Of a stretch of 64,000 bases of DNA, positions 1 to 64,000 are shown in pieces. Under the pieces are notes generated by a model. It searched no databases. It saw only the letters and a program-made list of their open reading frames with translations, and was not told the origin of the DNA. The stretch is from positions 32,427 through 96,426 of the forward strand of contig JAAWQX010000007.1 of NCBI GenBank assembly GCA_022800755.1. The letters run 5' to 3'. A program made the translations under genes and the position numbers. The stretch comes from Oscillospiraceae bacterium (GTDB lineage: Bacteria; Bacillota; Clostridia; Oscillospirales; Oscillospiraceae). Numbering within the stretch: position 1 is the first letter of the stretch; the number at the start of each line of letters is the position of its first letter.

Positions 1-924
1 CCGCACCAGCACCGGGATCATCATGCGGCCTGCCAGTCCGCCCAGGGCATTTTTGAACTCCTTGTTCTTCTGTTCTTCAAAGTCCCGCAGGATGCGCGCG
101 TCCAGCTTTTCTTCCTCCAGGCCGGGCTTCAGGTCGATCTCCAGCCGGTAACTGTGTCCGTCCATGTCCCGCATATGGGCGCTGGCAGACAGTACCAGCG
201 GACCGGTCACGCCGAAATGGGTGAACATCATCTCCCCCAGTTCCCGGTAAATGCGCCGGTCATCCTCATAGGCGGTGAGCGTCACGTTTTTCAGGGAAAA
301 GCCCTGCATTTCGGCGCAGTAGCCATCGGGGGATTCCAGCGGGACCAGGGACGGGCGGCATGGCACAATGGCATGTCCGGCTTCCTTCGCCAGCCGGTGC
401 CCATCGCCGGTGGAGCCGGTGGCGGGGTAGGATAAGCCGCCGGTACAGATGGCCGCGTTCCGACACGTAATCTCTCCGGTGTCTGTTTCCACGCCGGTGA
501 CCTCGCCGTCGGCGATTTTCAGTTTCTTCGCCGTCTGGCGCAGCACCCGAACCCCAGCGCGTTCCAGATTGCGGATCAAAGCGCCCGCCACATCCCCCGC
601 CTGGTCAGACACCGGGAACACCCGGTTCCCCCGCTCCACTTTGAGCGGTACGCCTAGGGATTCAAACAGGTCCATCACTTCGGAGGGGGGGAATCGGTTC
701 AGGGCGCTGTACAGGAATTTTCCCCCGGTGGGGATGTGCTCCAGCACCGTTTTCGGTTCACAGGCGTTGGTCACGTTGCACCGGCCCTTGCCCGTGATGC
801 GGAGCTTGCGTCCCAGCATCCGGTTGGGTTCCAGCAAAACAACGTCCAGCCCCCGCTGGGCGGCGACAGCGGCGCACAGCATCCCTGCCGGGCCGCCGCC
901 GATCACAACTGCGTCAGTTATCAT
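1..924 (-). CDS. NAD(P)/FAD-dependent oxidoreductase, HI0933/BaiN-like family (partial)
   Basis: The reading frame starts at ATG 924 and runs off the left edge, so the C-terminal part is missing; about 308 codons are present. The N-terminus carries a dinucleotide-binding motif (AVVIGGGPAGMLCA, residues 5-18) and the family signature GRKLRITGKGRCNVTN around residue 38, both typical of HI0933/BaiN-like flavoproteins, which bind FAD. A second conserved stretch, CTGGLSYPATGSTGDGH, lies near residue 160. The substrate cannot be read from sequence; BaiN members act in bile-acid dehydroxylation, but most of the family is uncharacterised. The start overlaps the stop of the upstream RpiR gene by 11 bp, so the two are probably co-transcribed and translationally coupled. 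Confidence 0.85.
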   Translation of the reverse strand, partial: MITDAVVIGGGPAGMLCAAVAAQRGLDVVLLEPNRMLGRKLRITGKGRCNVTNACEPKTVLEHIPTGGKFLYSALNRFPPSEVMDLFESLGVPLKVERGNRVFPVSDQAGDVAGALIRNLERAGVRVLRQTAKKLKIADGEVTGVETDTGEITCRNAAICTGGLSYPATGSTGDGHRLAKEAGHAIVPCRPSLVPLESPDGYCAEMQGFSLKNVTLTAYEDDRRIYRELGEMMFTHFGVTGPLVLSASAHMRDMDGHSYRLEIDLKPGLEEEKLDARILRDFEEQKNKEFKNALGGLAGRMMIPVLVR

Positions 925-1777
925 CGGTCAAAAACACCGCGTACTCGCTCCACACATCCTCCAGGCGGCGGAAGGTGTCCGAGATATTTTCCCGGGAGCA
1001 AAAGCCGATCTCCGCCAGCAGGGCATTGAGCAGGCTCATGGGCGCTACGAGGGAATCAATGAACGAGACCATGTCGCTCCGGGCGTACAGGTTGATATTG
1101 GAAATGCCGTACAGGGGCGACGCCTCGCAGTCAGTGATGCCGATGGTCTCCGCGCCCCGGGACTTTGCGTACTTCATCGCCGCCACCGTGCGGCTGGAAT
1201 ACCGGGGGAAGCTGATACCGATGACCACGTCTCCGGGACCTACCCGGAACAGCTGTTCATAGACCTCGCTCACCGCCGTGTCGTGGACAACGGCTACATT
1301 GTCCATAATCAGGCTCATATAATAGCCGAAAAACGTCGCCAAACTGGATGACGCGCGGGTGCCGATGATATACACCTTTTTCGCATTCACGATGGCGCTC
1401 ACCGCCCGGTCAAAGGCTTCCCGGTCCACGCTTTCCAGCGTGATGCGCACGCGCTCGGCATCGGCAGTCATAATAGAATCGATGAGGTTCTCCTCATCGA
1501 TCTGCTCCGTAGCCACTTCAATCCGCTGAACGGAAGTGAGCTTATTGCGCACCACTTCCTGCAACACTTTGCGCATTTCAGGATATCCGTCATAGCCCAG
1601 TTCCGCAGCAAAGCGCACCACCGTCGATTCGCTGACGCCCACGGTCTTGCCCAGCTTCCCCGCTGTCATGAACGCAGCCTTATCGTAATTTTCCAAAATA
1701 TACTTGGCGATATTTCGCTGTCCCTTGGAAAAACTGGCGGATTCCCGTTCGATCACTGCTAAGATATCGTTTTCCAT
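914..1777 (-). CDS. RpiR/MurR-family transcriptional regulator (HTH + SIS)
   Basis: A 287-residue protein with an N-terminal HTH_6 domain (residues about 1-77; SESTVVRFAAELGYDGYPE is the recognition-helix region) and a C-terminal SIS sugar-phosphate-binding domain (about 120-260, containing VYIIGTRASSSLA). Family members are repressors or activators that sense phosphosugars. ATG 1777 is preferred because GGAAGAGG lies about 8 nt upstream; an in-frame GTG at 1798 would add seven residues. No sugar-metabolism gene is adjacent, so the effector is unknown. It overlaps the flavoprotein start by 11 bp. Confidence 0.85.
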   Translation of the reverse strand: MENDILAVIERESASFSKGQRNIAKYILENYDKAAFMTAGKLGKTVGVSESTVVRFAAELGYDGYPEMRKVLQEVVRNKLTSVQRIEVATEQIDEENLIDSIMTADAERVRITLESVDREAFDRAVSAIVNAKKVYIIGTRASSSLATFFGYYMSLIMDNVAVVHDTAVSEVYEQLFRVGPGDVVIGISFPRYSSRTVAAMKYAKSRGAETIGITDCEASPLYGISNINLYARSDMVSFIDSLVAPMSLLNALLAEIGFCSRENISDTFRRLEDVWSEYAVFLTDDN

Positions 1778-1890
1778 CTTATCGACCTCTTCCACCACAT
1801 ATCAACATGCGGTTTGATTGTCCCTATCATACGCAATTCTGCCGCATTTTGCAAGTGAAATTGCAATATCTTTTCAAAAAACTTGCATTT

Positions 1891-2604
1891 TTACAGTTCC
1901 GTGGTCAGATAACGCACTTCTTCCGCGGTCAGATAACGCCATTTTCCACTGGGCAGGTCTCCTAATTCCAGCGCCCCTTCGGATACCCGCGCCAGGCGCT
2001 GCAGCTTCAATCCGCACTGGGCGCACATTTTTCGCACCTGACGGTTCCTGCCCTCTCCGATGGTCACGGAAAGCTGTCCCCGCCCACCGCCCTGGCGGAT
2101 CAGCTGCACGTCCAGCGCTTTGATCATGCAGCCGTCAATGTCCATTTCCCTGCCCATCGCCCGGACCGCGCCCCGGAGGTCTTCCCCTACCACGTCTACT
2201 ATGTAGGTCTTCGCCACCTGATGGGATGGGTGCATCAGCCGGTTGGCGGTCTCTCCGTCATCGGTCATGATGAGCAGGCCCTCGGAATACATGTCCAGCC
2301 GCCCCACGGGATACAGCCGTTTTCCCGGCAAGCGCACCAGTTCCGCCACGGTGGGCCGGCCCTGGTCATCGTGCATGGTGGTCACATAGCCCTTGGGCTT
2401 ATTGAGCATTACGTAAGTATGGCTTTTCTTTCCCGGCAGACGCTCGCCATCCACCAAAATAAGGTCTGTCTCCGCGTCCGCCGACTGTCCGGTCTGGGCT
2501 TTCACGCCGTTCACCGTCACCCGGCCCTGGGCAATCAATTCCTCCGCCGCCCGGCGGGAACACAGTCCCGCCCCGGCGATGATTTTTTGCAATCGTTCCC
2601 GCAT
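1891..2604 (-). CDS. rluB: Pseudouridine synthase, RsuA/RluB family
   Basis: A 237-residue protein. An S4 RNA-binding domain (residues 1-60, starting MRERLQKIIAGAGLCSRRAAEELI) precedes a pseudouridine synthase domain with the catalytic motif GRLDMYSEGLL near residue 101, whose Asp is the nucleophile. The size and order fit RluB/RsuA enzymes that isomerise a uridine in 23S or 16S rRNA. It is the last gene of the scpA-scpB-DUF2953-gerW-dacF run, which matches the scpAB-dac-rluB gene order known in Firmicutes. RluB is favoured over RsuA by this context only. Confidence 0.88.
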   Translation of the reverse strand: MRERLQKIIAGAGLCSRRAAEELIAQGRVTVNGVKAQTGQSADAETDLILVDGERLPGKKSHTYVMLNKPKGYVTTMHDDQGRPTVAELVRLPGKRLYPVGRLDMYSEGLLIMTDDGETANRLMHPSHQVAKTYIVDVVGEDLRGAVRAMGREMDIDGCMIKALDVQLIRQGGGRGQLSVTIGEGRNRQVRKMCAQCGLKLQRLARVSEGALELGDLPSGKWRYLTAEEVRYLTTEL

Positions 2605-2618
2605 CTTTGTTTATCCTC

Positions 2619-3734
2619 TCATTGGATCAATTCATACACGCCCAGTCCCCGCAGCCATTGCAGAAAGCTCCGCTTCGCCGCCGTTGGCACGGCAATATCA
2701 CTACAGTAAACGTAATCCGTCTCTCCCTGGGGGACACCGTTCACGCAGACAATCAATTTTCCCGCGCGTTCCCCCGCCTCATGGCCGGGAAACACGAACC
2801 GAGGCAGCTGCACAGAGACACTCACCTGGTCTTCCGGCGCAGTCAATACCCGCACTTCCTCCCGAGGCCGCACGGTCACAGTGCCGCCCGCGTCGGAGAT
2901 CAGTGGCAAGCTCACCGTGTCCTCCGGCCCGACGGCAGGCATATAGCGGTACTCCCGGTACGCCCAGTCATACAGCGCCATGTGGTCATCCCAATCGTCC
3001 GGGGCATGGAGCGTCACGCAGATCAGCCGCGCCCCGTCCCGCTCACAGCAGGACACCAATGTCCGCCCCGCCGCTTTGGTAAAGCCGGTCTTAACACCCA
3101 GCACACCGTCGCACATCGTCAGCAGTTTATTGTGGTTTACATAAGTTAGTCCTTTGATGGTCACGGCATGGGTCCCAACGATTTTCGCAAAAGATTCATT
3201 TTCCATCGCGTGTGCTGCCAGCGTTGCCATATCCCGGGCAGTGGAGTAGTGGGTCTCTCCGTCCAGCCCGTGTGGATTTTCAAAGGAAGAACCGCTCATT
3301 CCCAAGGCTTCGGCCTTCTCGTTCATCAGTTCGGCAAACGACGGGATATCCCCCGCCACATGGCAGGCCACCGCCGTGGCTGCGTCATTGCCCGAGGCCA
3401 GCATCATGCCGTAGAGAAGTTCTTCCAGCGTGTAGGTCTCCCCCGACTTGAGATACATGGATGAGCCTTCCACCGCCGCCCATTCCGGCTTGATCGTGAC
3501 AGCTTCTTCCGGCGCACAGTTCTCCAGCGCCACCAGTGCCGTCATGATCTTAGTGGTAGATGCAATGAGCATCCGCTGATCGGCGTTCTTTTCATAGAGG
3601 ACCCGCCCGCTGTCTGCGTGGATCACAATGGAGCACTCCGCGGATACCGCCGGCGCTGTTTCCACCGCCAAAACTGGCATGGATACTGTGTACAGCACTG
3701 CCGCTGTTAAGAACACATGTACAAGTTTTTTCAA
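2619..3734 (-). CDS. dacF: D-alanyl-D-alanine carboxypeptidase (PBP5/DacF type)
   Basis: A serine peptidase S11 that trims the terminal D-Ala of peptidoglycan stem peptides outside the membrane. All three catalytic motifs are visible: STTK (ASTTKIMTALVAL), SGN (ASGNDAATAVA) and KTG (GVKTGFTKAAG). A signal peptide of the form KKLVHVFLTAAVLYTVSMPVLA leads. The likely start is TTG 3734, preceded by AGGGTGG at 8 nt, giving 371 residues; the open frame extends to 3755 with upstream GTG/TTG options. A C-terminal PBP5-like domain follows (from about residue 285). It is placed between gerW and rluB; in spore formers DacF-type enzymes often act in forespore wall or cortex synthesis, but that role is inferred from context. 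Confidence 0.9.
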   Translation of the reverse strand: MKKLVHVFLTAAVLYTVSMPVLAVETAPAVSAECSIVIHADSGRVLYEKNADQRMLIASTTKIMTALVALENCAPEEAVTIKPEWAAVEGSSMYLKSGETYTLEELLYGMMLASGNDAATAVACHVAGDIPSFAELMNEKAEALGMSGSSFENPHGLDGETHYSTARDMATLAAHAMENESFAKIVGTHAVTIKGLTYVNHNKLLTMCDGVLGVKTGFTKAAGRTLVSCCERDGARLICVTLHAPDDWDDHMALYDWAYREYRYMPAVGPEDTVSLPLISDAGGTVTVRPREEVRVLTAPEDQVSVSVQLPRFVFPGHEAGERAGKLIVCVNGVPQGETDYVYCSDIAVPTAAKRSFLQWLRGLGVYELIQ

Positions 3735-3794
3735 TAAAAGCACCACCCTGAGCAAATTTTGGGCAGTGCTTATTATTGTCTGTTTTGAGCCGGA

Positions 3795-4187
3795 TTATGC
3801 CTCGTCCGGCTGTTTGTTTTTCACGTTGTTGATGAGGTTTTCCACCCGGTCAAACACTTCCGGGATCATATCCAGCGCCCGGTCAAGGAAGGTATCCGCC
3901 GGCGCCTTGGTGCTCACAAAGCGGACCAGCCCGTCTTTCACCACGAGAAAGCCCAGGGGATACATCTTCACGCCGCTGCCCACGCCGGCGCCCATGCCGT
4001 TATTTCCGTTTTTCAAACCGCCCTCGCCGCCGCCGGTGGCAAGCCCCAGGCTCACCTGAGACACGGGGATCAGCGTGATGCCGTCGGGGGTGAATACGGG
4101 ATCGCCGATCACCGTGTTCACGTCCACCATTTCTTTGATCTTGGTCATGGAAATGTTCATGACCTCACCCAAATAACTTTTTTCCAT
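3795..4187 (-). CDS. gerW: GerW/YtfJ-family spore protein
   Basis: A 130-residue protein matching the GerW (YtfJ) family: the N-terminal segment around GDPVFTPDGITLIPVSQVS, a glycine-rich turn (ATGGGEGGLKNGNNGMGAG), then a hydrophobic strand ending in VKDGLVRFVS. In Bacillus the protein is made in the forespore and is needed for germination with some nutrients; the biochemical role is unknown. It sits between a DUF2953 gene and dacF, the same neighbourhood as in many spore-forming Firmicutes, which supports a sporulating host. An AAAGGAAG ribosome site precedes the ATG. Confidence 0.88.
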   Translation of the reverse strand: MEKSYLGEVMNISMTKIKEMVDVNTVIGDPVFTPDGITLIPVSQVSLGLATGGGEGGLKNGNNGMGAGVGSGVKMYPLGFLVVKDGLVRFVSTKAPADTFLDRALDMIPEVFDRVENLINNVKNKQPDEA

Positions 4188-4190
4188 CTG

Positions 4191-4811
4191 TCAGACTTCC
4201 TTTCCCGCAATGAGCGTGTTCGCCGCTTGTTCCTGTTTGATCCGTTTCCGATGCTTCAATAAAAGCCGCAGGCCGCCAAAGGCCATGATCAGGCCGAATT
4301 TGCACAAATACCAGATGCGGATGGTCACGGACAAATATCCGTCGATCACCAGCGCATTCGCTGAAAAATCCACGTCCAGCCGCACATCCGAACGCTTCAC
4401 CCGCGTCAGCCCCAGGGCGTTCACCCCGGCGCTGACGTATCCGTACAGCATGGCCGCGTTATATGGGTCCGCCGCCCCGGAAATAAAGTACAATCGCAAT
4501 TTGTGTACCCGGAAACGTAATTTTTTTACGCTGCGTACTACAAGGTCCAGCGCCGCTTTGATCTCATCCCAATTGAAATCAAAATTCCAGGACTTTTTCA
4601 GCGGCGGTTCTTCGCGCTCTGGCGTTTTCTTCTTTTTTCCGATTTTCTTTTCGTGCTCTGCTTTGCCGAACCTCCCGGGATACAGCCAGATCACCTTCGG
4701 CCCGACACGTATCCCCACCATGGCTTGTCCCGCTTGATAACCCGCGTCAACCCCCACCGGCAGCAGCATCAGCAGCACAAAAATCCCCAGGATCACAGCA
4801 AGAATTTTCAT
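4191..4811 (-). CDS. DUF2953 domain-containing membrane protein
   Basis: A 206-residue protein. It begins with a hydrophobic segment (residues 1-17, ILAVILGIFVLLMLLPVG), followed by a short beta-like stretch (GIRVGPKVIWLYPGRFGK), a basic charged linker rich in K and E, and a second hydrophobic helix near the C-terminus (about 168-186). This layout and the scpB-DUF2953-gerW gene order identify the DUF2953 family (YtfI-like). Its function is not known; sporulation involvement is inferred from the conserved link to gerW. Its ATG overlaps the scpB stop by 4 bp (ATGA), implying coupled translation. Confidence 0.75.
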   Translation of the reverse strand: MKILAVILGIFVLLMLLPVGVDAGYQAGQAMVGIRVGPKVIWLYPGRFGKAEHEKKIGKKKKTPEREEPPLKKSWNFDFNWDEIKAALDLVVRSVKKLRFRVHKLRLYFISGAADPYNAAMLYGYVSAGVNALGLTRVKRSDVRLDVDFSANALVIDGYLSVTIRIWYLCKFGLIMAFGGLRLLLKHRKRIKQEQAANTLIAGKEV

Positions 4812-5425
4812 GTTGCTTCCTCTGCCTGAACAGGCGGCTCGTCTGGCGTTAGTTCCAACTGCTCACCGCTTTCAGACTTCTGCTCAATGGCCGCTTTCAG
4901 CGCTTCCGCCCCTTCCTCCGGCACGATCTCCGGCAAAGACGGCAAATCCTCCAACTGCTCAATGTTCATCACCCGCAAAAACGTATCCGTAGTACGAAAC
5001 AGCATAGGCCGCCCCGGCACATCCAGGCGTCCGCAGGTCTCGATCAGCCCCCGCTCCGCCAGAACGCTCACGGAATAGGAGCTGTCCACGCCCCGCACGT
5101 CTTCAATATACGCCCGAGTCACGGGCTGGAAGTACGCCACGATCGCAAGCACCTCCAACGCCGCCTGGCTGAGCTTCGGCGGTTTGCGATGACGCATCAT
5201 TTTCACGATCAGATCCGCGTATTCCGGCTGGGAGCAAAGCTGATAGCTGTCCTCCAGCCTGCGCAGGCAGATGCCTGCTTTGCGTTTCTGATACTCTCTG
5301 GAAAGATGTTCACCGCAGTCGATTACATCTTCCCGGTCCAGTCCCAACACTTCGGCCAGCTTATCGATGGTCACGGGGTCCCCCGAGGCGAACAGGATCG
5401 CCTCCATGGCATGTATCTGATCCAT
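4808..5425 (-). CDS. scpB: Segregation and condensation protein B
   Basis: A 205-residue ScpB, the winged-helix partner of ScpA that binds SMC and organises the chromosome. Family marks are ILFASGDPVTIDKLAEVLG near the N-terminus, LSQAALEVLAIVAYFQPVTRA around residue 95, and VRGVDSSYSVSVLAERGLI after it. The start is set at ATG 5425 (MDQIHAMEAILF) because family homology begins there; the open frame runs upstream to 5536 but that stretch overlaps scpA. A Glu/Pro-rich tail ends the protein. It lies 19 nt downstream of scpA. Confidence 0.93.
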   Translation of the reverse strand: MDQIHAMEAILFASGDPVTIDKLAEVLGLDREDVIDCGEHLSREYQKRKAGICLRRLEDSYQLCSQPEYADLIVKMMRHRKPPKLSQAALEVLAIVAYFQPVTRAYIEDVRGVDSSYSVSVLAERGLIETCGRLDVPGRPMLFRTTDTFLRVMNIEQLEDLPSLPEIVPEEGAEALKAAIEQKSESGEQLELTPDEPPVQAEEAT

Positions 5426-5444
5426 GTTTTTCGTCCCTTCGTCC

Positions 5445-6260
5445 TTACTCGTCTGATTCCGAGGAAATCGAATCCACGATCTCTTCCACGTCTCCGCCGG
5501 TGAAATGCAGGGTATAGTCCCCCGCCTCTCCGTCAATCAAGATACTGCCCAAACTGCACAGTTCCAATACCGACAAAAACGCCGTAATGAGATCGGACTT
5601 ATCCTCACAATCCTTGAAAATTTCCATCAGCGTCGCGTCGCCTAAGTCCCGCAGGCGCTGCAAAATGCCCCGGCTTTTCTGCTTGACCGTGCGGATGATC
5701 CGCTTTGGCGCGATGGTGCGCAGGATATCCGGCTCCATATTCGGCCGCTCCCGCACCGCCATCAGCAGCAGCGCGCTGATGAGTTCCTCCGGCTCGTGGG
5801 TGTACTCATACGCCGATTTCGGCACCTGGGGCAGAGGCTCCGGGTATTTGGACAAATACCGCCCGCCCAGTTCCGACATGGCCCCCAGCGCCGGCACCAC
5901 CGCTTGGATTTGGGACAGCACCGACTTGCACTGCAATTGCTCTAAAGACGCGATAAGCTGTTCCAATTCGGACACTTCCCCGTCGTCCAGGTTCAGCAGC
6001 ATTTTGGTTTTGATGTACAGCAGATGAGACGCCATCTGCACAAATTCGCTGGCGATTTCCAGGTCCATGGCTTCCATGGTCTCCAGATACGCCAGATATT
6101 GGTCCAGGATCTCGGATATGTTAATGTCCCGGATCTCGATCTTATTTTTGGATAGGAGCATCAAAATCAAGCTCAAGGGACCTTCAAAATCCTGCTCCCC
6201 GTTTTTGTCCTTCACGACGCCTTCCAGGCGGAACATAGGATTTTCAACCGTTGTCACCAT
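5445..6260 (-). CDS. scpA: Segregation and condensation protein A
   Basis: A 271-residue kleisin ScpA that bridges the SMC heads and recruits ScpB. The N-terminal motif FEGPLSLILMLLSKNKIEIRD (from about residue 23) is the family signature, although most members read DFEGPLDLLL. ELISALLLMAVRERPNM and the C-terminal winged-helix region (LITAFLSVLELCSLGSI) follow. ATG 6260 is chosen because GGGAGGG lies 6-7 nt upstream and because it overlaps the protease stop as ATGGTGA, which suggests coupling. Confidence 0.93.
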   Translation of the reverse strand: MVTTVENPMFRLEGVVKDKNGEQDFEGPLSLILMLLSKNKIEIRDINISEILDQYLAYLETMEAMDLEIASEFVQMASHLLYIKTKMLLNLDDGEVSELEQLIASLEQLQCKSVLSQIQAVVPALGAMSELGGRYLSKYPEPLPQVPKSAYEYTHEPEELISALLLMAVRERPNMEPDILRTIAPKRIIRTVKQKSRGILQRLRDLGDATLMEIFKDCEDKSDLITAFLSVLELCSLGSILIDGEAGDYTLHFTGGDVEEIVDSISSESDE

Positions 6261-6931
6261 ACAAGCCCTCCCGTCCATTCCGCGATGGAAAACAGGCGGT
6301 CAAACACAAACTCCGTCACATTGGACAGCGGTTCCCCCAGCACCCCTGTGGCCACCAGGACGATCAAAATGCCCATGCCGTACCGCTCATAGCGCAAAAG
6401 GGTAAAATACGCCTTGTCGGGGATCACCGAGTACAGCACCTTGGACCCGTCCAAGGGCGAGATGGGGATAATGTTAAAAATCGCCAGAGCCGTGCTGAGA
6501 TAAGCGGTCGTCAGCACCAGACGCAGGAAAAACGCCCCCGCCTCCCCCATTTTCAGCAACGGGAAGTACAGCAGCCCGTATGCCGCCAAAAGCACCACAG
6601 TCAGCAGCACATTGGACACCGGCCCCGCCAGCGCCGTAAGCGCCATGCCCTTTTTCGGGTCTTTAAAATTCCGGGCGTCCACCGGCACGGGCTTCGCCCA
6701 GCCGAAATGGCACACCAGCAGCATCACAAGCCCAATGAGGTCCACATGCCGGATGGGGTTCAAGGACAGCCGCCCGGCGTCTTTCGCCGTGGGGTCGCCC
6801 AGCTTGTAAGCCACCAGCCCGTGGCAGGTCTCGTGGATGGTCACGCACACCATGGCCGGGATGATATAAATGAGGATATCCGTCAAAAAGGACCAGTCCA
6901 GCCCCTGCCAGACCGTACGGAATGTGCCCAT
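6254..6931 (-). CDS. Site-2 protease family (M50) membrane metalloprotease
   Basis: A 225-residue integral membrane protein with the zinc motif HETCH (HExxH; about residues 33-37) in the first long hydrophobic segment and the second M50 motif NIIPISPLDGSKV near residue 156, supplying the third ligand Asp. At least four membrane segments are visible. This is the short YwhC/rhomboid-like form of S2P without a PDZ domain; substrates are unknown. In Firmicutes it is commonly first in the scpAB cluster, as here. A good leftward promoter lies about 36 bp upstream. Confidence 0.88.
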   Translation of the reverse strand: MGTFRTVWQGLDWSFLTDILIYIIPAMVCVTIHETCHGLVAYKLGDPTAKDAGRLSLNPIRHVDLIGLVMLLVCHFGWAKPVPVDARNFKDPKKGMALTALAGPVSNVLLTVVLLAAYGLLYFPLLKMGEAGAFFLRLVLTTAYLSTALAIFNIIPISPLDGSKVLYSVIPDKAYFTLLRYERYGMGILIVLVATGVLGEPLSNVTEFVFDRLFSIAEWTGGLVW

Positions 6932-6966
6932 GGCGCGCCTCGCTTTCTTACATTGGATATTTTTGT

Positions 6967-6995
6967 ATTATACCAGTTTCGAAAGAAATAGTCAA
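6967..6995 (-). promoter_or_regulatory. Leftward sigma-A promoter of the M50-scpAB operon
   Basis: Reading the minus strand, the -35 box TTGACT (6990-6995) and the -10 box TATAAT (6967-6972) are separated by 17 bp. It drives the seven-gene run M50 protease to rluB. Only 5 bp separate its -35 box from that of the divergent promoter. Confidence 0.75.
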
Positions 6996-7000
6996 TTTGA

Positions 7001-7029
7001 TTGTGCAACAGAAGAAAACGTGCTATAAT
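7001..7029 (+). promoter_or_regulatory. Rightward sigma-A promoter of the MBL-fold gene
   Basis: The -35 box TTGTGC (7001-7006) and the -10 box TATAAT (7024-7029) are separated by 17 bp, giving a start site near 7036 and a leader of about 100 nt before the MBL-fold gene. Confidence 0.7.
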
Positions 7030-7052
7030 CGCCGCAGAAAGAGGGTGATGGC

Positions 7053-7106
7053 GTGACCACGCTGCCGCGCCTGCCTGCCAAAAACCGGGCGGCCTCTGCA
7101 ATGTAA
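7053..7106 (+). CDS. Possible 17-codon leader peptide
   Basis: A GTG-initiated short frame (MTTLPRLPAKNRAASAM) preceded by GAGGGTG at about 5 nt. It ends in TAA at 7104-7106, inside the left side of the hairpin that covers the ribosome site of the next gene. This placement is what a translated leader controlling a downstream hairpin would look like. No homology can be judged and it may be chance. Confidence 0.3.
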   Translation: MTTLPRLPAKNRAASAM

Positions 7107-7126
7107 AAAATTTTTAATTGCAGAGG
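7093..7126 (+). promoter_or_regulatory. Hairpin covering the ribosome binding site of the MBL-fold gene
   Basis: Perfect 10-bp arms CCTCTGCAAT (7093-7102) and ATTGCAGAGG (7117-7126) flank a 14-nt A/T-rich loop. The right arm contains part of the GAGGAG ribosome site (7123-7128) ten bases ahead of ATG 7136, so folding would hide it. No run of T follows, so it does not look like a terminator. Confidence 0.55.
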
Positions 7127-7135
7127 AGAATACAA

Positions 7136-7951
7136 ATGAATTTACAAAAAGTTCCCACCGTGACAAAACAAACCTTCCGGGAGATGGAAGACATGTCCCG
7201 GTTCACCAGCGCGCTGATTTTTGACGACCTGCTGATCGTCGCGCAAAAGCAGACCAATTGCTTTGTGCTGAACACAGCCCGCGGATTGGTGGTGATAGAC
7301 GCGATCTGGCCATGCCGGGAGGCTTTTGACGCCATCGTGAACGCCGTTCGGGACGTTGGCTGGCCGCCGGATTTCCGGCATCTGCTCTTGACTCACGGAC
7401 ACGCTGACCATACCGGCTGCGGAAAATATTTCGTGGAGCAATACGGTGTGGAGACCTACCTTTCAGAGACCGACGACCGTTTTTGGGCAGAACACCCCAT
7501 CAAGCCGGACCGCTCCGAGACCTGGAAAGATTACACCATTTCCCACTATATCACGCATGGAGATGTACTGGACTTCGGAGATAAATGTATCTCCGTATAC
7601 GCCACGCCTGGGCACACGCCGGGCGAGCTGAGCTATCTCTTCCCCGTCACGGAAAACGGCGTGCGGCATATGGCCGCGCTTTGGGGCGGGACCACGCCGC
7701 CCCATTCTCTGCGTGGCATTACGCAGTATCTGCAGTCGCTGGATATGTTCCAGCAGGAAGCGGAACAGCTTGGCGCTGATGTGGCGCTGAGCAATCATAC
7801 CGCAGTAGACTGCGGATTAGAACGCATCGCGTACAGCCGGGCGCGGTTGGCCTATCTGCCCAACGCCTATATCGTCGGGACAACTGGCATCCGCCGATTT
7901 TTGCAGGTATTTCGGACGCTCAGTTATGAAATGCTGGAACAATTAGAATAA
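7136..7951 (+). CDS. MBL-fold metallo-hydrolase
   Basis: A 271-residue metallo-beta-lactamase-fold hydrolase. The metal-binding motif THGHADHTG (HxHxDH; about residue 83) and the second-shell HTPGELSYLF (about 157) are intact, as is a later SNHTAVD histidine. The substrate is unknown; the family includes glyoxalase II, lactonases and many others. ATG 7136 is chosen over an upstream in-frame ATG at 7118 because GAGGAG lies 7 nt before it. It is a single-gene unit with its own promoter, hairpin leader and terminator. Confidence 0.85.
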   Translation: MNLQKVPTVTKQTFREMEDMSRFTSALIFDDLLIVAQKQTNCFVLNTARGLVVIDAIWPCREAFDAIVNAVRDVGWPPDFRHLLLTHGHADHTGCGKYFVEQYGVETYLSETDDRFWAEHPIKPDRSETWKDYTISHYITHGDVLDFGDKCISVYATPGHTPGELSYLFPVTENGVRHMAALWGGTTPPHSLRGITQYLQSLDMFQQEAEQLGADVALSNHTAVDCGLERIAYSRARLAYLPNAYIVGTTGIRRFLQVFRTLSYEMLEQLE

Positions 7952-7963
7952 CTCCATTTATAA

Positions 7964-7995
7964 AGAGCCGTGGGCAATGCCCACGGCTCTTTTTT
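7964..7995. terminator. Bidirectional terminator between MBL gene and engB
   Basis: 12-bp arms (AGAGCCGTGGGC and its complement, 7964-7975 and 7979-7990) with a 3-nt loop, T5 on the right and A/T-rich bases on the left. It closes the rightward MBL gene and lies at the stop of the leftward engB. Confidence 0.9.
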
Positions 7996-8581
7996 ACAAG
8001 TCCTTAAAAATCAAATCCAGCAGTTCGTCCCGGCTGGTCCCCTTTTCCGCTGAGAACAGCAGCACCGGCGTATCTTCCGGCAACTCCAGCGTCTCACGAA
8101 TCCGCTGGACGTTCGGTTCCTGCTCGCTTTTTTTCAGCTTATCGCTTTTATTCGCCACCACCAGCATAGGACAGCCCGTATCCATGAACCACCGGGCCAT
8201 AGTCACGTCATCCGCCGTGGGCTTGTGCCGGGCATCCACGATCTGCACCCCCAGGGTGATAGCCCCCGGCGTATCGAAAAACTGCTCCATCAGCCTGCCC
8301 CAGCGGTCCCGCTCGGACTTGGAAACATTCGCGTAGCCATAGCCCGGCAGGTCCACAAAATAGACCGCCTGATCGATGGAAAAGTAATTGATATGCACGG
8401 TTTTCCCCGGCGTATTGCCCACCCGGGCAAAGTTTTTGCGGTTCAAAAGCCGGTTGATGACGGAGGACTTCCCCACATTGGATTTGCCGGAAAACACCAC
8501 CGTGGGCTTGTCCGTGAGAAAATCCTTGGGCGACACGACGCTTTTCAGAAATTCCGCGTTGTGCAGGTTCACTTCCGTCAC
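7994..8581 (-). CDS. engB: Ribosome biogenesis GTPase EngB (YsxC/YihA)
   Basis: A 195-residue TrmE-Era-EngA-EngB-type GTPase needed for 50S subunit assembly. The G motifs are GKSNVGKSSVINRL (G1), DLPGYGYA (G3), NKSDK (G4) and SAEKG (G5). It starts with GTG at 8581, overlapping the lon stop (GTGA), so it is coupled to lon. It is the last gene of the tig-clpP-clpX-lon-engB cluster, the usual order in Clostridia and Bacilli. Confidence 0.95.
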   Translation of the reverse strand: MTEVNLHNAEFLKSVVSPKDFLTDKPTVVFSGKSNVGKSSVINRLLNRKNFARVGNTPGKTVHINYFSIDQAVYFVDLPGYGYANVSKSERDRWGRLMEQFFDTPGAITLGVQIVDARHKPTADDVTMARWFMDTGCPMLVVANKSDKLKKSEQEPNVQRIRETLELPEDTPVLLFSAEKGTSRDELLDLIFKDL

Positions 8582-10980
8582 TGGCGCACCTCCACGGACT
8601 TTGTCTTCCGTCCGGGCTTACTGCCGGACCCGCGCTTTTTCTTCGGCATTTCGCACAAAGCGACGTCTAAAATATGGTCAACATGATCCGTGGTGACAAA
8701 ATTCAGCGCCTTGCGCACGTCCGGGTCGATGTCTTCCAAGTCTTTTTCGTTCTCTGCCGGGATGATAACGGTCTGCACCCCAGTACGCATGGCCGCCATG
8801 GTTTTTTCTTTCAGCCCGCCGATGGGCAATATCCGGCCCCGGAGGGTGATCTCGCCGGTCATGGCCACGTCCCGGCGCACCGGGATGCCCGTCAAGGCCG
8901 AAATCAGACCGATACACATGGTAATGCCCGCGGAGGGCCCGTCCTTCGGCACCGCGCCTTCCGGGAAATGGATGTGGATGTCTTTGGTCTTGTAAAAGTC
9001 CGATTCCAGCCCCAAAAGTTCGCTTCTGCTGCGGATATACGTCATAGCCGCCCGGGCGGATTCCTTCATCACGTCCCCCAGATTGCCCGTGAGTTCCACT
9101 TTACCGGTCCCCGGGATGACGCTCACTTCCACGTCCAGCACCTCGCCGCCCACGCTGGTCCAGGCCAGGCCGCGGACCAAACCGATCTCGTCCTTGGGAT
9201 AGATCAGGTCCTGATTATACCGGGGCACGCCCAGGTATTTTTCCAGCCCCCCGGCCTTGATGGACACCGATTTGCACTCCCCGGAAGCGATGCGGGTAGC
9301 TGTTTTCCGGCAGACCGCCGCCAGTTCCCGCTCCAGCACGCGCACGCCGGATTCCCGGGTGTACAGCGCGATGACTTCCCGAATCGCGTCATTACTGAGT
9401 TTCAACTGCGTGGACTTCAAGCCGTGCTTTTTCCGCTGCTTAGGCAGCAGATGGTCCTTGGCGATGTGGAGTTTCTCTTCATCCGTATAGCTGGACAGCT
9501 CAATGATCTCCATACGGTCACGCAGCGGCCGGGGGATCGTGTCCAGCGTATTCGCCGTGGTAATGAACAGGACCTCCGACAAGTCAAACGGCAGTTCCAG
9601 GAAGTTGTCCCGGAATTTGTCGTTCTGTTCCGTGTCAAACACTTCCAGCAGTGCGGAAGATGGGTCGCCCTTGTAGTCAGACCCCAGTTTGTCGATCTCA
9701 TCCAGCACCATAACGGGGTTCATGGTCCCCGCCTGCTGCATTCCCGTGATGATGCGGCCGGGCATGGAACCGATATAAGTCTTCCTATGCCCCCGAATTT
9801 CCGCTTCATCATGCACGCCGCCCAAACTCACCCGGCACAGCTTCCGGTTCAGCGCCCGGGCCACGCTCATGGCGATGCTGGTCTTGCCCGTGCCCGGAGG
9901 ACCCACCAGGCACAGCACGCCGCCCTTCATTTCTGGCGTGAGCTGGCGCACCGCGAGAAACTCGATGACCCGTTCCTTGACCTTGTCCAGCCCATAATGG
10001 TCCTCGTCCAGGATCTTCCGGGCCTTGTTGATATCCAGCGTCTCTTCGCTCCGCTGGTTCCAAGGCAATTCCAGGCACACATCCAGATAGTTGCGCAGCA
10101 CGGAGCCCTCCGACGATCCCATCGGTTGCTTCGCCAGGCGGTTCAGTTCTTTCAGCAGCTTTTCCTCGATCTCGCTGTTCAGGTGCAGCGCCAGAATCTT
10201 TTTGCGGTACTCGCTCAGTTCCTCATCGTCGCCGAACTCCCCTTCGCCAAGTTCTGACTGGATGGCGTGCAGCTGTTCCCGCAGGTAGAATTCCCGCTGG
10301 GAGCGGTTCACCCGCTCCTGGGTACCCGCGGTGATGGTCTGGTCAATCTTCGCGATCTGAATTTCCCGCTCCAAAAACCCGCACAGGGCTTCCAGCCGTC
10401 GGGAAGGCATCGGCTCTTCCAAAAGCCGCTGCTTTTCCTCCGGCTTGAGATAGATGCTCTGGGCCAGCACATCTGCCACGTAGGCCGGCTCCTGCCCAGT
10501 CACCACATATAAAAAGCTCTCCTGGGACACATTCCCGCTCAGTTCCGCGTACTCCGCGTATAAGCCCGCGCACCGGCGCAGCAGTGCTTCCGCCAGCACG
10601 GGGTTTTCTTCCTCCACATCCGGTACCGGCGTAACCTCTGCCAAATAGCATGCTGTCCGTTTGGTCAAGTGGCTCATGGTCCCCCGGGCCAAGCCGTCTA
10701 CCAGCACCCGGGAAGTCTTGCTCCCCGGCGTACGGAGGATCTGCTTGATCTTGCACACCGTACCTACATGGTACATGTCCTTTTCCTTGGGTTCCTCCAC
10801 AGCCGCATCTTTTTGAGCGGTGAGGAAAATAATCTGATCCCGGTTCATGGCCATATGCAGCGCTGCTTTCGACGCCGCACGCTCCACGTCAAAGGTGAGC
10901 ATGGTGCCGGGAAATACGGAAATGCCCCGGATGGGCAGCACCGGCATCCGGCGGGACTGTACAAACTGAAATTCGTCCAT
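8578..10980 (-). CDS. lon: ATP-dependent Lon protease
   Basis: An 800-residue LonA. The N-terminal substrate-binding domain (about 10-205) leads into a coiled-coil stretch, an AAA+ domain with Walker A GPPGTGKTS (about 352-360) and Walker B VMVLDEIDK, and a C-terminal protease domain with the catalytic serine in KDGPSAGITM and the catalytic lysine in GGLKEKTMAA. The length matches the family. A short basic tail (KKKRGSGSKPGRKTKS) extends the C-terminus. It sits between clpX and engB; a hairpin upstream may separate part of its expression from clpX. Confidence 0.96.
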   Translation of the reverse strand: MDEFQFVQSRRMPVLPIRGISVFPGTMLTFDVERAASKAALHMAMNRDQIIFLTAQKDAAVEEPKEKDMYHVGTVCKIKQILRTPGSKTSRVLVDGLARGTMSHLTKRTACYLAEVTPVPDVEEENPVLAEALLRRCAGLYAEYAELSGNVSQESFLYVVTGQEPAYVADVLAQSIYLKPEEKQRLLEEPMPSRRLEALCGFLEREIQIAKIDQTITAGTQERVNRSQREFYLREQLHAIQSELGEGEFGDDEELSEYRKKILALHLNSEIEEKLLKELNRLAKQPMGSSEGSVLRNYLDVCLELPWNQRSEETLDINKARKILDEDHYGLDKVKERVIEFLAVRQLTPEMKGGVLCLVGPPGTGKTSIAMSVARALNRKLCRVSLGGVHDEAEIRGHRKTYIGSMPGRIITGMQQAGTMNPVMVLDEIDKLGSDYKGDPSSALLEVFDTEQNDKFRDNFLELPFDLSEVLFITTANTLDTIPRPLRDRMEIIELSSYTDEEKLHIAKDHLLPKQRKKHGLKSTQLKLSNDAIREVIALYTRESGVRVLERELAAVCRKTATRIASGECKSVSIKAGGLEKYLGVPRYNQDLIYPKDEIGLVRGLAWTSVGGEVLDVEVSVIPGTGKVELTGNLGDVMKESARAAMTYIRSRSELLGLESDFYKTKDIHIHFPEGAVPKDGPSAGITMCIGLISALTGIPVRRDVAMTGEITLRGRILPIGGLKEKTMAAMRTGVQTVIIPAENEKDLEDIDPDVRKALNFVTTDHVDHILDVALCEMPKKKRGSGSKPGRKTKSVEVRQ

Positions 10981-11000
10981 AGGGGATTCCTCCTGACAAA

Positions 11001-11027
11001 AGAAGGATGGGTGCGGCCCATCCTTCT
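11001..11027 (-). promoter_or_regulatory. Intergenic hairpin between clpX and lon
   Basis: 11-bp arms (AGAAGGATGGG, 11001-11011, and its complement, 11017-11027) with a 5-nt loop. On the minus strand it is followed by TTTTG, so it resembles a weak or partial terminator just before the lon ribosome site. Confidence 0.6.
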
Positions 11028-11046
11028 GGTATTGACTGCTCCGTCT

Positions 11047-12336
11047 TCAGGCGTTCACGGCCTTTTCCGGCCGGCGTATCACAGTGGGCGCGCTGTTTCC
11101 TTCCACGCACTGCCTGGTGATGACCACCTTCTGGATGGTCTTATCCGACGGGACCGCATACATGATCCTGGTCATCAGCTTTTCCATGATACTGCGCAGG
11201 CCTCTGGCGCCGATCTCCATTTCCACCGCTTTGTCCGCGATGGCTTCCAAAGCGTCCTGCTCAAAGGCCAGTTCTACCTGGTCGTAGCCCATCATCGCTT
11301 GATACTGGCGGGTCAAGGCGTTTTTCGGTTCCGTTAAGATGCGCACTAAATCGTCCCGGGTCAAGCTTTCCAGGCTGGTGAGCACCGGCAGGCGGCCGAT
11401 CAACTCCGGGATGATCCCGAACTTAATCAAGTCATGCTGCTGGACATTGCGGAAAATCTCGCCGGTGTCCTTTTCCTTTTTACTCTTCAATTCCGCGCCG
11501 AAGCCCATGGTCTTGCGGTCCATGCGCTGTTCGATGATCTTTTCCAGCCCGTCGAACGCGCCGCCGCAGATAAACAGGATGTTGCTGGTATCAACCTGAA
11601 TGAATTCCTGATGGGGATGCTTGCGTCCGCCCTGGGGCGGCACGTTGGCCACGGTACCCTCCAGCAGCTTCAGCATTGCCTGCTGTACGCCCTCACCGGA
11701 TACATCCCGGGTAATGGACGTATTCTCGCTTTTCCGGGCAATCTTATCCAACTCATCAATATAAATGATGCCCCGTTCTGCCCGGGCCACGTTGAAATCC
11801 GCGGCTTGCAGTAGCTTCAGCAGGATATTTTCCACATCCTCGCCCACATAGCCCGCTTCCGTCAAGGTCGTCGCGTCCGCGATAGCAAAAGGAACATTCA
11901 ACATTTTCGCCAAGGTCTGGGCAAACAGGGTCTTACCGGATCCGGTAGGCCCGATCAGCAAAATATTGCTCTTTTGCAGTTCCACATCGCTGGCATCGCC
12001 GTACAAAATGCGCTTATAGTGATTATACACCGCCACAGACAAGGTGACCTTCGCTTCCTCCTGGCCGATGATATACGCATCCAGCCTGGCTTTCATCTCC
12101 ATGGGTGTAGGCAGGTGCTCCTCTTCCAAGCCAAGCTCCGCCACATAGGCGCGGTCCTCTACGATCAGATCGTCCGGCAAGTCGTCGTCTTGCAGGTCAT
12201 CCTGCATCATGTTCACGCACAACATGATGCAATCGTTGCAGATATACGCGCCGTTGCCCGCGATCAGCCGCTCCACAAGGGACTGCGGACGGCCGCAAAA
12301 GGAACATCTGATGCTGTTTTCGGTGTTTTTTGCCAT
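11047..12336 (-). CDS. clpX: ATP-dependent Clp protease ATP-binding subunit ClpX
   Basis: A 429-residue AAA+ unfoldase that feeds substrates to ClpP. The N-terminal zinc-binding domain carries CSFCGR and CNDC (residues about 11-37). Walker [13 protein letters not shown] is near residue 131 and Walker [11 protein letters not shown] near 191. The pore loop GYVGEDVE and the ClpP-binding loop region (around [13 protein letters not shown]) are present. It follows clpP by 39 nt. Confidence 0.97.
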
Positions 12337-12375
12337 CGTTTCCTCCGGTTTTCACGCTCAATGGCGCATAATCAT

Positions 12376-12957
12376 TCAGCGCTTCGTCACGATCTTGTCG
12401 ATCAGACCGTATTCCAGCGCCTCTTCAGCGGACATGAAATTGTCCCGCTCGCAGTCGGCGGTGATCTGCTCCACGCTCTTGCCGGTGTTGCCCGCCAGAA
12501 TTTGGTTCAAGCGTTTTTTGATCTCTTCCAGGCGCTTGAGGTGCAGCGCCATATCCGTCACCTGGCCCTGGGTCCCCGCAGAGGGCTGGTGGATCATAAT
12601 TTCCGCGTTCGGCAGGGCCAGGCGCTTGCCTTTGGCGCCGCTGGACAGCAAAAATGCGCCCATGGATGCCGCCATGCCGATGCAAATGGTGGACACGTCA
12701 CACTTGACGTATTGCATGGTATCATAGATTGCCATGCCGGCAGTCACGCTGCCCCCGGGGGAATTGATGTAAAACTGGATGTCCTTATCCGGGTCCTGGG
12801 CTTCCAGATACAAAAGCTGCGCCACGATCAGGCTGGCAGTGGTATCGTTCACTTCCTCGCTGAGGAAAATGATGCGGTCATTGAGCAGGCGGGAAAAAAT
12901 GTCGTAGGACCGTTCTCCCCGTGAGGTCTGCTCCACTACGTAAGGTACTAAACTCAT
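12376..12957 (-). CDS. clpP: ATP-dependent Clp protease proteolytic subunit ClpP
   Basis: A 193-residue serine peptidase forming the tetradecameric ClpP barrel. The catalytic serine lies in GMAASMGAF (about residue 98), the histidine in [12 protein letters not shown] (about 123) and the aspartate in CERDNFMSA (about 172). The length is standard. It lies between tig and clpX, and AAAGGAG sits ahead of the ATG. Confidence 0.97.
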
Positions 12958-13015
12958 AAAGGTCTCCTTTGTTATACTCGCTTATCCAAAAGAGCGTTGC
13001 CGATCCGGACCTGTT

Positions 13016-14350
13016 TTATTCCTCCGTCGCGGCAGCTTTCAAAATCTCTTCCACAGCCGACTCTTCCGTCCAGGGCAGGTCCTTCGCGGTGCTGTAGATC
13101 AGTTCCGCGGCCTTACGGCAGCAAATATCCCGCTTGGCAGCGTCCATGTCAATCTTCTCTTTTACATCATCGGCGGTCATCTGATACGCCTCGGCGATCT
13201 CCTTGACCAGATCGTCGATCTCTTCCTCGGTCGCTTCCATCTTTTCAGCTTCCGCTACAGCACGCAGCAGCACATCCACCTTGGCATCCCGCTCCGCGTT
13301 GGGACGGGTCACTTCGTCAAACATCTCTTCGCTCATGCCCATCATCTGGACAAACTGCGCCTTGGAAATGCCGGACAATCCAAAGCTGGACGCATAATTG
13401 GACGCGATTTCCTCCAGCTTTTCTTCGATCATGGCTTCGGGGATATTGGTCTGCATATTTTCCACCGCCGCCAGGAGCAGACGGTTATGGAACTCGTCAT
13501 CCGCCTGGGACTGCCGGGTATTTTTCAGATTCTCGGCAATGCTGTTTTTATACTCTTCCACCGTGTCAAACTCGGACACATCCTTAACGAACTCATCGTC
13601 CAGCTCCGGCAGTTCGGTCTCCTTGACCTCGGACACCAGGCACTTGAAGGTGGCCTCCTTGCCCGCCAGAGACGGCTCATAATCCTCGGGGAATGTTACG
13701 ACAACGTCCTTGCTCTCGCCGGCGGACACGCCCACCAGCTGCTCTTCAAAGCCCGGGATGAAAGAACCAGAACCAAGCACCAGCGGATACTCGCTGCCGC
13801 TGCCGCCCTCAAATTCCGCACCGTCCACAAAGCCCACGAAATCGATGACCGCCGTGTCGCCCAGCTTCGCCGCGCGCTCCACGGTGTTGATCCGGGCGTT
13901 GCGCTGGCGTACGCTGTCGATCTCCTGCATCACGTCCTCGTCGGAGATCTCCACATACTGATGGGGCGCTTCCAGTTCCTTATACTGGCCCAGGGTCGCT
14001 TCCGGGTAGGTCGCGACGGTAAAGGAGATCAGGCAGGTCTTGTCATCCGCTACGTTGTAGTCGGTGATGGTAGGAATACCGATGGTCTCCGCGCCGGCTT
14101 CCTTGGCGCCGAACTCGAACGCCTCGTAAGCGATCTCGTTCACCGCGTCGTCATAGAACACGTCCTTACCGTACATTCCCTCGATCACCTGGCGAGGGGC
14201 CTTCCCCTTTCTGAAGCCCTGGATAAAAATATCCTTCTTGTTCTTCTGATAGGCAGCCGCCACGGCTTTTTCAAAAGCCGCGCTGTCCACTTCCACCTGG
14301 AAGCTGACGGTGCTGTTTTCCGTGTTTTTCTCAAAATTCTTATAATTCAT
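13016..14350 (-). CDS. tig: Trigger factor
   Basis: A 444-residue ribosome-associated chaperone and prolyl isomerase. The N-terminal ribosome-binding signature is GFRKGKAPRQVIEGMYG (around residue 43). The FKBP-type PPIase domain (about 150-240; GDTAVIDFVGFVDG, FIPGFEEQLVG) is followed by the helical C-terminal chaperone domain. ATG 14350 is preferred because GGAGGAG lies 8 nt upstream; the open frame reaches 14401. It is the first gene of the tig-clpP-clpX-lon-engB run. Confidence 0.95.
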   Translation of the reverse strand: MNYKNFEKNTENSTVSFQVEVDSAAFEKAVAAAYQKNKKDIFIQGFRKGKAPRQVIEGMYGKDVFYDDAVNEIAYEAFEFGAKEAGAETIGIPTITDYNVADDKTCLISFTVATYPEATLGQYKELEAPHQYVEISDEDVMQEIDSVRQRNARINTVERAAKLGDTAVIDFVGFVDGAEFEGGSGSEYPLVLGSGSFIPGFEEQLVGVSAGESKDVVVTFPEDYEPSLAGKEATFKCLVSEVKETELPELDDEFVKDVSEFDTVEEYKNSIAENLKNTRQSQADDEFHNRLLLAAVENMQTNIPEAMIEEKLEEIASNYASSFGLSGISKAQFVQMMGMSEEMFDEVTRPNAERDAKVDVLLRAVAEAEKMEATEEEIDDLVKEIAEAYQMTADDVKEKIDMDAAKRDICCRKAAELIYSTAKDLPWTEESAVEEILKAAATEE

Positions 14351-14406
14351 GGGGTCGACTCCTCCTATGTATCTATCTGCCCCCGGCAGATTTGCGTACA
14401 AAAATC

Positions 14407-14461
14407 AGCCGCAAACCGCTTTGCGACTGATATATTATATCACACTGTTTGGCAAAATCAA
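14407..14461 (-). promoter_or_regulatory. tig promoter and leader hairpin
   Basis: On the minus strand, TTGATT (14456-14461) and TATAAT (14434-14439) are 16 bp apart. Directly downstream, 9-nt arms at 14407-14415 and 14420-14428 with a CCGC loop form a hairpin (one G-T pair) at the start of the transcript. No run of T follows, so it may act in mRNA stability or heat control of the protease operon; that is inference. Confidence 0.6.
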
Positions 14462-14484
14462 TCTAATTTTCAAAGAATTTCCCA

Positions 14485-15180
14485 TCAGTTCAAAATTTTC
14501 TGCGGGACAAACTGCACATGGTCCGCGGACACCAGCCGGTACCGAGTCCCCCGGCTCTCCCCGGTGAACGCGAAGGCGCAGCCTTTATCGTGGATGTGTC
14601 CATACACACACATGGGTACTCCATACTGCTCCAGCAATTCCAGGATCTCCGGGCACTCATAGCCCTGATACCGGGGCGGATAGTGCAAAAAGACGTATTT
14701 CGTCCGCTCCCCCGCCGCTTTCAGCGACGCTTCCAGGCGCATGATCTCCCGGTCCATGACCTTTTTATCATGGGCGTCGCCTTTTTCCTCTTCAAAAAAC
14801 CAGCCCCGGGTGCCGCAGATGGCGGCATCTTCCCCGTAAAAATAGCAGTTATTGTGGAGGATAGACAAGTCCGAAAAGCCCTCCTGCGCAAAAAAGGCGT
14901 AAGCCTTAGACGCAGTGGACCACCAATAGTCGTGATTGCCTTTCAGGATGATCTTTTTCCCCGGCAGGTCATTGATAAACGCGAATTCCTCCCGAGCCGC
15001 GGCCAAACTCATGCCCCAAGCGCTGTCGCCGCAGAGCACAACGGTATCCTCCGGCCCCACAACAGACGCGAAGCCGGTCTTGATTTTTTCCATATAATCG
15101 ATCCACCGGCCGCCGAACACCTCCATGGATTTTCCGGTGCCGATGGACAAATGCAGGTCGCCGATCGCGTATAAGGCCAT
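14485..15180 (-). CDS. Metallophosphoesterase
   Basis: A 231-residue calcineurin-like phosphoesterase. All metal motifs are visible: GDLHLS (D-x-H) at the N-terminus, GDSAWG, GNHDYWW, a histidine in FLHYPP, and the final GHIH in YGHIHDKG. The substrate is unknown; the family hydrolyses phosphomonoesters or diesters with two metal ions. ATG 15180 (MALYAIGDLHLS) is chosen because the fold starts there and GCGAGGG precedes it; the open frame reaches 15375. It stands alone upstream of tig in the same orientation. Confidence 0.88.
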   Translation of the reverse strand: MALYAIGDLHLSIGTGKSMEVFGGRWIDYMEKIKTGFASVVGPEDTVVLCGDSAWGMSLAAAREEFAFINDLPGKKIILKGNHDYWWSTASKAYAFFAQEGFSDLSILHNNCYFYGEDAAICGTRGWFFEEEKGDAHDKKVMDREIMRLEASLKAAGERTKYVFLHYPPRYQGYECPEILELLEQYGVPMCVYGHIHDKGCAFAFTGESRGTRYRLVSADHVQFVPQKILN

Positions 15181-15227
15181 AATTCCCTCGCATATCCCGG
15201 TCATGGCCGGGCAAACTGTTTTCAAGG

Positions 15228-15246
15228 CCGCAAGGGACTCCCTTGC
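15228..15246. other. Short perfect hairpin in a divergent spacer
   Basis: 8-bp arms CGCAAGGG and CCCTTGCG with a 3-nt loop between the metallophosphoesterase and the DUF1540 gene. A second, 5-bp-arm hairpin CCCGG/CCGGG lies at 15195-15210. No convincing promoter boxes were found in this 96-bp spacer. Confidence 0.4.
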
Positions 15247-15276
15247 GCCAAATCTTTCCGACAGGAGACTATCAAC

Positions 15277-15462
15277 ATGGCTGTTTCCAAGAAAACCGGT
15301 ACCGATCAGTCTATCGGCTGTTCCGTGACCAACTGCACTTACAACGAAAATGGCTGCACGTGCGTGGCTCAGCACATCAATGTGAACAATGACCGCGCCA
15401 CCACCCAGGCGGAGACTTACTGCTCCACCTTTAAAAGCAAAGGGAATGTGTGCTGTGATTAA
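15277..15462 (+). CDS. DUF1540 domain-containing small protein
   Basis: A 61-residue cysteine-rich protein with the DUF1540 pattern: IGCSVTNCTYNENGCTC, then a hydrophobic-polar IxV segment, then TYCSTF and a terminal CC. Six or more cysteines suggest metal binding. Clostridia commonly carry several such proteins; their function is not established. An AGGAGA site precedes the ATG by about 9 nt. The stop codon lies inside the left arm of a long perfect inverted repeat. Confidence 0.8.
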   Translation: MAVSKKTGTDQSIGCSVTNCTYNENGCTCVAQHINVNNDRATTQAETYCSTFKSKGNVCCD

Positions 15463-15493
15463 TGATGCATCATCTGCGATGATGCATCATTAA
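15459..15493. repeat. Nested palindrome at the end of the DUF1540 gene
   Basis: Perfect 16-bp arms (15459-15474 and 15478-15493) separated by TGC. Each arm contains ATGATGCATCAT, which is itself a 12-bp palindrome, so the site can fold as one long hairpin or as two smaller ones. No T-run follows on either side. Confidence 0.7.
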
Positions 15494-15512
15494 TGGGATG
15501 CGGTCACTATGC

Positions 15513-15634
15513 GTGCGGACTTTGCCCGCACACTCCGTTGGCCGAGCGGTATTTTCGGGGCGGCGAAGCTGCCCCGAAAATGATCGGAATGCTTCGCGCC
15601 CACGAGCACGAATTCTGCGAAGCGGGGCCCCGCT
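15513..15634. other. Cluster of hairpins between DUF1540 gene and thrC
   Basis: Four further inverted repeats lie in a row: GTGCGG/CCGCAC (15513-15518 and 15526-15531), TTTTCGGGGC/GCCCCGAAAA (15552-15561 and 15571-15580), GCTTCGC/GCGAAGC (15591-15597 and 15617-15623), and the perfect 14-bp palindrome AGCGGGGCCCCGCT (15621-15634). No coding function is convincing. It could be a repeat element, a tandem terminator region or a structured RNA. Confidence 0.5.
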
Positions 15635-15644
15635 TTACTTACAT

Positions 15645-15728
15645 CTACATGAACAACCAAGGAAGCACCAACAGTACGGCAATGCTTAACATAACAGCCA
15701 CAATGATGTAGGTCGTTTTATCATCCAT
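15645..15728 (-). CDS. Small hydrophobic membrane peptide (27 codons)
   Basis: MDDKTTYIIVAVMLSIAVLL, then VLPWLFM and TAG: one predicted membrane helix of about 20 residues after a short charged N-terminus. AGGA lies about 9 nt before the ATG. It starts 28 bp after the thrC stop in the same direction and could be the last gene of the lepB-thrC run. No family is recognised; single-helix peptides of this size are often real but under-annotated. Confidence 0.45.
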   Translation of the reverse strand: MDDKTTYIIVAVMLSIAVLLVLPWLFM

Positions 15729-15756
15729 GCAATCAGTCCTGTCATTACAAGATGGA

Positions 15757-17238
15757 TTACTTTACAAATTCATCCACTACGCCCATCATAGCATGCTTTT
15801 CAACACAGCCGTTAAAGCGGGCGGTTTTTATTTTCAGCGCAGCCAGCGGGGACGGGGCGGGAACGCCGGTTTTTTCCGTCAGGCGCTCCAGTAGGACCGT
15901 GCCGGGCGCGTCGGTCTGCTCGCCCAGGGCGCGCAGGACGCTGTCGCAGAACTTGAACGGGCTGGCCGTGGACAGCACCGCTGTGGGCGTTTTGTCGCCG
16001 GTTTCCTTGCGGTAATCCTCCAATACGGACCAGGCCACGCCGGTGTGGGTATCCATGAGGTAATTTTGCGTCTGAAATACCTCGCGGATGGTATCCGCCG
16101 TGCGCGCGTCGTCGCAGCAGCCGGCGTAAAATTCCTTCGCCACCGCCTGACGAAGCGGCTCCGTCACCGTATAGCCGCCGCTGGTTTTGAGCTGCTCCAT
16201 GTAGGACGCCACCAGCTTGTCATCCCCACTCAGGCAGTACAGCAGGCGCTCCAGGTTGCTGGACACCAGAATGTCCATGGATGGCGAGGTAGTCGTATAA
16301 AAGGGCCGGTTCTTATTATATGCACCGGTGCGGATGAAATCCGTGAGCACATTGTTTGCGTTGGATGCGCACACCAGGGTTTTCACCGGCAAACCCATCT
16401 GCTTGGCGTACCAGCCCGCCAGAATGTCACCGAAGTTGCCTGTGGGAACGACGAAATTCATTGCATCGCCCAGTTTGAGCTTACCGGCGTTGACAAAGTC
16501 GCAGTAAGCGGAGAAATAGTACACGATCTGCGGCAGGAGGCGGCCCCAGTTGATAGAGTTCGCCGAGGACAAAAACCACCCCCGCTCCGTAAGCTTGGCG
16601 GCAAAGTCCGCGTCGCCGAAAATCGTCTTTACGCCCGTTTGCGCGTCGTCAAAGTTCCCCGACACGGCGGATACGAACACGTTTCCGCCGGATTGGGAGG
16701 TCATTTGCAGCTTTTGCACGTCAGATACGCCGTCCCGGGGGTAAAACACCACGATTTTAGTCCCCTTCACGTCCGCGAAGCCTTCCAGCGCGGCCTTGCC
16801 CGTGTCGCCGGAGGTGGCGACCAGGATGCATACCTGCCGCTCCTCGCCGCACTTTTTCAGGGATGCGGTGAGCAGGTAGGGCAGGATTTGCAGGGCCATG
16901 TCCTTAAACGCGCAGGTGGGACCGTGGTACAGTTCCAGTACGCCGGTGGCATCGTCCAGGAATTTCACCGGGGCAATCAGTTTGTCGTCAAAATTGTCTC
17001 CGTAAGCCGCCGTTACGTAGTGGATCAGTTCCTCTCTGGAAAAATCCTCCAGGTACTGTTCCATGATCGCCACGGCCCGGGCGCGGTAATCCATGGCGCA
17101 CAGGTCCCCCAGCTGCGCCTTGCTTACGGCCGGGATGGTCTCCGGGACGAACAGGCCGCCGTCCGGGGCCAAGCCCTGGGCGATGGCTTTCGCGGCGGTC
17201 ACTTTTTTGCTTTTGTCTCTCGTGCTGACGTACATCAT
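15757..17238 (-). CDS. thrC: Threonine synthase
   Basis: A 493-residue PLP enzyme converting O-phosphohomoserine to threonine. The N-terminal motif YVSTRDKSKKVTAAKAI and the PLP-lysine region HGPTCAFKDMALQILP (around residue 100) are the long-form (E. coli/yeast type) ThrC signatures; ATSGDTGKAALEGF and VVPTGNFGDILAGWYAK follow. ATG 17238 has GAGAGG about 10 nt upstream; GTG/ATG alternatives exist. It is 14 nt downstream of yraN. Confidence 0.93.
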   Translation of the reverse strand: MMYVSTRDKSKKVTAAKAIAQGLAPDGGLFVPETIPAVSKAQLGDLCAMDYRARAVAIMEQYLEDFSREELIHYVTAAYGDNFDDKLIAPVKFLDDATGVLELYHGPTCAFKDMALQILPYLLTASLKKCGEERQVCILVATSGDTGKAALEGFADVKGTKIVVFYPRDGVSDVQKLQMTSQSGGNVFVSAVSGNFDDAQTGVKTIFGDADFAAKLTERGWFLSSANSINWGRLLPQIVYYFSAYCDFVNAGKLKLGDAMNFVVPTGNFGDILAGWYAKQMGLPVKTLVCASNANNVLTDFIRTGAYNKNRPFYTTTSPSMDILVSSNLERLLYCLSGDDKLVASYMEQLKTSGGYTVTEPLRQAVAKEFYAGCCDDARTADTIREVFQTQNYLMDTHTGVAWSVLEDYRKETGDKTPTAVLSTASPFKFCDSVLRALGEQTDAPGTVLLERLTEKTGVPAPSPLAALKIKTARFNGCVEKHAMMGVVDEFVK

Positions 17239-17252
17239 AATACTCGTTCCTC

Positions 17253-17603
17253 TCAAAACGCGTTTTCGATATGGTTGATCTTCTGCGCAAGCCCCTGGCC
17301 GATGACTTCGATCACGTCGAACCGGGGCTGTAATTCCGTTTCATTGCTTTGCAGCCAGAGCATGGCGGCTTTCTGCACCCGCGCCTGTTTGGCGACGGTG
17401 ACATATTCCCTTGCAGCGGCGAACGCCTCGCTTTTCCGGGTCTTGACTTCCACGAACACGATATACCGGCTGTCCCGGGCGATGATATCCACCTCGCCGA
17501 ACCGGCAGGCGTAATTTTGCCCGACGATGGTATACCCATGCCGTTTCAGATAACGGGCAGCGGTGGCTTCCCCCGCGCTGCCGGTGAGTTGTTTTTTGTC
17601 CAT
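17253..17603 (-). CDS. YraN/UPF0102 family nuclease-fold protein
   Basis: A 116-residue protein with the restriction-endonuclease-like core of the family: GEATAARYLKRHGYTIVGQN, then RFGEVDIIARD and FVEVKTRKSEAF, where the D and ExK residues form a PD-(D/E)xK-type site. Its biological role is unsettled. It is very often found next to rnhB, as here (2 nt downstream). Confidence 0.88.
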   Translation of the reverse strand: MDKKQLTGSAGEATAARYLKRHGYTIVGQNYACRFGEVDIIARDSRYIVFVEVKTRKSEAFAAAREYVTVAKQARVQKAAMLWLQSNETELQPRFDVIEVIGQGLAQKINHIENAF

Positions 17604-17605
17604 AG

Positions 17606-18202
17606 TCAGTGCATCTTCTTCAAAAAGGACGGCCGGTGAACCGGGCTGGGGCCGTATTCCCGGATGGCCGCGTAGTGGGCCTTCGTTCCGTAGCCCTTAT
17701 GCTGGGCAAAGCCGTATTCCGGGTACTGCTCCGCCAGTTCCAGCATGTAGCGGTCCCGGCTGACCTTCGCCAGGATCGACGCGGCGGCAATGTCCGCGCA
17801 GACCGCGTCGCCGTGGACCACCGCCCGGGCGGGGACTTCGATGCCTTTGGTCCGGTTGCCGTCGATGAGCGCCAGGTCCGGCGCGGCGGACAACTGCGCG
17901 ATGGCCCGGTTCATGGCCAGGAACGTCGCCCCCAGGATGTTCAGTTCTTCGATCTCCTCCACCGTGGCAAAGGCGATGCCGTAACTGACCGCCTGGGCCT
18001 TGATGGGTTCAAAGAGGGCTTCCCTGCGCTTTTCCGTGAGCTTTTTGGAATCGTTCAGCCCAGGAATCTCCAAGCCCCGGGGCAAAATGCATGCCGCGGC
18101 GCACACCGGGCCCGCTAACGGGCCGCGCCCGGCTTCATCCACGCCGCACAACAGGGTATAGCCCTCATCGTACAGGCCGTTTTCCAGTTCCCACAAGTCC
18201 AT
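17606..18202 (-). CDS. rnhB: Ribonuclease HII
   Basis: A 198-residue endonuclease that cleaves RNA in RNA-DNA hybrids and removes misincorporated ribonucleotides. The catalytic motif CGVDEAGRGPLAGPV lies near residue 19; the later acidic residues are in LIDGN and DAVCADIAAASILAKVSRD. The length is standard. It lies 1 nt after rbgA and before yraN, the usual Firmicutes order. Confidence 0.95.
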   Translation of the reverse strand: MDLWELENGLYDEGYTLLCGVDEAGRGPLAGPVCAAACILPRGLEIPGLNDSKKLTEKRREALFEPIKAQAVSYGIAFATVEEIEELNILGATFLAMNRAIAQLSAAPDLALIDGNRTKGIEVPARAVVHGDAVCADIAAASILAKVSRDRYMLELAEQYPEYGFAQHKGYGTKAHYAAIREYGPSPVHRPSFLKKMH

Positions 18203-18203
18203 A

Positions 18204-19076
18204 TCATACCTCCGGCGGCGCTTCCAAGGTCAGCCGCCCCAGCTTACCGCCCCGGTACTCGTCCAGCAAAATCGCCGCCATGCGCTCGGTGTCCAACTCG
18301 CCGCCGGAAACGAGAAAGCCCCGCTTCCGGGCCGCCGCTTCCAGCAACTCATAGCCCTGGGCGGCTGGGTCGGGCGTGAATTTGTAGCGCTGCTCGATTA
18401 CCGCCGGGTACTGGTCCCGAAGCCGCACGAAAAAATTCGACGCCAGGGTCTCACGGTCCAGGATATCGTCCTTTACCGCGCCAGTCAGGGCCAGGACCTG
18501 CCCCACGTTTTCATCGTCGAACTTGGGCCAGAGAATGCCCGGCGTGTCCAGTAATTCCAGGGAGTCGTCAATTTTGATCCACTGTTTTCCTCTTGTCACC
18601 CCCGGACGGTCCCCGGCGATGGCGGCTTTCCGCTTGGCTACCTTATTGATAAAGGTGCTTTTCCCCACGTTGGGGATGCCCAGCACCATCACCCGCAGGG
18701 GGCGGGAGCCCTGCCCCTTGGCAGCGTACTGGTCGATCTTCTCTTTCAGCGCCGTGCGTACCGCATTGGGGAACTGGTTGACACCCTTGCCAGTCTTGCT
18801 GTCCGTTTCCAGCACAAAAAGTCCCTGGGCTTTGAACCAGGCCCGCCAGCGCTTGGTCAGTTCCGGGTCGGCCTGGTCGGCGCGGTTGAGCACCACTAAG
18901 CGGGGCTTGCCCGCCGCCAGATGGTCGATGTCGGGGTTCCGGCTGGCCATGGGGATGCGGGCGTCAATGATCTCGCACACGCCGTCCACCAGCTTCATAT
19001 TTTCCTCGATCATCCGTTCCGCCTTGGTCATGTGGCCGGGAAACCATTGGATGCTGATCTTCTCGTACTCGCTCAT
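18204..19076 (-). CDS. rbgA: Ribosome biogenesis GTPase RbgA (YlqF)
   Basis: A 290-residue circularly permuted GTPase for late 50S assembly. The permuted motif order is visible: G4 LNRADQAD (about 60), G1 GIPNVGKSTFINK (about 130), G2/G3 GVTRGKQW and LLDTPGILWPK. The N-terminal IQWFPGHMTKAER is typical. ATG 19076 is chosen; an in-frame GTG at 19082 directly follows the lepB stop. The lepB-rbgA-rnhB order is conserved in Firmicutes, often with rplS upstream. Confidence 0.94.
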   Translation of the reverse strand: MSEYEKISIQWFPGHMTKAERMIEENMKLVDGVCEIIDARIPMASRNPDIDHLAAGKPRLVVLNRADQADPELTKRWRAWFKAQGLFVLETDSKTGKGVNQFPNAVRTALKEKIDQYAAKGQGSRPLRVMVLGIPNVGKSTFINKVAKRKAAIAGDRPGVTRGKQWIKIDDSLELLDTPGILWPKFDDENVGQVLALTGAVKDDILDRETLASNFFVRLRDQYPAVIEQRYKFTPDPAAQGYELLEAAARKRGFLVSGGELDTERMAAILLDEYRGGKLGRLTLEAPPEV

Positions 19077-19082
19077 AGGCAC

Positions 19083-19637
19083 TTACAGCGTCCCGAAGGA
19101 TTTCAGCGGGAACAGGATTAGATAGGCCTTGCCTAAAATCTCCCGGGTATCCACGCAGCCGATGGAGTTGGTACGGCTGTCCGTGGAGTGGTTACGGTTA
19201 TCCCCCATACAGAACACATGTCCAGGCGGCACGGTGATGGGTTCCTCGTAGTCCTCAAAGTCCTTAATGAATTCCGCGATGTAGGGTTCGTCCAGTTCCA
19301 CGCCGTCTATGGAGACCTTGCCCGTGTTAAAGTCGATAGAAATGGTCTCATTTTCCGTGGCGATGATCCGCTTGACCAGCGACCCGCTGACGTAATCAAA
19401 CTCCGGCGCATCGAACACGACGATGTCTCCCCGTTCGTAGTGGTGGGAGATGTTGCTCACCAGCAGCTTATCCCCATGCACCAGCGTGGGGTTCATGGAC
19501 CGGCCGTCCACTGTGACGATGCGGCCTAAAAATACAAAGACCAGCACACAGGCTACGATCACGAACACAATGCTTTGCAGCCAGTCGTATAAGTCCAGCC
19601 GAAGTTCAATCTGTTTTTGTTCTTTCTGTTTCGTCAT
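19083..19637 (-). CDS. lepB: Signal peptidase I
   Basis: A 184-residue type I signal peptidase that cleaves signal peptides at the outer face of the membrane. One N-terminal membrane helix (about 20-40) precedes the catalytic Ser in DGRSMNPTL and the catalytic Lys in LVKRIIATENE; the C-terminal signature is FCMGDNRNHSTDSR. ATG 19637 has GGGAGGA 7 nt upstream. Its promoter is independent of rplS. Confidence 0.94.
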   Translation of the reverse strand: MTKQKEQKQIELRLDLYDWLQSIVFVIVACVLVFVFLGRIVTVDGRSMNPTLVHGDKLLVSNISHHYERGDIVVFDAPEFDYVSGSLVKRIIATENETISIDFNTGKVSIDGVELDEPYIAEFIKDFEDYEEPITVPPGHVFCMGDNRNHSTDSRTNSIGCVDTREILGKAYLILFPLKSFGTL

Positions 19638-19676
19638 AGCGCTTCCTCCCATTTTCGGAATAAACTATAATTTTGT

Positions 19677-19706
19677 ATTATACACCATTTTGCACCCGGT
19701 TGGCAA
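19677..19706 (-). promoter_or_regulatory. lepB promoter
   Basis: On the minus strand, TTGCCA (19701-19706) and TATAAT (19677-19682) with an 18-bp spacer, directly downstream of the rplS terminator. It should drive lepB-rbgA-rnhB-yraN-thrC. Confidence 0.7.
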
Positions 19707-19713
19707 TAGAAAT

Positions 19714-19745
19714 AAAAAGAGAGCCGCGAATACGGCTCTCTTTTT
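19714..19745 (-). terminator. rplS terminator
   Basis: A perfect stem GAGAGCCG/CGGCTCTC with a 6-nt loop, flanked by A5 and T5, just past the rplS stop. Confidence 0.92.
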
Positions 19746-19752
19746 ATCGGTT

Positions 19753-20094
19753 TTACAGTCTCTCCTTGACCTTCGCCGCCTTGCCCACGCGGTCACGCAG
19801 GTAGTACAGCTTCGCCCGGCGGACCTTGCCCTTACGGACGGTGTCCACAGAGATGATGGAGGGAGAATGCACCGGGAAGACCTTCTCGCAGCCCACGCCG
19901 TAAGAGATGCGGCGCACGGTGATGGTCTCCTGAATGCCGCCATGCTTCTTGGCGATGATGGTACCCTCGAACGCCTGGTTGCGCTCGCGATTGCCTTCCT
20001 TGACGCGAATGGTCACGCGCACGGTGTCGCCGACGTTCATGGTGGGCAGTTCGGGCTTCATGTACTGCTCGGTCAGTGTTTGGATCAGGTTCAT
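19753..20094 (-). CDS. rplS: Ribosomal protein L19
   Basis: A 113-residue 50S protein at the subunit interface. The family pattern is complete: [52 protein letters not shown] and [23 protein letters not shown] 20094 is chosen because GGAAGGA lies 6 nt upstream and L19 proteins start there; an in-frame ATG at 20118 would add eight residues. It is a single-gene transcript with its own promoter and terminator. Confidence 0.97.
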
Positions 20095-20123
20095 TGTGAT
20101 TCCTTCCTTTTCTTCCATGTTCG

Positions 20124-20216
20124 TGCCGGCAGCTCGTCCGGCAGAGGACCACGGGTAATGGCGGGAAATTCCCGCATAAGCCTGAATATATTACCATACA
20201 GTGACTGGAATTGCAA
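20124..20216 (-). promoter_or_regulatory. rplS promoter and structured leader
   Basis: On the minus strand, TTGCAA (20211-20216) and TAATAT (20188-20193) are 17 bp apart. The transcribed leader of about 85 nt can form a GCGGGAA/TTCCCGC stem at 20161-20175 and a GCCGG/CCGGC stem near 20130-20145. L19 autoregulatory leaders are known in other Firmicutes; whether this is one cannot be decided here. Confidence 0.5.
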
Positions 20217-20253
20217 GAGGTTTTTCCGGAAAAAGCTTCTTTTTTCATGCAAA

Positions 20254-20279
20254 ACGGACCCGGATGAATCCGGGTCCGT
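20254..20279 (-). terminator. Terminator of the M23 gene
   Basis: 12-bp arms (ACGGACCCGGAT and its complement) with a 2-nt loop, followed on the minus strand by TTTT, right after the M23 stop. Confidence 0.85.
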
Positions 20280-20285
20280 GCGCTG

Positions 20286-21032
20286 TTACAGCTTCGGCAG
20301 ATAGTCCGTGGGGTCCACGCTCTTGTCGTCCAGGGACATGGACAGGTGAAGATGGTAAGGCGCGCTGGTCTCACACAATGCGGTATTCCCCACCGCGCCG
20401 ATGGTCTGCCCGGCGGTGACGGTATCGCCCACTGACACGTTGGGCTGGGCCTGGAGATTGGCGTAATAGCTGCGCAGTCCGCTACCGTGGTCGATGACCA
20501 CGGTGGTACCAAACAGGTCGTCGGCAAACACGTCCTCCACAGTGCCCGCGGCCGCCGCCAGGACTACCGCGCCAGCGTCGGCGTTGATGTCGATGCCGTC
20601 ATGCACCCGCCAGTCGGACATGGTCATATTGTACACCAGCGCGTCCATGCTGTACGGCGTTTCGATTTTTCCCACCACCGGCCAGATATAGATTGCCGGA
20701 GCCGCCGGAGTTTCCGGCTGGGTGTAGGTCATGGCCTGCATCGTGTCCCCCAGGTCCACCACGCCGCTTTCCTCCGGGGGCAGCGGTTCCAGAGTCTCGA
20801 CAATGTCCGGCTCCGTAATAGATATAACATCCCCAATTTTGTCATACTCATTATCCTCAAGGTCCATCACAGGCCGGTACACCTGCGGGTCATTTTCCAA
20901 TACCGCGTCCTCCTCGCCCCGGGTGGAAATGATGATCCAGGCCGATACGGCGATGACGCAGATACATAGCAGCAGGGCTATGTAAAAGCCCTTGTTGCCC
21001 AGTCTTTCAGACGAATCGAATTCTTCGTTCAT
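20286..21032 (-). CDS. M23 family metallopeptidase, SpoIIQ-like
   Basis: A 248-residue protein with a short cytoplasmic N-terminus, one membrane helix (about 15-37) and an extracellular LytM domain at the C-terminus (about 130-245). The zinc ligands look intact: HDGID (HxxxD, about 146) and HLHLS (HxH, about 227). The topology and size resemble SpoIIQ, which in Clostridia keeps an active site and pairs with SpoIIIAH across the sporulation septum; a vegetative peptidoglycan hydrolase is possible. It is a single gene between two terminators. Confidence 0.75.
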   Translation of the reverse strand: MNEEFDSSERLGNKGFYIALLLCICVIAVSAWIIISTRGEEDAVLENDPQVYRPVMDLEDNEYDKIGDVISITEPDIVETLEPLPPEESGVVDLGDTMQAMTYTQPETPAAPAIYIWPVVGKIETPYSMDALVYNMTMSDWRVHDGIDINADAGAVVLAAAAGTVEDVFADDLFGTTVVIDHGSGLRSYYANLQAQPNVSVGDTVTAGQTIGAVGNTALCETSAPYHLHLSMSLDDKSVDPTDYLPKL

Positions 21033-21050
21033 GGTGAAACCTCCAAATCA

Positions 21051-21095
21051 AAAAGGTGTTTTCACCAGCTATTCTTGCCAGTGAAAACACCTTTT
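21051..21095 (-). terminator. Terminator of the glycolytic operon
   Basis: 15-bp arms (AAAAGGTGTTTTCAC and its complement, 21051-21065 and 21081-21095) with a 15-nt loop and a T-rich end on the minus strand, 29 bp past the eno stop. Confidence 0.85.
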
Positions 21096-21123
21096 ATGCA
21101 GGTTTGGAAATTTTTTCGGTAAC

Positions 21124-23977
<2,854 letters not shown>

Positions 23978-23979
23978 CG

Positions 23980-24753
23980 TTATTCCTCATTCGCGGCGTT
24001 GATGATGACGGAAAAGTCCGCCGGCTTCAGGGACGCGCCGCCGATCAGTCCGCCGTCGATATCCGGGCAGGCCAGCAGCTCTGCCGCGTTTTTGGCGTTC
24101 ATGCTGCCGCCGTAGAGCACCGGCAGGGACCGGGCGGTGCGGGCGTCGTACAGCTTGCGCACCACGCCCCGGATGTACTCGCAGACCTCCTGAGCCTGCT
24201 CCGCCGTGGCGGTCTTGCCCGTGCCGATGGCCCACACCGGCTCATAGGCGATAACGCACTTGCGCACATCCGCGCCGTCCATCCCCGCGAACGCGCCCTT
24301 GACCTGCATGGACACCCATTCCATGGTGATGTCCAGTTCCCGCTGCTCCAGGGTCTCGCCCACGCAGATGATGGGCGTGATGCCGTGTTCCAGCAGTTTT
24401 TTGGCCTTGGCGCACACCTGCGCGTCGGTCTCGCCGTGGTAGGCCCGGCGCTCGCTGTGGCCCACGATGCAGTATTTTACGCCCAGGTCCGCCAACATTT
24501 CGGCGGAGACCTCACCGGTATATGCGCCTTTGTCGTAGATGGACACATCCTGCGCGCCCACAGCCACCCGCAGGCCCTTGACGGCTTTCAGCACGCTCCC
24601 AATCAGCGGGTACGGCACGCACAAAACGGCCTCGCTGCTGCGGTTCTTGGGCAGCAGGGGTTTCAGTTCATCGGCAAAGTCCTTTGTCTGGGAGCAAAGC
24701 ATATTCATTTTCCAGTTTCCGGCAATGATTGGTTTTCTGTATTTCTTGTTCAT
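23980..24753 (-). CDS. tpiA: Triosephosphate isomerase
   Basis: A 257-residue TIM-barrel enzyme. The active-site residues are visible: Lys in AGNWKMN, His in IVGHSERRAY, Glu in VIAYEPVWAIGTGKTA, with the phosphate loop GGSMNAKNA and GGLIGGASL. ATG 24753 has AGGG 8 nt upstream; the adjacent in-frame ATG at 24756 is nearly as good. It lies between pgk and gpmI. Confidence 0.96.
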   Translation of the reverse strand: MNKKYRKPIIAGNWKMNMLCSQTKDFADELKPLLPKNRSSEAVLCVPYPLIGSVLKAVKGLRVAVGAQDVSIYDKGAYTGEVSAEMLADLGVKYCIVGHSERRAYHGETDAQVCAKAKKLLEHGITPIICVGETLEQRELDITMEWVSMQVKGAFAGMDGADVRKCVIAYEPVWAIGTGKTATAEQAQEVCEYIRGVVRKLYDARTARSLPVLYGGSMNAKNAAELLACPDIDGGLIGGASLKPADFSVIINAANEE

Positions 24754-24809
24754 CATTTCATCCCTCATTTTTATTTTGATGCGCCGTGGGCCGCGCCCGC
24801 AGGTTTGAT

Positions 24810-26078
24810 TTATTTGTTCATCAGGCAGGCCACGCCGGGCAGTTCCTTGCCCTCCAGGAATTCCAGAGACGCGCCGCCGCCGGTGGAGATATGGGTCATC
24901 TTATCGGCAAAGCCAAGCTGCTGCACCGCTGCCGCGCTGTCGCCTCCGCCGATGATGGTGATGGCCGCCGTTTTGGACAGGGCTTCCGCCATGGCCTCTG
25001 TTCCTTTGGCAAAGGCCGGGAACTCAAATACGCCCATGGGCCCGTTCCAGATCACGGTACCCGCGTCCGCCACCGCCTGGCAGTACAGCTTGACGGTCTC
25101 CGGGCCGATGTCCAGGCCCTGCCAGCCGTCGGGGATCTCCCCCGCTTTCACGACCTTACTGTTGGCATTGGCATCGAACGCATCCGCGATCACGGTATCC
25201 ACCGGCAGCAGCAGCTTTACGCCCTTATCCGCCGCTTTTTTCACCATGTCGTTGGCGTAGTCTTTCCAATCCGCCTCCAGCAGGCTGTCACCCACGGCGC
25301 CGCCTTGGGCCGCGGAGAAAGTATAGGCCATACCGCCGCCGATGATGATGGTGTCCGCGATCTCCAGCAGGTTATTGATAACGCCGATTTTGGAGCTGAC
25401 CTTGCTTCCGCCCAGAATCGCCACCAGCGGCCGCTTGGGGTTCGCCATCGCGCCGCCGATAATCTCCAGTTCCTTTTGGATCAGGAAGCCGGACACCGCG
25501 GGCAGATAGTCCGCCACGCCCGCCGTGGAAGCGTGGGCGCGGTGCACGGCGCCGAAGGCATCGGACACGTACAACTCCGCCATAGAGGCCATCTTTCTGG
25601 CCAGTTCCGGGTCGTTTTTGGTCTCACCCTTTTCAAAACGGGTATTTTCCAGCAGCATGATCTCGCCGGGCTTCAGGGCGGCGGCTTTGGCCATGGCGTC
25701 GGATCCGACCACGTCGGCGGCCATCTGCACCGGCTTGCCCAGCAGCTCGGACAGCCGCGCGGCTACGGGGGCCAGTGTCAGCTTATCCAGGGATTTTTTC
25801 CACTTCTCTTCCGTCAGTTCGGCGGGGTCTTTCCCCTTTTCGGTCTGCTTTTTCACCCACTTGTCATAAGTCGGTTCCGGCTTGCCCAAGTGGGAGCAGG
25901 CGATCACCGCCGCGCCGTTGTCCAGCAGATACTGGATGGTGGGCATGGCCGCCCGGATGCGCTTGTCGTCGGTGATCTCGTTGGTCTTTTTGTCCTGGGG
26001 CACGTTGAAGTCGCAGCGCAGCAAAACCTTTTTGCCCCGAACATCCACGTCTGTCACGGTTTTTTTGTTGTAATCCAT
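24810..26078 (-). CDS. pgk: Phosphoglycerate kinase
   Basis: A 422-residue two-domain kinase of glycolysis. [14 protein letters not shown] at the N-terminus, the substrate-binding [10 protein letters not shown] region, [15 protein letters not shown] at the hinge and [10 protein letters not shown] at the nucleotide site are all family marks. It is slightly longer than the usual 390-400 residues because of an insert around residues 75-95 ([20 protein letters not shown]). It starts 1 nt after the trmL stop. Confidence 0.96.
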
Positions 26079-26079
26079 T

Positions 26080-26571
26080 TTAAAGCTCCTCCCTCATAGA
26101 ACCAAAGTCTTTCAAATCCGGGAAGCCCTGCTGGCGCAGCGCCTCATAGGTCAAGATCGCCGCCGCGTTGGACAGGTTCAGGCTGCGCACCGCGGGGCGC
26201 ATGGGAATGCGGATGCACCGGTCCCGGTACTTTTCCCGCAGCCACTCCGGCAGGCCGGCGGATTCCTTTCCGAACAGGAACGCCACGTCCCCGGCGGAAA
26301 AGTCGCAGTCTACGTAGCTTTTCGGTGCCTTGGTAGTGGTCAGCCAGATATTTTCGTCCCCGTTTTCCGCGAAGTAGTCCTCTATGGAATCATACACATG
26401 CAGGTCGATGTCATACCAGTAGTCCATCCCCGCCCGGCGCACGGCTTTGTCGGAAATGTCAAAGCCCAGGGGCTTGATGAGATGGAGCCTGGCCCCGGTA
26501 CACACGCAGGTCCTGCCGATGGCGCCGGTGTTGTTCGGGATCTCCGGCTCCACAAGTACAAGGTCGATCAT
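26080..26571 (-). CDS. trmL: tRNA (cytidine(34)-2'-O)-methyltransferase, SpoU/TrmH superfamily
   Basis: A 163-residue SPOUT methyltransferase. The knot motifs are [14 protein letters not shown] near the N-terminus, [13 protein letters not shown] in the middle and [18 protein letters not shown] at the end, as in TrmL, which methylates the wobble base of tRNA-Leu. It is the first gene of the glycolytic run and nearly abuts pgk, an unusual pairing that may be simple read-through sharing. Confidence 0.92.
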
Positions 26572-26583
26572 GGGGGCCTCCTA

Positions 26584-26601
26584 TTGCCAAAGTTTTGGCA
26601 A
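26584..26601. promoter_or_regulatory. Candidate operator in the trmL-pgk leader
   Basis: 8-bp arms TTGCCAAA and TTTGGCAA around a GT centre, between the promoter and the trmL start. Its symmetry and position suggest a repressor site for the glycolytic operon; no cognate regulator is identified. Confidence 0.45.
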
Positions 26602-26620
26602 GTTGTTTTATCCTATCCCG

Positions 26621-26649
26621 ATTGTAATACCATTATGTACCAATTTCAA
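26621..26649 (-). promoter_or_regulatory. Promoter of trmL-pgk-tpiA-gpmI-eno
   Basis: On the minus strand, TTGAAA (26644-26649) and TACAAT (26621-26626) are 17 bp apart, about 50 bp upstream of trmL. Confidence 0.7.
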
Positions 26650-26730
26650 TAAAAAAATCAAAAGAATTCCTGTTTTTAGGTGTCGAAATGTTCACAATTT
26701 TTGATTTTATGATTATCCAACATGTACAAA

Positions 26731-26759
26731 TTGCTTTTTTCCGAGGGATTTATTATAAT
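26731..26759 (+). promoter_or_regulatory. Promoter of the radical SAM gene
   Basis: TTGCTT (26731-26736) and TATAAT (26754-26759) with a 17-bp spacer, 23 bp before the start codon. Confidence 0.75.
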
Positions 26760-26782
26760 GTAGGCGGTAAGGAGGCGGCAAT

Positions 26783-27661
26783 ATGAGCGTTTGCGTACAG
26801 TGTCCCAGGCAATGCGGCGTCGACCGGGAAACGGGGCTTGGGTTCTGCCGGGTGCCGGAAGCGCCCATGGTGGCCCGGGCTGCGGCGCATTTTGGCGAGG
26901 AACCCTGTATTTCCGGCACACGCGGGTCCGGGACGGTGTTTTTCTCCGGGTGCAACCTGCGGTGCGTGTTCTGCCAGAACCACGCCATCAGCCGAGGGCA
27001 AGCCGGAAAGCCCCTCTCAGTCCCCGCCCTGCGGAATGTGCTTTTGCGGCTGCGGGATACGGGGGTGCACAACATCAATCTGGTCACGCCGTCCCATTAC
27101 GCCCATGCCATTGCACAGGCCTTAGATGGGCTGGACCTGGGCATTCCCGTGGTGTGGAACAGTTCCGGCTACGACAGCGTGGAGACCCTGCGGATGCTGG
27201 ACGGGCTGATTCAGGTGTATCTGCCGGACTTCAAATACGCCGCCCCGGATCTGGCCCAGCGCTATTCCGCCGCCCCGGATTACCCAGAGATTGCCTTGGC
27301 CGCGTTGACGGAAATGTACCGTCAGACCGGTCCATATGAGTTAGACGGCGACGGCATTTTGCGGCGAGGTGTGCTGGTGCGGCACCTCATTCTCCCCCGC
27401 CGCCCAAAAAATACCCGGGGCGTGATCGACCTTGTGGCTCAAACCCTGCCGCAGGGCGCATTTTTGTTCAGTCTCATGAGCCAGTACACGCCCATGCCCG
27501 GGCTGGAGAATTTCCCGGAACTGCAGGAGACCGTCTCCCCCGCCCTGGCGGCGTTTTGCTATGACTACATGGTCCGCCGGGGCATCACCGACGGATACTG
27601 TCAGGATCCGGAATCCGCCACGGATGAAATGATCCCGGATTTTGACGGGGCCGGAATATAA
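26783..27661 (+). CDS. Radical SAM protein, PflA/PflX-like (COG1313)
   Basis: A 292-residue protein. The [4Fe-4S]/SAM motif CNLRCVFCQN (CxxxCxxC) is near residue 59, preceded by an extra cysteine-rich N-terminus (CVQCPRQCGVDRETGLGFC) that may hold a second cluster. This layout belongs to the uncharacterised PflA-like COG1313 group, related to glycyl-radical-enzyme activases, but no pyruvate-formate-lyase-type gene is adjacent. GGAGG lies 7 nt before the ATG. It is a single gene. Confidence 0.85.
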   Translation: MSVCVQCPRQCGVDRETGLGFCRVPEAPMVARAAAHFGEEPCISGTRGSGTVFFSGCNLRCVFCQNHAISRGQAGKPLSVPALRNVLLRLRDTGVHNINLVTPSHYAHAIAQALDGLDLGIPVVWNSSGYDSVETLRMLDGLIQVYLPDFKYAAPDLAQRYSAAPDYPEIALAALTEMYRQTGPYELDGDGILRRGVLVRHLILPRRPKNTRGVIDLVAQTLPQGAFLFSLMSQYTPMPGLENFPELQETVSPALAAFCYDYMVRRGITDGYCQDPESATDEMIPDFDGAGI

Positions 27662-27670
27662 CCGTTCTAT

Positions 27671-27696
27671 AAACAGCCTCCACCGGGGGCTGTTTT
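27671..27696 (+). terminator. Terminator after the radical SAM gene
   Basis: AAACAGCC/GGCTGTTT arms (27671-27678 and 27688-27695) with a 9-nt loop and a short T-run. Confidence 0.7.
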
Positions 27697-27736
27697 GCAT
27701 GTTCCGGTGCAAATAAAAAATTTTTCACATTTCCTC

Positions 27737-27780
27737 TTGACAAACGGAACAGTTAGTGCTATTGTTAGTTACATAAGTAA
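27737..27780 (+). promoter_or_regulatory. Promoter and candidate GntR operator
   Basis: TTGACA (27737-27742) and TATTGT (27760-27765), 17 bp apart. Immediately downstream, TTAC-ATAA-GTAA (27769-27780) is a small inverted repeat over the predicted start site, where an autorepressing YtrA-type regulator could bind. Confidence 0.6.
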
Positions 27781-27814
27781 TTAACCGACAAACAAATTAA
27801 CTGGAGGAACAATC

Positions 27815-27892
27815 ATGAATATTGCAACATGGATTTGTATCGTGGGCGGGCTCATTTGCTTCGTGGGCGCCAAAGCGAAAAAAGACCAGTGA
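27815..27892 (+). CDS. 25-residue membrane peptide heading the YtrA-type operon
   Basis: MNIATWICIVGGLICFVGAK followed by AKKDQ: one hydrophobic helix and a positively charged tail. GGAGG lies 9 nt before the ATG and the stop is 17 nt before the GntR start, so it is well placed to be translated. No family is recognised. Confidence 0.6.
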   Translation: MNIATWICIVGGLICFVGAKAKKDQ

Positions 27893-27909
27893 GATAAGGA
27901 GGTGTTCGT

Positions 27910-28281
27910 TTGAACATCAATTTTCAAAGCGAAGTCCCCATTTATTTGCAGATCGCCCGGCAGCTGGAGGAAAACATACTCACGGGCGTCTATCCCGAGG
28001 AAACGCAGGTCCCCTCCACCACGGAGCTGTCCACGGGCCTGCAAATCAACCCCGCCACTGTGCTCAAGGGCATGAATCAACTGGTGGCGGACGGCATTAT
28101 CTATAAGAAACGAGGTGTGGGCATGTTTGTTGCCACTGGGGCGGCCGGAAAGATCCGGCAGGCCCGTCAAGGAGAGTTCTACGACAATTATGTGCTGCCC
28201 CTGTTGAAAGAGGCCCACCGGCTGGGCATCACAGCGGAGGAACTGGCTGACATGCTGAAGAGAGGAGAGACCGGGAAATGA
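27910..28281 (+). CDS. GntR-family regulator, YtrA subfamily
   Basis: A 123-residue protein with only the winged-helix DNA-binding domain (FQSEVPIYLQIARQLEENIL, then PSTTELSTGLQINPATVLKG, GIIYKKRGVGMFVA) and a short C-terminal dimerisation tail, the YtrA layout. It starts at TTG 27910 with GGAGGTG upstream. YtrA-type regulators usually repress their own operon with an ABC transporter and respond to cell-wall-active compounds, which fits the next two genes. Confidence 0.88.
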   Translation: MNINFQSEVPIYLQIARQLEENILTGVYPEETQVPSTTELSTGLQINPATVLKGMNQLVADGIIYKKRGVGMFVATGAAGKIRQARQGEFYDNYVLPLLKEAHRLGITAEELADMLKRGETGK

Positions 28282-29135
28282 GTATTCAATGCGCACACCT
28301 GACCAAGCGGTTCGGGGATAAAGTGATCGCCCTGGATGACGTATCCGTCACCCTGGAGCGGGAAAAAATATACGGCCTGCTGGGCCGCAACGGGGCTGGC
28401 AAATCCACGCTCATGGGCCTGCTGGCGGACCGGGTCCGCCCCACCTCCGGCACCATGACCATCGAGGGCAAGCCCTTGCATAACAACACCGGACGCGTGT
28501 ACATGATGAGCGAGGAGACCCTCTACCCCGAAAATCTCAAGGTGCGGGACGTGTTCCGCTGGACGGGGGAGTTCTACGGCGGCTTTGACCACGATTTGGC
28601 CGACCGGCTGTGCGGCGAATTCGGGCTGGACCGAAAGAAAAAGGCCGGAACGCTGTCCACGGGCTATAAGACCATTTATAAAATCATCACCGCATTGTGC
28701 GTGGATGCGGACTACATCTTTTTGGATGAGCCCGTGCTGGGCATGGACGCCGGGCACCGGGAGATTTTTTACAAGGCCCTGCTGGAGACCTATATGGCCC
28801 GCCCTCGGACTTTCGTGGTGTCCACCCATCTTATCGAGGAAGTGACGGGCGTGATCGAGGACGTTATCATCATCGACCGGGGCAGACTGCTGAAAACCGC
28901 CAGCGTGGAAGACCTGCTGCGCTCCGGGTACAACGTCACCGGTGCCATCGGCGCGGTGGACGAATACTGCCGGGGCCGGGACATCATCGGATACGATACC
29001 GTCGGCGGCATCAAGACCGCGTCGGTGCTGGGCAAAGCGGAAAACGTCCCCGACGGGCTGACGGTCAGCCCCTTGGACCTGCAAAAGCTGTTCATCCGCA
29101 TGACGGAGCATAAGGAGGGAACGCGCTATGAATAA
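28278..29135 (+). CDS. ABC transporter ATP-binding protein
   Basis: A 285-residue ATPase. Walker A is GRNGAGKSTL (about 35-44), and Walker B is YIFLDEPVLGMD. The signature segment reads TLSTGYKTIYKI instead of a canonical LSGGQ, as in many YtrB-type ATPases. STHLIEE carries the switch histidine. About 70 residues follow the ATPase core. It overlaps the GntR stop by 4 bp. Confidence 0.9.
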   Translation: MSIQCAHLTKRFGDKVIALDDVSVTLEREKIYGLLGRNGAGKSTLMGLLADRVRPTSGTMTIEGKPLHNNTGRVYMMSEETLYPENLKVRDVFRWTGEFYGGFDHDLADRLCGEFGLDRKKKAGTLSTGYKTIYKIITALCVDADYIFLDEPVLGMDAGHREIFYKALLETYMARPRTFVVSTHLIEEVTGVIEDVIIIDRGRLLKTASVEDLLRSGYNVTGAIGAVDEYCRGRDIIGYDTVGGIKTASVLGKAENVPDGLTVSPLDLQKLFIRMTEHKEGTRYE

Positions 29136-29835
29136 ACGGACTTTGGCGGCAACAAAATATCAGCTTTGGGAAAGCCGCACCGCGGTCATCACCTTTTACA
29201 TCGTTTTGCTGCTGGTGTTTCTGTGCAACATCATTTTGAACCAGGTCGCCACAGCCGATGACGGCGGCTCACATAATAACTATGACGGCATCAGCTTCAT
29301 TTTCCTGTTCGTAGCGGGAATCACCACCTTCGGGCAGGAGCTTCGGCTGTACCTGCAATGCGGCTTGAGCCGGAAGCAGCTCACCATCAGTTTGCTGCTC
29401 AGTATGCTGGGCCTGTCCCTTATCATGACGGTGTGCGACTTTGTGTTCCATCTGTTCATCACTGCGGCCGCCCCCTTTGCCCACGGAGTCGTCCTCCCCA
29501 TGATGGGCCAGATGCTTTACCCGGGGACAAATGTGCTGGTACGCCTTCTGGTCCATTTCTTCGCCTTGACCATGTTCAGCTATCTGGGTCTGCTGATTTC
29601 AGCTATTTTCTTCCAGATCCCCAAAAAGTTCCGCTGGATCTACTGCGCGGGCCTGCCTGTGGGCGCCATCGCCCTGAGCATCCGCGTCGCCCTCGACTTA
29701 GGCTCTGAGCGGGTCACTTCGCTCTTCCTGACTTTCTTCGGCTCGCCGTTGCACGCCATCGGTTCATTCAGCCTCATCACAGTGGTTTTGCTGCTGATTT
29801 CCCATTTTCTGACCATGCGCAGCTATCTGCGGTAA
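29128..29835 (+). CDS. ABC-2-like membrane protein of the YtrA-type operon
   Basis: A 235-residue protein with about six membrane helices (around residues 18-38, 55-70, 84-108, 130-155, 170-190 and 208-230). It overlaps the ATPase gene by 8 bp and is followed by a terminator, so it is presumably the permease. The family is not recognised beyond that; the substrate is unknown. Confidence 0.75.
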   Translation: MNKRTLAATKYQLWESRTAVITFYIVLLLVFLCNIILNQVATADDGGSHNNYDGISFIFLFVAGITTFGQELRLYLQCGLSRKQLTISLLLSMLGLSLIMTVCDFVFHLFITAAAPFAHGVVLPMMGQMLYPGTNVLVRLLVHFFALTMFSYLGLLISAIFFQIPKKFRWIYCAGLPVGAIALSIRVALDLGSERVTSLFLTFFGSPLHAIGSFSLITVVLLLISHFLTMRSYLR

Positions 29836-29842
29836 CACGTGC

Positions 29843-29872
29843 AAACTGCCGTCCAAATGGACGGCAGTTTTT
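29843..29872 (+). terminator. Terminator of the YtrA-type operon
   Basis: 12-bp arms (AAACTGCCGTCC and its complement) with a 4-nt loop, ending in T5. Confidence 0.9.
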
Positions 29873-29878
29873 GTTTAC

Positions 29879-29906
29879 TTGCATTTTTCGGCAAAATTCG
29901 TATAAT
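29879..29906 (+). promoter_or_regulatory. Promoter of the CmpB-like gene
   Basis: TTGCAT (29879-29884) and TATAAT (29901-29906) with a 16-bp spacer, directly after the terminator. Confidence 0.6.
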
Positions 29907-29930
29907 CTCCTATTGGAGGTTGAGTTTGCG

Positions 29931-30878
29931 ATGACTATTCAATTTTTCAACGGCGTGACCCTCACGCTGTACGAATTGTTTCTGATTTTCTTTACATACG
30001 GGTTCCTGGGCTGGTGCAGCGAGGTGGCGTTCGCCACGCTGAAAACCGGCGGCTTTGTGAACCGGGGCTTTCTCAACGGCCTCATCTGCCCCATTTACGG
30101 GTTCGGTATGTTAATCGTGGTCGTGTGCCTGACCCCGCTCAATGACAGCTGGCCTCTGCTGTTTTTGGGTTCCATGGCGCTGACCACGGCGCTGGAATTT
30201 TTCACCGGCTGGGTGCTGGAAAAGCTGTTTCAAACCAAGTGGTGGGACTATTCAGAGCGGAAATTTAACGTAAAGGGCTATATCTGCCTGGAATTTTCCA
30301 TCCTGTGGGGTCTGGCCTGCGTACTCATCATGCGGGTATTGCACCCGGAGATCATGCGCTTTCTGCATTGGGTCCCCCACCGGCTGGGACTTTGCGTCAT
30401 CGCGCTGTGCGTTGTGCTGGGCATCATTGACTTGGCGGCAACGGTATCCGCCATCCGTGGACTGCAAAAGCGGCTGCGGCGGCTCACCGCCATGGCAGAG
30501 GGGATGCACGACGTCTCCGACAGCCTGGGCGGGAATATTTCCGGCGCGGTGCAAGCTGTAAAGGCCTATACCGAAGAGGAAAAGGCCGTGCTAGAGGAAG
30601 TGACCGCTATGGTGGAGGCCCACCGGGCGGAGGAAAAGGCCCTTGCCGCCGCCCACCGTCAGCAAGAGCAGGAACTTTGGGACCGCCTCCGGGGCGAGAC
30701 AAAGGAAGCCCGGGCCGAGCGCCTGCAATTCCGGCAATCGGAGTTCCGGCAAAAGCTGCTGGAGGTTCGTTCCGGGGAAAAGCGCCTCATCCGGGCCTTC
30801 CCCGCTTTGCGAGTCCGTGATGACCAAGATGCTCTGAATCGGCTGCGCAAAGCCATCGACAAAAAGAACGAAAAATAA
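29931..30878 (+). CDS. Putative ABC transporter permease (CmpB family, PF06541)
   Basis: A 315-residue protein. Four or five N-terminal membrane helices contain the family pattern FTYGFLGWCSEVAFATLKTGGFVNRGFLNGLICPIYGFG, read in pieces from residue 20, and WWDYSERKFNVKGYIC near 105. From about residue 180 a long charged coiled-coil tail follows. ATG 29931 has TTGGAGG upstream; the frame is open to 29871. Despite the family name no ATPase partner is adjacent, so a transport role is uncertain. Confidence 0.75.
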   Translation: MTIQFFNGVTLTLYELFLIFFTYGFLGWCSEVAFATLKTGGFVNRGFLNGLICPIYGFGMLIVVVCLTPLNDSWPLLFLGSMALTTALEFFTGWVLEKLFQTKWWDYSERKFNVKGYICLEFSILWGLACVLIMRVLHPEIMRFLHWVPHRLGLCVIALCVVLGIIDLAATVSAIRGLQKRLRRLTAMAEGMHDVSDSLGGNISGAVQAVKAYTEEEKAVLEEVTAMVEAHRAEEKALAAAHRQQEQELWDRLRGETKEARAERLQFRQSEFRQKLLEVRSGEKRLIRAFPALRVRDDQDALNRLRKAIDKKNEK

Positions 30879-30884
30879 ACGCAA

Positions 30885-30910
30885 CCGCCGCCCCGAAACC
30901 GGGGCGGCGG
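30885..30910. terminator. Convergent terminator
   Basis: 10-11 bp GC arms (CCGCCGCCCCG and its complement) with a 4-nt loop between the convergent CmpB-like and DUF4179 genes. Confidence 0.8.
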
Positions 30911-30914
30911 CTTC

Positions 30915-32213
30915 TTATTTGGTCGGAATTTCCACGCTCACAGGCGTATCCGGCACCCACTCATCCGTGCGGATCAGGGTCAGATATACCTCGTCATAGT
31001 CATAAGCGTCCACATACAGGAATTGGGTCCCGACCCCATCATCGTGGGAATAGCCCATATGCCCGCTGGTATCTTTTGTGCCGTCCGGCGCGGTGTATTC
31101 CCAGGAAAATACGCCGCCGTGGACACCTTGACACTCCCTTGCCACGATTTGCAGTTCCCAGCCCGTGTCCGTGCGCTTGATAGAATCAATGCGTCCGTCA
31201 AATGGGATGGGATCGTGGTCCCCGGTGGTGAGATCGACCCACACCGGTTCGGCGTTTTTGTCCAGGAACGCCGCGCCGGTGATGACCAATTTCATGCCGC
31301 CGGCGTCATAAAAATAATTGCTCTCGGCGTAGAGCGACAGATTTTCTCCGTCTCCCGTCGCGCTGATGCCGCCGGAACTGCCGGGCTTCAGACGGGTGCC
31401 GTCGGAGAGCTCCAGATAAAATTCCAGATGGTACAGCTTCAGCCTGTTGTCCGGGTCGGCCTTGAGATTCACCCGGATATGGGTGGGATAGGTCTCCACC
31501 TGAGTCACCGTGAAGCGCTGGCCGCCCAGGTCCAACGACCGGTTCACCGTGACGGTTCTCCCCTGCTCGGCAAGCTGCGGCTCGATGTCCAGCGTGAATT
31601 CCGGGTTGAACAGGTCTGCCGCGACAAGGTCGCCTCGCTCGTCCATGCTCCAAATATACAGCGTGACCCGCAGGCGGTCCGGGACGGACGCGCCCTCGAT
31701 GAAATTGATCGTGGCGGACAGCAGCTCGCCGTTTTCCACATAAGGCATTCCGCTGACGATGGTCGCCTTGGCGTCTTCTCCATCCGGCAAACGCGCATCC
31801 AGTGTGGCGGAAAGGTGGTCATACACTTCGGAATCCAATGTAAAATACACGACCACCTGCTTCTGGTCCACAATGATAGATTCAATCGTGGCAGTGATGC
31901 CGTTTCCCGTTTGGGTCTGGCCAACCGTTTGCACCTGTCCGTGCTCCACAGCCTGGGTAAGAGACGGGGAAAAGGACACCGCCGCCGCCAATTTGTCCAG
32001 AATGGGGATATTGCTGCATGCGTGGGCCACGCCGGGAACCAGATTCACCAGCGCCGCGAAGCAGACAAACAACGCCGCGGCCACGCTCAAGGGCTGTAAG
32101 AAAAAGCGTTTGCGGTTCCTGCGGGAAACGGCTCTTTCCACGGTACCGGCCGCAGTTTCCGGCAGCGGCTCCAGTTCCGCCAGGAACGCTTGATATTCTT
32201 CCATACGGTTCAT
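30915..32213 (-). CDS. DUF4179 domain-containing protein, probable anti-sigma factor
   Basis: A 432-residue protein with a cytoplasmic N-terminus (residues 1-40, with a basic RRNRKRFF patch), one membrane helix (about 41-65, LSVAAALFVCFAALVNLVPG) and a large extracellular beta-rich domain. This is the DUF4179 layout, regularly encoded behind an ECF-type sigma factor. Its start overlaps the sigma gene stop by 4 bp, so an anti-sigma or signal-sensing role is likely; that is inferred from context. Confidence 0.8.
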   Translation of the reverse strand: MNRMEEYQAFLAELEPLPETAAGTVERAVSRRNRKRFFLQPLSVAAALFVCFAALVNLVPGVAHACSNIPILDKLAAAVSFSPSLTQAVEHGQVQTVGQTQTGNGITATIESIIVDQKQVVVYFTLDSEVYDHLSATLDARLPDGEDAKATIVSGMPYVENGELLSATINFIEGASVPDRLRVTLYIWSMDERGDLVAADLFNPEFTLDIEPQLAEQGRTVTVNRSLDLGGQRFTVTQVETYPTHIRVNLKADPDNRLKLYHLEFYLELSDGTRLKPGSSGGISATGDGENLSLYAESNYFYDAGGMKLVITGAAFLDKNAEPVWVDLTTGDHDPIPFDGRIDSIKRTDTGWELQIVARECQGVHGGVFSWEYTAPDGTKDTSGHMGYSHDDGVGTQFLYVDAYDYDEVYLTLIRTDEWVPDTPVSVEIPTK

Positions 32214-32674
32214 GTCTCAACCTCCAATTCCAGCCGCAGCAGACGCAGCGCCCGCTGCTGGCGGGTCGCCACTGTCCCCTGGGGCAGTTTCAGGATGTCC
32301 GCGGTCTCCGCCTGGGTGTACCCGGCGAAGAAGCGCAAAATGATCACATTCTTCAAATCTTCCGGCAGCCTTGACAGCGCTTGCTTCAGCGGCAGGCTGT
32401 CGAACTGCTCCGCGGTGAGCTCTTCCGCGTGCTCCAAAGGCGTCAAGCGTCCCCGGCGGGCCTGTTCCCGGTGACACTCGTTGAGCAGAATCCGGGTCAG
32501 CCAAGTGTCGAAATAGTCCGGCTCCCGCAATTTCCCCGCGGCGCATAAGCCTCTGTACACCGCCTCGTCTAAAACGTCCACAGCCTGACAGGGGTCGCCC
32601 AGCCAGCACAAGGCCGTGCGGTACAGTTTTGGCCGCAGCATTTCCGCCCGCTGGGCATAGGTTTTCATATCCAA
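32210..32674 (-). CDS. Sigma-70 family (ECF-like) RNA polymerase sigma factor
   Basis: A 154-residue sigma factor: region 2 (LYRTALCWLGDPCQAVDVLDEAVYRGL) and region 4 (LPEDLKNVIILRFFAGYTQAE, followed by TADILKLPQGTVATRQQRAL). The start may be TTG 32674, with GGCGGTGA 6-7 nt upstream, or ATG 32668. A TGAAC direct repeat upstream of the gene (around 32708-32730) could be part of an autoregulated ECF promoter, but this is weak. It is paired with the DUF4179 gene. Confidence 0.88.
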   Translation of the reverse strand: MDMKTYAQRAEMLRPKLYRTALCWLGDPCQAVDVLDEAVYRGLCAAGKLREPDYFDTWLTRILLNECHREQARRGRLTPLEHAEELTAEQFDSLPLKQALSRLPEDLKNVIILRFFAGYTQAETADILKLPQGTVATRQQRALRLLRLELEVET

Positions 32675-32757
32675 TCTGTGTCACCGCCTTTCATGGTACT
32701 TTCATTCATTAGACCGTTCACCCGGGCATTTTGTTCACGGGTTGAAAAAATTATAGC

Positions 32758-32787
32758 AAAAAAGACCGCACACCATGCGGTCTTTTT
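32758..32787 (-). terminator. Terminator of the ECF S-component gene
   Basis: GACCGCA/TGCGGTC arms with a 5-nt loop, flanked by A6 and T5. Confidence 0.9.
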
Positions 32788-32797
32788 GTTTCCTCTC

Positions 32798-33337
32798 TTA
32801 GGCTTTTGTACGGGACAAGGTTTGCGGCAAGCCCGTTTTATCCAGCAGGACATACAGCGCCAGACCTCCGGCCAGACCGAAAATTCCCTGCACAATGTTC
32901 CCCGGGATACTCGCCGCCGCGGCCATGCCATAGCCCAGGAACGCGGCTTCGTAGGCAAAGTACCCCAGCACCATCACAGCTTCCGCCCCGAGGGCACTTA
33001 GCACTCGGGTGACTGTTCGGATTCTGCGGCTGTCCGCTTTTCTGAACACCAGGCCATATGCTGTCACCGCCATTAAGCCCTTGATGACCAGTGTTCCCGG
33101 TACGTAAGCCATATAGCCCCCCAGCAGATCTGTGAGTGCAGACCCCACGCCGGCGGCGAAAAAGCCATAGGCCGGCCCAAGCAGCCAACCGCTGAGCAGC
33201 ACCAGGATATCGCCCAGATTCACATAACCGTTCGTCACCGGTGTCGGCACTTTAATAATCATCGTAGCCACGCAGGTCAGCGCCGTGAGCAGCGCCGTAA
33301 CGGACAGGCGGTAAATTTTAGAATCAGACATACTCAT
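32798..33337 (-). CDS. ECF transporter S component
   Basis: A 179-residue membrane protein with about six helices. The segments GYVNLGDILVLLSGWLLGP and GVGSALTDLLGGYMAYVPGT are typical of the HmpT/PdxU-type substrate-binding subunits of energy-coupling-factor vitamin transporters. The start at 33337 has AAGGGG close upstream; 33331 is an alternative. No A/A'/T subunits are adjacent, consistent with a group II ECF system sharing a module encoded elsewhere. The divergent MocR/PdxR-type regulator suggests a vitamin B6 substrate; that is inference. Confidence 0.85.
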   Translation of the reverse strand: MSMSDSKIYRLSVTALLTALTCVATMIIKVPTPVTNGYVNLGDILVLLSGWLLGPAYGFFAAGVGSALTDLLGGYMAYVPGTLVIKGLMAVTAYGLVFRKADSRRIRTVTRVLSALGAEAVMVLGYFAYEAAFLGYGMAAAASIPGNIVQGIFGLAGGLALYVLLDKTGLPQTLSRTKA

Positions 33338-33403
33338 GCACCCCTTGCGTTTCATAACTGTGTGTATTATACTGGATTCTGGTCTGATTAAAATACTCAC
33401 TTC

Positions 33404-33419
33404 TATAAAATTTTATAAT
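33404..33419. promoter_or_regulatory. Palindrome overlapping the -10 box of the MocR gene
   Basis: A perfect 14-bp palindrome TATAAAATTTTATA (33404-33417) overlaps the rightward -10 TATAAT (33414-33419); no good -35 is seen. A leftward -10 TATAAT for the ECF gene lies at 33366-33371, also without a clear -35. The pattern suggests control by the MocR protein of itself and the transporter. Confidence 0.5.
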
Positions 33420-33439
33420 ATCAGTTGGAGGATTTCCCC

Positions 33440-34831
33440 ATGCTCACCTATCTGCTCGACACCAACAACGGCAGACTGTACGAACAGTTGTACGAACAAA
33501 TGAAACAAGACATCCTGCAAGGCGTTTTAAAAGCCGGAGAGCGCCTGCCCTCCAAGCGGAAGCTGGCAGAACACCTGGGAGTGAGCGTGGTCACCGTGGA
33601 AACGGCATACAGCCAGCTCATGGCGGAAGGTTACGTAGAATCCGCGGAAAAGCGGGGATATTTTGTATCCCAGGTAGAGCAAGCCCTGCCCCGCCCTGCG
33701 CCAAAACCGTTTATTTCAACGGAAGGCCAGGAGCCTAACATCTTTATGGATTTAAAAAGCAACCTCATTTCCACGGAGCAGTTTCCCTTTTCCGTATGGG
33801 CCAAAATCATGCGCCGGGCACTGCTGGAACAAGATAAACGCCTACTACAGCCAATGAAATACAACGGCATTCCCGAACTCCGGCAAGCCATCGCGGGTTA
33901 TTTGTATCAGGCCCGTGGGATGCGGGTGCATCCGGAACAGATCCTCATCGGGGCCGGAACGGAGTATCTGTACGGCTTGCTCGTTCAATTGCTGGGGCGG
34001 GATCGGATATACGCTGTGGAAGACCCCGGTTATCAGACCATCGCCCGGATCTATGAGGTCAACGGAGCGAAATATGTCCCCATCCCCATTGACCGGCAGG
34101 GCTTGAGCGTCCGGGCGCTGGATAAAACCGCCGTCGATGTGGTCCACATCTCCCCATCCCACCACTACCCCACCGGTATCGTCATGCCCGTGTCCCGGCG
34201 GCAGGAACTGTTGCGCTGGGCCATGTGCGGCCCAAACCGGTATATCATCGAGGACGACTACGATTCTGAATTCCGATTCGTAGGCCGACCCATCCCCACG
34301 CTGTACGGCGACGGAGAGAGCGGACGGGTCATTTATATCAACACATTCTCCAAGACCCTCGCCCCGTCCATCCGTATCTCTTATTTGATCCTGCCGCCGC
34401 AGCTGATGGAACTTTACCGGGCGCGTCTGGGATTTTACAGCTGCACCGTCCCCAGTTTCGAGCAATACGCGCTGGCGCAGTTCATTGACAGCGGCAGCTT
34501 TGAGCGGCACATTGCCCGCATGAAAAAGCTCTACCGCATCCGCCGGAACGAGATTATCGCCGCGATCCAAAGTAGTCCGTTATCAAAACGCTGTACCATT
34601 TTTGAGCAGGACGCAGGCCTGCACTTCCTCGCCCGGCTGGATACCGGTCTGCCGGACATGGTCCTGAAATCCCGCGCCCAGTCTCTGGGCGTGCGTATGG
34701 CCTGCTTGTCGGATTATGTGTACGAGAAAAATCCCGCGTACGACCATATATTGGTGGTCAACTACGCCGGGATCGAGATGGAAAAGTTCCCCACCGCCCT
34801 GGAACGCCTCGCCGGGGCGCTGGATGAATAG
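33440..34831 (+). CDS. MocR/PdxR-like transcriptional regulator (GntR HTH + aminotransferase-like domain)
   Basis: A 463-residue fusion: a GntR winged helix (residues about 10-75; LPSKRKLAEHLGVSVVTVETAYSQL, read in parts) joined to a fold-type I aminotransferase domain (about 110-460). The PLP-binding region is kept: IIEDDYDSEFR with the Asp, and NTFSKTLAPSIR with the Schiff-base Lys. Such proteins sense PLP; PdxR activates vitamin B6 synthesis or uptake. ATG 33440 has TTGGAGG upstream. It diverges from an ECF vitamin transporter subunit. Confidence 0.88.
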   Translation: MLTYLLDTNNGRLYEQLYEQMKQDILQGVLKAGERLPSKRKLAEHLGVSVVTVETAYSQLMAEGYVESAEKRGYFVSQVEQALPRPAPKPFISTEGQEPNIFMDLKSNLISTEQFPFSVWAKIMRRALLEQDKRLLQPMKYNGIPELRQAIAGYLYQARGMRVHPEQILIGAGTEYLYGLLVQLLGRDRIYAVEDPGYQTIARIYEVNGAKYVPIPIDRQGLSVRALDKTAVDVVHISPSHHYPTGIVMPVSRRQELLRWAMCGPNRYIIEDDYDSEFRFVGRPIPTLYGDGESGRVIYINTFSKTLAPSIRISYLILPPQLMELYRARLGFYSCTVPSFEQYALAQFIDSGSFERHIARMKKLYRIRRNEIIAAIQSSPLSKRCTIFEQDAGLHFLARLDTGLPDMVLKSRAQSLGVRMACLSDYVYEKNPAYDHILVVNYAGIEMEKFPTALERLAGALDE

Positions 34832-34847
34832 TTGGAAATAAACGCAA

Positions 34848-34881
34848 AAAAGCCTTGAAACAATACTGTTTCAAGGCTTTT
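34848..34881. terminator. Bidirectional terminator between MocR gene and tRNA-Val
   Basis: 15-bp arms AAAAGCCTTGAAACA and its complement with a 4-nt loop; A-rich on the left, T4 on the right. Confidence 0.9.
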
Positions 34882-34884
34882 CAC

Positions 34885-34961
34885 TGGTGGACGATACAGG
34901 ACTTGAACCTGTGACCCTCCGCACGTCAAGCGGATGCTCATACCAGCTGAGCTAATCGTCC
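34885..34961 (-). tRNA. tRNA-Val (anticodon GAC)
   Basis: A 77-nt cloverleaf on the minus strand: acceptor GGACGAT pairing with ATCGTCC, D-arm GCTC/GAGC, anticodon stem TCCGC/GCGGA with loop TTGACGT (anticodon GAC), T-arm ACAGG-TTCAAGT-CCTGT, and an encoded CCA. Confidence 0.95.
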
Positions 34962-34977
34962 ATAGCGAGCATGGAAC

Positions 34978-35006
34978 ATTTTACACGATGCGCATCGGAA
35001 TGTCAA
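34978..35006 (-). promoter_or_regulatory. tRNA-Val promoter
   Basis: On the minus strand, TTGACA (35001-35006) and TAAAAT (34978-34983) are 17 bp apart, just upstream of the tRNA. Confidence 0.8.
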
Positions 35007-35044
35007 GTGTTTTTCTGACTTTTTCCTGTTTTTCTGCGCAAAGT

Positions 35045-35083
35045 ATTTGTCTGCTTGCAAACAGCGGACAAATTTTGTATCAT
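35045..35083 (+). promoter_or_regulatory. Promoter of the two-component operon
   Basis: TTGCAA (35055-35060) and TATCAT (35078-35083), 17 bp apart. A 7-bp inverted repeat ATTTGTC/GACAAAT (35045-35051 and 35067-35073) brackets the -35 box and may be a regulator site. Confidence 0.55.
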
Positions 35084-35111
35084 GATAGCAGCATCCAAAG
35101 GAGCTGACTGT

Positions 35112-35786
35112 ATGGAACGCATTTTGATCGTGGAAGATGATACCGCACTGCGCAACGGGATTGCGTTGGCCCTGCGCGGCGAAGGACGGTGGGTGGATGT
35201 ATGCCCCGACCTCGCGGCGGCGCGAGCGTTTTTATCCGAAATGGTGCCGGACCTCATTTTATTGGATATCAATCTGCCGGACGGCAGCGGGCTGGATCTG
35301 TGCAGAGACCTGCGGGTCCATTCCGGCGTACCGGTGATTTTCCTGACCGCCAATGACACGGAATTGGACGAAGTCATGGGGTTGGAAGCCGGCGGAGACG
35401 ATTATATCACAAAGCCCTTTTCCCTCGCGGTCTTGCGGGCCAGGGTAGACGCGGCGCTGCGCCGGGGGACCGTCTCGGACCCGGTCTGGTGCGTGGGCGA
35501 CCTGCGGCTGGATTTTCAAAACATGCGGTTCACCAAGGGCGGTCTTGACTTGAACCTGAGCAAAACGGAACTGCGCCTGCTCCGCCTGCTGGTGGAAAAC
35601 CGAGGCCGCACCCTCACCCGGGATCAACTGCTGGACAGCATTTGGGACGGCGGTGAATTTGTGGACGAAAACGCCCTGTCTGTCGCCATCCGCCGGCTAC
35701 GGGGAAAAATCGAGAATGACCCAAAAGCGCCCCGCTTCATCCAGACGGTCTACGGCATCGGCTATACCTGGAGGGACCCGTCATGA
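35112..35786 (+). CDS. OmpR-family response regulator
   Basis: A 224-residue two-domain regulator. The receiver domain has the acidic pocket EDD (residues 8-10), the phospho-acceptor Asp in LLDINLPDGSG (about 51) and the Lys in YITKPFS. The C-terminal winged helix (about 130-222) has LNLSKTELRLLRLLVENRGR and ends VYGIGYTW. ATG 35112 has AAAGGAG upstream. It overlaps the kinase gene by 4 bp and is likely the BceR-like activator of the following ABC genes. Confidence 0.93.
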   Translation: MERILIVEDDTALRNGIALALRGEGRWVDVCPDLAAARAFLSEMVPDLILLDINLPDGSGLDLCRDLRVHSGVPVIFLTANDTELDEVMGLEAGGDDYITKPFSLAVLRARVDAALRRGTVSDPVWCVGDLRLDFQNMRFTKGGLDLNLSKTELRLLRLLVENRGRTLTRDQLLDSIWDGGEFVDENALSVAIRRLRGKIENDPKAPRFIQTVYGIGYTWRDPS

Positions 35787-36685
35787 CGCTTTGGGAAATC
35801 ATCTTACTGATCCTCGCCGCTACTGCGGTCTTCGCGAGCGCGGTATACGGGATTCAAACGCGGCAAGTCATGGCGCGGCTGGAACGTATGCTGGATGACG
35901 CTATCCATGGACAATTCCGGGAATCCCAATACGACGAGACGCATCTGTCTCGGCTGGAAGCAAAATTCGGACAATTCCTGTCGGCCAGCAGCTTGTCCCG
36001 GGAGCGGATCGAGACGGACCGCAAAAATTTGACCGAAACCATCGGGGACATTTCACACCAGACAAAAACCCCCATCGCCAATATGGTGCTGTACACTCAA
36101 CTGCTGCTGGAACAGGACTTATCCCCGGATGCCCTCGAATTGGCTGTGCAGATCGGGGCCCAGGGAGAAAAGCTGGACAGTCTCATCCAATCGCTGGTAA
36201 AAACCTCCCGCCTGGAAACGGGTGTGATCACGCCCACGCCAGTGTCCAGCGACATAGGCACGCTGTTCGGCGAATTGGAACGCGGATACACCCCGGCAGC
36301 CCAGGCCAAAGGGGTCACTCTCTGTTTCCCGGAAAAGCCCAGTCTCTTTGCGGCATTCGACCCAAAATGGACAGCCGAAGCCGTGGGGAACATCATTCAT
36401 AACGCCATCAAATACACCTCATCCGGTGGAAGCGTTACGGTATCTTGCCAGAGCTACGAGTTGTTCTGCCGCATCAATGTAACAGATACCGGCATCGGCA
36501 TCCCGGAGGAGGAACAAGCCCGGATCTTCCAACGCTTCTACCGGGGCAGCCAGGTTCGGCAGGAAGATGGTGTAGGCGTCGGGTTGTACCTGTCCCGCCA
36601 GATCATCACGGCCCAGGGTGGATATATAAAAGTGCAGAGCACGTCTGGTAAAGGCAGCATATTTTCCGTATTTTTGCCGACGTAA
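35783..36685 (+). CDS. Sensor histidine kinase, single membrane segment
   Basis: A 300-residue kinase. One N-terminal membrane helix (about 3-24) is visible and there is no sizeable extracellular domain. The phospho-acceptor His lies in GDISHQTKTPIANM (about 93), the N box is NIIHNAIKYTSSGG, and the G boxes are DTGIGIPEEEQ and GVGVGLYLSRQII. Bce-type kinases normally have two helices and no sensor domain, so this is a reduced variant that probably senses through the permease. Confidence 0.92.
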   Translation: MTLWEIILLILAATAVFASAVYGIQTRQVMARLERMLDDAIHGQFRESQYDETHLSRLEAKFGQFLSASSLSRERIETDRKNLTETIGDISHQTKTPIANMVLYTQLLLEQDLSPDALELAVQIGAQGEKLDSLIQSLVKTSRLETGVITPTPVSSDIGTLFGELERGYTPAAQAKGVTLCFPEKPSLFAAFDPKWTAEAVGNIIHNAIKYTSSGGSVTVSCQSYELFCRINVTDTGIGIPEEEQARIFQRFYRGSQVRQEDGVGVGLYLSRQIITAQGGYIKVQSTSGKGSIFSVFLPT

Positions 36686-36692
36686 AATGGAA

Positions 36693-36758
36693 ATCTTACA
36701 AAAGTGTTAGATTTTCGTCCGCTGTGGAAAGATTCTGGTTAGATTCATCTGGTATAGT
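36693..36758 (+). promoter_or_regulatory. BceR-like binding site and activated promoter
   Basis: ATCTTACA-AAAG-TGTTAGAT (36693-36712) is an inverted repeat with one mismatch, close to the published BceR consensus TNACA-N4-TGTAA. A -10 TATAGT lies at 36753-36758 without a recognisable -35, as expected of a promoter needing the response regulator. Confidence 0.6.
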
Positions 36759-36805
36759 CTGTGTTGTCAAAAACGACACAGACTATTTTTTGGAGGTTTT
36801 TCATC

Positions 36806-37483
36806 ATGTCTGTTTTGGAAACCAAAGACCTGAAAAAATACTACGGCGCGGGCGACACTCAGGTATGTGCCTTGGACGGTGTGGACTTGTCCGTGGAAAA
36901 AGGTGAATTCGTGTCCATCGTCGGCACCTCCGGGTCCGGCAAATCCACACTGCTGCACATGCTCGGCGGTCTGGACCGCCCTACGTCCGGTAAAGTGCTG
37001 GTGGAGGGCAAGGACATTTTCGCCCTAAAGGATGATGAACTGACCATCTTCCGCCGGCGGAAGATCGGATTTGTGTTCCAGGCTTATAATCTGGTACCGG
37101 TGCTGAATGTGTACGAAAACATCGTACTGCCCATCGAACTGGACGGGAACGCAGTGGATAAAGATTATGTCAACCAAATCATTGACGCGCTGGGCTTGTC
37201 CGCCAAGCTGGACAGCCTGCCCAACCAGCTTTCCGGTGGCCAGCAGCAGCGGGTCGCCATCGCCCGGGCGCTGGCCACAAAGCCCGCTATCGTGCTGGCG
37301 GACGAACCCACAGGCAATCTGGACAGCCGCACCAGTCAAGATGTGCTCAGTCTCATGAAGATCACCAGCCAGCGGTTCGGGCAGACCATCGTCATGATCA
37401 CCCATAACGAGGAGATCGCGCAACTGGCCGACCGTATCATCCGCATCGAGGACGGACAAATTCGTCACAGCGAGGGGCGGTGA
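36806..37483 (+). CDS. ABC transporter ATP-binding protein (MacB/BceA type)
   Basis: A 225-residue ATPase with Walker [12 protein letters not shown], signature [15 protein letters not shown], Walker [14 protein letters not shown] and the switch His in MITHNEE. This is the LolD/MacB/BceA class that works with FtsX-type permeases as a mechanotransmission pump rather than a classic transporter. ATG 36806 has TTTGGAGG upstream. Confidence 0.94.
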
Positions 37484-37488
37484 TTGCC

Positions 37489-40161
37489 ATGCTGAACGTA
37501 AAAAACCAAAAATGCATCCGGCAGCTTGGAAACAAAAGCATGAAAGCGTCCCGGAACAGGAACCTCATCGCCATCATCGCCATCGCTCTGACCACGCTAC
37601 TGTTCACTTCCCTGTTCACCATCGCCATGACCATCAATGACTCCGTCCAGCAGCAGACCTTCCGCCAAGTGGGCGGCAATCAGCACGGCAGTATTAAGGA
37701 TGTCTCCTGGGAACAGGCGGAGACACTGCGGGCGGACCCACTCATTGTCAGCAGTTCCACCCGGTTGTTCGTGGGTATGACCGGCAGTGAAGTTCCGTTC
37801 AATAAAGCCCACGTGGAAGTCAGCTATATGGAAGACCCGGCCAGCTATTTCTGCACACCTACAAGCGGCACCCTGCCGCAGGAAGGCACCGACCAAATCG
37901 CCACAGATACCCGGGTATTGGGTCTGCTGGGCATCGAACCGACGGTGGGGGCCAAGGTGACGCTCCCCTTTGAATTGGATGGCACCACCACAAATCCCAT
38001 CCCCATGACCCGCACCTTCACCCTGTCCGGCTGGTGGGACTATGACAGCGCCTGCATCGCCAGTCATGTCATTCTCCCCCGCTCCGCGGCGGAGGAACTA
38101 TGCGCCTTATCCAGCGGCGCGAAGGACAGCATGACCGGGCGCTGGGACTTAAATGTGAACTTCCGTTCCTCCCTGCGCATTCGGCAGGACGTGCTGAAAG
38201 TCCTGGAAAACCACGGATATCAAAACGATGATCCCTTGGCGGACGATTACTTGAAAATCGGCGTGAACTGGGCCTATACCGGGGCGCAGACCGCCGCGAA
38301 GATGGACATCACCACAGTGGGCATCGTGGCCGCCGTGCTGCTGCTCATCATATTCACGGGGTATCTCATTATTTATAATGTATTCCAAATCTCCGTGTCC
38401 AACGACATCCGTTTCTACGGCCTGCTGAAAACCATCGGCACCACGAAAAAGCAGATCAAGCGCATCATCCGACGGCAGGCGCTGCTGCTCAGCGCCGTGG
38501 GCATCCCCATCGGTCTGGTACTGGGCTGGTTCGTTGGCGGGGCACTGGCGCCCTTGGTCATGGAGCGGAGCTTCTACACCGCGGCGGACACTTCCCTGTC
38601 CCCGGTGGTATTTATCGGCTCGGCGGCGTTCGCCCTGCTGACTGTACTATTATCCTGCGCCAAGCCCGCACGCATCGCCGCAAAAGTCTCTCCCGTGGAA
38701 GCCGTGCGGTACACCGATGCCGGAAGCGGCAGGAAAAAAGCAAAGAAAAGCAAGGGTGTGTCCCTGGTCTCTATGGCTTGGGCCAACCTGGGGCGGAACA
38801 AAAGCAAAACCATCGTCACTGTGCTGTCCCTGTCCTTGTCCGTAGTCCTGGTGACGCTGACCGTCTCCTTTGTGGGCGGTCTGGATATGGAGAAATATGT
38901 TTCCCGCAGCTTCATCACCGATTTTGTCCTGGGCGATGCGGCGTATTTCCAGTTCAAATTCGCCTCTGCGGACCAGACACTGGACGAAAGCATCATCGCC
39001 GGGGTCGAGGCCCGGGGCGGCATCACGGACAGCGGGCGGGTCTACGGTCAAACCTCCCTTTCAAATCAGTTTATCTCCGAAGAGCGGATTCGGCAGAATT
39101 ATTCCACCTATCAAAGCTATGAGGATATTGAAGACCGTCTCCGGCGCACGGAGCGGCGGGAGGACGGTCTGTATGCCGGAGACGCGATGGTCTACGGCAT
39201 GGAGGATTTCCCCCTGTCTCTCGTAGACGTGCTGGAGGGCGACCTCGCGCCCCTGCGGGATCCCACGCAAAACGCTGTTGCCGCGATATGGCAGGTGGAT
39301 GACTACGGCAGGCCTATTGAGGGCAGCCATTGGGCCAAAGTGGGCGATACCGTGACCCTACGCTATCCGTCCCGGTTTGAGTATTTCTGGGTCGATACAG
39401 GAGAACTCATTGATGATGTGGACGCGGTTTATGACAGCAACACAGACCGCCAATTCGGTATGCGGGCTGCAGAGTACACGGAACAGACCTACACCGTCTG
39501 CGCCCTGGTCAAGCTGAATTACTCCATGACCTACCGTTACAGTCGTTCCGGTGCTGACGAATACCTCCTGGGCGCGGCCCAGTATTTGCAGGACAGCGAC
39601 CAAGTGGGCGTGATGAATTATATGTTCAACACCACCGACGAAGCCAACGCCGATATGGAAGCTTTCATGGCGGATTACACAGAGCATGTCCAGCCCAGTG
39701 CCGACTATGAAAGCCGCCAGACTTTTATTGATGAGTTCAACAGCTTCCGCAATGTGTTCCTGACTCTGGGCAGTACCTTGAGCTTCATCATCGGTTTGGT
39801 GGGCGTGCTGAACTTCATCAACGCCATTTTGACCGGCATCCTGACCCGGAAACGGGAATTCGCCATGCTGCAATCCATCGGCATGACGGGCCGCCAGCTC
39901 AAAAAAATGCTCATGGCCGAGGGCGCTTTCTATGCAGCCTCAGCCATCGTGTTCTCCCTGACCCTCAGTCTCATTTTGGGACCGCCCGCGGCGAAGATGA
40001 TGGAAAGCCTGTTCTGGTTCTTCTCCTATCATCTGTCCCTGACCCCCATTTTCCTGCTGACCCCGTTGTTTCTCCTGCTCGGCATATCAGTCCCCCTGCT
40101 GGTCTACCGCGCGGTGGCGAAGTCCACCATCGTGGAGCGCTTGCGGGAAAATGAGACGTGA
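37489..40161 (+). CDS. ABC transporter permease with two FtsX domains
   Basis: An 890-residue membrane protein. One N-terminal helix (about 25-48) is followed by a first extracellular region, three helices of the first FtsX domain (about 270-390; DIRFYGLLKTIGTTKKQIKR), a helix near 435-455, a large second extracellular region (about 460-740) and three C-terminal helices with the second FtsX motif (TRKREFAMLQSIGMTGRQLK). BceB proteins are shorter (about 650). ATG 37489 follows GGCGGTG; GTG 37480 overlaps the ATPase stop and is an alternative start. Antimicrobial-peptide resistance is the likely role, inferred from the module. Confidence 0.85.
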   Translation: MLNVKNQKCIRQLGNKSMKASRNRNLIAIIAIALTTLLFTSLFTIAMTINDSVQQQTFRQVGGNQHGSIKDVSWEQAETLRADPLIVSSSTRLFVGMTGSEVPFNKAHVEVSYMEDPASYFCTPTSGTLPQEGTDQIATDTRVLGLLGIEPTVGAKVTLPFELDGTTTNPIPMTRTFTLSGWWDYDSACIASHVILPRSAAEELCALSSGAKDSMTGRWDLNVNFRSSLRIRQDVLKVLENHGYQNDDPLADDYLKIGVNWAYTGAQTAAKMDITTVGIVAAVLLLIIFTGYLIIYNVFQISVSNDIRFYGLLKTIGTTKKQIKRIIRRQALLLSAVGIPIGLVLGWFVGGALAPLVMERSFYTAADTSLSPVVFIGSAAFALLTVLLSCAKPARIAAKVSPVEAVRYTDAGSGRKKAKKSKGVSLVSMAWANLGRNKSKTIVTVLSLSLSVVLVTLTVSFVGGLDMEKYVSRSFITDFVLGDAAYFQFKFASADQTLDESIIAGVEARGGITDSGRVYGQTSLSNQFISEERIRQNYSTYQSYEDIEDRLRRTERREDGLYAGDAMVYGMEDFPLSLVDVLEGDLAPLRDPTQNAVAAIWQVDDYGRPIEGSHWAKVGDTVTLRYPSRFEYFWVDTGELIDDVDAVYDSNTDRQFGMRAAEYTEQTYTVCALVKLNYSMTYRYSRSGADEYLLGAAQYLQDSDQVGVMNYMFNTTDEANADMEAFMADYTEHVQPSADYESRQTFIDEFNSFRNVFLTLGSTLSFIIGLVGVLNFINAILTGILTRKREFAMLQSIGMTGRQLKKMLMAEGAFYAASAIVFSLTLSLILGPPAAKMMESLFWFFSYHLSLTPIFLLTPLFLLLGISVPLLVYRAVAKSTIVERLRENET

Positions 40162-40165
40162 CATC

Positions 40166-40202
40166 AAAAGAAGCCTATGGAATCTTCCACAGGCTTCTTT
40201 TT
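40166..40202. terminator. Convergent terminator
   Basis: AAAAGAAGCCT/AGGCTTCTTTT arms with an inner TGGAA/TTCCA stem, between the permease and the XRE gene. Confidence 0.85.
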
Positions 40203-40396
40203 CACTCATTCCAAAATAAATCGTTCAAGGTCACATCCAACGCCTTACAAATGGCAATGCACAGCTTGATGGTAGGGTTATAGTCCCCTTTCTCAATCGC
40301 GTTGATGGTCTGACGGGACACTCCCACCGTTTTCGCCAGTTCCTCTTGACTCAAATCCTTGGCCGCCCGGGCGGCTTTCAGCCGAAGATTCTTCAT
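40202..40396 (-). CDS. XRE-family HTH regulator
   Basis: A 64-residue Cro/CI-type helix-turn-helix protein (LSQEELAKTVGVSRQTINAIEKGDYNP). Small regulators of this kind are frequently paired with a DUF2178/DUF3796-like membrane protein gene, as here. Its start overlaps the preceding stop by 4 bp. Confidence 0.92.
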   Translation of the reverse strand: MKNLRLKAARAAKDLSQEELAKTVGVSRQTINAIEKGDYNPTIKLCIAICKALDVTLNDLFWNE

Positions 40397-40896
40397 TCGT
40401 CCTCCAACTCCCGTTTATTGCGTCCCCGCTGAATGAAGTTCGCCACCAGGATCGTACCCAAGCCAATCGCACAGCATAGATTCAGGATCGATTCCATAAA
40501 TGTGCCATCATACACATGCCGGATCACGGCCACACCGTTCAGTGCCGCCAGTGCCCCCAGAACAATCAGCCAAGACTTTTGCTCCTCCCCTGCCTTAAAA
40601 TAGGCATTGCGCAGTACGCATTCGCAGCCAAACACTGTGATCGCTGCAAAGACGCAGATTATCGCCGCGTCGAAGCCACACAGCCAACCCTGGTCCGTCA
40701 CGATGCCGCCCAAAATGCTCAATGCAATCAACAAAACAAACGCATGAAACGCTGCTTGATACCGCGCAAACAGCTGCATTTCATCAAACCGGTTGCCTGC
40801 GCCGGATTTTTTATGTTTTATGAATATCACGGCATAGATGCCGCCGACCAATATGATTGCACAAATAAATCCTGCGATATAATAAGGATTTTTCAT
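40393..40896 (-). CDS. Small multi-pass membrane protein
   Basis: A 167-residue protein with about five membrane helices (around residues 5-25, 50-70, 78-95, 108-122 and 134-155) and a basic C-terminal tail (QRGRNKRELEDE). It resembles DUF2178/DUF3796-type proteins that accompany small XRE regulators. Function unknown. Confidence 0.7.
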   Translation of the reverse strand: MKNPYYIAGFICAIILVGGIYAVIFIKHKKSGAGNRFDEMQLFARYQAAFHAFVLLIALSILGGIVTDQGWLCGFDAAIICVFAAITVFGCECVLRNAYFKAGEEQKSWLIVLGALAALNGVAVIRHVYDGTFMESILNLCCAIGLGTILVANFIQRGRNKRELEDE

Positions 40897-40925
40897 TGTA
40901 AATGCCCCCTTTTGTTTCTGTCCGT

Positions 40926-40974
40926 ATTATATCAATTTTCTTTACTTTTTGTCAAGTATATTTTACTAAATATA
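40926..40974 (-). promoter_or_regulatory. Promoter and candidate XRE operator
   Basis: On the minus strand, TTGACA (40950-40955) and TATAAT (40926-40931) are 18 bp apart. Next to the -35, TATATTT-TACT-AAATATA (40957-40974) is an inverted repeat suited to an autoregulatory dimer. Confidence 0.65.
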
Positions 40975-40981
40975 ATAAAAC

Positions 40982-41011
40982 AAGCGCCGCTCATACTGTG
41001 AGCGGCGCTTT
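40982..41011 (-). terminator. Terminator of the SDR gene
   Basis: 12-bp arms AAGCGCCGCTCA and its complement with a 5-nt loop, 11 bp past the SDR stop. Confidence 0.8.
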
Positions 41012-41022
41012 GATTCAGGCTT

Positions 41023-41883
41023 TTATCTGCCGAACATTGCCGTAAAATCAGGATTTGTCACGGGATTTAAGCCCATATCTACCATCTCATCGCCGTAGCA
41101 TGGGCAGCCCACGCCGTGTCCGCCAGAAACTTCCAAAGCTTGTCCTGTGATCCAGGAGGATTGCTCGGAAGCGAAAAACAGCATAGCGTTGGCTTGGTCC
41201 TCCGGTTCTCCCAAACGATACAACGGCGTGTGCTTCAGCCATGCATCAATCGATTCTTTCGGCATGTACTTCATCGCCGCCGCCGTCTTGGTAAAGCCCG
41301 GACACACACAATTGCAGCGGATCCCATAACGCCCGTACTGTGCCGCAATAGCCTTGGTCAGGAATACCACACCCATTTTCGCCATACCGTAATAGGTCTG
41401 GTTCGTCTGAGGATGGAACGCCGTGAGAGAACCATTATTTACGATCGAACCGCCGCCGTTTTTCATCATATGTGGGATCACCAACCGGCTGACTTCCGCG
41501 GTGACTGTGATATTATGGGTCAAAACACCGTCGATGGCCTTTGCCGTACTTTCCAGCACGCTCTTATCCCCGTTGATATATTCCATATCCCCGGAAATAT
41601 ATCCTCCCAAGTTATTGATTAGGATATCAATACGGCCTTCCTGCTGAATAACCGAGTCCACCATAGGTGCAAACGTGGAAAAATCGTCTCCGTCAAAATA
41701 TACGATATGGACATTTCCGCCCGCGGCATTCAGTTCCTCCACCGCTTTTTCGCTCTTAGCCGGATTCCGAATGCCCATATACACGACTGCGCCATCCGCT
41801 GCCAGCTTTTTTACCGCCGAAAACCCAATCCCGCGGCTGCAAGCCGTCACTAACGCAACCTTGCCTTTCAAATCATCATACAT
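41023..41883 (-). CDS. SDR family oxidoreductase
   Basis: A 286-residue Rossmann-fold dehydrogenase. The cofactor motif is TACSRGIGFSA (TGxxxGIG variant), followed by INNLGGYISG (NNAG variant), the catalytic Ser region IVNNGS and YGMAK (YxxxK). The C-terminal WITGQALEVSGGHGVGCP is typical of classical SDRs. The NNLGG variant and the extra C-terminal 25 residues with CPC are less common. ATG 41883 has AAAGGAG 8 nt upstream. The substrate is unknown. Confidence 0.9.
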   Translation of the reverse strand: MYDDLKGKVALVTACSRGIGFSAVKKLAADGAVVYMGIRNPAKSEKAVEELNAAGGNVHIVYFDGDDFSTFAPMVDSVIQQEGRIDILINNLGGYISGDMEYINGDKSVLESTAKAIDGVLTHNITVTAEVSRLVIPHMMKNGGGSIVNNGSLTAFHPQTNQTYYGMAKMGVVFLTKAIAAQYGRYGIRCNCVCPGFTKTAAAMKYMPKESIDAWLKHTPLYRLGEPEDQANAMLFFASEQSSWITGQALEVSGGHGVGCPCYGDEMVDMGLNPVTNPDFTAMFGR

Positions 41884-41915
41884 AATAACCGCTCCTTTCA
41901 AATAATCCATAATTA

Positions 41916-41944
41916 ACTATAAAGTACTGGGCTTTTTAGGTCAA
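41916..41944 (-). promoter_or_regulatory. SDR promoter
   Basis: On the minus strand, TTGACC (41939-41944) and TATAGT (41916-41921) are 17 bp apart. Confidence 0.7.
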
Positions 41945-42006
41945 CAGTATTTTTAAATGTGTTCAAATTCTAAGCCACAAAACGTCTCTGCGCTGCATAA
42001 AACTGA

Positions 42007-42033
42007 ACACGGCCCACAAGATGTGGGCCGTGT
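42007..42033 (-). terminator. Terminator of the surface-protein operon
   Basis: 12-bp arms ACACGGCCCACA and its complement with a 3-nt loop, 30 bp beyond the SLH-protein stop. Confidence 0.85.
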
Positions 42034-42063
42034 CCTATCATCTCAATATATTGCTTTTAACAT

Positions 42064-44382
42064 TTACTCCGCAGAGGGTACCACATTTTCACAAAAGCGC
42101 ATAAGAATCATGGATACCTGCGCACGGGTCGCGGTCCCTTTGGGGTTCAGCGTCGTCTCGGTGATACCGCTGATCAGGCCGCTGGCATTCGCCCACGCTG
42201 TCGCCTCTTTCGCATAGCTCGCGAGGTCGTTCAAATCGATAAATGCGTTCAGGTTCGCCGTGCCGGTCACATCATAGCCCATATACCGCGCATAGCGGTA
42301 CAAAATCGCCGCCATCTGCTCTCGGGTGATGTTGTCTTCCGGGCCAAAAGTACCGTCACCGTAACCTCCGACGATGCCATTTGCTTCTGCCCACGACACA
42401 GCATTTGTATACCATCTGCCTGCGGGAACATCTGTGAACGGACCGCTCTTCACTTCCGGTTCGCCGGCCAGGCGGTACAGGATGGTCACGATCATACCGC
42501 GGGTCGTAGCCGCATCCGGGCTGAACACACTCTCGCTCGTGCCTACCATCAGACCATGCTCCACGACATATTTCACTGATTCCGCAAACCACTTATCGTC
42601 CGTCACGTCGCTGAACGTGCCGCCGGATACCTGTGTTTTGCTTATGAACGTTGCGGAAACCTTTACACTGCTGCCCGGCATGGTGAAGCTGTACGTGCCG
42701 TCCTCATTCTTTGTCACCGTGAGTTTCTTTCCCATGGAGTCTACAACAGTAACGTCCTTGGTCTCGTAGCCTTCATCCGGAGTAACGGTTATCGTGACGA
42801 CCGTGCCTTTCGGGGGATTCTTGCCCTGGTCTGTGGTGATCGTGCCATTTTCCGGAGTTGTAACCGTGACATTCGGCTTCGAGCCGCCGATGACGATGCC
42901 GCTGGAACTGGATGCGGTCGTATTTACGGTTTCCGCCGCACTCTCGGCGGTTCCCGCAAGGGTGTTCCATGTCTCCGCGATGCGTACCCAAACCTGGTAT
43001 GTATGGTTCGGCGTCAGGCTGGAGACCGTTACTGTGGTTCCGCTGGCTTTTGTCCAGGTATAGTCAGTGGGCGCTGTGGCGGGCGTCTTCTCGTCTGCCT
43101 GAGATGCAGGAGTGTTCCCCTCAACGGGTTCTTTCTCTCCGCCCTCTTCTTTCGGCGGCTCTTCCACGACTTCGCCCATATCAACTACGGTATACTCCTG
43201 GCCTGCTACCGCGTCGGTGATCTGCAAGCTGGTGGAGGCCGGCACAAAGCTCTCGGGCAATGTTACCTTTCCTTCGCAGGCATTCTTGGGAACCGCTCCT
43301 GTCGTCGTGGCGCTGACCGCGCCCAGGCTGTTGCCGTCTTTATCGAACCCCTCAACAACAAATTTCAGTTGGCAAGCGGCATCAGCTTTAGTTACTGTAT
43401 AGGTGCCCTGATTGTCAGTCAGGGCGCCGCCAGTATGTTCGCCGATAAACACATCACCGCCTTTTTGACCGTCGTGGTCAGGGACTACCCGGTACCACTT
43501 TCCACTAACGGAGGCCAGTTCTGTGTCTTCATCGGACTTCGTAAATTTCGCTGTGATCTCCTTGCCCACTGCTACGGCGTCGGAGACCTCTACCTTGCTG
43601 TTCAGCGGGGGTTTCGGGCGCTCCCGGTCAGAGCCGGGGTAGTCGTTGACGGTGTAGGTGGGGTCCATCAGTCCGGTAGGGCTGGTGCCTTCTACTTTTC
43701 CATCGATACCATTATATACAAAGACACCGGACTTACCGCCAGTCCCTATTGTAGTCAGCGCAACGCCCGCAACAGAATTAAAATCGCTGTCACACGCATC
43801 AAGAAGCGCCTTGTCCTCTTTCGTGCTCACATCTGCAAAACGAATCGAATCTGAATACAGTACATCAGTGAGCGCTGCGGGCTTGCCCGTAACTTCAAAC
43901 TGCATTTCATACGCGTCTACCCAATCCGTAGTTTTCTGATTATTATTCGGATTGGCAGTCATTTTCGACATTGCGGTATAAATCGCCGCTCTTTCAGCAG
44001 TTCCATACAGCATCTGCTCCGAAAACTCATATGCTCCGCCGCGGGTGTTAGTCGCCAAAGCCTTGCTGACATAAACTTCGTTCGATGTATACTTTTTCGT
44101 TGTGTTTGTAGCTTCCACCGCAGAATTCTTATCAAAATCTATGACTTTCAGCGCAGTGGGATCATACGTAGTGATTGCAATAATAGTAGAAATGCCGCTG
44201 GCATCCGGGTCTTTGACCTGTACTTTCACTGTCAAAATGCCGTTTTGATACCCGGACTGGATAATCCTACAGCCAGCCCCTGTTCTAACTTCTACGTCCT
44301 CTGCCACAGCCAGTGAGGGCAGCAGAGTCAGCAGCATACACAGCATCACAATTACTGCAGCCGCTTTTCTCATTCTATTCAT
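42064..44382 (-). CDS. Secreted protein with cohesin-like N-terminus and three SLH domains
   Basis: A 772-residue protein. A signal peptide (residues 1-27, ending LLPSLAVAE) is followed by a beta-rich domain (about 30-215) whose ITTYDPTALKVIDF and YEMQFEVTGKPAAL resemble cohesin strands. A Glu/Pro-rich linker (around 400-433), a fibronectin-like stretch (LTPNHTYQVWVRIAETW), a bacterial-repeat module (about 500-580, VTVTTPENGTITTDQGK) and three SLH domains (about 587-770; TFSDVTDDKWFAESVKYV, PFTDVPAGRWYTNAVSWA, NLNAFIDLNDLASYAKEA) follow. SLH domains bind pyruvylated wall polymers. It starts 16 nt after the giant gene, with TAGGAGGAG upstream, and is probably its wall anchor. Confidence 0.85.
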   Translation of the reverse strand: MNRMRKAAAVIVMLCMLLTLLPSLAVAEDVEVRTGAGCRIIQSGYQNGILTVKVQVKDPDASGISTIIAITTYDPTALKVIDFDKNSAVEATNTTKKYTSNEVYVSKALATNTRGGAYEFSEQMLYGTAERAAIYTAMSKMTANPNNNQKTTDWVDAYEMQFEVTGKPAALTDVLYSDSIRFADVSTKEDKALLDACDSDFNSVAGVALTTIGTGGKSGVFVYNGIDGKVEGTSPTGLMDPTYTVNDYPGSDRERPKPPLNSKVEVSDAVAVGKEITAKFTKSDEDTELASVSGKWYRVVPDHDGQKGGDVFIGEHTGGALTDNQGTYTVTKADAACQLKFVVEGFDKDGNSLGAVSATTTGAVPKNACEGKVTLPESFVPASTSLQITDAVAGQEYTVVDMGEVVEEPPKEEGGEKEPVEGNTPASQADEKTPATAPTDYTWTKASGTTVTVSSLTPNHTYQVWVRIAETWNTLAGTAESAAETVNTTASSSSGIVIGGSKPNVTVTTPENGTITTDQGKNPPKGTVVTITVTPDEGYETKDVTVVDSMGKKLTVTKNEDGTYSFTMPGSSVKVSATFISKTQVSGGTFSDVTDDKWFAESVKYVVEHGLMVGTSESVFSPDAATTRGMIVTILYRLAGEPEVKSGPFTDVPAGRWYTNAVSWAEANGIVGGYGDGTFGPEDNITREQMAAILYRYARYMGYDVTGTANLNAFIDLNDLASYAKEATAWANASGLISGITETTLNPKGTATRAQVSMILMRFCENVVPSAE

Positions 44383-44398
44383 TTCGTCTCCTCCTAAA

Positions 44399-47300
44399 TT
44401 ATATTTTCCCGGATGCGAAATCCGAGTAGCTTACGATTTTGCTCCGCTTTCCGAAGTATTGGGACTGGAGCATGACGGACAGGTCCACTGAATCAATGAT
44501 GCTGCTACCGTTCAGATCCGCGATCGGCAACACCGCGTCCCTTACGCTTCGTCCAAAGTTTTCCGACCGCAGCAGGATGCTCATGTCTACCGAGTCAACC
44601 GTACCGTTGCTGTTCAAATCTCCTACATATAGTTCGATCGTCGGCAGCGTCAGGTCCGGCATCGCTTCCGTAACGGTCAGGCCCGTGATCGTATACGAGG
44701 TGTGGGCATCTTTCGTCACCACCATGTCATAGGTGCCGAACCGCACACCCTCCAGCGTGTACGCCTCCGCGCTTTGTCCGATCGCCTGGATGCCGGGGAT
44801 CGTTACCTGCATCACCGCCGCCCGCGCGTCGCGGGGGGCGCCTGACTGATACAGCGTAATCGTGGTTTCCTGTGTGGGGTTCCAACTGCTCACACGACCG
44901 GAAATGTTCAGGCCTACGCGGATGTAGCTCACCTGCACACTCACGTTTTTGTCCGGCATGTTGAAGGTATACGTGTAATACGAAATATCGCCGTTGCCAT
45001 CCTCCACCGGGCTTGCCGTGACCGCACTTCCCGCTACCGTGAGCGTTTTCAGCTCGTAGCCCTTTTTCGGCGTTACCGTCAGGACGATCTCCGTGTTGGT
45101 GGCTGCTGCCGGGGTGTTCGTCGTGACCTGGCCGCCCTCCGCCTGCTGGATATTGATGATGTGGTATGACGAGTCGCCCTCCATCACCGTTACAGTGTAC
45201 GTTTTCTTGCTCCCGTCATCCGCTGTCACGGTATACGTCACGGAGCTGGTGAAGTCCTGTGCCACGCCGGACTGGGGGCTGACCGTCGCGCCCGTAGAGA
45301 GCGTGATGATCGGCGTCATGCTGGTCACCACCGTGCCTTTCGGGACGAATACGGTGATCGTCCCACTGTGCTCGTCGATGTAGCTGGTATAGTTCTCGCC
45401 CAGGTTGAATCGGATGATCGCTTTATTGCTGTCCAGTTTGTTTACCCGGAGTACCGCCTGCGCTGACACGCCGGAGAATCCACCGATGGTCACAACACAG
45501 CGGAACAAATGCGTATCATCGCCGCTGGTGGTCACATCTATTTTATAGACTTTGCCCGTCGCGCCGGTGATATTGCTCCACGTCCCTCCGAAATCGCTGG
45601 ATGACTGCCACTGGTAGGTCGCCGCCGCATCCGAAACTGACGTGGTGAAGCGAGCCTCCTGTCCCTCGGTCACGGTCACCGCGCCGGGACTGCTGATGGC
45701 CGCCCAGACAGCGTACAGCGTTACGCTCCCCGCGCCGCCTGGAGTGCTCAAGTTCGTGACCATCGCTTGATCTCGGTATTCGGCCGTGGACGCGTTTTGG
45801 TTTAGCGACCAGCCCAAGAACACATGTCCGGTCCTGGTCATAAACGCGCCAGAGCCATTTCGATTGGTGTTGAGCGTCACGGCCGTATCATAGGACGCCG
45901 TCGTCGGAAGCAATGCGCCCGTACCGCCATTGGCGTCATAGTTGATGGTATAGCCGCCCGCTGTCCAATGGGCGTACAGCGTATGGGCTGTGGTCGTTTT
46001 CACTTGGGTATCCGTTGTAACCAGAGCACCCGAAGCGTCCGCGCTTGTGTACCAGCCGGCGAAGGTATAGCCATTCCGGGTCGGATTTGCCGGCAAGCTG
46101 GTATATTTACCGTCATACTGTACAGTAATTGTTTCTTGCTTGCCATCCCATTGATAATCTAGTGTGACCGAAATGCTTTCCGCCTGCCAATGGGCATAGA
46201 GGACGTGATCCGTAAGATTTGTAACTTCTGCACCCTCGCTGATCTGCGTTCCTCCTTCGGCTACGGTATACCAGCCGAGGAATTGATAGCCTTCCCGCAC
46301 CGGTGTAGGCAATGCGGGATACTTCACAATTCCATTCGCTTCGGAAAATGTGTCCGGCGAGCTTTCTTCCTGCAACAGGATATCAAGATTCTCGTCCCCA
46401 ACTTCATCGGGAATTGCCGCAGTGGATTCGTCTTCCGGGCTTTCAACAGGAAGCTGCCCTTCCTCTGACGCTTCTTCGACCGGCGGTTCCGTCTGGCTTT
46501 CGTCAGCTGATTCCTCAATCAGCAATTCCTCTATGGATGAATCATCATCCGGTGCAGCCACAGACAGCAGCTGCGCAAAAGCTTCCTCGTTGACCGCCGC
46601 CTCCTCCAGGAGCTTGATAATTAAAAATGTGGGGTCAACTGTGCCGCCCTGGGCATCCAAAGTCACTCTGATCTCATTGCTCTGATTCCAGCGGGCATAC
46701 AGCGTATGGTCCTCAGCTGTGGACACCACAGTATCTGCCGTCACCATCACAGCATCGTCCGCCTCCGACGTGTACCATCCGGCAAAATTTTCCGCGTTCG
46801 CAGGTGTCGGCAGCATTCCGTATTTCTCTCCGAACGTCACGTTTTGGGCTTCTATCGTCTCACCGGCGCAGGAAAAACTTACCTGGTAACTGTTCGCCGT
46901 CCAGTGGGCGTACAAATTTTGGTCAGCCGTAAGTTCCACCTTTGTCGTTGTTTCCACCAGAGTGCCGCCAATTGACGCGGTATACCAACCGGCGAACGTG
47001 TAGCCAGTCCGTTCAGGATCCGTCGGCAAGCCGCCGTAGGTGCCGCCGTTGACGACAATGATCTGCGTTGTATCATGGTCTTCCGCGCCGTCCTGGTATT
47101 CCAGATGCACCGTAAACGTTTTTTCGCTCCAGAATGCGTACAAGGTATGTGCCTGCTCTTTCGTCACCGTGGTATATGGCATGATCTGGTCGCCTTGTCC
47201 GTTCGGTTCTGTAAACCAGCCCACAAAGGTGTACCCGTTGCGTTCTGCGCTTGGCAGGGTCCCATACTGCGCGCCGTAGCTGACCGTCACGCTGCCGTCT

Positions 47301-50300
47301 GCTGTGGCACTGTCTTGATAGTCCAGCGTTACAATGACCTCTTTCGCTTTCCACCGGGCGTATAGGTCGTGGCTGCTGGGATTCGTTACCGTGGTCTCCG
47401 CAGTGATCTGCATACCACCGACAGATTCCGTGGTAAACCAGCCGAGGAAATCATAGCCCGTCTTCTGCACCTGCGGCAGTTCGCCGTATTTCTGTCCGTA
47501 AATGATGCTCTTGCTGGTCATTTCCGTTGTTCCCGGCACCGTGCTGCCGCCCATCTTCTGGAACGTCACCACCGAGCCGCTGGCCACCCAATGGGCATAG
47601 AGTGTATGGCTGTTGGCATTTGTCACCGGCGTATCGGCTTCAATTTTTGTACCCTGGCCATTTTCTTTCGTATACCAGCCGGCAAATTGGTAACCGACCT
47701 TGGTGGGCGTGGGCAAAATGCCATAGGGTTTGCCAAACTGAACCCCGGCTTTGGGAACCGTGTTGCCGCTGTCAGCGCCGGCGTAATCGAAGGTCACCTC
47801 GATGCTGCTTTCCACCCACAACGCGTAAAGCGTTTGATGTGCATCATCCTGCACATTCATTTTGTCCAGCTTCACAATATCGGAAGACTGAATCTGTGTT
47901 CCCATCGCTTTTATCGGGAAGGTCCACCAACCGTCAAACGCATATCCATCCCGGGCCGGCAGCGACAGGTTATACGGTTGGTCATAGGTGACCGTAATGG
48001 TATAAGGTTCAAAGCTGCTGGCGCTGTCTACGAGCTTCACCGTAAGCGTATGGGCAGTCCACCGGGCATACAGCGTATGCCCCCTCGCAGTCTGCACAGT
48101 AGATTCCGCAGTGACCGGGTTTCCGCTTATCTGTGCGTCATACCAGCCCGCGAAGTCATAGCCCGTTCGTACAGGCGACGGCAAATCGCCATACGCCGCG
48201 CCGTAGGTCACGGTTTTTTGCGTATCCCGTGTGTCGTCCACGGTGCCATCCTGATAATCGTATGTCACGGTGTACGTTTTCGGGGTCCAGTGGGCATACA
48301 GCGTAATATCCGTAATCGTCGAAACCTTGTCTGTCGCGCCGATTAGTGTCCCACCGGTCGGCTCCGTAAACCAGCCCACAAAGTCATAGCCGGTCCGAGT
48401 GGGGGTAGGCGTAAGGCCGTATTGGCCGTCAAATTCCACCTGCCGCTTAGTCTCGCTCACTTCGCCGCCGTTGGCATCAAAGCTTACAAAAATCGACTTC
48501 GCTTCCCAGTGGGCATCCAGCGTATGATTTCTGGCCGTGGTCATTTTCTGGCCCTCTGTGACCTGTACAGCATCGTCCCCTGCCGTGAACCAGCCCAGGA
48601 AATCATAGCCGGTACGCGCTGGTGTCGGTAATCCGGAATAGTAGGCATCATAGAAGATTTCCATGCTTTCTGGTGTGTATCCGCCGCCCGCTACGCCGTA
48701 GTTAAATGTCACGGTATATTTGATCGCCGTCCAGCGGGCATAGAGCGTATGGGCTTCCGGGTTCGTCACTCTGGTACCCGTATTAATCAAATCGCCCTCT
48801 ACCGGAAGCGTATACCAGCCGGCAAACAAATACCCTGTGCGCGTGGGGATTGGCAGAGGATCATAATTGCCGTCAAAGGTGAATTCCGCCGTATCCCCAA
48901 AGCCATCCGGCGCATCGCCGTTGAGATAATCAAAGGTCACAGCGATCGATTTTGCGGACCAGTGGGCGTAGAGCGTATGATCTTCCGCGGTTTTTACGTT
49001 CACCGTTTCATCGCCGTCTACCCGTACAGCGTCATCCGCCGTGCTGAGATACCAGCCTGTAAACTGATAGCCGGTCCGTGTCGGCGTGGGGAGCGTCACC
49101 TGACTGTAAGGTTCGTCATAGGTGAGCGTGACTTTATTGTCCGTCAATGCGTCGCCCTGGTTGGGGTCCAGTGTCACTTCATACGTTTTCGGTGTCCAAT
49201 GGGCGTATAGCTTGAGTTCTCCCGTTTGCGCCACGCGGTCAGATTCGCCAATGACCGTTCCATTCTCTTTATCCGTATACCAGCCGACAAACTCATAGCC
49301 TGTGCGGGTAGCTACGGGCAAATACGGCCAATACAGGTCACCGTAGTGATACATGACAACCTTGAAACTCTTATCTTCGCTCTCGCTGTTCTCGATCACA
49401 CCATTGGGCGCTTCAAAAACCACCTTCAGGTCTTCGCCGATCCAATCGGCATACAGCGTGTGATTGTCCGCAATCGTCACAAGGCTTTCCGCCGTAACTT
49501 CAACGCCAGCGCCGTTGGCCTGTGTATACCATCCGCCGAATTCATAATTGCTCTTTTGCGGTACCGGCAGACTGCCGTATGCGCTGCCGAAGGTGACGGT
49601 CCGCGTCGTTTCTGACATTTCTCCGCCATCAGCGTCCTGATAATCAAACGTCACCTGATATTCATTGGCCTGCCATACCGCGTACAGGGAGACCTCTTCC
49701 CCGGCAACCTCTGTCAAATCGTCTGTGAGCGAATTTGCATAGGCAGCCTCGCCATCCGCGCTCTGTGCCCAGCCTTGGAACGTGTAGCCCTCCCGGGTAT
49801 AACCACTCATGGGCAGCGCCGCAGCGGTTGCGTAGGTTTTCGATACGGATGTTTCCGCGCCCTCTGCCGCCGTACCGCCATTGGCATTGAGCAGGACCGT
49901 ATAAACATTTGTCTGCCAGTGGGCGTACAGCGTGCTTGTGTTATCCGTGATTTTCACCACGGTTTCGCCGTTGACCAGCTCGCCGTTTTCCGCTTCCGTG
50001 TACCAGCCAAGGAACGTACGGCCGGTCCAAATCGGCGTGGGCAGGTTGGAAAACACTTCGTCATACGTGACCGAGATCGTCGCGGGTTCCAGCGGGCTGC
50101 CGCCGTTCACATCCATCGCGACGCTGTATGTATTGGCCGTCCATATCGCCGTTAAGGTATGGTCTCCGGCAAATGATACCTGGGTTCCCGCTGTGATATC
50201 GGTACTTCCTGCCTCCGCTATCAAGCGCCAGCCCGCAAATGTGTAACCTGCGCGGGTGGGTTCGGGCAATTCTGGGTATGCCGCGTCAAATACCACATCC

Positions 50301-53300
50301 ACCATGGACGAGTCTACCGCGTCGCCGCCGTTCACGTCCAGCATTACGCTGTACGTTCTTGCCGTCCAGTGGGCATATAAGGTCTGTTCGGCTGTGATCT
50401 CAACATTGGATTCCGCCGTGATCTGATCGCCGTCCTCCGCCGCGGTAAACCATCCGGCGAATTCATAGCCCGTCTTGTTCGGTGCGGGCAGGGTGCCGTA
50501 AGCGGCATCATAGGTCACTTCCAAGCTGTCGTTCTTCAGCGGGTCGCCGCTATTGACGTCAAAGGTCACGGTATATTTGTTCGCTTCCCAAGCAGCGTAT
50601 AGCTGCTGAGTCTGGGTAATGGTAACGGGCGTCTGGTCATTCACCAGATTACCGTCGCTCTCTGCGTCATACCAGCCCAGGAATCGGTATCCGATCCGGG
50701 TCGGGTCTGGGAGATCAGCATAGGTCCCGCCATAAGTCACCTGAACCGTATAGTTCTCTAACACACCACCCTTGGAATCCAACTGCACCGTATACTGGTT
50801 CGCTTCCCAATGTGCATAAAGATCATGATCGCCCGCAGTCCCTACCAAAGTCTCATCCGTGACCGCGGTACTGCCGTCCTGAAGATACCAACCAACAAAA
50901 TGATATCCCGTCTTGTCCGGCACGGGCAAGGTTCCGTACGCCGCATCAAACACCACGTCCTTCGTTTCCTGGCTTACGGTGCCGCCGTCACATTGGAAAC
51001 TCACCTGATAGGTATTTGCACTCCAGCGAGCATACAGCGTATGGTCATGGTCGATATCCAGTTTTGTCTCGTTGCCATGGATTTGGTTTCCAATGATTGG
51101 ATTGCCCTCGCCGTCCGTATCATTGTCGTCAGCCCGGTCAAACCAGCCCTGGAACGTGTAGCCCGTGCGGACTGGTGTAGGAAGCCTGGGATACACCTGC
51201 CCAAACACAACACTGGTCTTTGTTCCCTCTCCGCTTAAGGTTCCGCCATTGGTATCCAACGTAACCTGATATGTATTCACGCTCCAACGGGCATACAAGG
51301 TCAGCTCGTCATTCGTGATCTTCACGGTGTCCGTAGGCTTATATTCCGTCCCGCCGGTTTCTTTAAACGTATCGAACCATCCCTGGAATGAGTATCCTTT
51401 TCTCACCGGGGTGGGCATCGCGGCGTACGTATCGTCATACGTGAACGAAACCTGAACCGTTTCATTTTCTCCGTCCAGATAATCGCCGTTGTTCGGATCG
51501 AAGGTCACGGAATACTGGTTTGCCGTCCAATGGGCGTGCAATTCGTGGTCTTCCGCAGTCCGCACGACCGTATCCGCGGTAACTTCCGCCGAATCCCCGG
51601 TCTCGTCAAAATGCCAGCCGGCGAAGGTATAACCCGTGCGGGTGGGGGCCGGGAGCGCGCCGTACGCGCTGTCATACACCACCGGTTTGGTCTGCTCATC
51701 CGCCGCGCCGTCCGCACCGTGATACACATACGTTACGGTGTATTCGTTCGCGGTCCAATGGGCGTACAGCGTCTGGTCTGCCGTGATTGCCACGGCGCTG
51801 CCCGCTGTGACTTCACTTCCGCTGTCAGCCGCGGTATACCAACCCGCGAACGTATAGCCTGTGCGGGTCGGCGTGGGCAATTCACCGTAGACGCTGTCAT
51901 AGGTCACGGTCTTGCTGTCCGTGGTGACTTCGCCGTTTTCCCCGTTGGGATCAAATGTCACGGTGTACTCGTTCGCTTCCCACACCGCGTACAGCGTCAC
52001 GGTCGCGCCATCCTCCGCCGTCAGGTTCTGCACTTCCCCGGCATCCGCATAGTCAGCCGTACTCGCACTTTGGTCTTTCGACCAGCCCAGGAACGTATAG
52101 CCCGTGCGGGTAAACTGGTTCTTGCTCAAATTCGCCGACGCGTCATATGTGGCGGACATACTCCCCATCGTTCCTTCGCCCTGATTGGCGTTGAACGCGA
52201 TGGTGTAGATATGAGGCGTCCAGTGAGCGGCGATATACCGACCGGACTCGGCCGTGTTTACCGTGTCATTCGTAACAGCATCGGCTCCGTTCATCGCGTC
52301 ATTTACGCTGCTACCGCGATACCATCCGGCAAAGTCATAGCCCGTGCGGGAACACACCGTCGGGAGACCCTGGTTGTCAAACATGGTGGCATACTTCTCG
52401 TCCGTATCCACTTCTGTAGACGCGGTCTCCGCACCAGAGATTACATTACCCGTCCCCGGCACTGTAAACTGGCCGCCGTTGGGATAGAGCACGAAACCAC
52501 TCGTCTCCGCCTGCCACAGGGCATACAGGGTATGAGCTTTCGCGGTGGTCATTTTCGTACTTTCCGTCACCACTGCGCTGCCAAACGAATTTCCTACCGC
52601 CCATCCCTGGAAGATGTATCCCGCTCTGGTCGGTTCCGGCAGCGTGCCGTAGCTACCGTCATAGGTGACCTGTTTGCTCGCCGTTCCTACCTGCGCGGTA
52701 TTCGTTCCGCCGTCATTTCCGTCAAACGTCACCGTATATTCATTGGCGGTCCACTTGGCGTATACCTTGAAATCCTCAGTCTGTGTCACGGTCGTGCCGG
52801 CTTGGATGCGGGTCCCGCCGCCGTTGGGTGCAGTCCACCATCCGCCAAAGGTATAACCGGTCCTGGTAGGCGTTACCAACGTGCCGAAGGTGCTACCGTA
52901 TGTGGCTTTGCCCGACACTGTGGTGTTGTTGCCCGTCGCGCCTTCGTATTCGTAAATAACGCTGACCTGGTCTCCCTGCCAGCGGGCGTACAGGGTGTGG
53001 TCCTCATAACTGCCTACCGTCGTACTCTGCAAGACCCGCTGTCCGCCAGTTTTCGCCGTGTACCAGCCAAGGAACGTGTAATGCGCCCGCGTCATCGTCT
53101 CGGGCAGTTCGGTTCCATAGGGGCTGCCGTAAACCGCCGCCATGGTTGGGAAGCCCTGCGTCGTGCCGTTATTGGGGTCCAGCGTGACGGTCACGCCCTT
53201 GCCCTGCCACTGGGTATAGAGGGTGTGGTCCATCGCCATCGATACCGGAGTCGTGGCCGTTACCAGCTTCGTGCCGGCAGCATCCGTACTCCAGCCTTTC

Positions 53301-56300
53301 AGAGTATAACCCTCTCGCTCCGGCTGGGGAAGCGGCCCATACGGCTGACCGTAAGTCACTGAGCGGGACATCTCAAGAAATCTGGTATTGTCCACGCCCA
53401 CGTAGGAAAACGTAACCGTATACGTGTTAGCCTGCCATACCGCGTACAAATTCAGCGTACCGCTCGTGGCGAGATTTTTCACACCCGTCTGCCCATCGAT
53501 ATAGTCCGCTGTTGTGGCGTTCGCGTTCGTAGACCACCCCAGGAACGTATAGCCAATGCGGTGGAACTGGTTCTCCGGCAAATCAAATGCGGTATCATAG
53601 GTGGCGCTGGTGTTGGTCATCGTTCCGCTGCCACCAGTAGTGCAGTTGATATTGTACTTCACCGTGTACTTGTTCGCGGTCCAATGCGGAGCCAAATATT
53701 GGAGACGCGGTGTAGTATTGACTGTATCGTTCGTGACTCGTGTGCCGCCTATTTCTGCACCTGTCTGACTGTTACTACGGAACCAACCCGCAAACGTATA
53801 CCCTGTGCGGCTCGGCGTCGGCAGGCCGTTTCCGTTAAAGCTTGTGGAATACTTCGCGTCATATTCTACCGATGTGCCGCAGTGGTTGTTCCCGCTGATT
53901 GTCACTTGGCTCGACGGGTCGAAAAAACTGCCGCCGTTCGGATACACATAGTGCGTATACGTGTTCGCGGCCCACACAGCGTACAGCGTCACGCTGCTGC
54001 CCTCGGTCGTCGTCAGGTCTGTGCTCAGCGTGGTGGTATACGCCGCGGCAGTCGCACCGGCAGTCGTGGCCCAGCCCTTGAACGTATAGCCCGTGCGGGT
54101 CGGCGCGCCGCTGCCGGTTTTGGGCAGGGTCAGGTTTGTGCCGTAAGTTTTCGTCAGGCTCATTGTGGTACCCGCCGTCGCGGAGGTAGCATTTTTATCG
54201 AAATTCACCGTATAGGTGTTCCCTGCCCACTTCGCGTACAGCCGCACGGTACCGTTATTGGTCGCCGTCAGTTTGGAGACCTGCTTCTGGTCCGTATGTA
54301 CCATGCTCCCAGTGCTGCTCGTGGCCCAGCCCAGGAACTTGTAGCCCGTTCTGCTGAACCTATTCTGTGCCAGGTTGAACACCTCGCTGTACTTTTTTAC
54401 AGAACTGGCCATCGTACCGGTGGCATCCGCGTGGTTTTTATCATATTCCACCGTGTACTGGTGCTCCGTCCAGTGGGCGACGATGTAACCGGTACTCGTC
54501 TGATTCATGGTGCTGCTGTTGGTGATTTTTGTACCGCCGCTTTGTGCAGTCGACAGGTTGGTACTGCGGTACCAACCTGCGAACGTATACCCCTCACGGG
54601 TAGGCGTAGGCAGACCCTTTCCGCCAAAGATGGTGGAATATGCTTTGCCGTAAGTACCCGATGTGGTACTTCGACCATTTCCGCTCACCGTTGTACCGCT
54701 CACCGGATCTGTAAAACTGCCACCATTGGGATACACATACTGCGTATAGGACTTCGCTTCCCACACCGCGTACAAATTGACCGTAGCGTTATTCGTCGGG
54801 GACAGCATAGAGACCGATTTCTGGTCCGTATGCACTACGCTTCCCGTGCTGCTCGTAGCCCAGCCCTTGAAGGTGTAGCCCGTGCGGGTAAACGTATTCT
54901 TGCCCAAAGTGAACGTATCGCTGTAGTTGTGCGTAGAGCTCGCCATCGAGCCGCTGCCGCCGTTGGCGTTGTATTTTACTGTGTATTGGTGCTCCGTCCA
55001 GTGCGCGGCCAAATAACTGGTGGTCGTTGCTGTATTGACAGTGCCGTCTGTGACTTTTGTGCTGCTGCTTTGCGCTGACGCCAAGGAGTTTCCACGATAC
55101 CAGCCGGCAAAGGTATAACCAGTGCGGGTCGGTATCTGCAGGCCGTATCCATCAAAAATCCAGCTATATTGTTGGTTATACTTCACTGATGTACTAGTAT
55201 ACCCACTGCCGCTGATCGTCTTTTTGCTCACCGGGTCCGTAAACGTACCGCCGTCGGGATAAACATAATGGGTAATCGACTTCGCTTCCCACACGGCGTA
55301 CAGCGTCACGGTATCGTCCTGGGTCGTTGACAGGTCTGTGCTCAGCCCCATGGTATACTGTGCCGCCGTCGCATCGGGCCTTGTAGCCCAACCCTTGAAC
55401 GTGTAGCCCGTGCGGGTCGGTATGGAATCGCCCGCGGAAGGCAGCTGCAAGGTGCTTTGGTAGGTCTTGGTCAAGCTGCTTATGCTGCCTGCCGTCGCAC
55501 TGTCGGCATTTTTATCGAATGCCACCGTATAGGTCACAGGTACAACGTCGGCGATCAGATCGGCACTGGGGCTGCCATTGATCCATACGCCTTCCTCCAC
55601 CCAGCCAGGCACACTGCCTTCAACGCAGCTTCCATCGGCGTTAAGCACCTTTGTGCCGTCCGAGGTAAAAAAGCCGCCGCACGTATAGCCGGTAGGGATA
55701 GTCGAGTCAAAATCGGCTTTGTTGCCGCCGATAGCGATGCGCATGTTCCTAATGTAGGTTCTGGCGCCGCCGGAAAGCGCGATCTCGCGCTTAAAGGGTG
55801 AAACAGCTTCCCCCAAAGCATTGCCGGAGTTATCGATACAGGCGTTCGTAGCGGTGCTGTTCCCATTGATCGAACCCGCCGTAGTAAATCTGTAGCTGCT
55901 GGCGTTGGTGCTACGGCCGCCTCCAGCTCCACCGTAGGTGTAGTTGGTAGTGATATAGGTATTATAGCTCGGCAGAGACCTCATATGGGGGTATGTATTC
56001 CCCGTGGATTTCCCACCACTTGTCTTGCCGGAGCCGCCATAAGATCCGCCGTTGATATCCCCGTAGCATCTGTCTTGCTCGGATAATTTGTCGCTTGTAA
56101 GCGAGTGGATCATCGCAGAGTCATATTTATAGTACCGCCATCCAATACTGTCGCCATTGCCAGGTGCGCCGCCGCCACCGCCGCCGCCACCGCTGCCAAT
56201 AGGCGCACCGTCATATCCGCCGCCACCGCCGCCGCCGCCAACAGCGCCGGAAATGGAATAGTTCAGATACTCATAGGTGTTGGACCCACTCGTAATCTTT

Positions 56301-57370
56301 TCATAGTCATCAATCGCGACTGCAGTCCCGCTCCTCAGGGTCGATTTACCGGCAGCGCCCGCGGTGCCGCCCGTGCCGCCGACTAAGGTTAAATTAGTGT
56401 TCGTTCCGATGACCGCGACAAAGCCATAGAACTCACCACCTTCTTCGCCGTCCTGACTAATAGCACCGTAATCCACTGTGGTTAATCTCAACTTCGCATG
56501 GTTAAAAACTGATGTGCCGTCATGTGACCTTGGCGAATTTGGATTCACAGTATAAAGGGCATGGAAGGTACCCGTATTATAGCTAGAGTTGCCGACATAA
56601 ATAAAATCCCCACCGAAATCCCCGAAGTTCTTGCCGAAGTCTCCTACGATGCCTCCTGGCACGGTTTGATCTCGAGTTCCCCGTTCACCCACATCAGGCG
56701 TTCGCAAGCCGCCGTTACCACCGAAGCCGCCGATTGCGGCTGCTCCGCCGCCGCCACCCGCGCCGCCGTATCCGCCGGGTCTGAGCTTGATTGTGACACT
56801 TGTTGCAGTCCCCTTATCATCCGATATCCAATCCGATTTCGACAGAGCCGAACTGGTAAAGTCTTGATAGTAAGAGGTATCTCCGCCGTTTCCGGCCGGC
56901 GTTCCGTTACCGCCTTTGGCAGCTACGGTACCGCCGCCGCCGCTGTCCACAATGATGAGCGACCCACCGGGCTTTATGTAAATACCCGGCGTCGAAGGTT
57001 TAATAATGTCATCTCTAGAAATTGATGTCCATTGTTTTTTCAAATATACACCATTCGCGCCCTGACAGGTCAGCGTGTGACCGCACAGGTCAATCACCAC
57101 GTCGCCTTCGATGACAAGGGCCATACCACTCGCCTTGTCCACCCCCGTAAGTGTCGTCTTATAGGGCGTCGCTATAACGGTATAATGATCCGACAGGTAG
57201 TACATACCAGTAGTTAGGACCCTTTCTCCCTCGGTATAGCCCGAAAGTTCCTGCGGCACTACAATATTATCATCCGCAGCTTTTGCCGGCAGCGCAAGCC
57301 GCGGCATCAGGCTCATCACGATTGTCACCGCGAGAGCCATGCTTAAAAAACGTTTCCAAATCTGATGCAT
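44399..57370 (-). CDS. Giant secreted surface protein: about 40 Listeria-Bacteroides repeats and a C-terminal dockerin
   Basis: 4323 residues in one intact frame. A signal peptide (1-32, ending LALPAKAAD) is followed by a region with beta-helix-like segments and glycine-rich loops (about 50-500), then about 40 tandem repeats of roughly 75-95 residues (about 610-3890) with the core RTGYTFAGWYT and closing LYAHWTAN, the InlB B-repeat/LB_rpt family (PF09479). C-terminal modules are an Ig-like domain (about 3893-3977), a cadherin-like domain (to 4063), a bacterial-repeat module, a CnaB-like segment and a type I dockerin (about 4247-4310; GDLNSNGTVDSVDMSILL and ADLNGSSIIDSVDLSVML). It is probably a wall-displayed stalk or adhesin. 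AGGAGG lies 13 nt before the ATG, rather far. Confidence 0.9.
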   Translation of the reverse strand: MHQIWKRFLSMALAVTIVMSLMPRLALPAKAADDNIVVPQELSGYTEGERVLTTGMYYLSDHYTVIATPYKTTLTGVDKASGMALVIEGDVVIDLCGHTLTCQGANGVYLKKQWTSISRDDIIKPSTPGIYIKPGGSLIIVDSGGGGTVAAKGGNGTPAGNGGDTSYYQDFTSSALSKSDWISDDKGTATSVTIKLRPGGYGGAGGGGGAAAIGGFGGNGGLRTPDVGERGTRDQTVPGGIVGDFGKNFGDFGGDFIYVGNSSYNTGTFHALYTVNPNSPRSHDGTSVFNHAKLRLTTVDYGAISQDGEEGGEFYGFVAVIGTNTNLTLVGGTGGTAGAAGKSTLRSGTAVAIDDYEKITSGSNTYEYLNYSISGAVGGGGGGGGYDGAPIGSGGGGGGGGAPGNGDSIGWRYYKYDSAMIHSLTSDKLSEQDRCYGDINGGSYGGSGKTSGGKSTGNTYPHMRSLPSYNTYITTNYTYGGAGGGRSTNASSYRFTTAGSINGNSTATNACIDNSGNALGEAVSPFKREIALSGGARTYIRNMRIAIGGNKADFDSTIPTGYTCGGFFTSDGTKVLNADGSCVEGSVPGWVEEGVWINGSPSADLIADVVPVTYTVAFDKNADSATAGSISSLTKTYQSTLQLPSAGDSIPTRTGYTFKGWATRPDATAAQYTMGLSTDLSTTQDDTVTLYAVWEAKSITHYVYPDGGTFTDPVSKKTISGSGYTSTSVKYNQQYSWIFDGYGLQIPTRTGYTFAGWYRGNSLASAQSSSTKVTDGTVNTATTTSYLAAHWTEHQYTVKYNANGGSGSMASSTHNYSDTFTLGKNTFTRTGYTFKGWATSSTGSVVHTDQKSVSMLSPTNNATVNLYAVWEAKSYTQYVYPNGGSFTDPVSGTTVSGNGRSTTSGTYGKAYSTIFGGKGLPTPTREGYTFAGWYRSTNLSTAQSGGTKITNSSTMNQTSTGYIVAHWTEHQYTVEYDKNHADATGTMASSVKKYSEVFNLAQNRFSRTGYKFLGWATSSTGSMVHTDQKQVSKLTATNNGTVRLYAKWAGNTYTVNFDKNATSATAGTTMSLTKTYGTNLTLPKTGSGAPTRTGYTFKGWATTAGATAAAYTTTLSTDLTTTEGSSVTLYAVWAANTYTHYVYPNGGSFFDPSSQVTISGNNHCGTSVEYDAKYSTSFNGNGLPTPSRTGYTFAGWFRSNSQTGAEIGGTRVTNDTVNTTPRLQYLAPHWTANKYTVKYNINCTTGGSGTMTNTSATYDTAFDLPENQFHRIGYTFLGWSTNANATTADYIDGQTGVKNLATSGTLNLYAVWQANTYTVTFSYVGVDNTRFLEMSRSVTYGQPYGPLPQPEREGYTLKGWSTDAAGTKLVTATTPVSMAMDHTLYTQWQGKGVTVTLDPNNGTTQGFPTMAAVYGSPYGTELPETMTRAHYTFLGWYTAKTGGQRVLQSTTVGSYEDHTLYARWQGDQVSVIYEYEGATGNNTTVSGKATYGSTFGTLVTPTRTGYTFGGWWTAPNGGGTRIQAGTTVTQTEDFKVYAKWTANEYTVTFDGNDGGTNTAQVGTASKQVTYDGSYGTLPEPTRAGYIFQGWAVGNSFGSAVVTESTKMTTAKAHTLYALWQAETSGFVLYPNGGQFTVPGTGNVISGAETASTEVDTDEKYATMFDNQGLPTVCSRTGYDFAGWYRGSSVNDAMNGADAVTNDTVNTAESGRYIAAHWTPHIYTIAFNANQGEGTMGSMSATYDASANLSKNQFTRTGYTFLGWSKDQSASTADYADAGEVQNLTAEDGATVTLYAVWEANEYTVTFDPNGENGEVTTDSKTVTYDSVYGELPTPTRTGYTFAGWYTAADSGSEVTAGSAVAITADQTLYAHWTANEYTVTYVYHGADGAADEQTKPVVYDSAYGALPAPTRTGYTFAGWHFDETGDSAEVTADTVVRTAEDHELHAHWTANQYSVTFDPNNGDYLDGENETVQVSFTYDDTYAAMPTPVRKGYSFQGWFDTFKETGGTEYKPTDTVKITNDELTLYARWSVNTYQVTLDTNGGTLSGEGTKTSVVFGQVYPRLPTPVRTGYTFQGWFDRADDNDTDGEGNPIIGNQIHGNETKLDIDHDHTLYARWSANTYQVSFQCDGGTVSQETKDVVFDAAYGTLPVPDKTGYHFVGWYLQDGSTAVTDETLVGTAGDHDLYAHWEANQYTVQLDSKGGVLENYTVQVTYGGTYADLPDPTRIGYRFLGWYDAESDGNLVNDQTPVTITQTQQLYAAWEANKYTVTFDVNSGDPLKNDSLEVTYDAAYGTLPAPNKTGYEFAGWFTAAEDGDQITAESNVEITAEQTLYAHWTARTYSVMLDVNGGDAVDSSMVDVVFDAAYPELPEPTRAGYTFAGWRLIAEAGSTDITAGTQVSFAGDHTLTAIWTANTYSVAMDVNGGSPLEPATISVTYDEVFSNLPTPIWTGRTFLGWYTEAENGELVNGETVVKITDNTSTLYAHWQTNVYTVLLNANGGTAAEGAETSVSKTYATAAALPMSGYTREGYTFQGWAQSADGEAAYANSLTDDLTEVAGEEVSLYAVWQANEYQVTFDYQDADGGEMSETTRTVTFGSAYGSLPVPQKSNYEFGGWYTQANGAGVEVTAESLVTIADNHTLYADWIGEDLKVVFEAPNGVIENSESEDKSFKVVMYHYGDLYWPYLPVATRTGYEFVGWYTDKENGTVIGESDRVAQTGELKLYAHWTPKTYEVTLDPNQGDALTDNKVTLTYDEPYSQVTLPTPTRTGYQFTGWYLSTADDAVRVDGDETVNVKTAEDHTLYAHWSAKSIAVTFDYLNGDAPDGFGDTAEFTFDGNYDPLPIPTRTGYLFAGWYTLPVEGDLINTGTRVTNPEAHTLYARWTAIKYTVTFNYGVAGGGYTPESMEIFYDAYYSGLPTPARTGYDFLGWFTAGDDAVQVTEGQKMTTARNHTLDAHWEAKSIFVSFDANGGEVSETKRQVEFDGQYGLTPTPTRTGYDFVGWFTEPTGGTLIGATDKVSTITDITLYAHWTPKTYTVTYDYQDGTVDDTRDTQKTVTYGAAYGDLPSPVRTGYDFAGWYDAQISGNPVTAESTVQTARGHTLYARWTAHTLTVKLVDSASSFEPYTITVTYDQPYNLSLPARDGYAFDGWWTFPIKAMGTQIQSSDIVKLDKMNVQDDAHQTLYALWVESSIEVTFDYAGADSGNTVPKAGVQFGKPYGILPTPTKVGYQFAGWYTKENGQGTKIEADTPVTNANSHTLYAHWVASGSVVTFQKMGGSTVPGTTEMTSKSIIYGQKYGELPQVQKTGYDFLGWFTTESVGGMQITAETTVTNPSSHDLYARWKAKEVIVTLDYQDSATADGSVTVSYGAQYGTLPSAERNGYTFVGWFTEPNGQGDQIMPYTTVTKEQAHTLYAFWSEKTFTVHLEYQDGAEDHDTTQIIVVNGGTYGGLPTDPERTGYTFAGWYTASIGGTLVETTTKVELTADQNLYAHWTANSYQVSFSCAGETIEAQNVTFGEKYGMLPTPANAENFAGWYTSEADDAVMVTADTVVSTAEDHTLYARWNQSNEIRVTLDAQGGTVDPTFLIIKLLEEAAVNEEAFAQLLSVAAPDDDSSIEELLIEESADESQTEPPVEEASEEGQLPVESPEDESTAAIPDEVGDENLDILLQEESSPDTFSEANGIVKYPALPTPVREGYQFLGWYTVAEGGTQISEGAEVTNLTDHVLYAHWQAESISVTLDYQWDGKQETITVQYDGKYTSLPANPTRNGYTFAGWYTSADASGALVTTDTQVKTTTAHTLYAHWTAGGYTINYDANGGTGALLPTTASYDTAVTLNTNRNGSGAFMTRTGHVFLGWSLNQNASTAEYRDQAMVTNLSTPGGAGSVTLYAVWAAISSPGAVTVTEGQEARFTTSVSDAAATYQWQSSSDFGGTWSNITGATGKVYKIDVTTSGDDTHLFRCVVTIGGFSGVSAQAVLRVNKLDSNKAIIRFNLGENYTSYIDEHSGTITVFVPKGTVVTSMTPIITLSTGATVSPQSGVAQDFTSSVTYTVTADDGSKKTYTVTVMEGDSSYHIINIQQAEGGQVTTNTPAAATNTEIVLTVTPKKGYELKTLTVAGSAVTASPVEDGNGDISYYTYTFNMPDKNVSVQVSYIRVGLNISGRVSSWNPTQETTITLYQSGAPRDARAAVMQVTIPGIQAIGQSAEAYTLEGVRFGTYDMVVTKDAHTSYTITGLTVTEAMPDLTLPTIELYVGDLNSNGTVDSVDMSILLRSENFGRSVRDAVLPIADLNGSSIIDSVDLSVMLQSQYFGKRSKIVSYSDFASGKI
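45700..55540 (-). repeat. Tandem coding repeats of the giant protein (about 40 copies)
   Basis: By hand I count 40 copies of the GYxFxGW...LYAxW unit. The first eight or so are longer and alternate two types (YVYPDGGTFTDP-type and YTVxFDKNA-type), which suggests duplication of a larger block; later copies are shorter and more diverged. Confidence 0.85.
46300..46620 (-). other. Acidic insertion inside repeat 38
   Basis: About 100 residues rich in E, D, S and P (for example ESADESQTEPPVEEASEEGQ) interrupt one repeat between its first strand (VTLDAQGGTVDP) and its core (REGYQFLGWYT). No other repeat has such an insert. Confidence 0.8.
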
Positions 57371-57406
57371 GATTGGAAATCGACCTCCTAACCTTCCGTT
57401 TTTCTA

Positions 57407-58327
57407 TTACATAAACCGTTCAGCGCGCGGCTGAGCGGGATTGATTTCATACCGTCTGGGCTGGCGCAGTTTGGTCTTACCCGCACATACCGGGCAGCCG
57501 CACCGCATTTTCCCTGTGCGAGAATAGATCATCGCTTTCCATACATGCCCCTCGCTGCACTGCCACCAGACTTTGCGCCGTGCGCCCACACCGACCTGCT
57601 CCGACGTGAGCGGAGCGTTCAGCGTTGGGTGCCACTGTGCCGCGATTTTAGGTTCCAAAGTCGCCAAGTCGTTGAAGCCCGCCAGTACGCGCCGTCCCGC
57701 GCAATAGGGACAGCCGTCTCCCCGGGTCGTCCGGTGAGACACCGGGGCTACATACTCATGCCCCTCTGGGCAGCACCACCATACCCGACGATTACTGCAA
57801 ACGGATACCCCATCCGCGCGCAGATCGCCGTTTTTTGTTGGGTGCCACTGCTCCGCTAACTCCGGGAACGCGCTGGCCATATCGTTTTCTCCCTGCACGA
57901 TCACTTTCCCCGCGCATACTGGACAACCTGTATGATGCATACGAGAAACTACGGCAGCCTGCCATTCATGGCCCTTGTCGCACTGCCACCACACCTTGCG
58001 CCGAGTCCCCGCCATCACGTCACAGGGCAGCAAATCGCCGTTTTTCGTTGGATGCCATTGCCGCGCGATATCCGGGTAGACAGCCGCCAAGTCGTTTTCG
58101 CCCAATTGGAGCCGCCGATGCGTGCAGACCGGGCAGCCGCACCCGCTCACCCGCGACTTTACAATGGCTTGCCATTCATGGCCCTTGTCGCACCGCCACC
58201 ATACTTTCTGATGGCTCCCCGCAGAAACCATATCCGGCGTCAAGCCCGCGTTTTTCTTTGGATGCCACTGGCGCAGCAGTGTATCATCTGACCGCGACCA
58301 ACATACTTCATACAGTGAGCCTTTCAT
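57407..58327 (-). CDS. Four-repeat DUF4379 (zinc-ribbon-like) protein
   Basis: A 306-residue protein made of four copies of a module of about 68 residues: QWHPxKN, then VWWxCxxGHEW, then GCPVCAG (for example VWWQCDKGHEWQAAVVSRMH and TGCPVCAGK). The paired CxxGH and CPxC motifs indicate zinc-binding ribbons (PF14311). There is no signal peptide, so it should be cytoplasmic. ATG 58327 has GGGGGAGG 5 nt upstream; GTG 58333 is an alternative. It is the first gene after the invertible promoter segment and is followed 36 nt later by the giant gene. Its role is unknown; nucleic-acid binding is a guess. Confidence 0.85.
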   Translation of the reverse strand: MKGSLYEVCWSRSDDTLLRQWHPKKNAGLTPDMVSAGSHQKVWWRCDKGHEWQAIVKSRVSGCGCPVCTHRRLQLGENDLAAVYPDIARQWHPTKNGDLLPCDVMAGTRRKVWWQCDKGHEWQAAVVSRMHHTGCPVCAGKVIVQGENDMASAFPELAEQWHPTKNGDLRADGVSVCSNRRVWWCCPEGHEYVAPVSHRTTRGDGCPYCAGRRVLAGFNDLATLEPKIAAQWHPTLNAPLTSEQVGVGARRKVWWQCSEGHVWKAMIYSRTGKMRCGCPVCAGKTKLRQPRRYEINPAQPRAERFM

Positions 58328-58393
58328 AAGCACCTCCCCCGTTTCCGTTCATCTGCTCCGGTCAAAAGAGTATCCCCGCTTCTTTGCCGGAAT

Positions 58394-58415
58394 AGACAAA
58401 ATGAATATTTTGTCC
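58394..58415. repeat. Left inverted repeat of the invertible segment (site L)
   Basis: 22 bp, the exact reverse complement of 58634-58655. The core is two 8-bp palindromic arms, GACAAAAT and ATTTTGTC, around an asymmetric GAAT centre, the form expected of a tyrosine recombinase crossover site. Confidence 0.92.
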
Positions 58416-58493
58416 ATTCTCCGCGGCGATTTTTTCGATAAGAATTAAAAATTATCAAAAAAATCTGCCTGTGACTTCCTTACACGCAAAAAA

Positions 58494-58553
58494 TGGGCAG
58501 GCAAATTAGACCGTTTGAAAAAAATTCTTTAAACGGTCTAATTTGCCTGCCCA
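58494..58553 (-). terminator. Long hairpin terminator inside the invertible segment
   Basis: Perfect 23-bp arms (58494-58516 and 58531-58553) with a 14-nt loop. On the minus strand it is followed directly by T6, so in the present orientation it should stop leftward transcripts from the recombinase side. In the other direction no T-run follows. Confidence 0.85.
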
Positions 58554-58569
58554 AAATTTACAAAAAGTC

Positions 58570-58598
58570 TTGAAATTTACGTTGAGTGGTGTTATAAT
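58570..58598 (+). promoter_or_regulatory. Invertible promoter
   Basis: TTGAAA (58570-58575) and TATAAT (58593-58598), 17 bp apart. It faces right, away from the surface operon and towards the 3' end of the recombinase gene on the opposite strand. Confidence 0.85.
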
Positions 58599-58633
58599 AT
58601 CACCGCTATATAGGATGTTTTCTTGTATGTATA

Positions 58634-58655
58634 GGACAAAATATTCATTTTGTCT
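58634..58655. repeat. Right inverted repeat of the invertible segment (site R1)
   Basis: 22 bp, the exact reverse complement of site L, with ATTC in the centre. Confidence 0.92.
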
Positions 58656-58685
58656 GTTTTGCTAACTCCGCTCCACCATGCCTAT

Positions 58686-58707
58686 GGACGGAATATTCAT
58701 TTTGTCT
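58686..58707. repeat. Third recombination-like site (R2)
   Basis: Matches site R1 at 20 of 22 positions (positions 5 and 6 differ) in the same orientation, 52 bp further right. It overlaps the recombinase stop codon (58706-58708). Confidence 0.8.
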
Positions 58708-59545
58708 AACTTACCAACCCTAATTTATCCAATCTCCGCCGATGCTCTGCGCCTGTGGAAATAAGATAGATTCGGGTTGTTTCTATACTGGAATGCCCCA
58801 AAATATCAGCCAAAAGCACAATGTCCTGATTCGCCTTATAAAATACTCTGGCAAATAAATGCCGCAAATTATGCGGGAATACCTTATCTGGGTCCACCCC
58901 CGCTTCACAGCATAACGCTTTCATTTCTGCCCAAATTTGTTTTCTGGATAAACTACTGCCGTTTTTGGTGAGAAATATCTCGCCGGAAACGATTTTTTGC
59001 TTTTTGGCATATTTCAGCAGCTTTTTGCACAGCTTCACCGGCAGCAAAATCGTCCGAATTTTCCCTTTCAGCGCAATTTCCGCTTTCCCCTGCCGCGCGG
59101 CTTCCACTGTAAGGTAGCGGATTTCCGACACGCGCACGCCTGTCGCGCAAACTGCTTCCATCAGCAGCGCCAGCCGTTCCCGGCCCAGTGCTTGCGCGGT
59201 CCGCACCAACTGTTCGTACTCCTGCACTGTCAGCTCCCGGCTCTCGCTGCAAAATATCCTCCGCTGTACCTTCAGCAGACGCACCCGACACTCCTCCCAT
59301 CCAGCAAAGCGAAAAAATCCGTTGAGCGCCGAAAGTTTCGCGTTGATTGTGGTCACTGCGTAACCTGCTTCCTGTAAATGCGCTTTCCAAGCCGCGGCAT
59401 TGTCTTTCGTCACCGCCTGCTCCCCTATCCAGACTGAAAAATCCTGCACATCGCAAATATACTTTGTGATTGTAGCCATGCCCCGCTCTTCCTGCCGCAA
59501 AAATTCCTCATATGCTTTCAGCATTGATATGGTGATTTGTTTCAT
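58706..59545 (-). CDS. Tyrosine recombinase (site-specific integrase family)
   Basis: A 279-residue recombinase. The N-terminal SAM-like core-binding domain (about 1-90) is followed by the catalytic domain with Arg in CATGVRVSEIRYL, Lys in ALKGKIRTILLP, HNLRH (H-x-x-R), GHSS and the nucleophile Tyr in TRIYL, so it looks active. ATG 59545 has TAGGAGG upstream. Its size and its position beside an inverted-repeat-bounded promoter identify it as the likely DNA invertase of the switch. It is not a phage-type integrase with extra arm-binding domains. Confidence 0.93.
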   Translation of the reverse strand: MKQITISMLKAYEEFLRQEERGMATITKYICDVQDFSVWIGEQAVTKDNAAAWKAHLQEAGYAVTTINAKLSALNGFFRFAGWEECRVRLLKVQRRIFCSESRELTVQEYEQLVRTAQALGRERLALLMEAVCATGVRVSEIRYLTVEAARQGKAEIALKGKIRTILLPVKLCKKLLKYAKKQKIVSGEIFLTKNGSSLSRKQIWAEMKALCCEAGVDPDKVFPHNLRHLFARVFYKANQDIVLLADILGHSSIETTRIYLISTGAEHRRRLDKLGLVS

Positions 59546-59614
59546 ATACAGCCTCCTATCAGCCATTTAGTTTCCCACCTGGCTTATCTTTTTAGTCAAT
59601 GGGTGTATTCCTTA

Positions 59615-59643
59615 ATCTGAGAAGGATTCCCAGTTATTGTCAA
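59615..59643 (-). promoter_or_regulatory. Possible recombinase promoter
   Basis: On the minus strand, TTGACA (59638-59643) and a weak TCAGAT (59615-59620) are 17 bp apart. The remaining sequence from 59546 to 59715 shows no gene. Confidence 0.4.
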
Positions 59644-59715
59644 GGACATTTTCATTTCTGCGAAATAGCAAACTGTATTGTCATCACCTATAGACATCTT
59701 GTTCATCATAAAACA

Positions 59716-59753
59716 AAAAGCAGGTCTAAAACTCACGTTTTAGACCTGCTTTT
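59716..59753 (-). terminator. Terminator after tRNA-Ala
   Basis: 17-bp arms AAAAGCAGGTCTAAAAC and its complement with a 4-nt loop and a T-rich end on the minus strand. Confidence 0.88.
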
Positions 59754-59840
59754 GGCGTACTGCAATCTTCAATTTTTGCCCAGATATAAAATAAATCCGA
59801 ACCTATCCCCAATCGGAAATAAGTTCGGATCACCTTGTTT

Positions 59841-59916
59841 TGGTGGAGACGAAGAGGATCGAACTCTCGACCTTACGGATGCGAACCGTACGCTCTCCCA
59901 GCTGAGCTACGCCCCC
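59841..59916 (-). tRNA. tRNA-Ala (anticodon CGC)
   Basis: A 76-nt cloverleaf on the minus strand: acceptor GGGGGCG with CGTCTCC including the G3-T70 pair that marks tRNA-Ala, anticodon stem TACGG/CCGTA with loop TTCGCAT (CGC), T-arm GAGAG-TTCGATC-CTCTT and an encoded CCA. It reads GCG codons. Confidence 0.95.
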
Positions 59917-59929
59917 AAGCACGCAAATT

Positions 59930-59957
59930 ATTATAACACAGATTTTTGATTTGTAAA
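59930..59957 (-). promoter_or_regulatory. tRNA-Ala promoter
   Basis: On the minus strand, TTTACA (59952-59957) and TATAAT (59930-59935) with a 16-bp spacer. Confidence 0.7.
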
Positions 59958-59992
59958 GACCTATTTTTCAGCAAATTACAAAACTTTCCAAT

Positions 59993-60025
59993 AAAAGCCG
60001 CACGGCATACAGCCGTGCGGCTTTT
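59993..60025 (-). terminator. Terminator of the TraB/GumN gene
   Basis: AAAAGCCGCACGGC and its complement (14-bp arms) with a 5-nt loop and T5, just past the stop. Confidence 0.9.
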
Positions 60026-60030
60026 TACGC

Positions 60031-61398
60031 TTATTTCGCCAGTTCCACAGTATAGCCCAAAGCCCGCAGTCCTGAGATGATCCCGCCGGGATCTGTCATA
60101 TGTCCGGCACCTACCGCCATGAATACGGTATGGCTCCCCTCTTGCTCCAAGTACGCAGCAGCGGCCCGGATCATACCCGGATCGCGGTCAGTAAACAACC
60201 GAGACTGTAACTCGTCATCACTTTCCACAATCGCCGCTTTATCATAAAACTTCACAAACGCATCCGGGTCACGGTCTTTCCAAGAAGAAAACATCCCCGC
60301 CATCATCTTTTCGTTCAGTTCCGCAGCAGCAGCGACCTCCGGGTCTGGTTCTGCGCCCTCCAGTGTCGCTTCATAGAGACTCAGTGCCGCATCCAGATAA
60401 GTCTCCTGATATTCCTCGCTCAAGGTATCAAAAATATTGCACTGGAATTCGTACGTCTCTACACCCTCAACAGGAATCCCTGCCCAATCAGCCAAGCTGT
60501 TCGCATATAGGTCCATAGCCATAGCGTTACTGCTGCTGGTGTCATCCAAAGACGACAAAACCGTAAAGCTGTTGCTCAAAGCCCACGGCTTATAGTAACA
60601 AAAATCTTCTTCCTCCATACCCATATCGGTCATAGCCTTTGACACACGGGCATACAGATCAGCACTGATATGGTCGGACAGTTTGCTGCCATCAGAATAT
60701 ACCTGCTTCGCCGCAAATACCGCTGCCTCCTCCGCATCGTTAAAATTCAGTTCAAACGCTACGGTCTCCGCCCCGAGCACCGCATCCCGCACAGACTTAT
60801 GCAAAGGATAGATGTTACTGCGGTCCACATGGATGGTCCCCAACAGATAAAGCGTATTGTCTCCATTAGTCGCCTTCCATAAAAGCCCCTTAGAACCGGC
60901 ATTCAGGCTGTCATATACCGCCAAAATCAAACGCTGGGCCATCGCCGCGGCTTCCTGATAGGTACACACCCGCTCCGCCGCCAGGCCAGTCCCGTCGCCC
61001 TGAACCACGCCAAGGCCCGTCAGGAACGCCTCCGCACCAGATTCAACGCCGGGAAGCACGTAGTCCGCACAGACCTGATACAGCGCGTTCATCACGCCCC
61101 CGCGGGTGGTATCAATCACCAGCGCCGCGCCGTCCACCGTCCGCTGGGGCAGTTCCAGCACCGCCAGCTTGTTGGCCACGATTTCTGTCACAGCATCTAA
61201 TTGCTCTTCGCTGATCGGATCGTTGATATAAAATCCATAATCGTCATCGATCAGTCCCATAGCATAGCAGTCGGCCACAGCGCTGTAAAACCACGGCGCT
61301 GGCAGCTGGGCTTCCGCTTCCTCCGCCGCCAGTGCGGGAGCGGTCATCAGCACTGCCGCCAATGCGGCGGCCAGGAAACGACAAATCATTCGCTTCAT
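60031..61398 (-). CDS. TraB/GumN family protein, secreted
   Basis: A 455-residue protein with a signal peptide (1-24, ending APALAAEEA), an SLH-like stretch (about 35-80; WFYSAVADCYAMGLI) and a TraB/GumN domain from about residue 170 (LLWKATNGDNTLYLLGTIHVD, with the conserved histidine) to the C-terminal VGAGHMTDPGGIISGLR. TraB/GumN proteins belong to the Tiki/erythromycin-esterase-like fold and may be metalloproteases; the substrate is unknown. A promoter (TTGAAA 61446-61451, TATGAA 61423-61428) and AAAGGAG precede it. Confidence 0.82.
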   Translation of the reverse strand: MKRMICRFLAAALAAVLMTAPALAAEEAEAQLPAPWFYSAVADCYAMGLIDDDYGFYINDPISEEQLDAVTEIVANKLAVLELPQRTVDGAALVIDTTRGGVMNALYQVCADYVLPGVESGAEAFLTGLGVVQGDGTGLAAERVCTYQEAAAMAQRLILAVYDSLNAGSKGLLWKATNGDNTLYLLGTIHVDRSNIYPLHKSVRDAVLGAETVAFELNFNDAEEAAVFAAKQVYSDGSKLSDHISADLYARVSKAMTDMGMEEEDFCYYKPWALSNSFTVLSSLDDTSSSNAMAMDLYANSLADWAGIPVEGVETYEFQCNIFDTLSEEYQETYLDAALSLYEATLEGAEPDPEVAAAAELNEKMMAGMFSSWKDRDPDAFVKFYDKAAIVESDDELQSRLFTDRDPGMIRAAAAYLEQEGSHTVFMAVGAGHMTDPGGIISGLRALGYTVELAK

Positions 61399-61526
61399 TG
61401 TATATTTACTCCTTTCATTTCTTTCATACGAGCGAAAGAACTAATTTTCAATATACGCTCCGCAACCCCAAAAAGCAACTATTTTTTCTCACTCACCGCG
61501 TTTGAAATAAAGCTCCAAATTTATAG

Positions 61527-61555
61527 TTGATAATTCCCGCGATGTGTAGTAAAAT
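61527..61555 (+). promoter_or_regulatory. SRP RNA promoter
   Basis: TTGATA (61527-61532) and TAAAAT (61550-61555), 17 bp apart, giving a start near 61562. Confidence 0.75.
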
Positions 61556-61562
61556 AGCTAAG

Positions 61563-61860
61563 CGGCCTTTGACAAGGCTGCACTAGTCGGGGAGCCAGCG
61601 GTGCCCTGTAACCTGCAATCCGCTACAGCAGGGATGAAGTCCCATTTTAGGGGGTACGTTATGTCGTTTGCCCAAGGCGGGCAGCGTTGATGATCCGGTC
61701 TCGAGCAACGGATCCTTCCGAACCATGTCAGGCGGGGAACCGAGCAGCATTAAGGGAGACCTTCCGTGTGCCTTGAGGCAGCCGGGTCTGAGTCAGCCAC
61801 TTTGGTTAGCGGGCATGATGTATTTTCGACGATGGGTGTGCAGTCTTGTCAAATGCCGTA
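61563..61860 (+). ncRNA. ffs: Signal recognition particle RNA, long bacterial form
   Basis: The diagnostic helix-8 apical region is complete at 61726-61749: GTCAGG, a CGG-GGAA-CCG tetraloop stem, then AGCAGC. The two ends pair (TTTGACAAG at 61568 with CTTGTCAAA at 61845-61853), and the 5' part has Alu-domain-like stems, so this is the long (about 300 nt) Firmicutes type. It precedes dnaX, as scr does in Bacillus. Confidence 0.93.
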
Positions 61861-61896
61861 AAAGGAAAGGAAGTCCGACGGACTTCCTTTCCTTTT
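61860..61896 (+). terminator. SRP RNA terminator
   Basis: 17-bp arms AAAAGGAAAGGAAGTCC and its complement with a 3-nt loop and a T4 end. Confidence 0.88.
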
Positions 61897-61930
61897 AAAA
61901 ACGCGAATTCTGTAAAACAGGGGTGAGGCA

Positions 61931-63562
61931 ATGTATCAGGCACTCTACCGCAAATACCGTCCCCGGTCCTTTGACGACGTCGTGGGGCAGCAGCATATCA
62001 CACAAACTCTGAAAAATCAAGTCTCCGGGGACAAGCTCAGCCATGCGTATCTATTCATCGGCACGCGCGGCACGGGCAAGACCACCTGCGCGAAAATTCT
62101 CGCCAAGGCCGTTAACTGCGAGCATCCCGTAAACGGAAACCCCTGCAACGAGTGCCCCACCTGCAAAGGCATCGACGACGGCACCATTATGGACGTAGTA
62201 GAGCTGGACGCAGCCTCCAATAACGGAGTGGACAACGTCCGTGCTCTGCGGGATGAGGCCATTTTCACCCCCGCAGGCGCAAAAAAGCGGGTGTACATCA
62301 TTGATGAGGTACATATGCTCTCCGTACCGGCATTCAACGCCTTGCTGAAAATCATGGAGGAACCGCCGGAGCATTTGATGTTCATTCTGGCTACCACAGA
62401 ACTGAAGAAGGTCCCGGCCACGATCCTGTCCCGCTGCCAGCGGTACAGCTTCCGACGGATTGATGCGCCAATCATCGCCGGGCGACTGTCTCAAGTGGCA
62501 CAAACAGAGGGACTGTCCCTCGCGCCGGATGCCGCCGCCCTGCTGGGCCGTCTGGCGGACGGTTCCATGCGGGACGGACTGTCCCTGCTGGACCAGGTGC
62601 TGGGCGACGGGAATATCACCGTGGATTCCGTTTTGTCCGCCACAGGGCTGGCCGGGAATCTCCGCACCGCGCAGCTTCTGCAAGCCGTCATCGCGGGCAA
62701 TACCTCCGCCGCCCTGGCCCAGTTCGGGCAGATATGGCAGGACGGAAAAGACCCCGCCATGCTTCTGGGAGAATTGGCCGGCTTGCTGCGGGATATCCTG
62801 CTCATGCGTGCCGCGCCCGACCGTTGCGAGCAGCTTTTAAGCGGGAATTTTGATGATGAGACCCTCCGGGAATTTACCGCAGACCTCTCCCCCGCCCAGC
62901 TTCTGCAAATGCTGGAGACCGTCCAGGCAGCCCAGGACAAGCTGCGGGACAGCCGTAACCAGCGGATGCAAGTGGAGTTGTGCCTGATCCAACTCTGTGA
63001 TCCAACCCTGTCCGACAGCATCTCCGGGCTGCGTGCAAGAATCGACCGGCTGGAAACACAGCTGAAAAACGGCGTTCCCGCACCGATAACCCCAAAAGTA
63101 TCCCAGTCGGTGCCGGATTTGGTCCTGGACCCTCCGCCCAAGGTGGAAGATGACCGTCCACCTTGGGAGCCGCTGGAACCGGAGCGTCCGCCATTGCCAG
63201 AAGAACCGCCGCTCCCCCCTGACCCGGTGCCTGTTCCGTCCGCACCTGCGCCGGCCCCCGCATCGGACGACCAGTGGAGCCAGTTCATCACCATAGCAAA
63301 GCAGCACCTTCCGGCCCATGCAACAGGGCTTTTGTACCAGTGTTCCGGTACATTCGGCGCAAATACGCTGACCATTTCCGCGCCGGACTTCCCATATAAG
63401 CAGCTCACAGCGACGCCGACGATGGAAAAGCTTCGTGCTGCCGCAGCCGCATTTTTCGGCGGCCACGCCCAAGTGGAAATCACCGGCAGCGCCGCAAGCG
63501 CGCCCAGGGCCACCAGGAGTTTGGACGAATTAAAGCAGTACGACATCGTAACATTTAAATAG
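61931..63562 (+). CDS. dnaX: DNA polymerase III subunit gamma/tau
   Basis: A 543-residue clamp-loader ATPase. Walker A is GTRGTGKTTCAKILA (about 44-58), the zinc module is C-x8-C-x2-C-x2-C starting at NCEHPVNG, Walker B is VYIIDEVHMLS and the sensor/SRC motif is ILSRCQRY. A proline-rich linker (63120-63260) leads to a short C-terminal domain. The GGGGTGAGG site precedes the ATG. Upstream SRP RNA and downstream ybaB give the classic Firmicutes order. Confidence 0.95.
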   Translation: MYQALYRKYRPRSFDDVVGQQHITQTLKNQVSGDKLSHAYLFIGTRGTGKTTCAKILAKAVNCEHPVNGNPCNECPTCKGIDDGTIMDVVELDAASNNGVDNVRALRDEAIFTPAGAKKRVYIIDEVHMLSVPAFNALLKIMEEPPEHLMFILATTELKKVPATILSRCQRYSFRRIDAPIIAGRLSQVAQTEGLSLAPDAAALLGRLADGSMRDGLSLLDQVLGDGNITVDSVLSATGLAGNLRTAQLLQAVIAGNTSAALAQFGQIWQDGKDPAMLLGELAGLLRDILLMRAAPDRCEQLLSGNFDDETLREFTADLSPAQLLQMLETVQAAQDKLRDSRNQRMQVELCLIQLCDPTLSDSISGLRARIDRLETQLKNGVPAPITPKVSQSVPDLVLDPPPKVEDDRPPWEPLEPERPPLPEEPPLPPDPVPVPSAPAPAPASDDQWSQFITIAKQHLPAHATGLLYQCSGTFGANTLTISAPDFPYKQLTATPTMEKLRAAAAAFFGGHAQVEITGSAASAPRATRSLDELKQYDIVTFK

Positions 63563-63574
63563 GAGGAATCAATT

Positions 63575-63925
63575 ATGGCAAAGAAACCCCCGTATCGGGG
63601 CGGCTTCGGCAGCCCGAATATGAACCAGCAGGCCAATCTGATGCGCCAGGCACAGAAAATGCAGGAGGATCTGCTCAAAGCGCAGCAGGAGTTGGAGAAC
63701 AGCAGCTTCACAGCGAAAGCCGGCGGCGGCGTGGTCACCGCAACAGTCAGCGGCAAGCATGAACTGGTCTCTATTGAGATCGCCCCTGAAGCGGTAGACC
63801 CCGATGATGTGGAAATGCTCCAAGACTTAATCGTAGCGGCAGTGAACGCCGCAACCAAAATGGTGGATGACGCATCCGCGGAATCCATGAGCAAGATCAG
63901 CGGCGGACTGGGCCTCGGCTTGTAA
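63575..63925 (+). CDS. ybaB: YbaB/EbfC family nucleoid-associated protein
   Basis: A 116-residue DNA-binding protein. NLMRQAQKMQEDLLKAQQEL is the family's N-terminal helix and AKAGGGVVTATVSGKHELVSI its beta core. GGAGG precedes the ATG, 12 nt after dnaX. Usually recR follows directly; here a strong terminator comes first and the window ends, so recR may be transcribed separately or lie elsewhere. Confidence 0.93.
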   Translation: MAKKPPYRGGFGSPNMNQQANLMRQAQKMQEDLLKAQQELENSSFTAKAGGGVVTATVSGKHELVSIEIAPEAVDPDDVEMLQDLIVAAVNAATKMVDDASAESMSKISGGLGLGL

Positions 63926-63932
63926 GTGAATA

Positions 63933-63965
63933 AAAAAGCCCCGAACTTGATGTTCGGGGCTTTTT
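63933..63965 (+). terminator. Terminator of dnaX-ybaB
   Basis: AAAAAGCCCCGAAC and its complement (14-bp arms) with a 5-nt loop and T5. Confidence 0.92.
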
Positions 63966-63982
63966 CTTTGGTATAACAAACG

Positions 63983-64000
63983 GGCGGCCAATTGGCCGCC
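63983..64000. repeat. Palindrome at the right edge
   Basis: A perfect 18-bp palindrome GGCGGCCAATTGGCCGCC ends the window; it may be half of a larger structure beyond the edge. Confidence 0.5.

Follow-up and report, generated by a model that had tools for sequence, protein, structure and literature searches.

Architecture of the locus

The window analysed here is the whole stretch of 64,000 nucleotides from contig JAAWQX010000007.1 of an Oscillospiraceae bacterium (assembly GCA_022800755.1), probably a gut member of the Clostridia that is uncultured. The elements on which the analysis is based are listed below by window position, with strand and type of evidence.

42064..44382, - strand: SLH-domain anchor protein, 772 aa (domain search)
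44399..57370, - strand: giant surface protein, 4323 aa (37 matched Listeria-Bacteroides repeat stretches)
44471..44623, - strand: dockerin-like C-terminus of the giant protein (E 8e-4, under the Pfam cut-off)
57407..58327, - strand: DUF4379 leader gene with an ATG start, first in the switched operon (four treble-clef domains)
58394..58655, no strand: predicted invertible segment, 262 bp (sequence and comparative orientation)
58394..58415, + strand: left inverted repeat, operon-side recombination site (sequence)
58494..58553, - strand: strong hairpin behind the promoter, terminator-like on the - strand (fold and sequence)
58570..58598, + strand: sigma-70-type promoter motif TTGAAA-17-TATAAT, directed toward the recombinase, operon OFF (motif scan)
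58605..58998, + strand: predicted OFF-state antisense RNA of about 390 nt (both ends deduced from promoter and hairpin)
58634..58655, - strand: right inverted repeat, recombinase-side member of the perfect pair (sequence)
58686..58707, - strand: third, imperfect copy of the site, with the same core, adjoining the recombinase stop codon (sequence)
58706..59566, - strand: tyrosine recombinase, 286 aa, predicted invertase of the segment (Pfam Phage_integrase, 1.6e-24)
58960..58991, + strand: antisense terminator-like hairpin within the recombinase coding sequence, 14 pairs followed by a T-run (pattern scan and conservation)
59841..59916, - strand: tRNA-Ala upstream of the recombinase, followed by two terminator-like hairpins (Rfam)

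An earlier reading of the sequence alone had placed perfect 22-bp inverted repeats around a segment of 262 bp, and this is borne out: the letters AGACAAAATGAATATTTTGTCC and GGACAAAATATTCATTTTGTCT, at 58394-58415 and 58634-58655, match over 22 bp without mismatch. Each site is itself palindromic, and the left one contains a 6-bp core, TGAATA, at 58402-58407. When the 20-bp site was searched in the window, three copies were found, two exact and one with 2 mismatches (58687-58706), against none in 100 shuffles; an extra site with the same core is also present in 5 of the 71 related cassettes described below.

The same reading had a promoter between the repeats facing away from the DUF4379-giant-SLH operon, and the promoter-motif scan confirmed it. 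The motif at 58570-58598 has 11 of 12 matches, with a TG ahead of the second hexamer, and its -10 box lies 36 bp from the repeat that it faces. Taken alone it is weak evidence, since the surrounding region holds 5 promoter-like sites and shuffled sequences give 3.3 +/- 2.2; the claim is carried by the comparative data. A weak opposing motif (9 of 12 matches), located within the segment at 58458-58429 on the - strand, points toward the operon in the assembled state.

Behind the promoter, the hairpin at 58494-58553 has arms of 29 bp and a U-run past the stem on the - strand. Folding of the surrounding 101 nt gives -52.8 kcal/mol, with a z of -11.5 on the - strand, and the structure would be expected to keep transcription of the recombinase gene from continuing into the operon. 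Terminators behind the promoter, on either strand, were found in 32 of 67 related cassettes, against 13% of controls; at that frequency, such a terminator was dropped as a general trait of the family.

A tyrosine recombinase gene had been reported to start 50 bp beyond the repeats. The gene is indeed there, but it is the stop codon, not the start, that sits at this distance, the start codon being at 59566. As the gene lies on the - strand, promoter and recombinase are convergent, and in the assembled state the promoter is aimed at the gene from its 3' side. The reading frame is open, and the Arg-Lys-His-Arg-His-Tyr positions, whose roles we presume, are kept and invariant across an alignment of 8 sequences. 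In an Rfam scan tRNA alone reached the gathering score; three matches to two microRNA families at the hairpin were far under cut-off. Upstream of both the recombinase and the tRNA-Ala, a TraB/PrgY/GumN-family protein is encoded at 60031-61398, with a weak SLH match under cut-off.

On the operon side, the N-terminus of the giant protein resembles, by eye, a signal peptide. The dockerin match at its other end scores 19.9 bits (cut-off 22.9) and includes two stretches similar, by eye, to calcium repeats; in the SLH protein a cohesin-like N-terminal region (44080-44253) reaches 24.4 bits, with a cut-off of 24.1. Given this dockerin-like C-terminus and this cohesin-like N-terminus, a cohesin-dockerin bond between the giant and SLH proteins may keep the fibre attached to the cell. 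Past the operon, at 41023-41910, a short-chain dehydrogenase is encoded, the nearest models for which are those of 7alpha-hydroxysteroid dehydrogenases, with scores under their cut-offs.

Sister cassettes in the same genome

The recombinase of the window is one of five of its kind in the genome; the remaining four are 58-65% identical to it. Each of the five adjoins its own inverted repeat pair, with repeats 240-254 bp apart. All ten paired sites have perfect GACAAAA-6-TTTTGTC arms, while the core is private to each cassette. Of the four other cassettes, three have the stop codon directly next to the recombinase-side repeat, and in one the two are 12 bp apart.

The next gene encodes a DUF4379 protein in all five cassettes, three of these genes being full and two cut at contig ends. 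In the three full cassettes a repeat protein of 3592-4323 aa follows; among the sister giants, the dockerin match reaches 24.5 bits in the one on contig C24, and none is listed for the one on C23. Two contigs, C33 (L018:1-120) and C25 (L019:19880-20000), both end in the same DUF4379 start, which probably reflects two near-identical copies beyond that point, not told apart by the assembly. By position-limited scoring, the promoter is directed toward the recombinase in 5 of 5 cassettes, which could therefore be locked; in the L020 cassette both strands tie at 8.6 when the position limit is removed.

Related cassettes and the core of the site

A recombinase match at E <= 1e-40 was found in 27 of 99 related genomes, and from a scan of species genomes the best 80 of 421 recombinase relatives were taken. 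The first set of loci comprised 113 entries, from which 12, too short downstream, and 8, for which the script found no repeat pair, were left out; from the second set, of 33, 12 and 2 were left out on the same grounds. The resulting 112 entries with a repeat pair were reduced to 81 close-family cassettes by removing distant (below 56% identity) and identical ones. A registered site pair was obtained for 71 of the 81, and none for the other 10.

Within these 71 pairs, no mismatch was found at any of the six core positions, while arm positions 1, 19 and 20 were mismatched in 32, 20 and 22 pairs respectively; sites had been paired when 14 or more of 20 positions agreed, which favours matching sites, though with core and arms weighted alike. 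When partners were shuffled among cassettes, identical cores were found in a mean of 3.3 pairs and a maximum of 10, compared to 71 of 71 for own partners. The core is not uniform over the family: 43 versions occur among the 71 cassettes, and its positions differ between cassettes in 16 to 72% of comparisons. A core invariant within pairs would be the expected outcome if strands were exchanged over a 6-bp overlap, and exchange across the 6-bp core is the mechanism that we infer from these alignments.

Cores kept distinct within each genome, as a barcode against cross-talk, were also considered. The same core is shared by 1 of 23 pairs of cassettes within genomes and by 80 of 2462 between genomes, so that no sign of avoidance is seen, and the idea was discarded. 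In genome G023, a single core is common to many duplicated cassettes. This genome carries 15 more distant recombinases (L150-L164), several in near-identical cassettes whose promoters, by score, lie in both orientations; several of the cassettes lead into proteins with an N-terminus that looks, by eye, type IV pilin-like.

Promoter orientation among relatives

Orientation was assigned by scoring promoter motifs, restricted to those located 25-85 bp from the repeat that they face. Out of the 71 cassettes, 52 were called OFF (promoter toward the recombinase) and 15 ON (toward the operon), with 4 unclear. In 39 of the 67 oriented cassettes (30 of 52 OFF, 9 of 15 ON) the -10 box lies 45-48 bp from the faced repeat. 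A score of at least 8.4, combined with a strand difference of at least 1, was reached by 62 of the 71 cassettes and by 7.2% of Markov controls; the strand difference by itself was reached by 29% of controls. Eight of the 15 ON calls score at least 9, as do 2.4% of controls, and the remaining seven are under 9.

Direct comparison of segments gave 22 reversed alignments out of 125 aligned pairs, a figure in which duplicates are counted and G023 pairs included. The best case within the close family is that of L126 and L135, paralogous cassettes of one genome, whose segments align in reverse over 170 bp (E 2e-20). On the recombinase tree, 12 orientation changes account for the 15 ON cassettes, so that orientation is scattered over the tree.

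Contig ends were also evaluated. In a congener (G001), contig C12 breaks off 3 bp beyond one site; a site of identical core lies 3 bp into contig C16 and is followed by a DUF4379 gene, and neither contig includes the segment. Contig ends at two repeats suggest the effect expected of mixed orientation in the assembly, and contig ends, those of G001 included, may come instead from repeats between paralogues. Over the 80 loci, ends within 150 nt of the recombinase number 7 downstream and 1 upstream. Within 600 nt the counts are 8 and 9, so the excess is confined to the closest class, and it was given up as proof of mixed orientation. The contig ends useful for this question, in or right at a site, are those of G001 (C12/C16), L052, L099, L085, and G023 (C42 and C8).

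The sequence-only reading, according to which the operon is phase-variable and assembled OFF, is thus supported as the best reading of these data by five cassettes of the same layout and by both orientations among relatives. Not part of that reading were the convergence of the recombinase, the conserved terminator-like hairpin inside its gene and the sister cassettes. As the evidence for mixed orientation comes from the relatives, flipping of 58394-58655 itself is an extension from them, and inversion of the 262-bp segment at this very locus appears very likely.

A further motif, TATGTA, occurs within 30 nt past the -10 box in 35 of the 67 oriented cassettes (1.7% of shuffles), in 23 of the 35 at 8-12 nt. 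It is commoner in OFF (32 of 52) than in ON cassettes (3 of 15; p 0.007), and could be either a cis element for orientation bias or the mark of a subfamily. In the window the corresponding stretch is 58599-58633, and a TATGTA falls just beyond the 30 nt tested.

An antisense hairpin within the recombinase gene

Starting from the assembled promoter, the predicted antisense RNA would include about 290 nt complementary to the 3' end of the recombinase message. No + strand terminator-like site is listed between the promoter and 58960, where the intragenic hairpin begins. Of the 71 recombinase genes, 64 carry a terminator-like hairpin on the antisense strand at a distance of 250-259 nt from the stop codon, against 3.7% of synonymous-codon shuffles. 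On the sense strand of the same region such hairpins occur in 0 of 71 genes, and elsewhere in the gene in 0-1 of 71; as a further control, among 22 other long open reading frames of the window, 2 of 162 windows were terminator-like. By this test the hairpin is absent from 7 of the 71 genes, including those of two cassettes of the window's own genome, L019 and L021. In the distant cassettes of G023 the terminator-like sites, where found, lie 23-32 nt from the stop codon.

In the alignment of the 71 genes, 94.9% of stem cells are able to pair, and 9 of the 14 pairs have changed on both sides. None of 500 column shuffles, which preserve the make-up of columns but not relatedness, reached any of five stem measures, and partners slid along the alignment pair in 42-48% of cells. 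When the 3' arm was swapped between genes, a mean of 12.7 of 14 positions still paired, compared to 13.3 with the own arm; the stem is hence largely a matter of plain sequence conservation, with covariation as a modest part.

The strand is indicated by the wobble pairs and the folds. Wobble cells are G-U in 177 cases and A-C in 20, which fits the antisense strand; stem cells pair in 94.9% when read as antisense and in 79.1% when read as sense; and the antisense fold is lower than the sense one in 65 of 71 genes. Lysine codons within the U-tract are AAA rather than AAG in a ratio of 129:31, against 497:717 elsewhere (p 8e-22).

Leader genes

The first gene within 450 nt of the operon-side repeat was classified in the 71 cassettes as recombinase-like in 18, DUF4379 in 16 (two of them assigned by hand, the gene being cut by a contig end), AP2-like in 3 and none of these in 34.

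When 22 recombinase-like leaders were aligned with three active recombinases, no Tyr was seen in them at the catalytic column and no His at the last His column either (L111 has no letters at these columns). The PHNLRH motif is mostly replaced by NPRCLRK or a near variant, the first Arg being kept in several leaders; the roles of the residues at these catalytic columns are those that we assume. A structural model of one such leader is assigned a recombinase fold by Foldseek. Examples are found at L108:7135-7986 and L070:5078-5932 (among L070-L149 and others).

The DUF4379 leader was modelled as four repeats. Their solved relatives are proteins of trypanosomatid mitoribosomes, on account of which the leader may bind RNA rather than DNA.

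Among the oriented cassettes, 13 of 36 with a DUF4379, AP2-like or recombinase-like leader are ON, compared to 2 of 31 others (p 0.007). After clustering of the recombinases the association gave p values of 0.046, 0.028 and 0.016 at 75, 80 and 85% identity, and 1.0 at 70%; a tree-paired test, with 3 pairs on supported branches, had no power. These figures give no more than a hint that leader type is tied to the ON state.

Strong matches to the recombinase-like leaders (at least 288 bits) number 7 in the 99 relatives. Five of them have a recombinase of the family upstream, at a distance of about 2.1 kb or less; one of these recombinases is cut by a contig end, and one of the leaders has an internal stop and stands behind a DUF4379 gene. 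That leaders are confined to switches was considered and rejected, because 2 of the 7 strong matches are not so placed, and DUF4379 genes also occur elsewhere.

Other first genes were noted. L064 is a cassette with a different inverted repeat, behind which (at about +310 from the recombinase stop codon, and at L064:2955-3812) a CsrA-like protein and next a flagellin-like one were noted by eye. The first switched gene appears by eye to be helicase-like at L130:1309-3831 and L059:2-1132, and such genes are possibly phase-variable defence genes; helicase-associated domains were matched in 1 of 32 scanned leaders, presumably that of L130. An HU-like DNA-binding protein is the first open reading frame after the switch at L073:7266-7541, and Bac_DNA_binding matches 1 of the 32 scanned leaders.

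Comparison with known systems

The fimS switch of E. coli, acted upon by FimB and FimE, is an invertible promoter for surface fimbriae, and its orientation affects fimE expression by acting, in a Rho-dependent way, on the fimE message that extends across the switch. To our knowledge fimS has no intrinsic antisense terminator within the recombinase gene, whereas the cassette of the window has a terminator-like one. In Bacteroides, UpxY proteins act as antiterminators. Their genes are the leaders behind invertible capsule promoters, so that, as here, a regulator gene is within reach of the promoter (PMC11892184). The leaders described above differ from UpxY, being DUF4379, AP2-like or recombinase-like proteins without the catalytic tyrosine, and are putative regulators.

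In C. difficile, RecV is likewise a tyrosine recombinase flipping short segments between inverted repeats ahead of surface structures (cwpV, flagellar; PMC5903667, PMC2784873). Unlike RecV, which serves several separate sites, the five cassettes of the present genome each have their own convergent recombinase beside one repeat.

A close description, in PMC11892184, is that of 33 invertons, 32 of them from Clostridia, which are tied to one tyrosine-recombinase group and for two of which shifts in orientation are reported. They form inverton group 139, with invertase group 35, in which a tyrosine recombinase lies within 5 kb. An example from Intestinimonas butyriciproducens, with repeats 241 bp apart, shifts in culture, and mucin carriers differ from the supernatant. 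Both have a tyrosine recombinase near a segment bounded by inverted repeats, and the family of the window is probably the same as group 139 and invertase group 35. In the passages considered, the description of group 139 mentions neither an antisense hairpin nor an invariant core nor recombinase-like leaders (PMC11892184). For the antisense hairpin and the recombinase-like leaders, a literature search, mainly of papers outside subscription, yielded no description that was recognised.

Proposed mechanism and alternatives

The repeats, the convergent recombinase, the sister cassettes, the invariant core, the two motif orientations and the hairpin can be read in the sequences themselves, and on them the following scheme is built. 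The recombinase would flip the 262-bp segment by way of the 6-bp cores of the repeats. In the OFF state the promoter would read into the 3' end of the recombinase gene, and an antisense RNA of about 390 nt would stop at the intragenic hairpin; this RNA could lower the amount of recombinase by duplex formation or by collision, and a lower amount would make for a stable OFF state. In the ON state the promoter would drive the DUF4379-giant-SLH genes, and with the antisense RNA absent the recombinase would be released. The leader gene, in turn, might feed back on the switch or on the operon.

The different parts of this scheme deserve different degrees of trust. That the recombinase flips the promoter segment and so switches the operon, the OFF promoter likely making an antisense RNA ended at the intragenic hairpin, we hold to be probable. 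A tentative extension, which we put forward as possible, is that of a self-locking memory with two states, in which the OFF antisense RNA silences the invertase, and the ON state drops this brake, the leader feeding back while the giant fibre is built.

The alternative that survives best keeps the same invertible promoter, and so is not exclusive of the preferred scheme on that part, but gives the hairpin no regulatory role: it would merely stop stray transcription from the OFF promoter. Such insulation is conceivable, though we would not call it probable. The terminator-like sites of G023, 23-32 nt from the stop codon, fit simple insulation, and in the window the hairpin would end transcription ahead of the upstream tRNA-Ala and its neighbours; yet a spot outside the coding sequence would suffice for this purpose, while in 64 of 71 genes the site is well inside the gene, and codon choice is shifted at the hairpin.

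It is improbable that the switch is decayed or locked, with repeats and recombinase as relics and an operon that stays OFF in this lineage. The OFF scores of all five cassettes of the genome would agree with it, as would the third, degenerate site beside the working pair, but they are set against the perfect arms of all ten paired sites, an open recombinase frame in which the Arg-Lys-His-Arg-His-Tyr positions are kept, and relatives in both orientations. Least probable, the repeats would be regulator operators or attachment sites of a mobile element instead of inversion sites: each site is palindromic, as operators often are, but an identical, asymmetric, inverted core would be needless in an operator, and yet it is shared within 71 of 71 pairs in 43 versions, with the promoter between the sites in both orientations.

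The layout on which the preferred scheme is built is common to at least 71 non-identical cassettes, most of them from Oscillospiraceae or Clostridia. If the self-locking memory holds true, five units of the kind operate in parallel in a single genome. Should the antisense brake be real, the position of the promoter would govern the surface operon and, at the same time, the amount of its own invertase; this could account for the prevalence of OFF (52 of 67 oriented cassettes), and would provide a handle on how commensals time the display of very large surface proteins.
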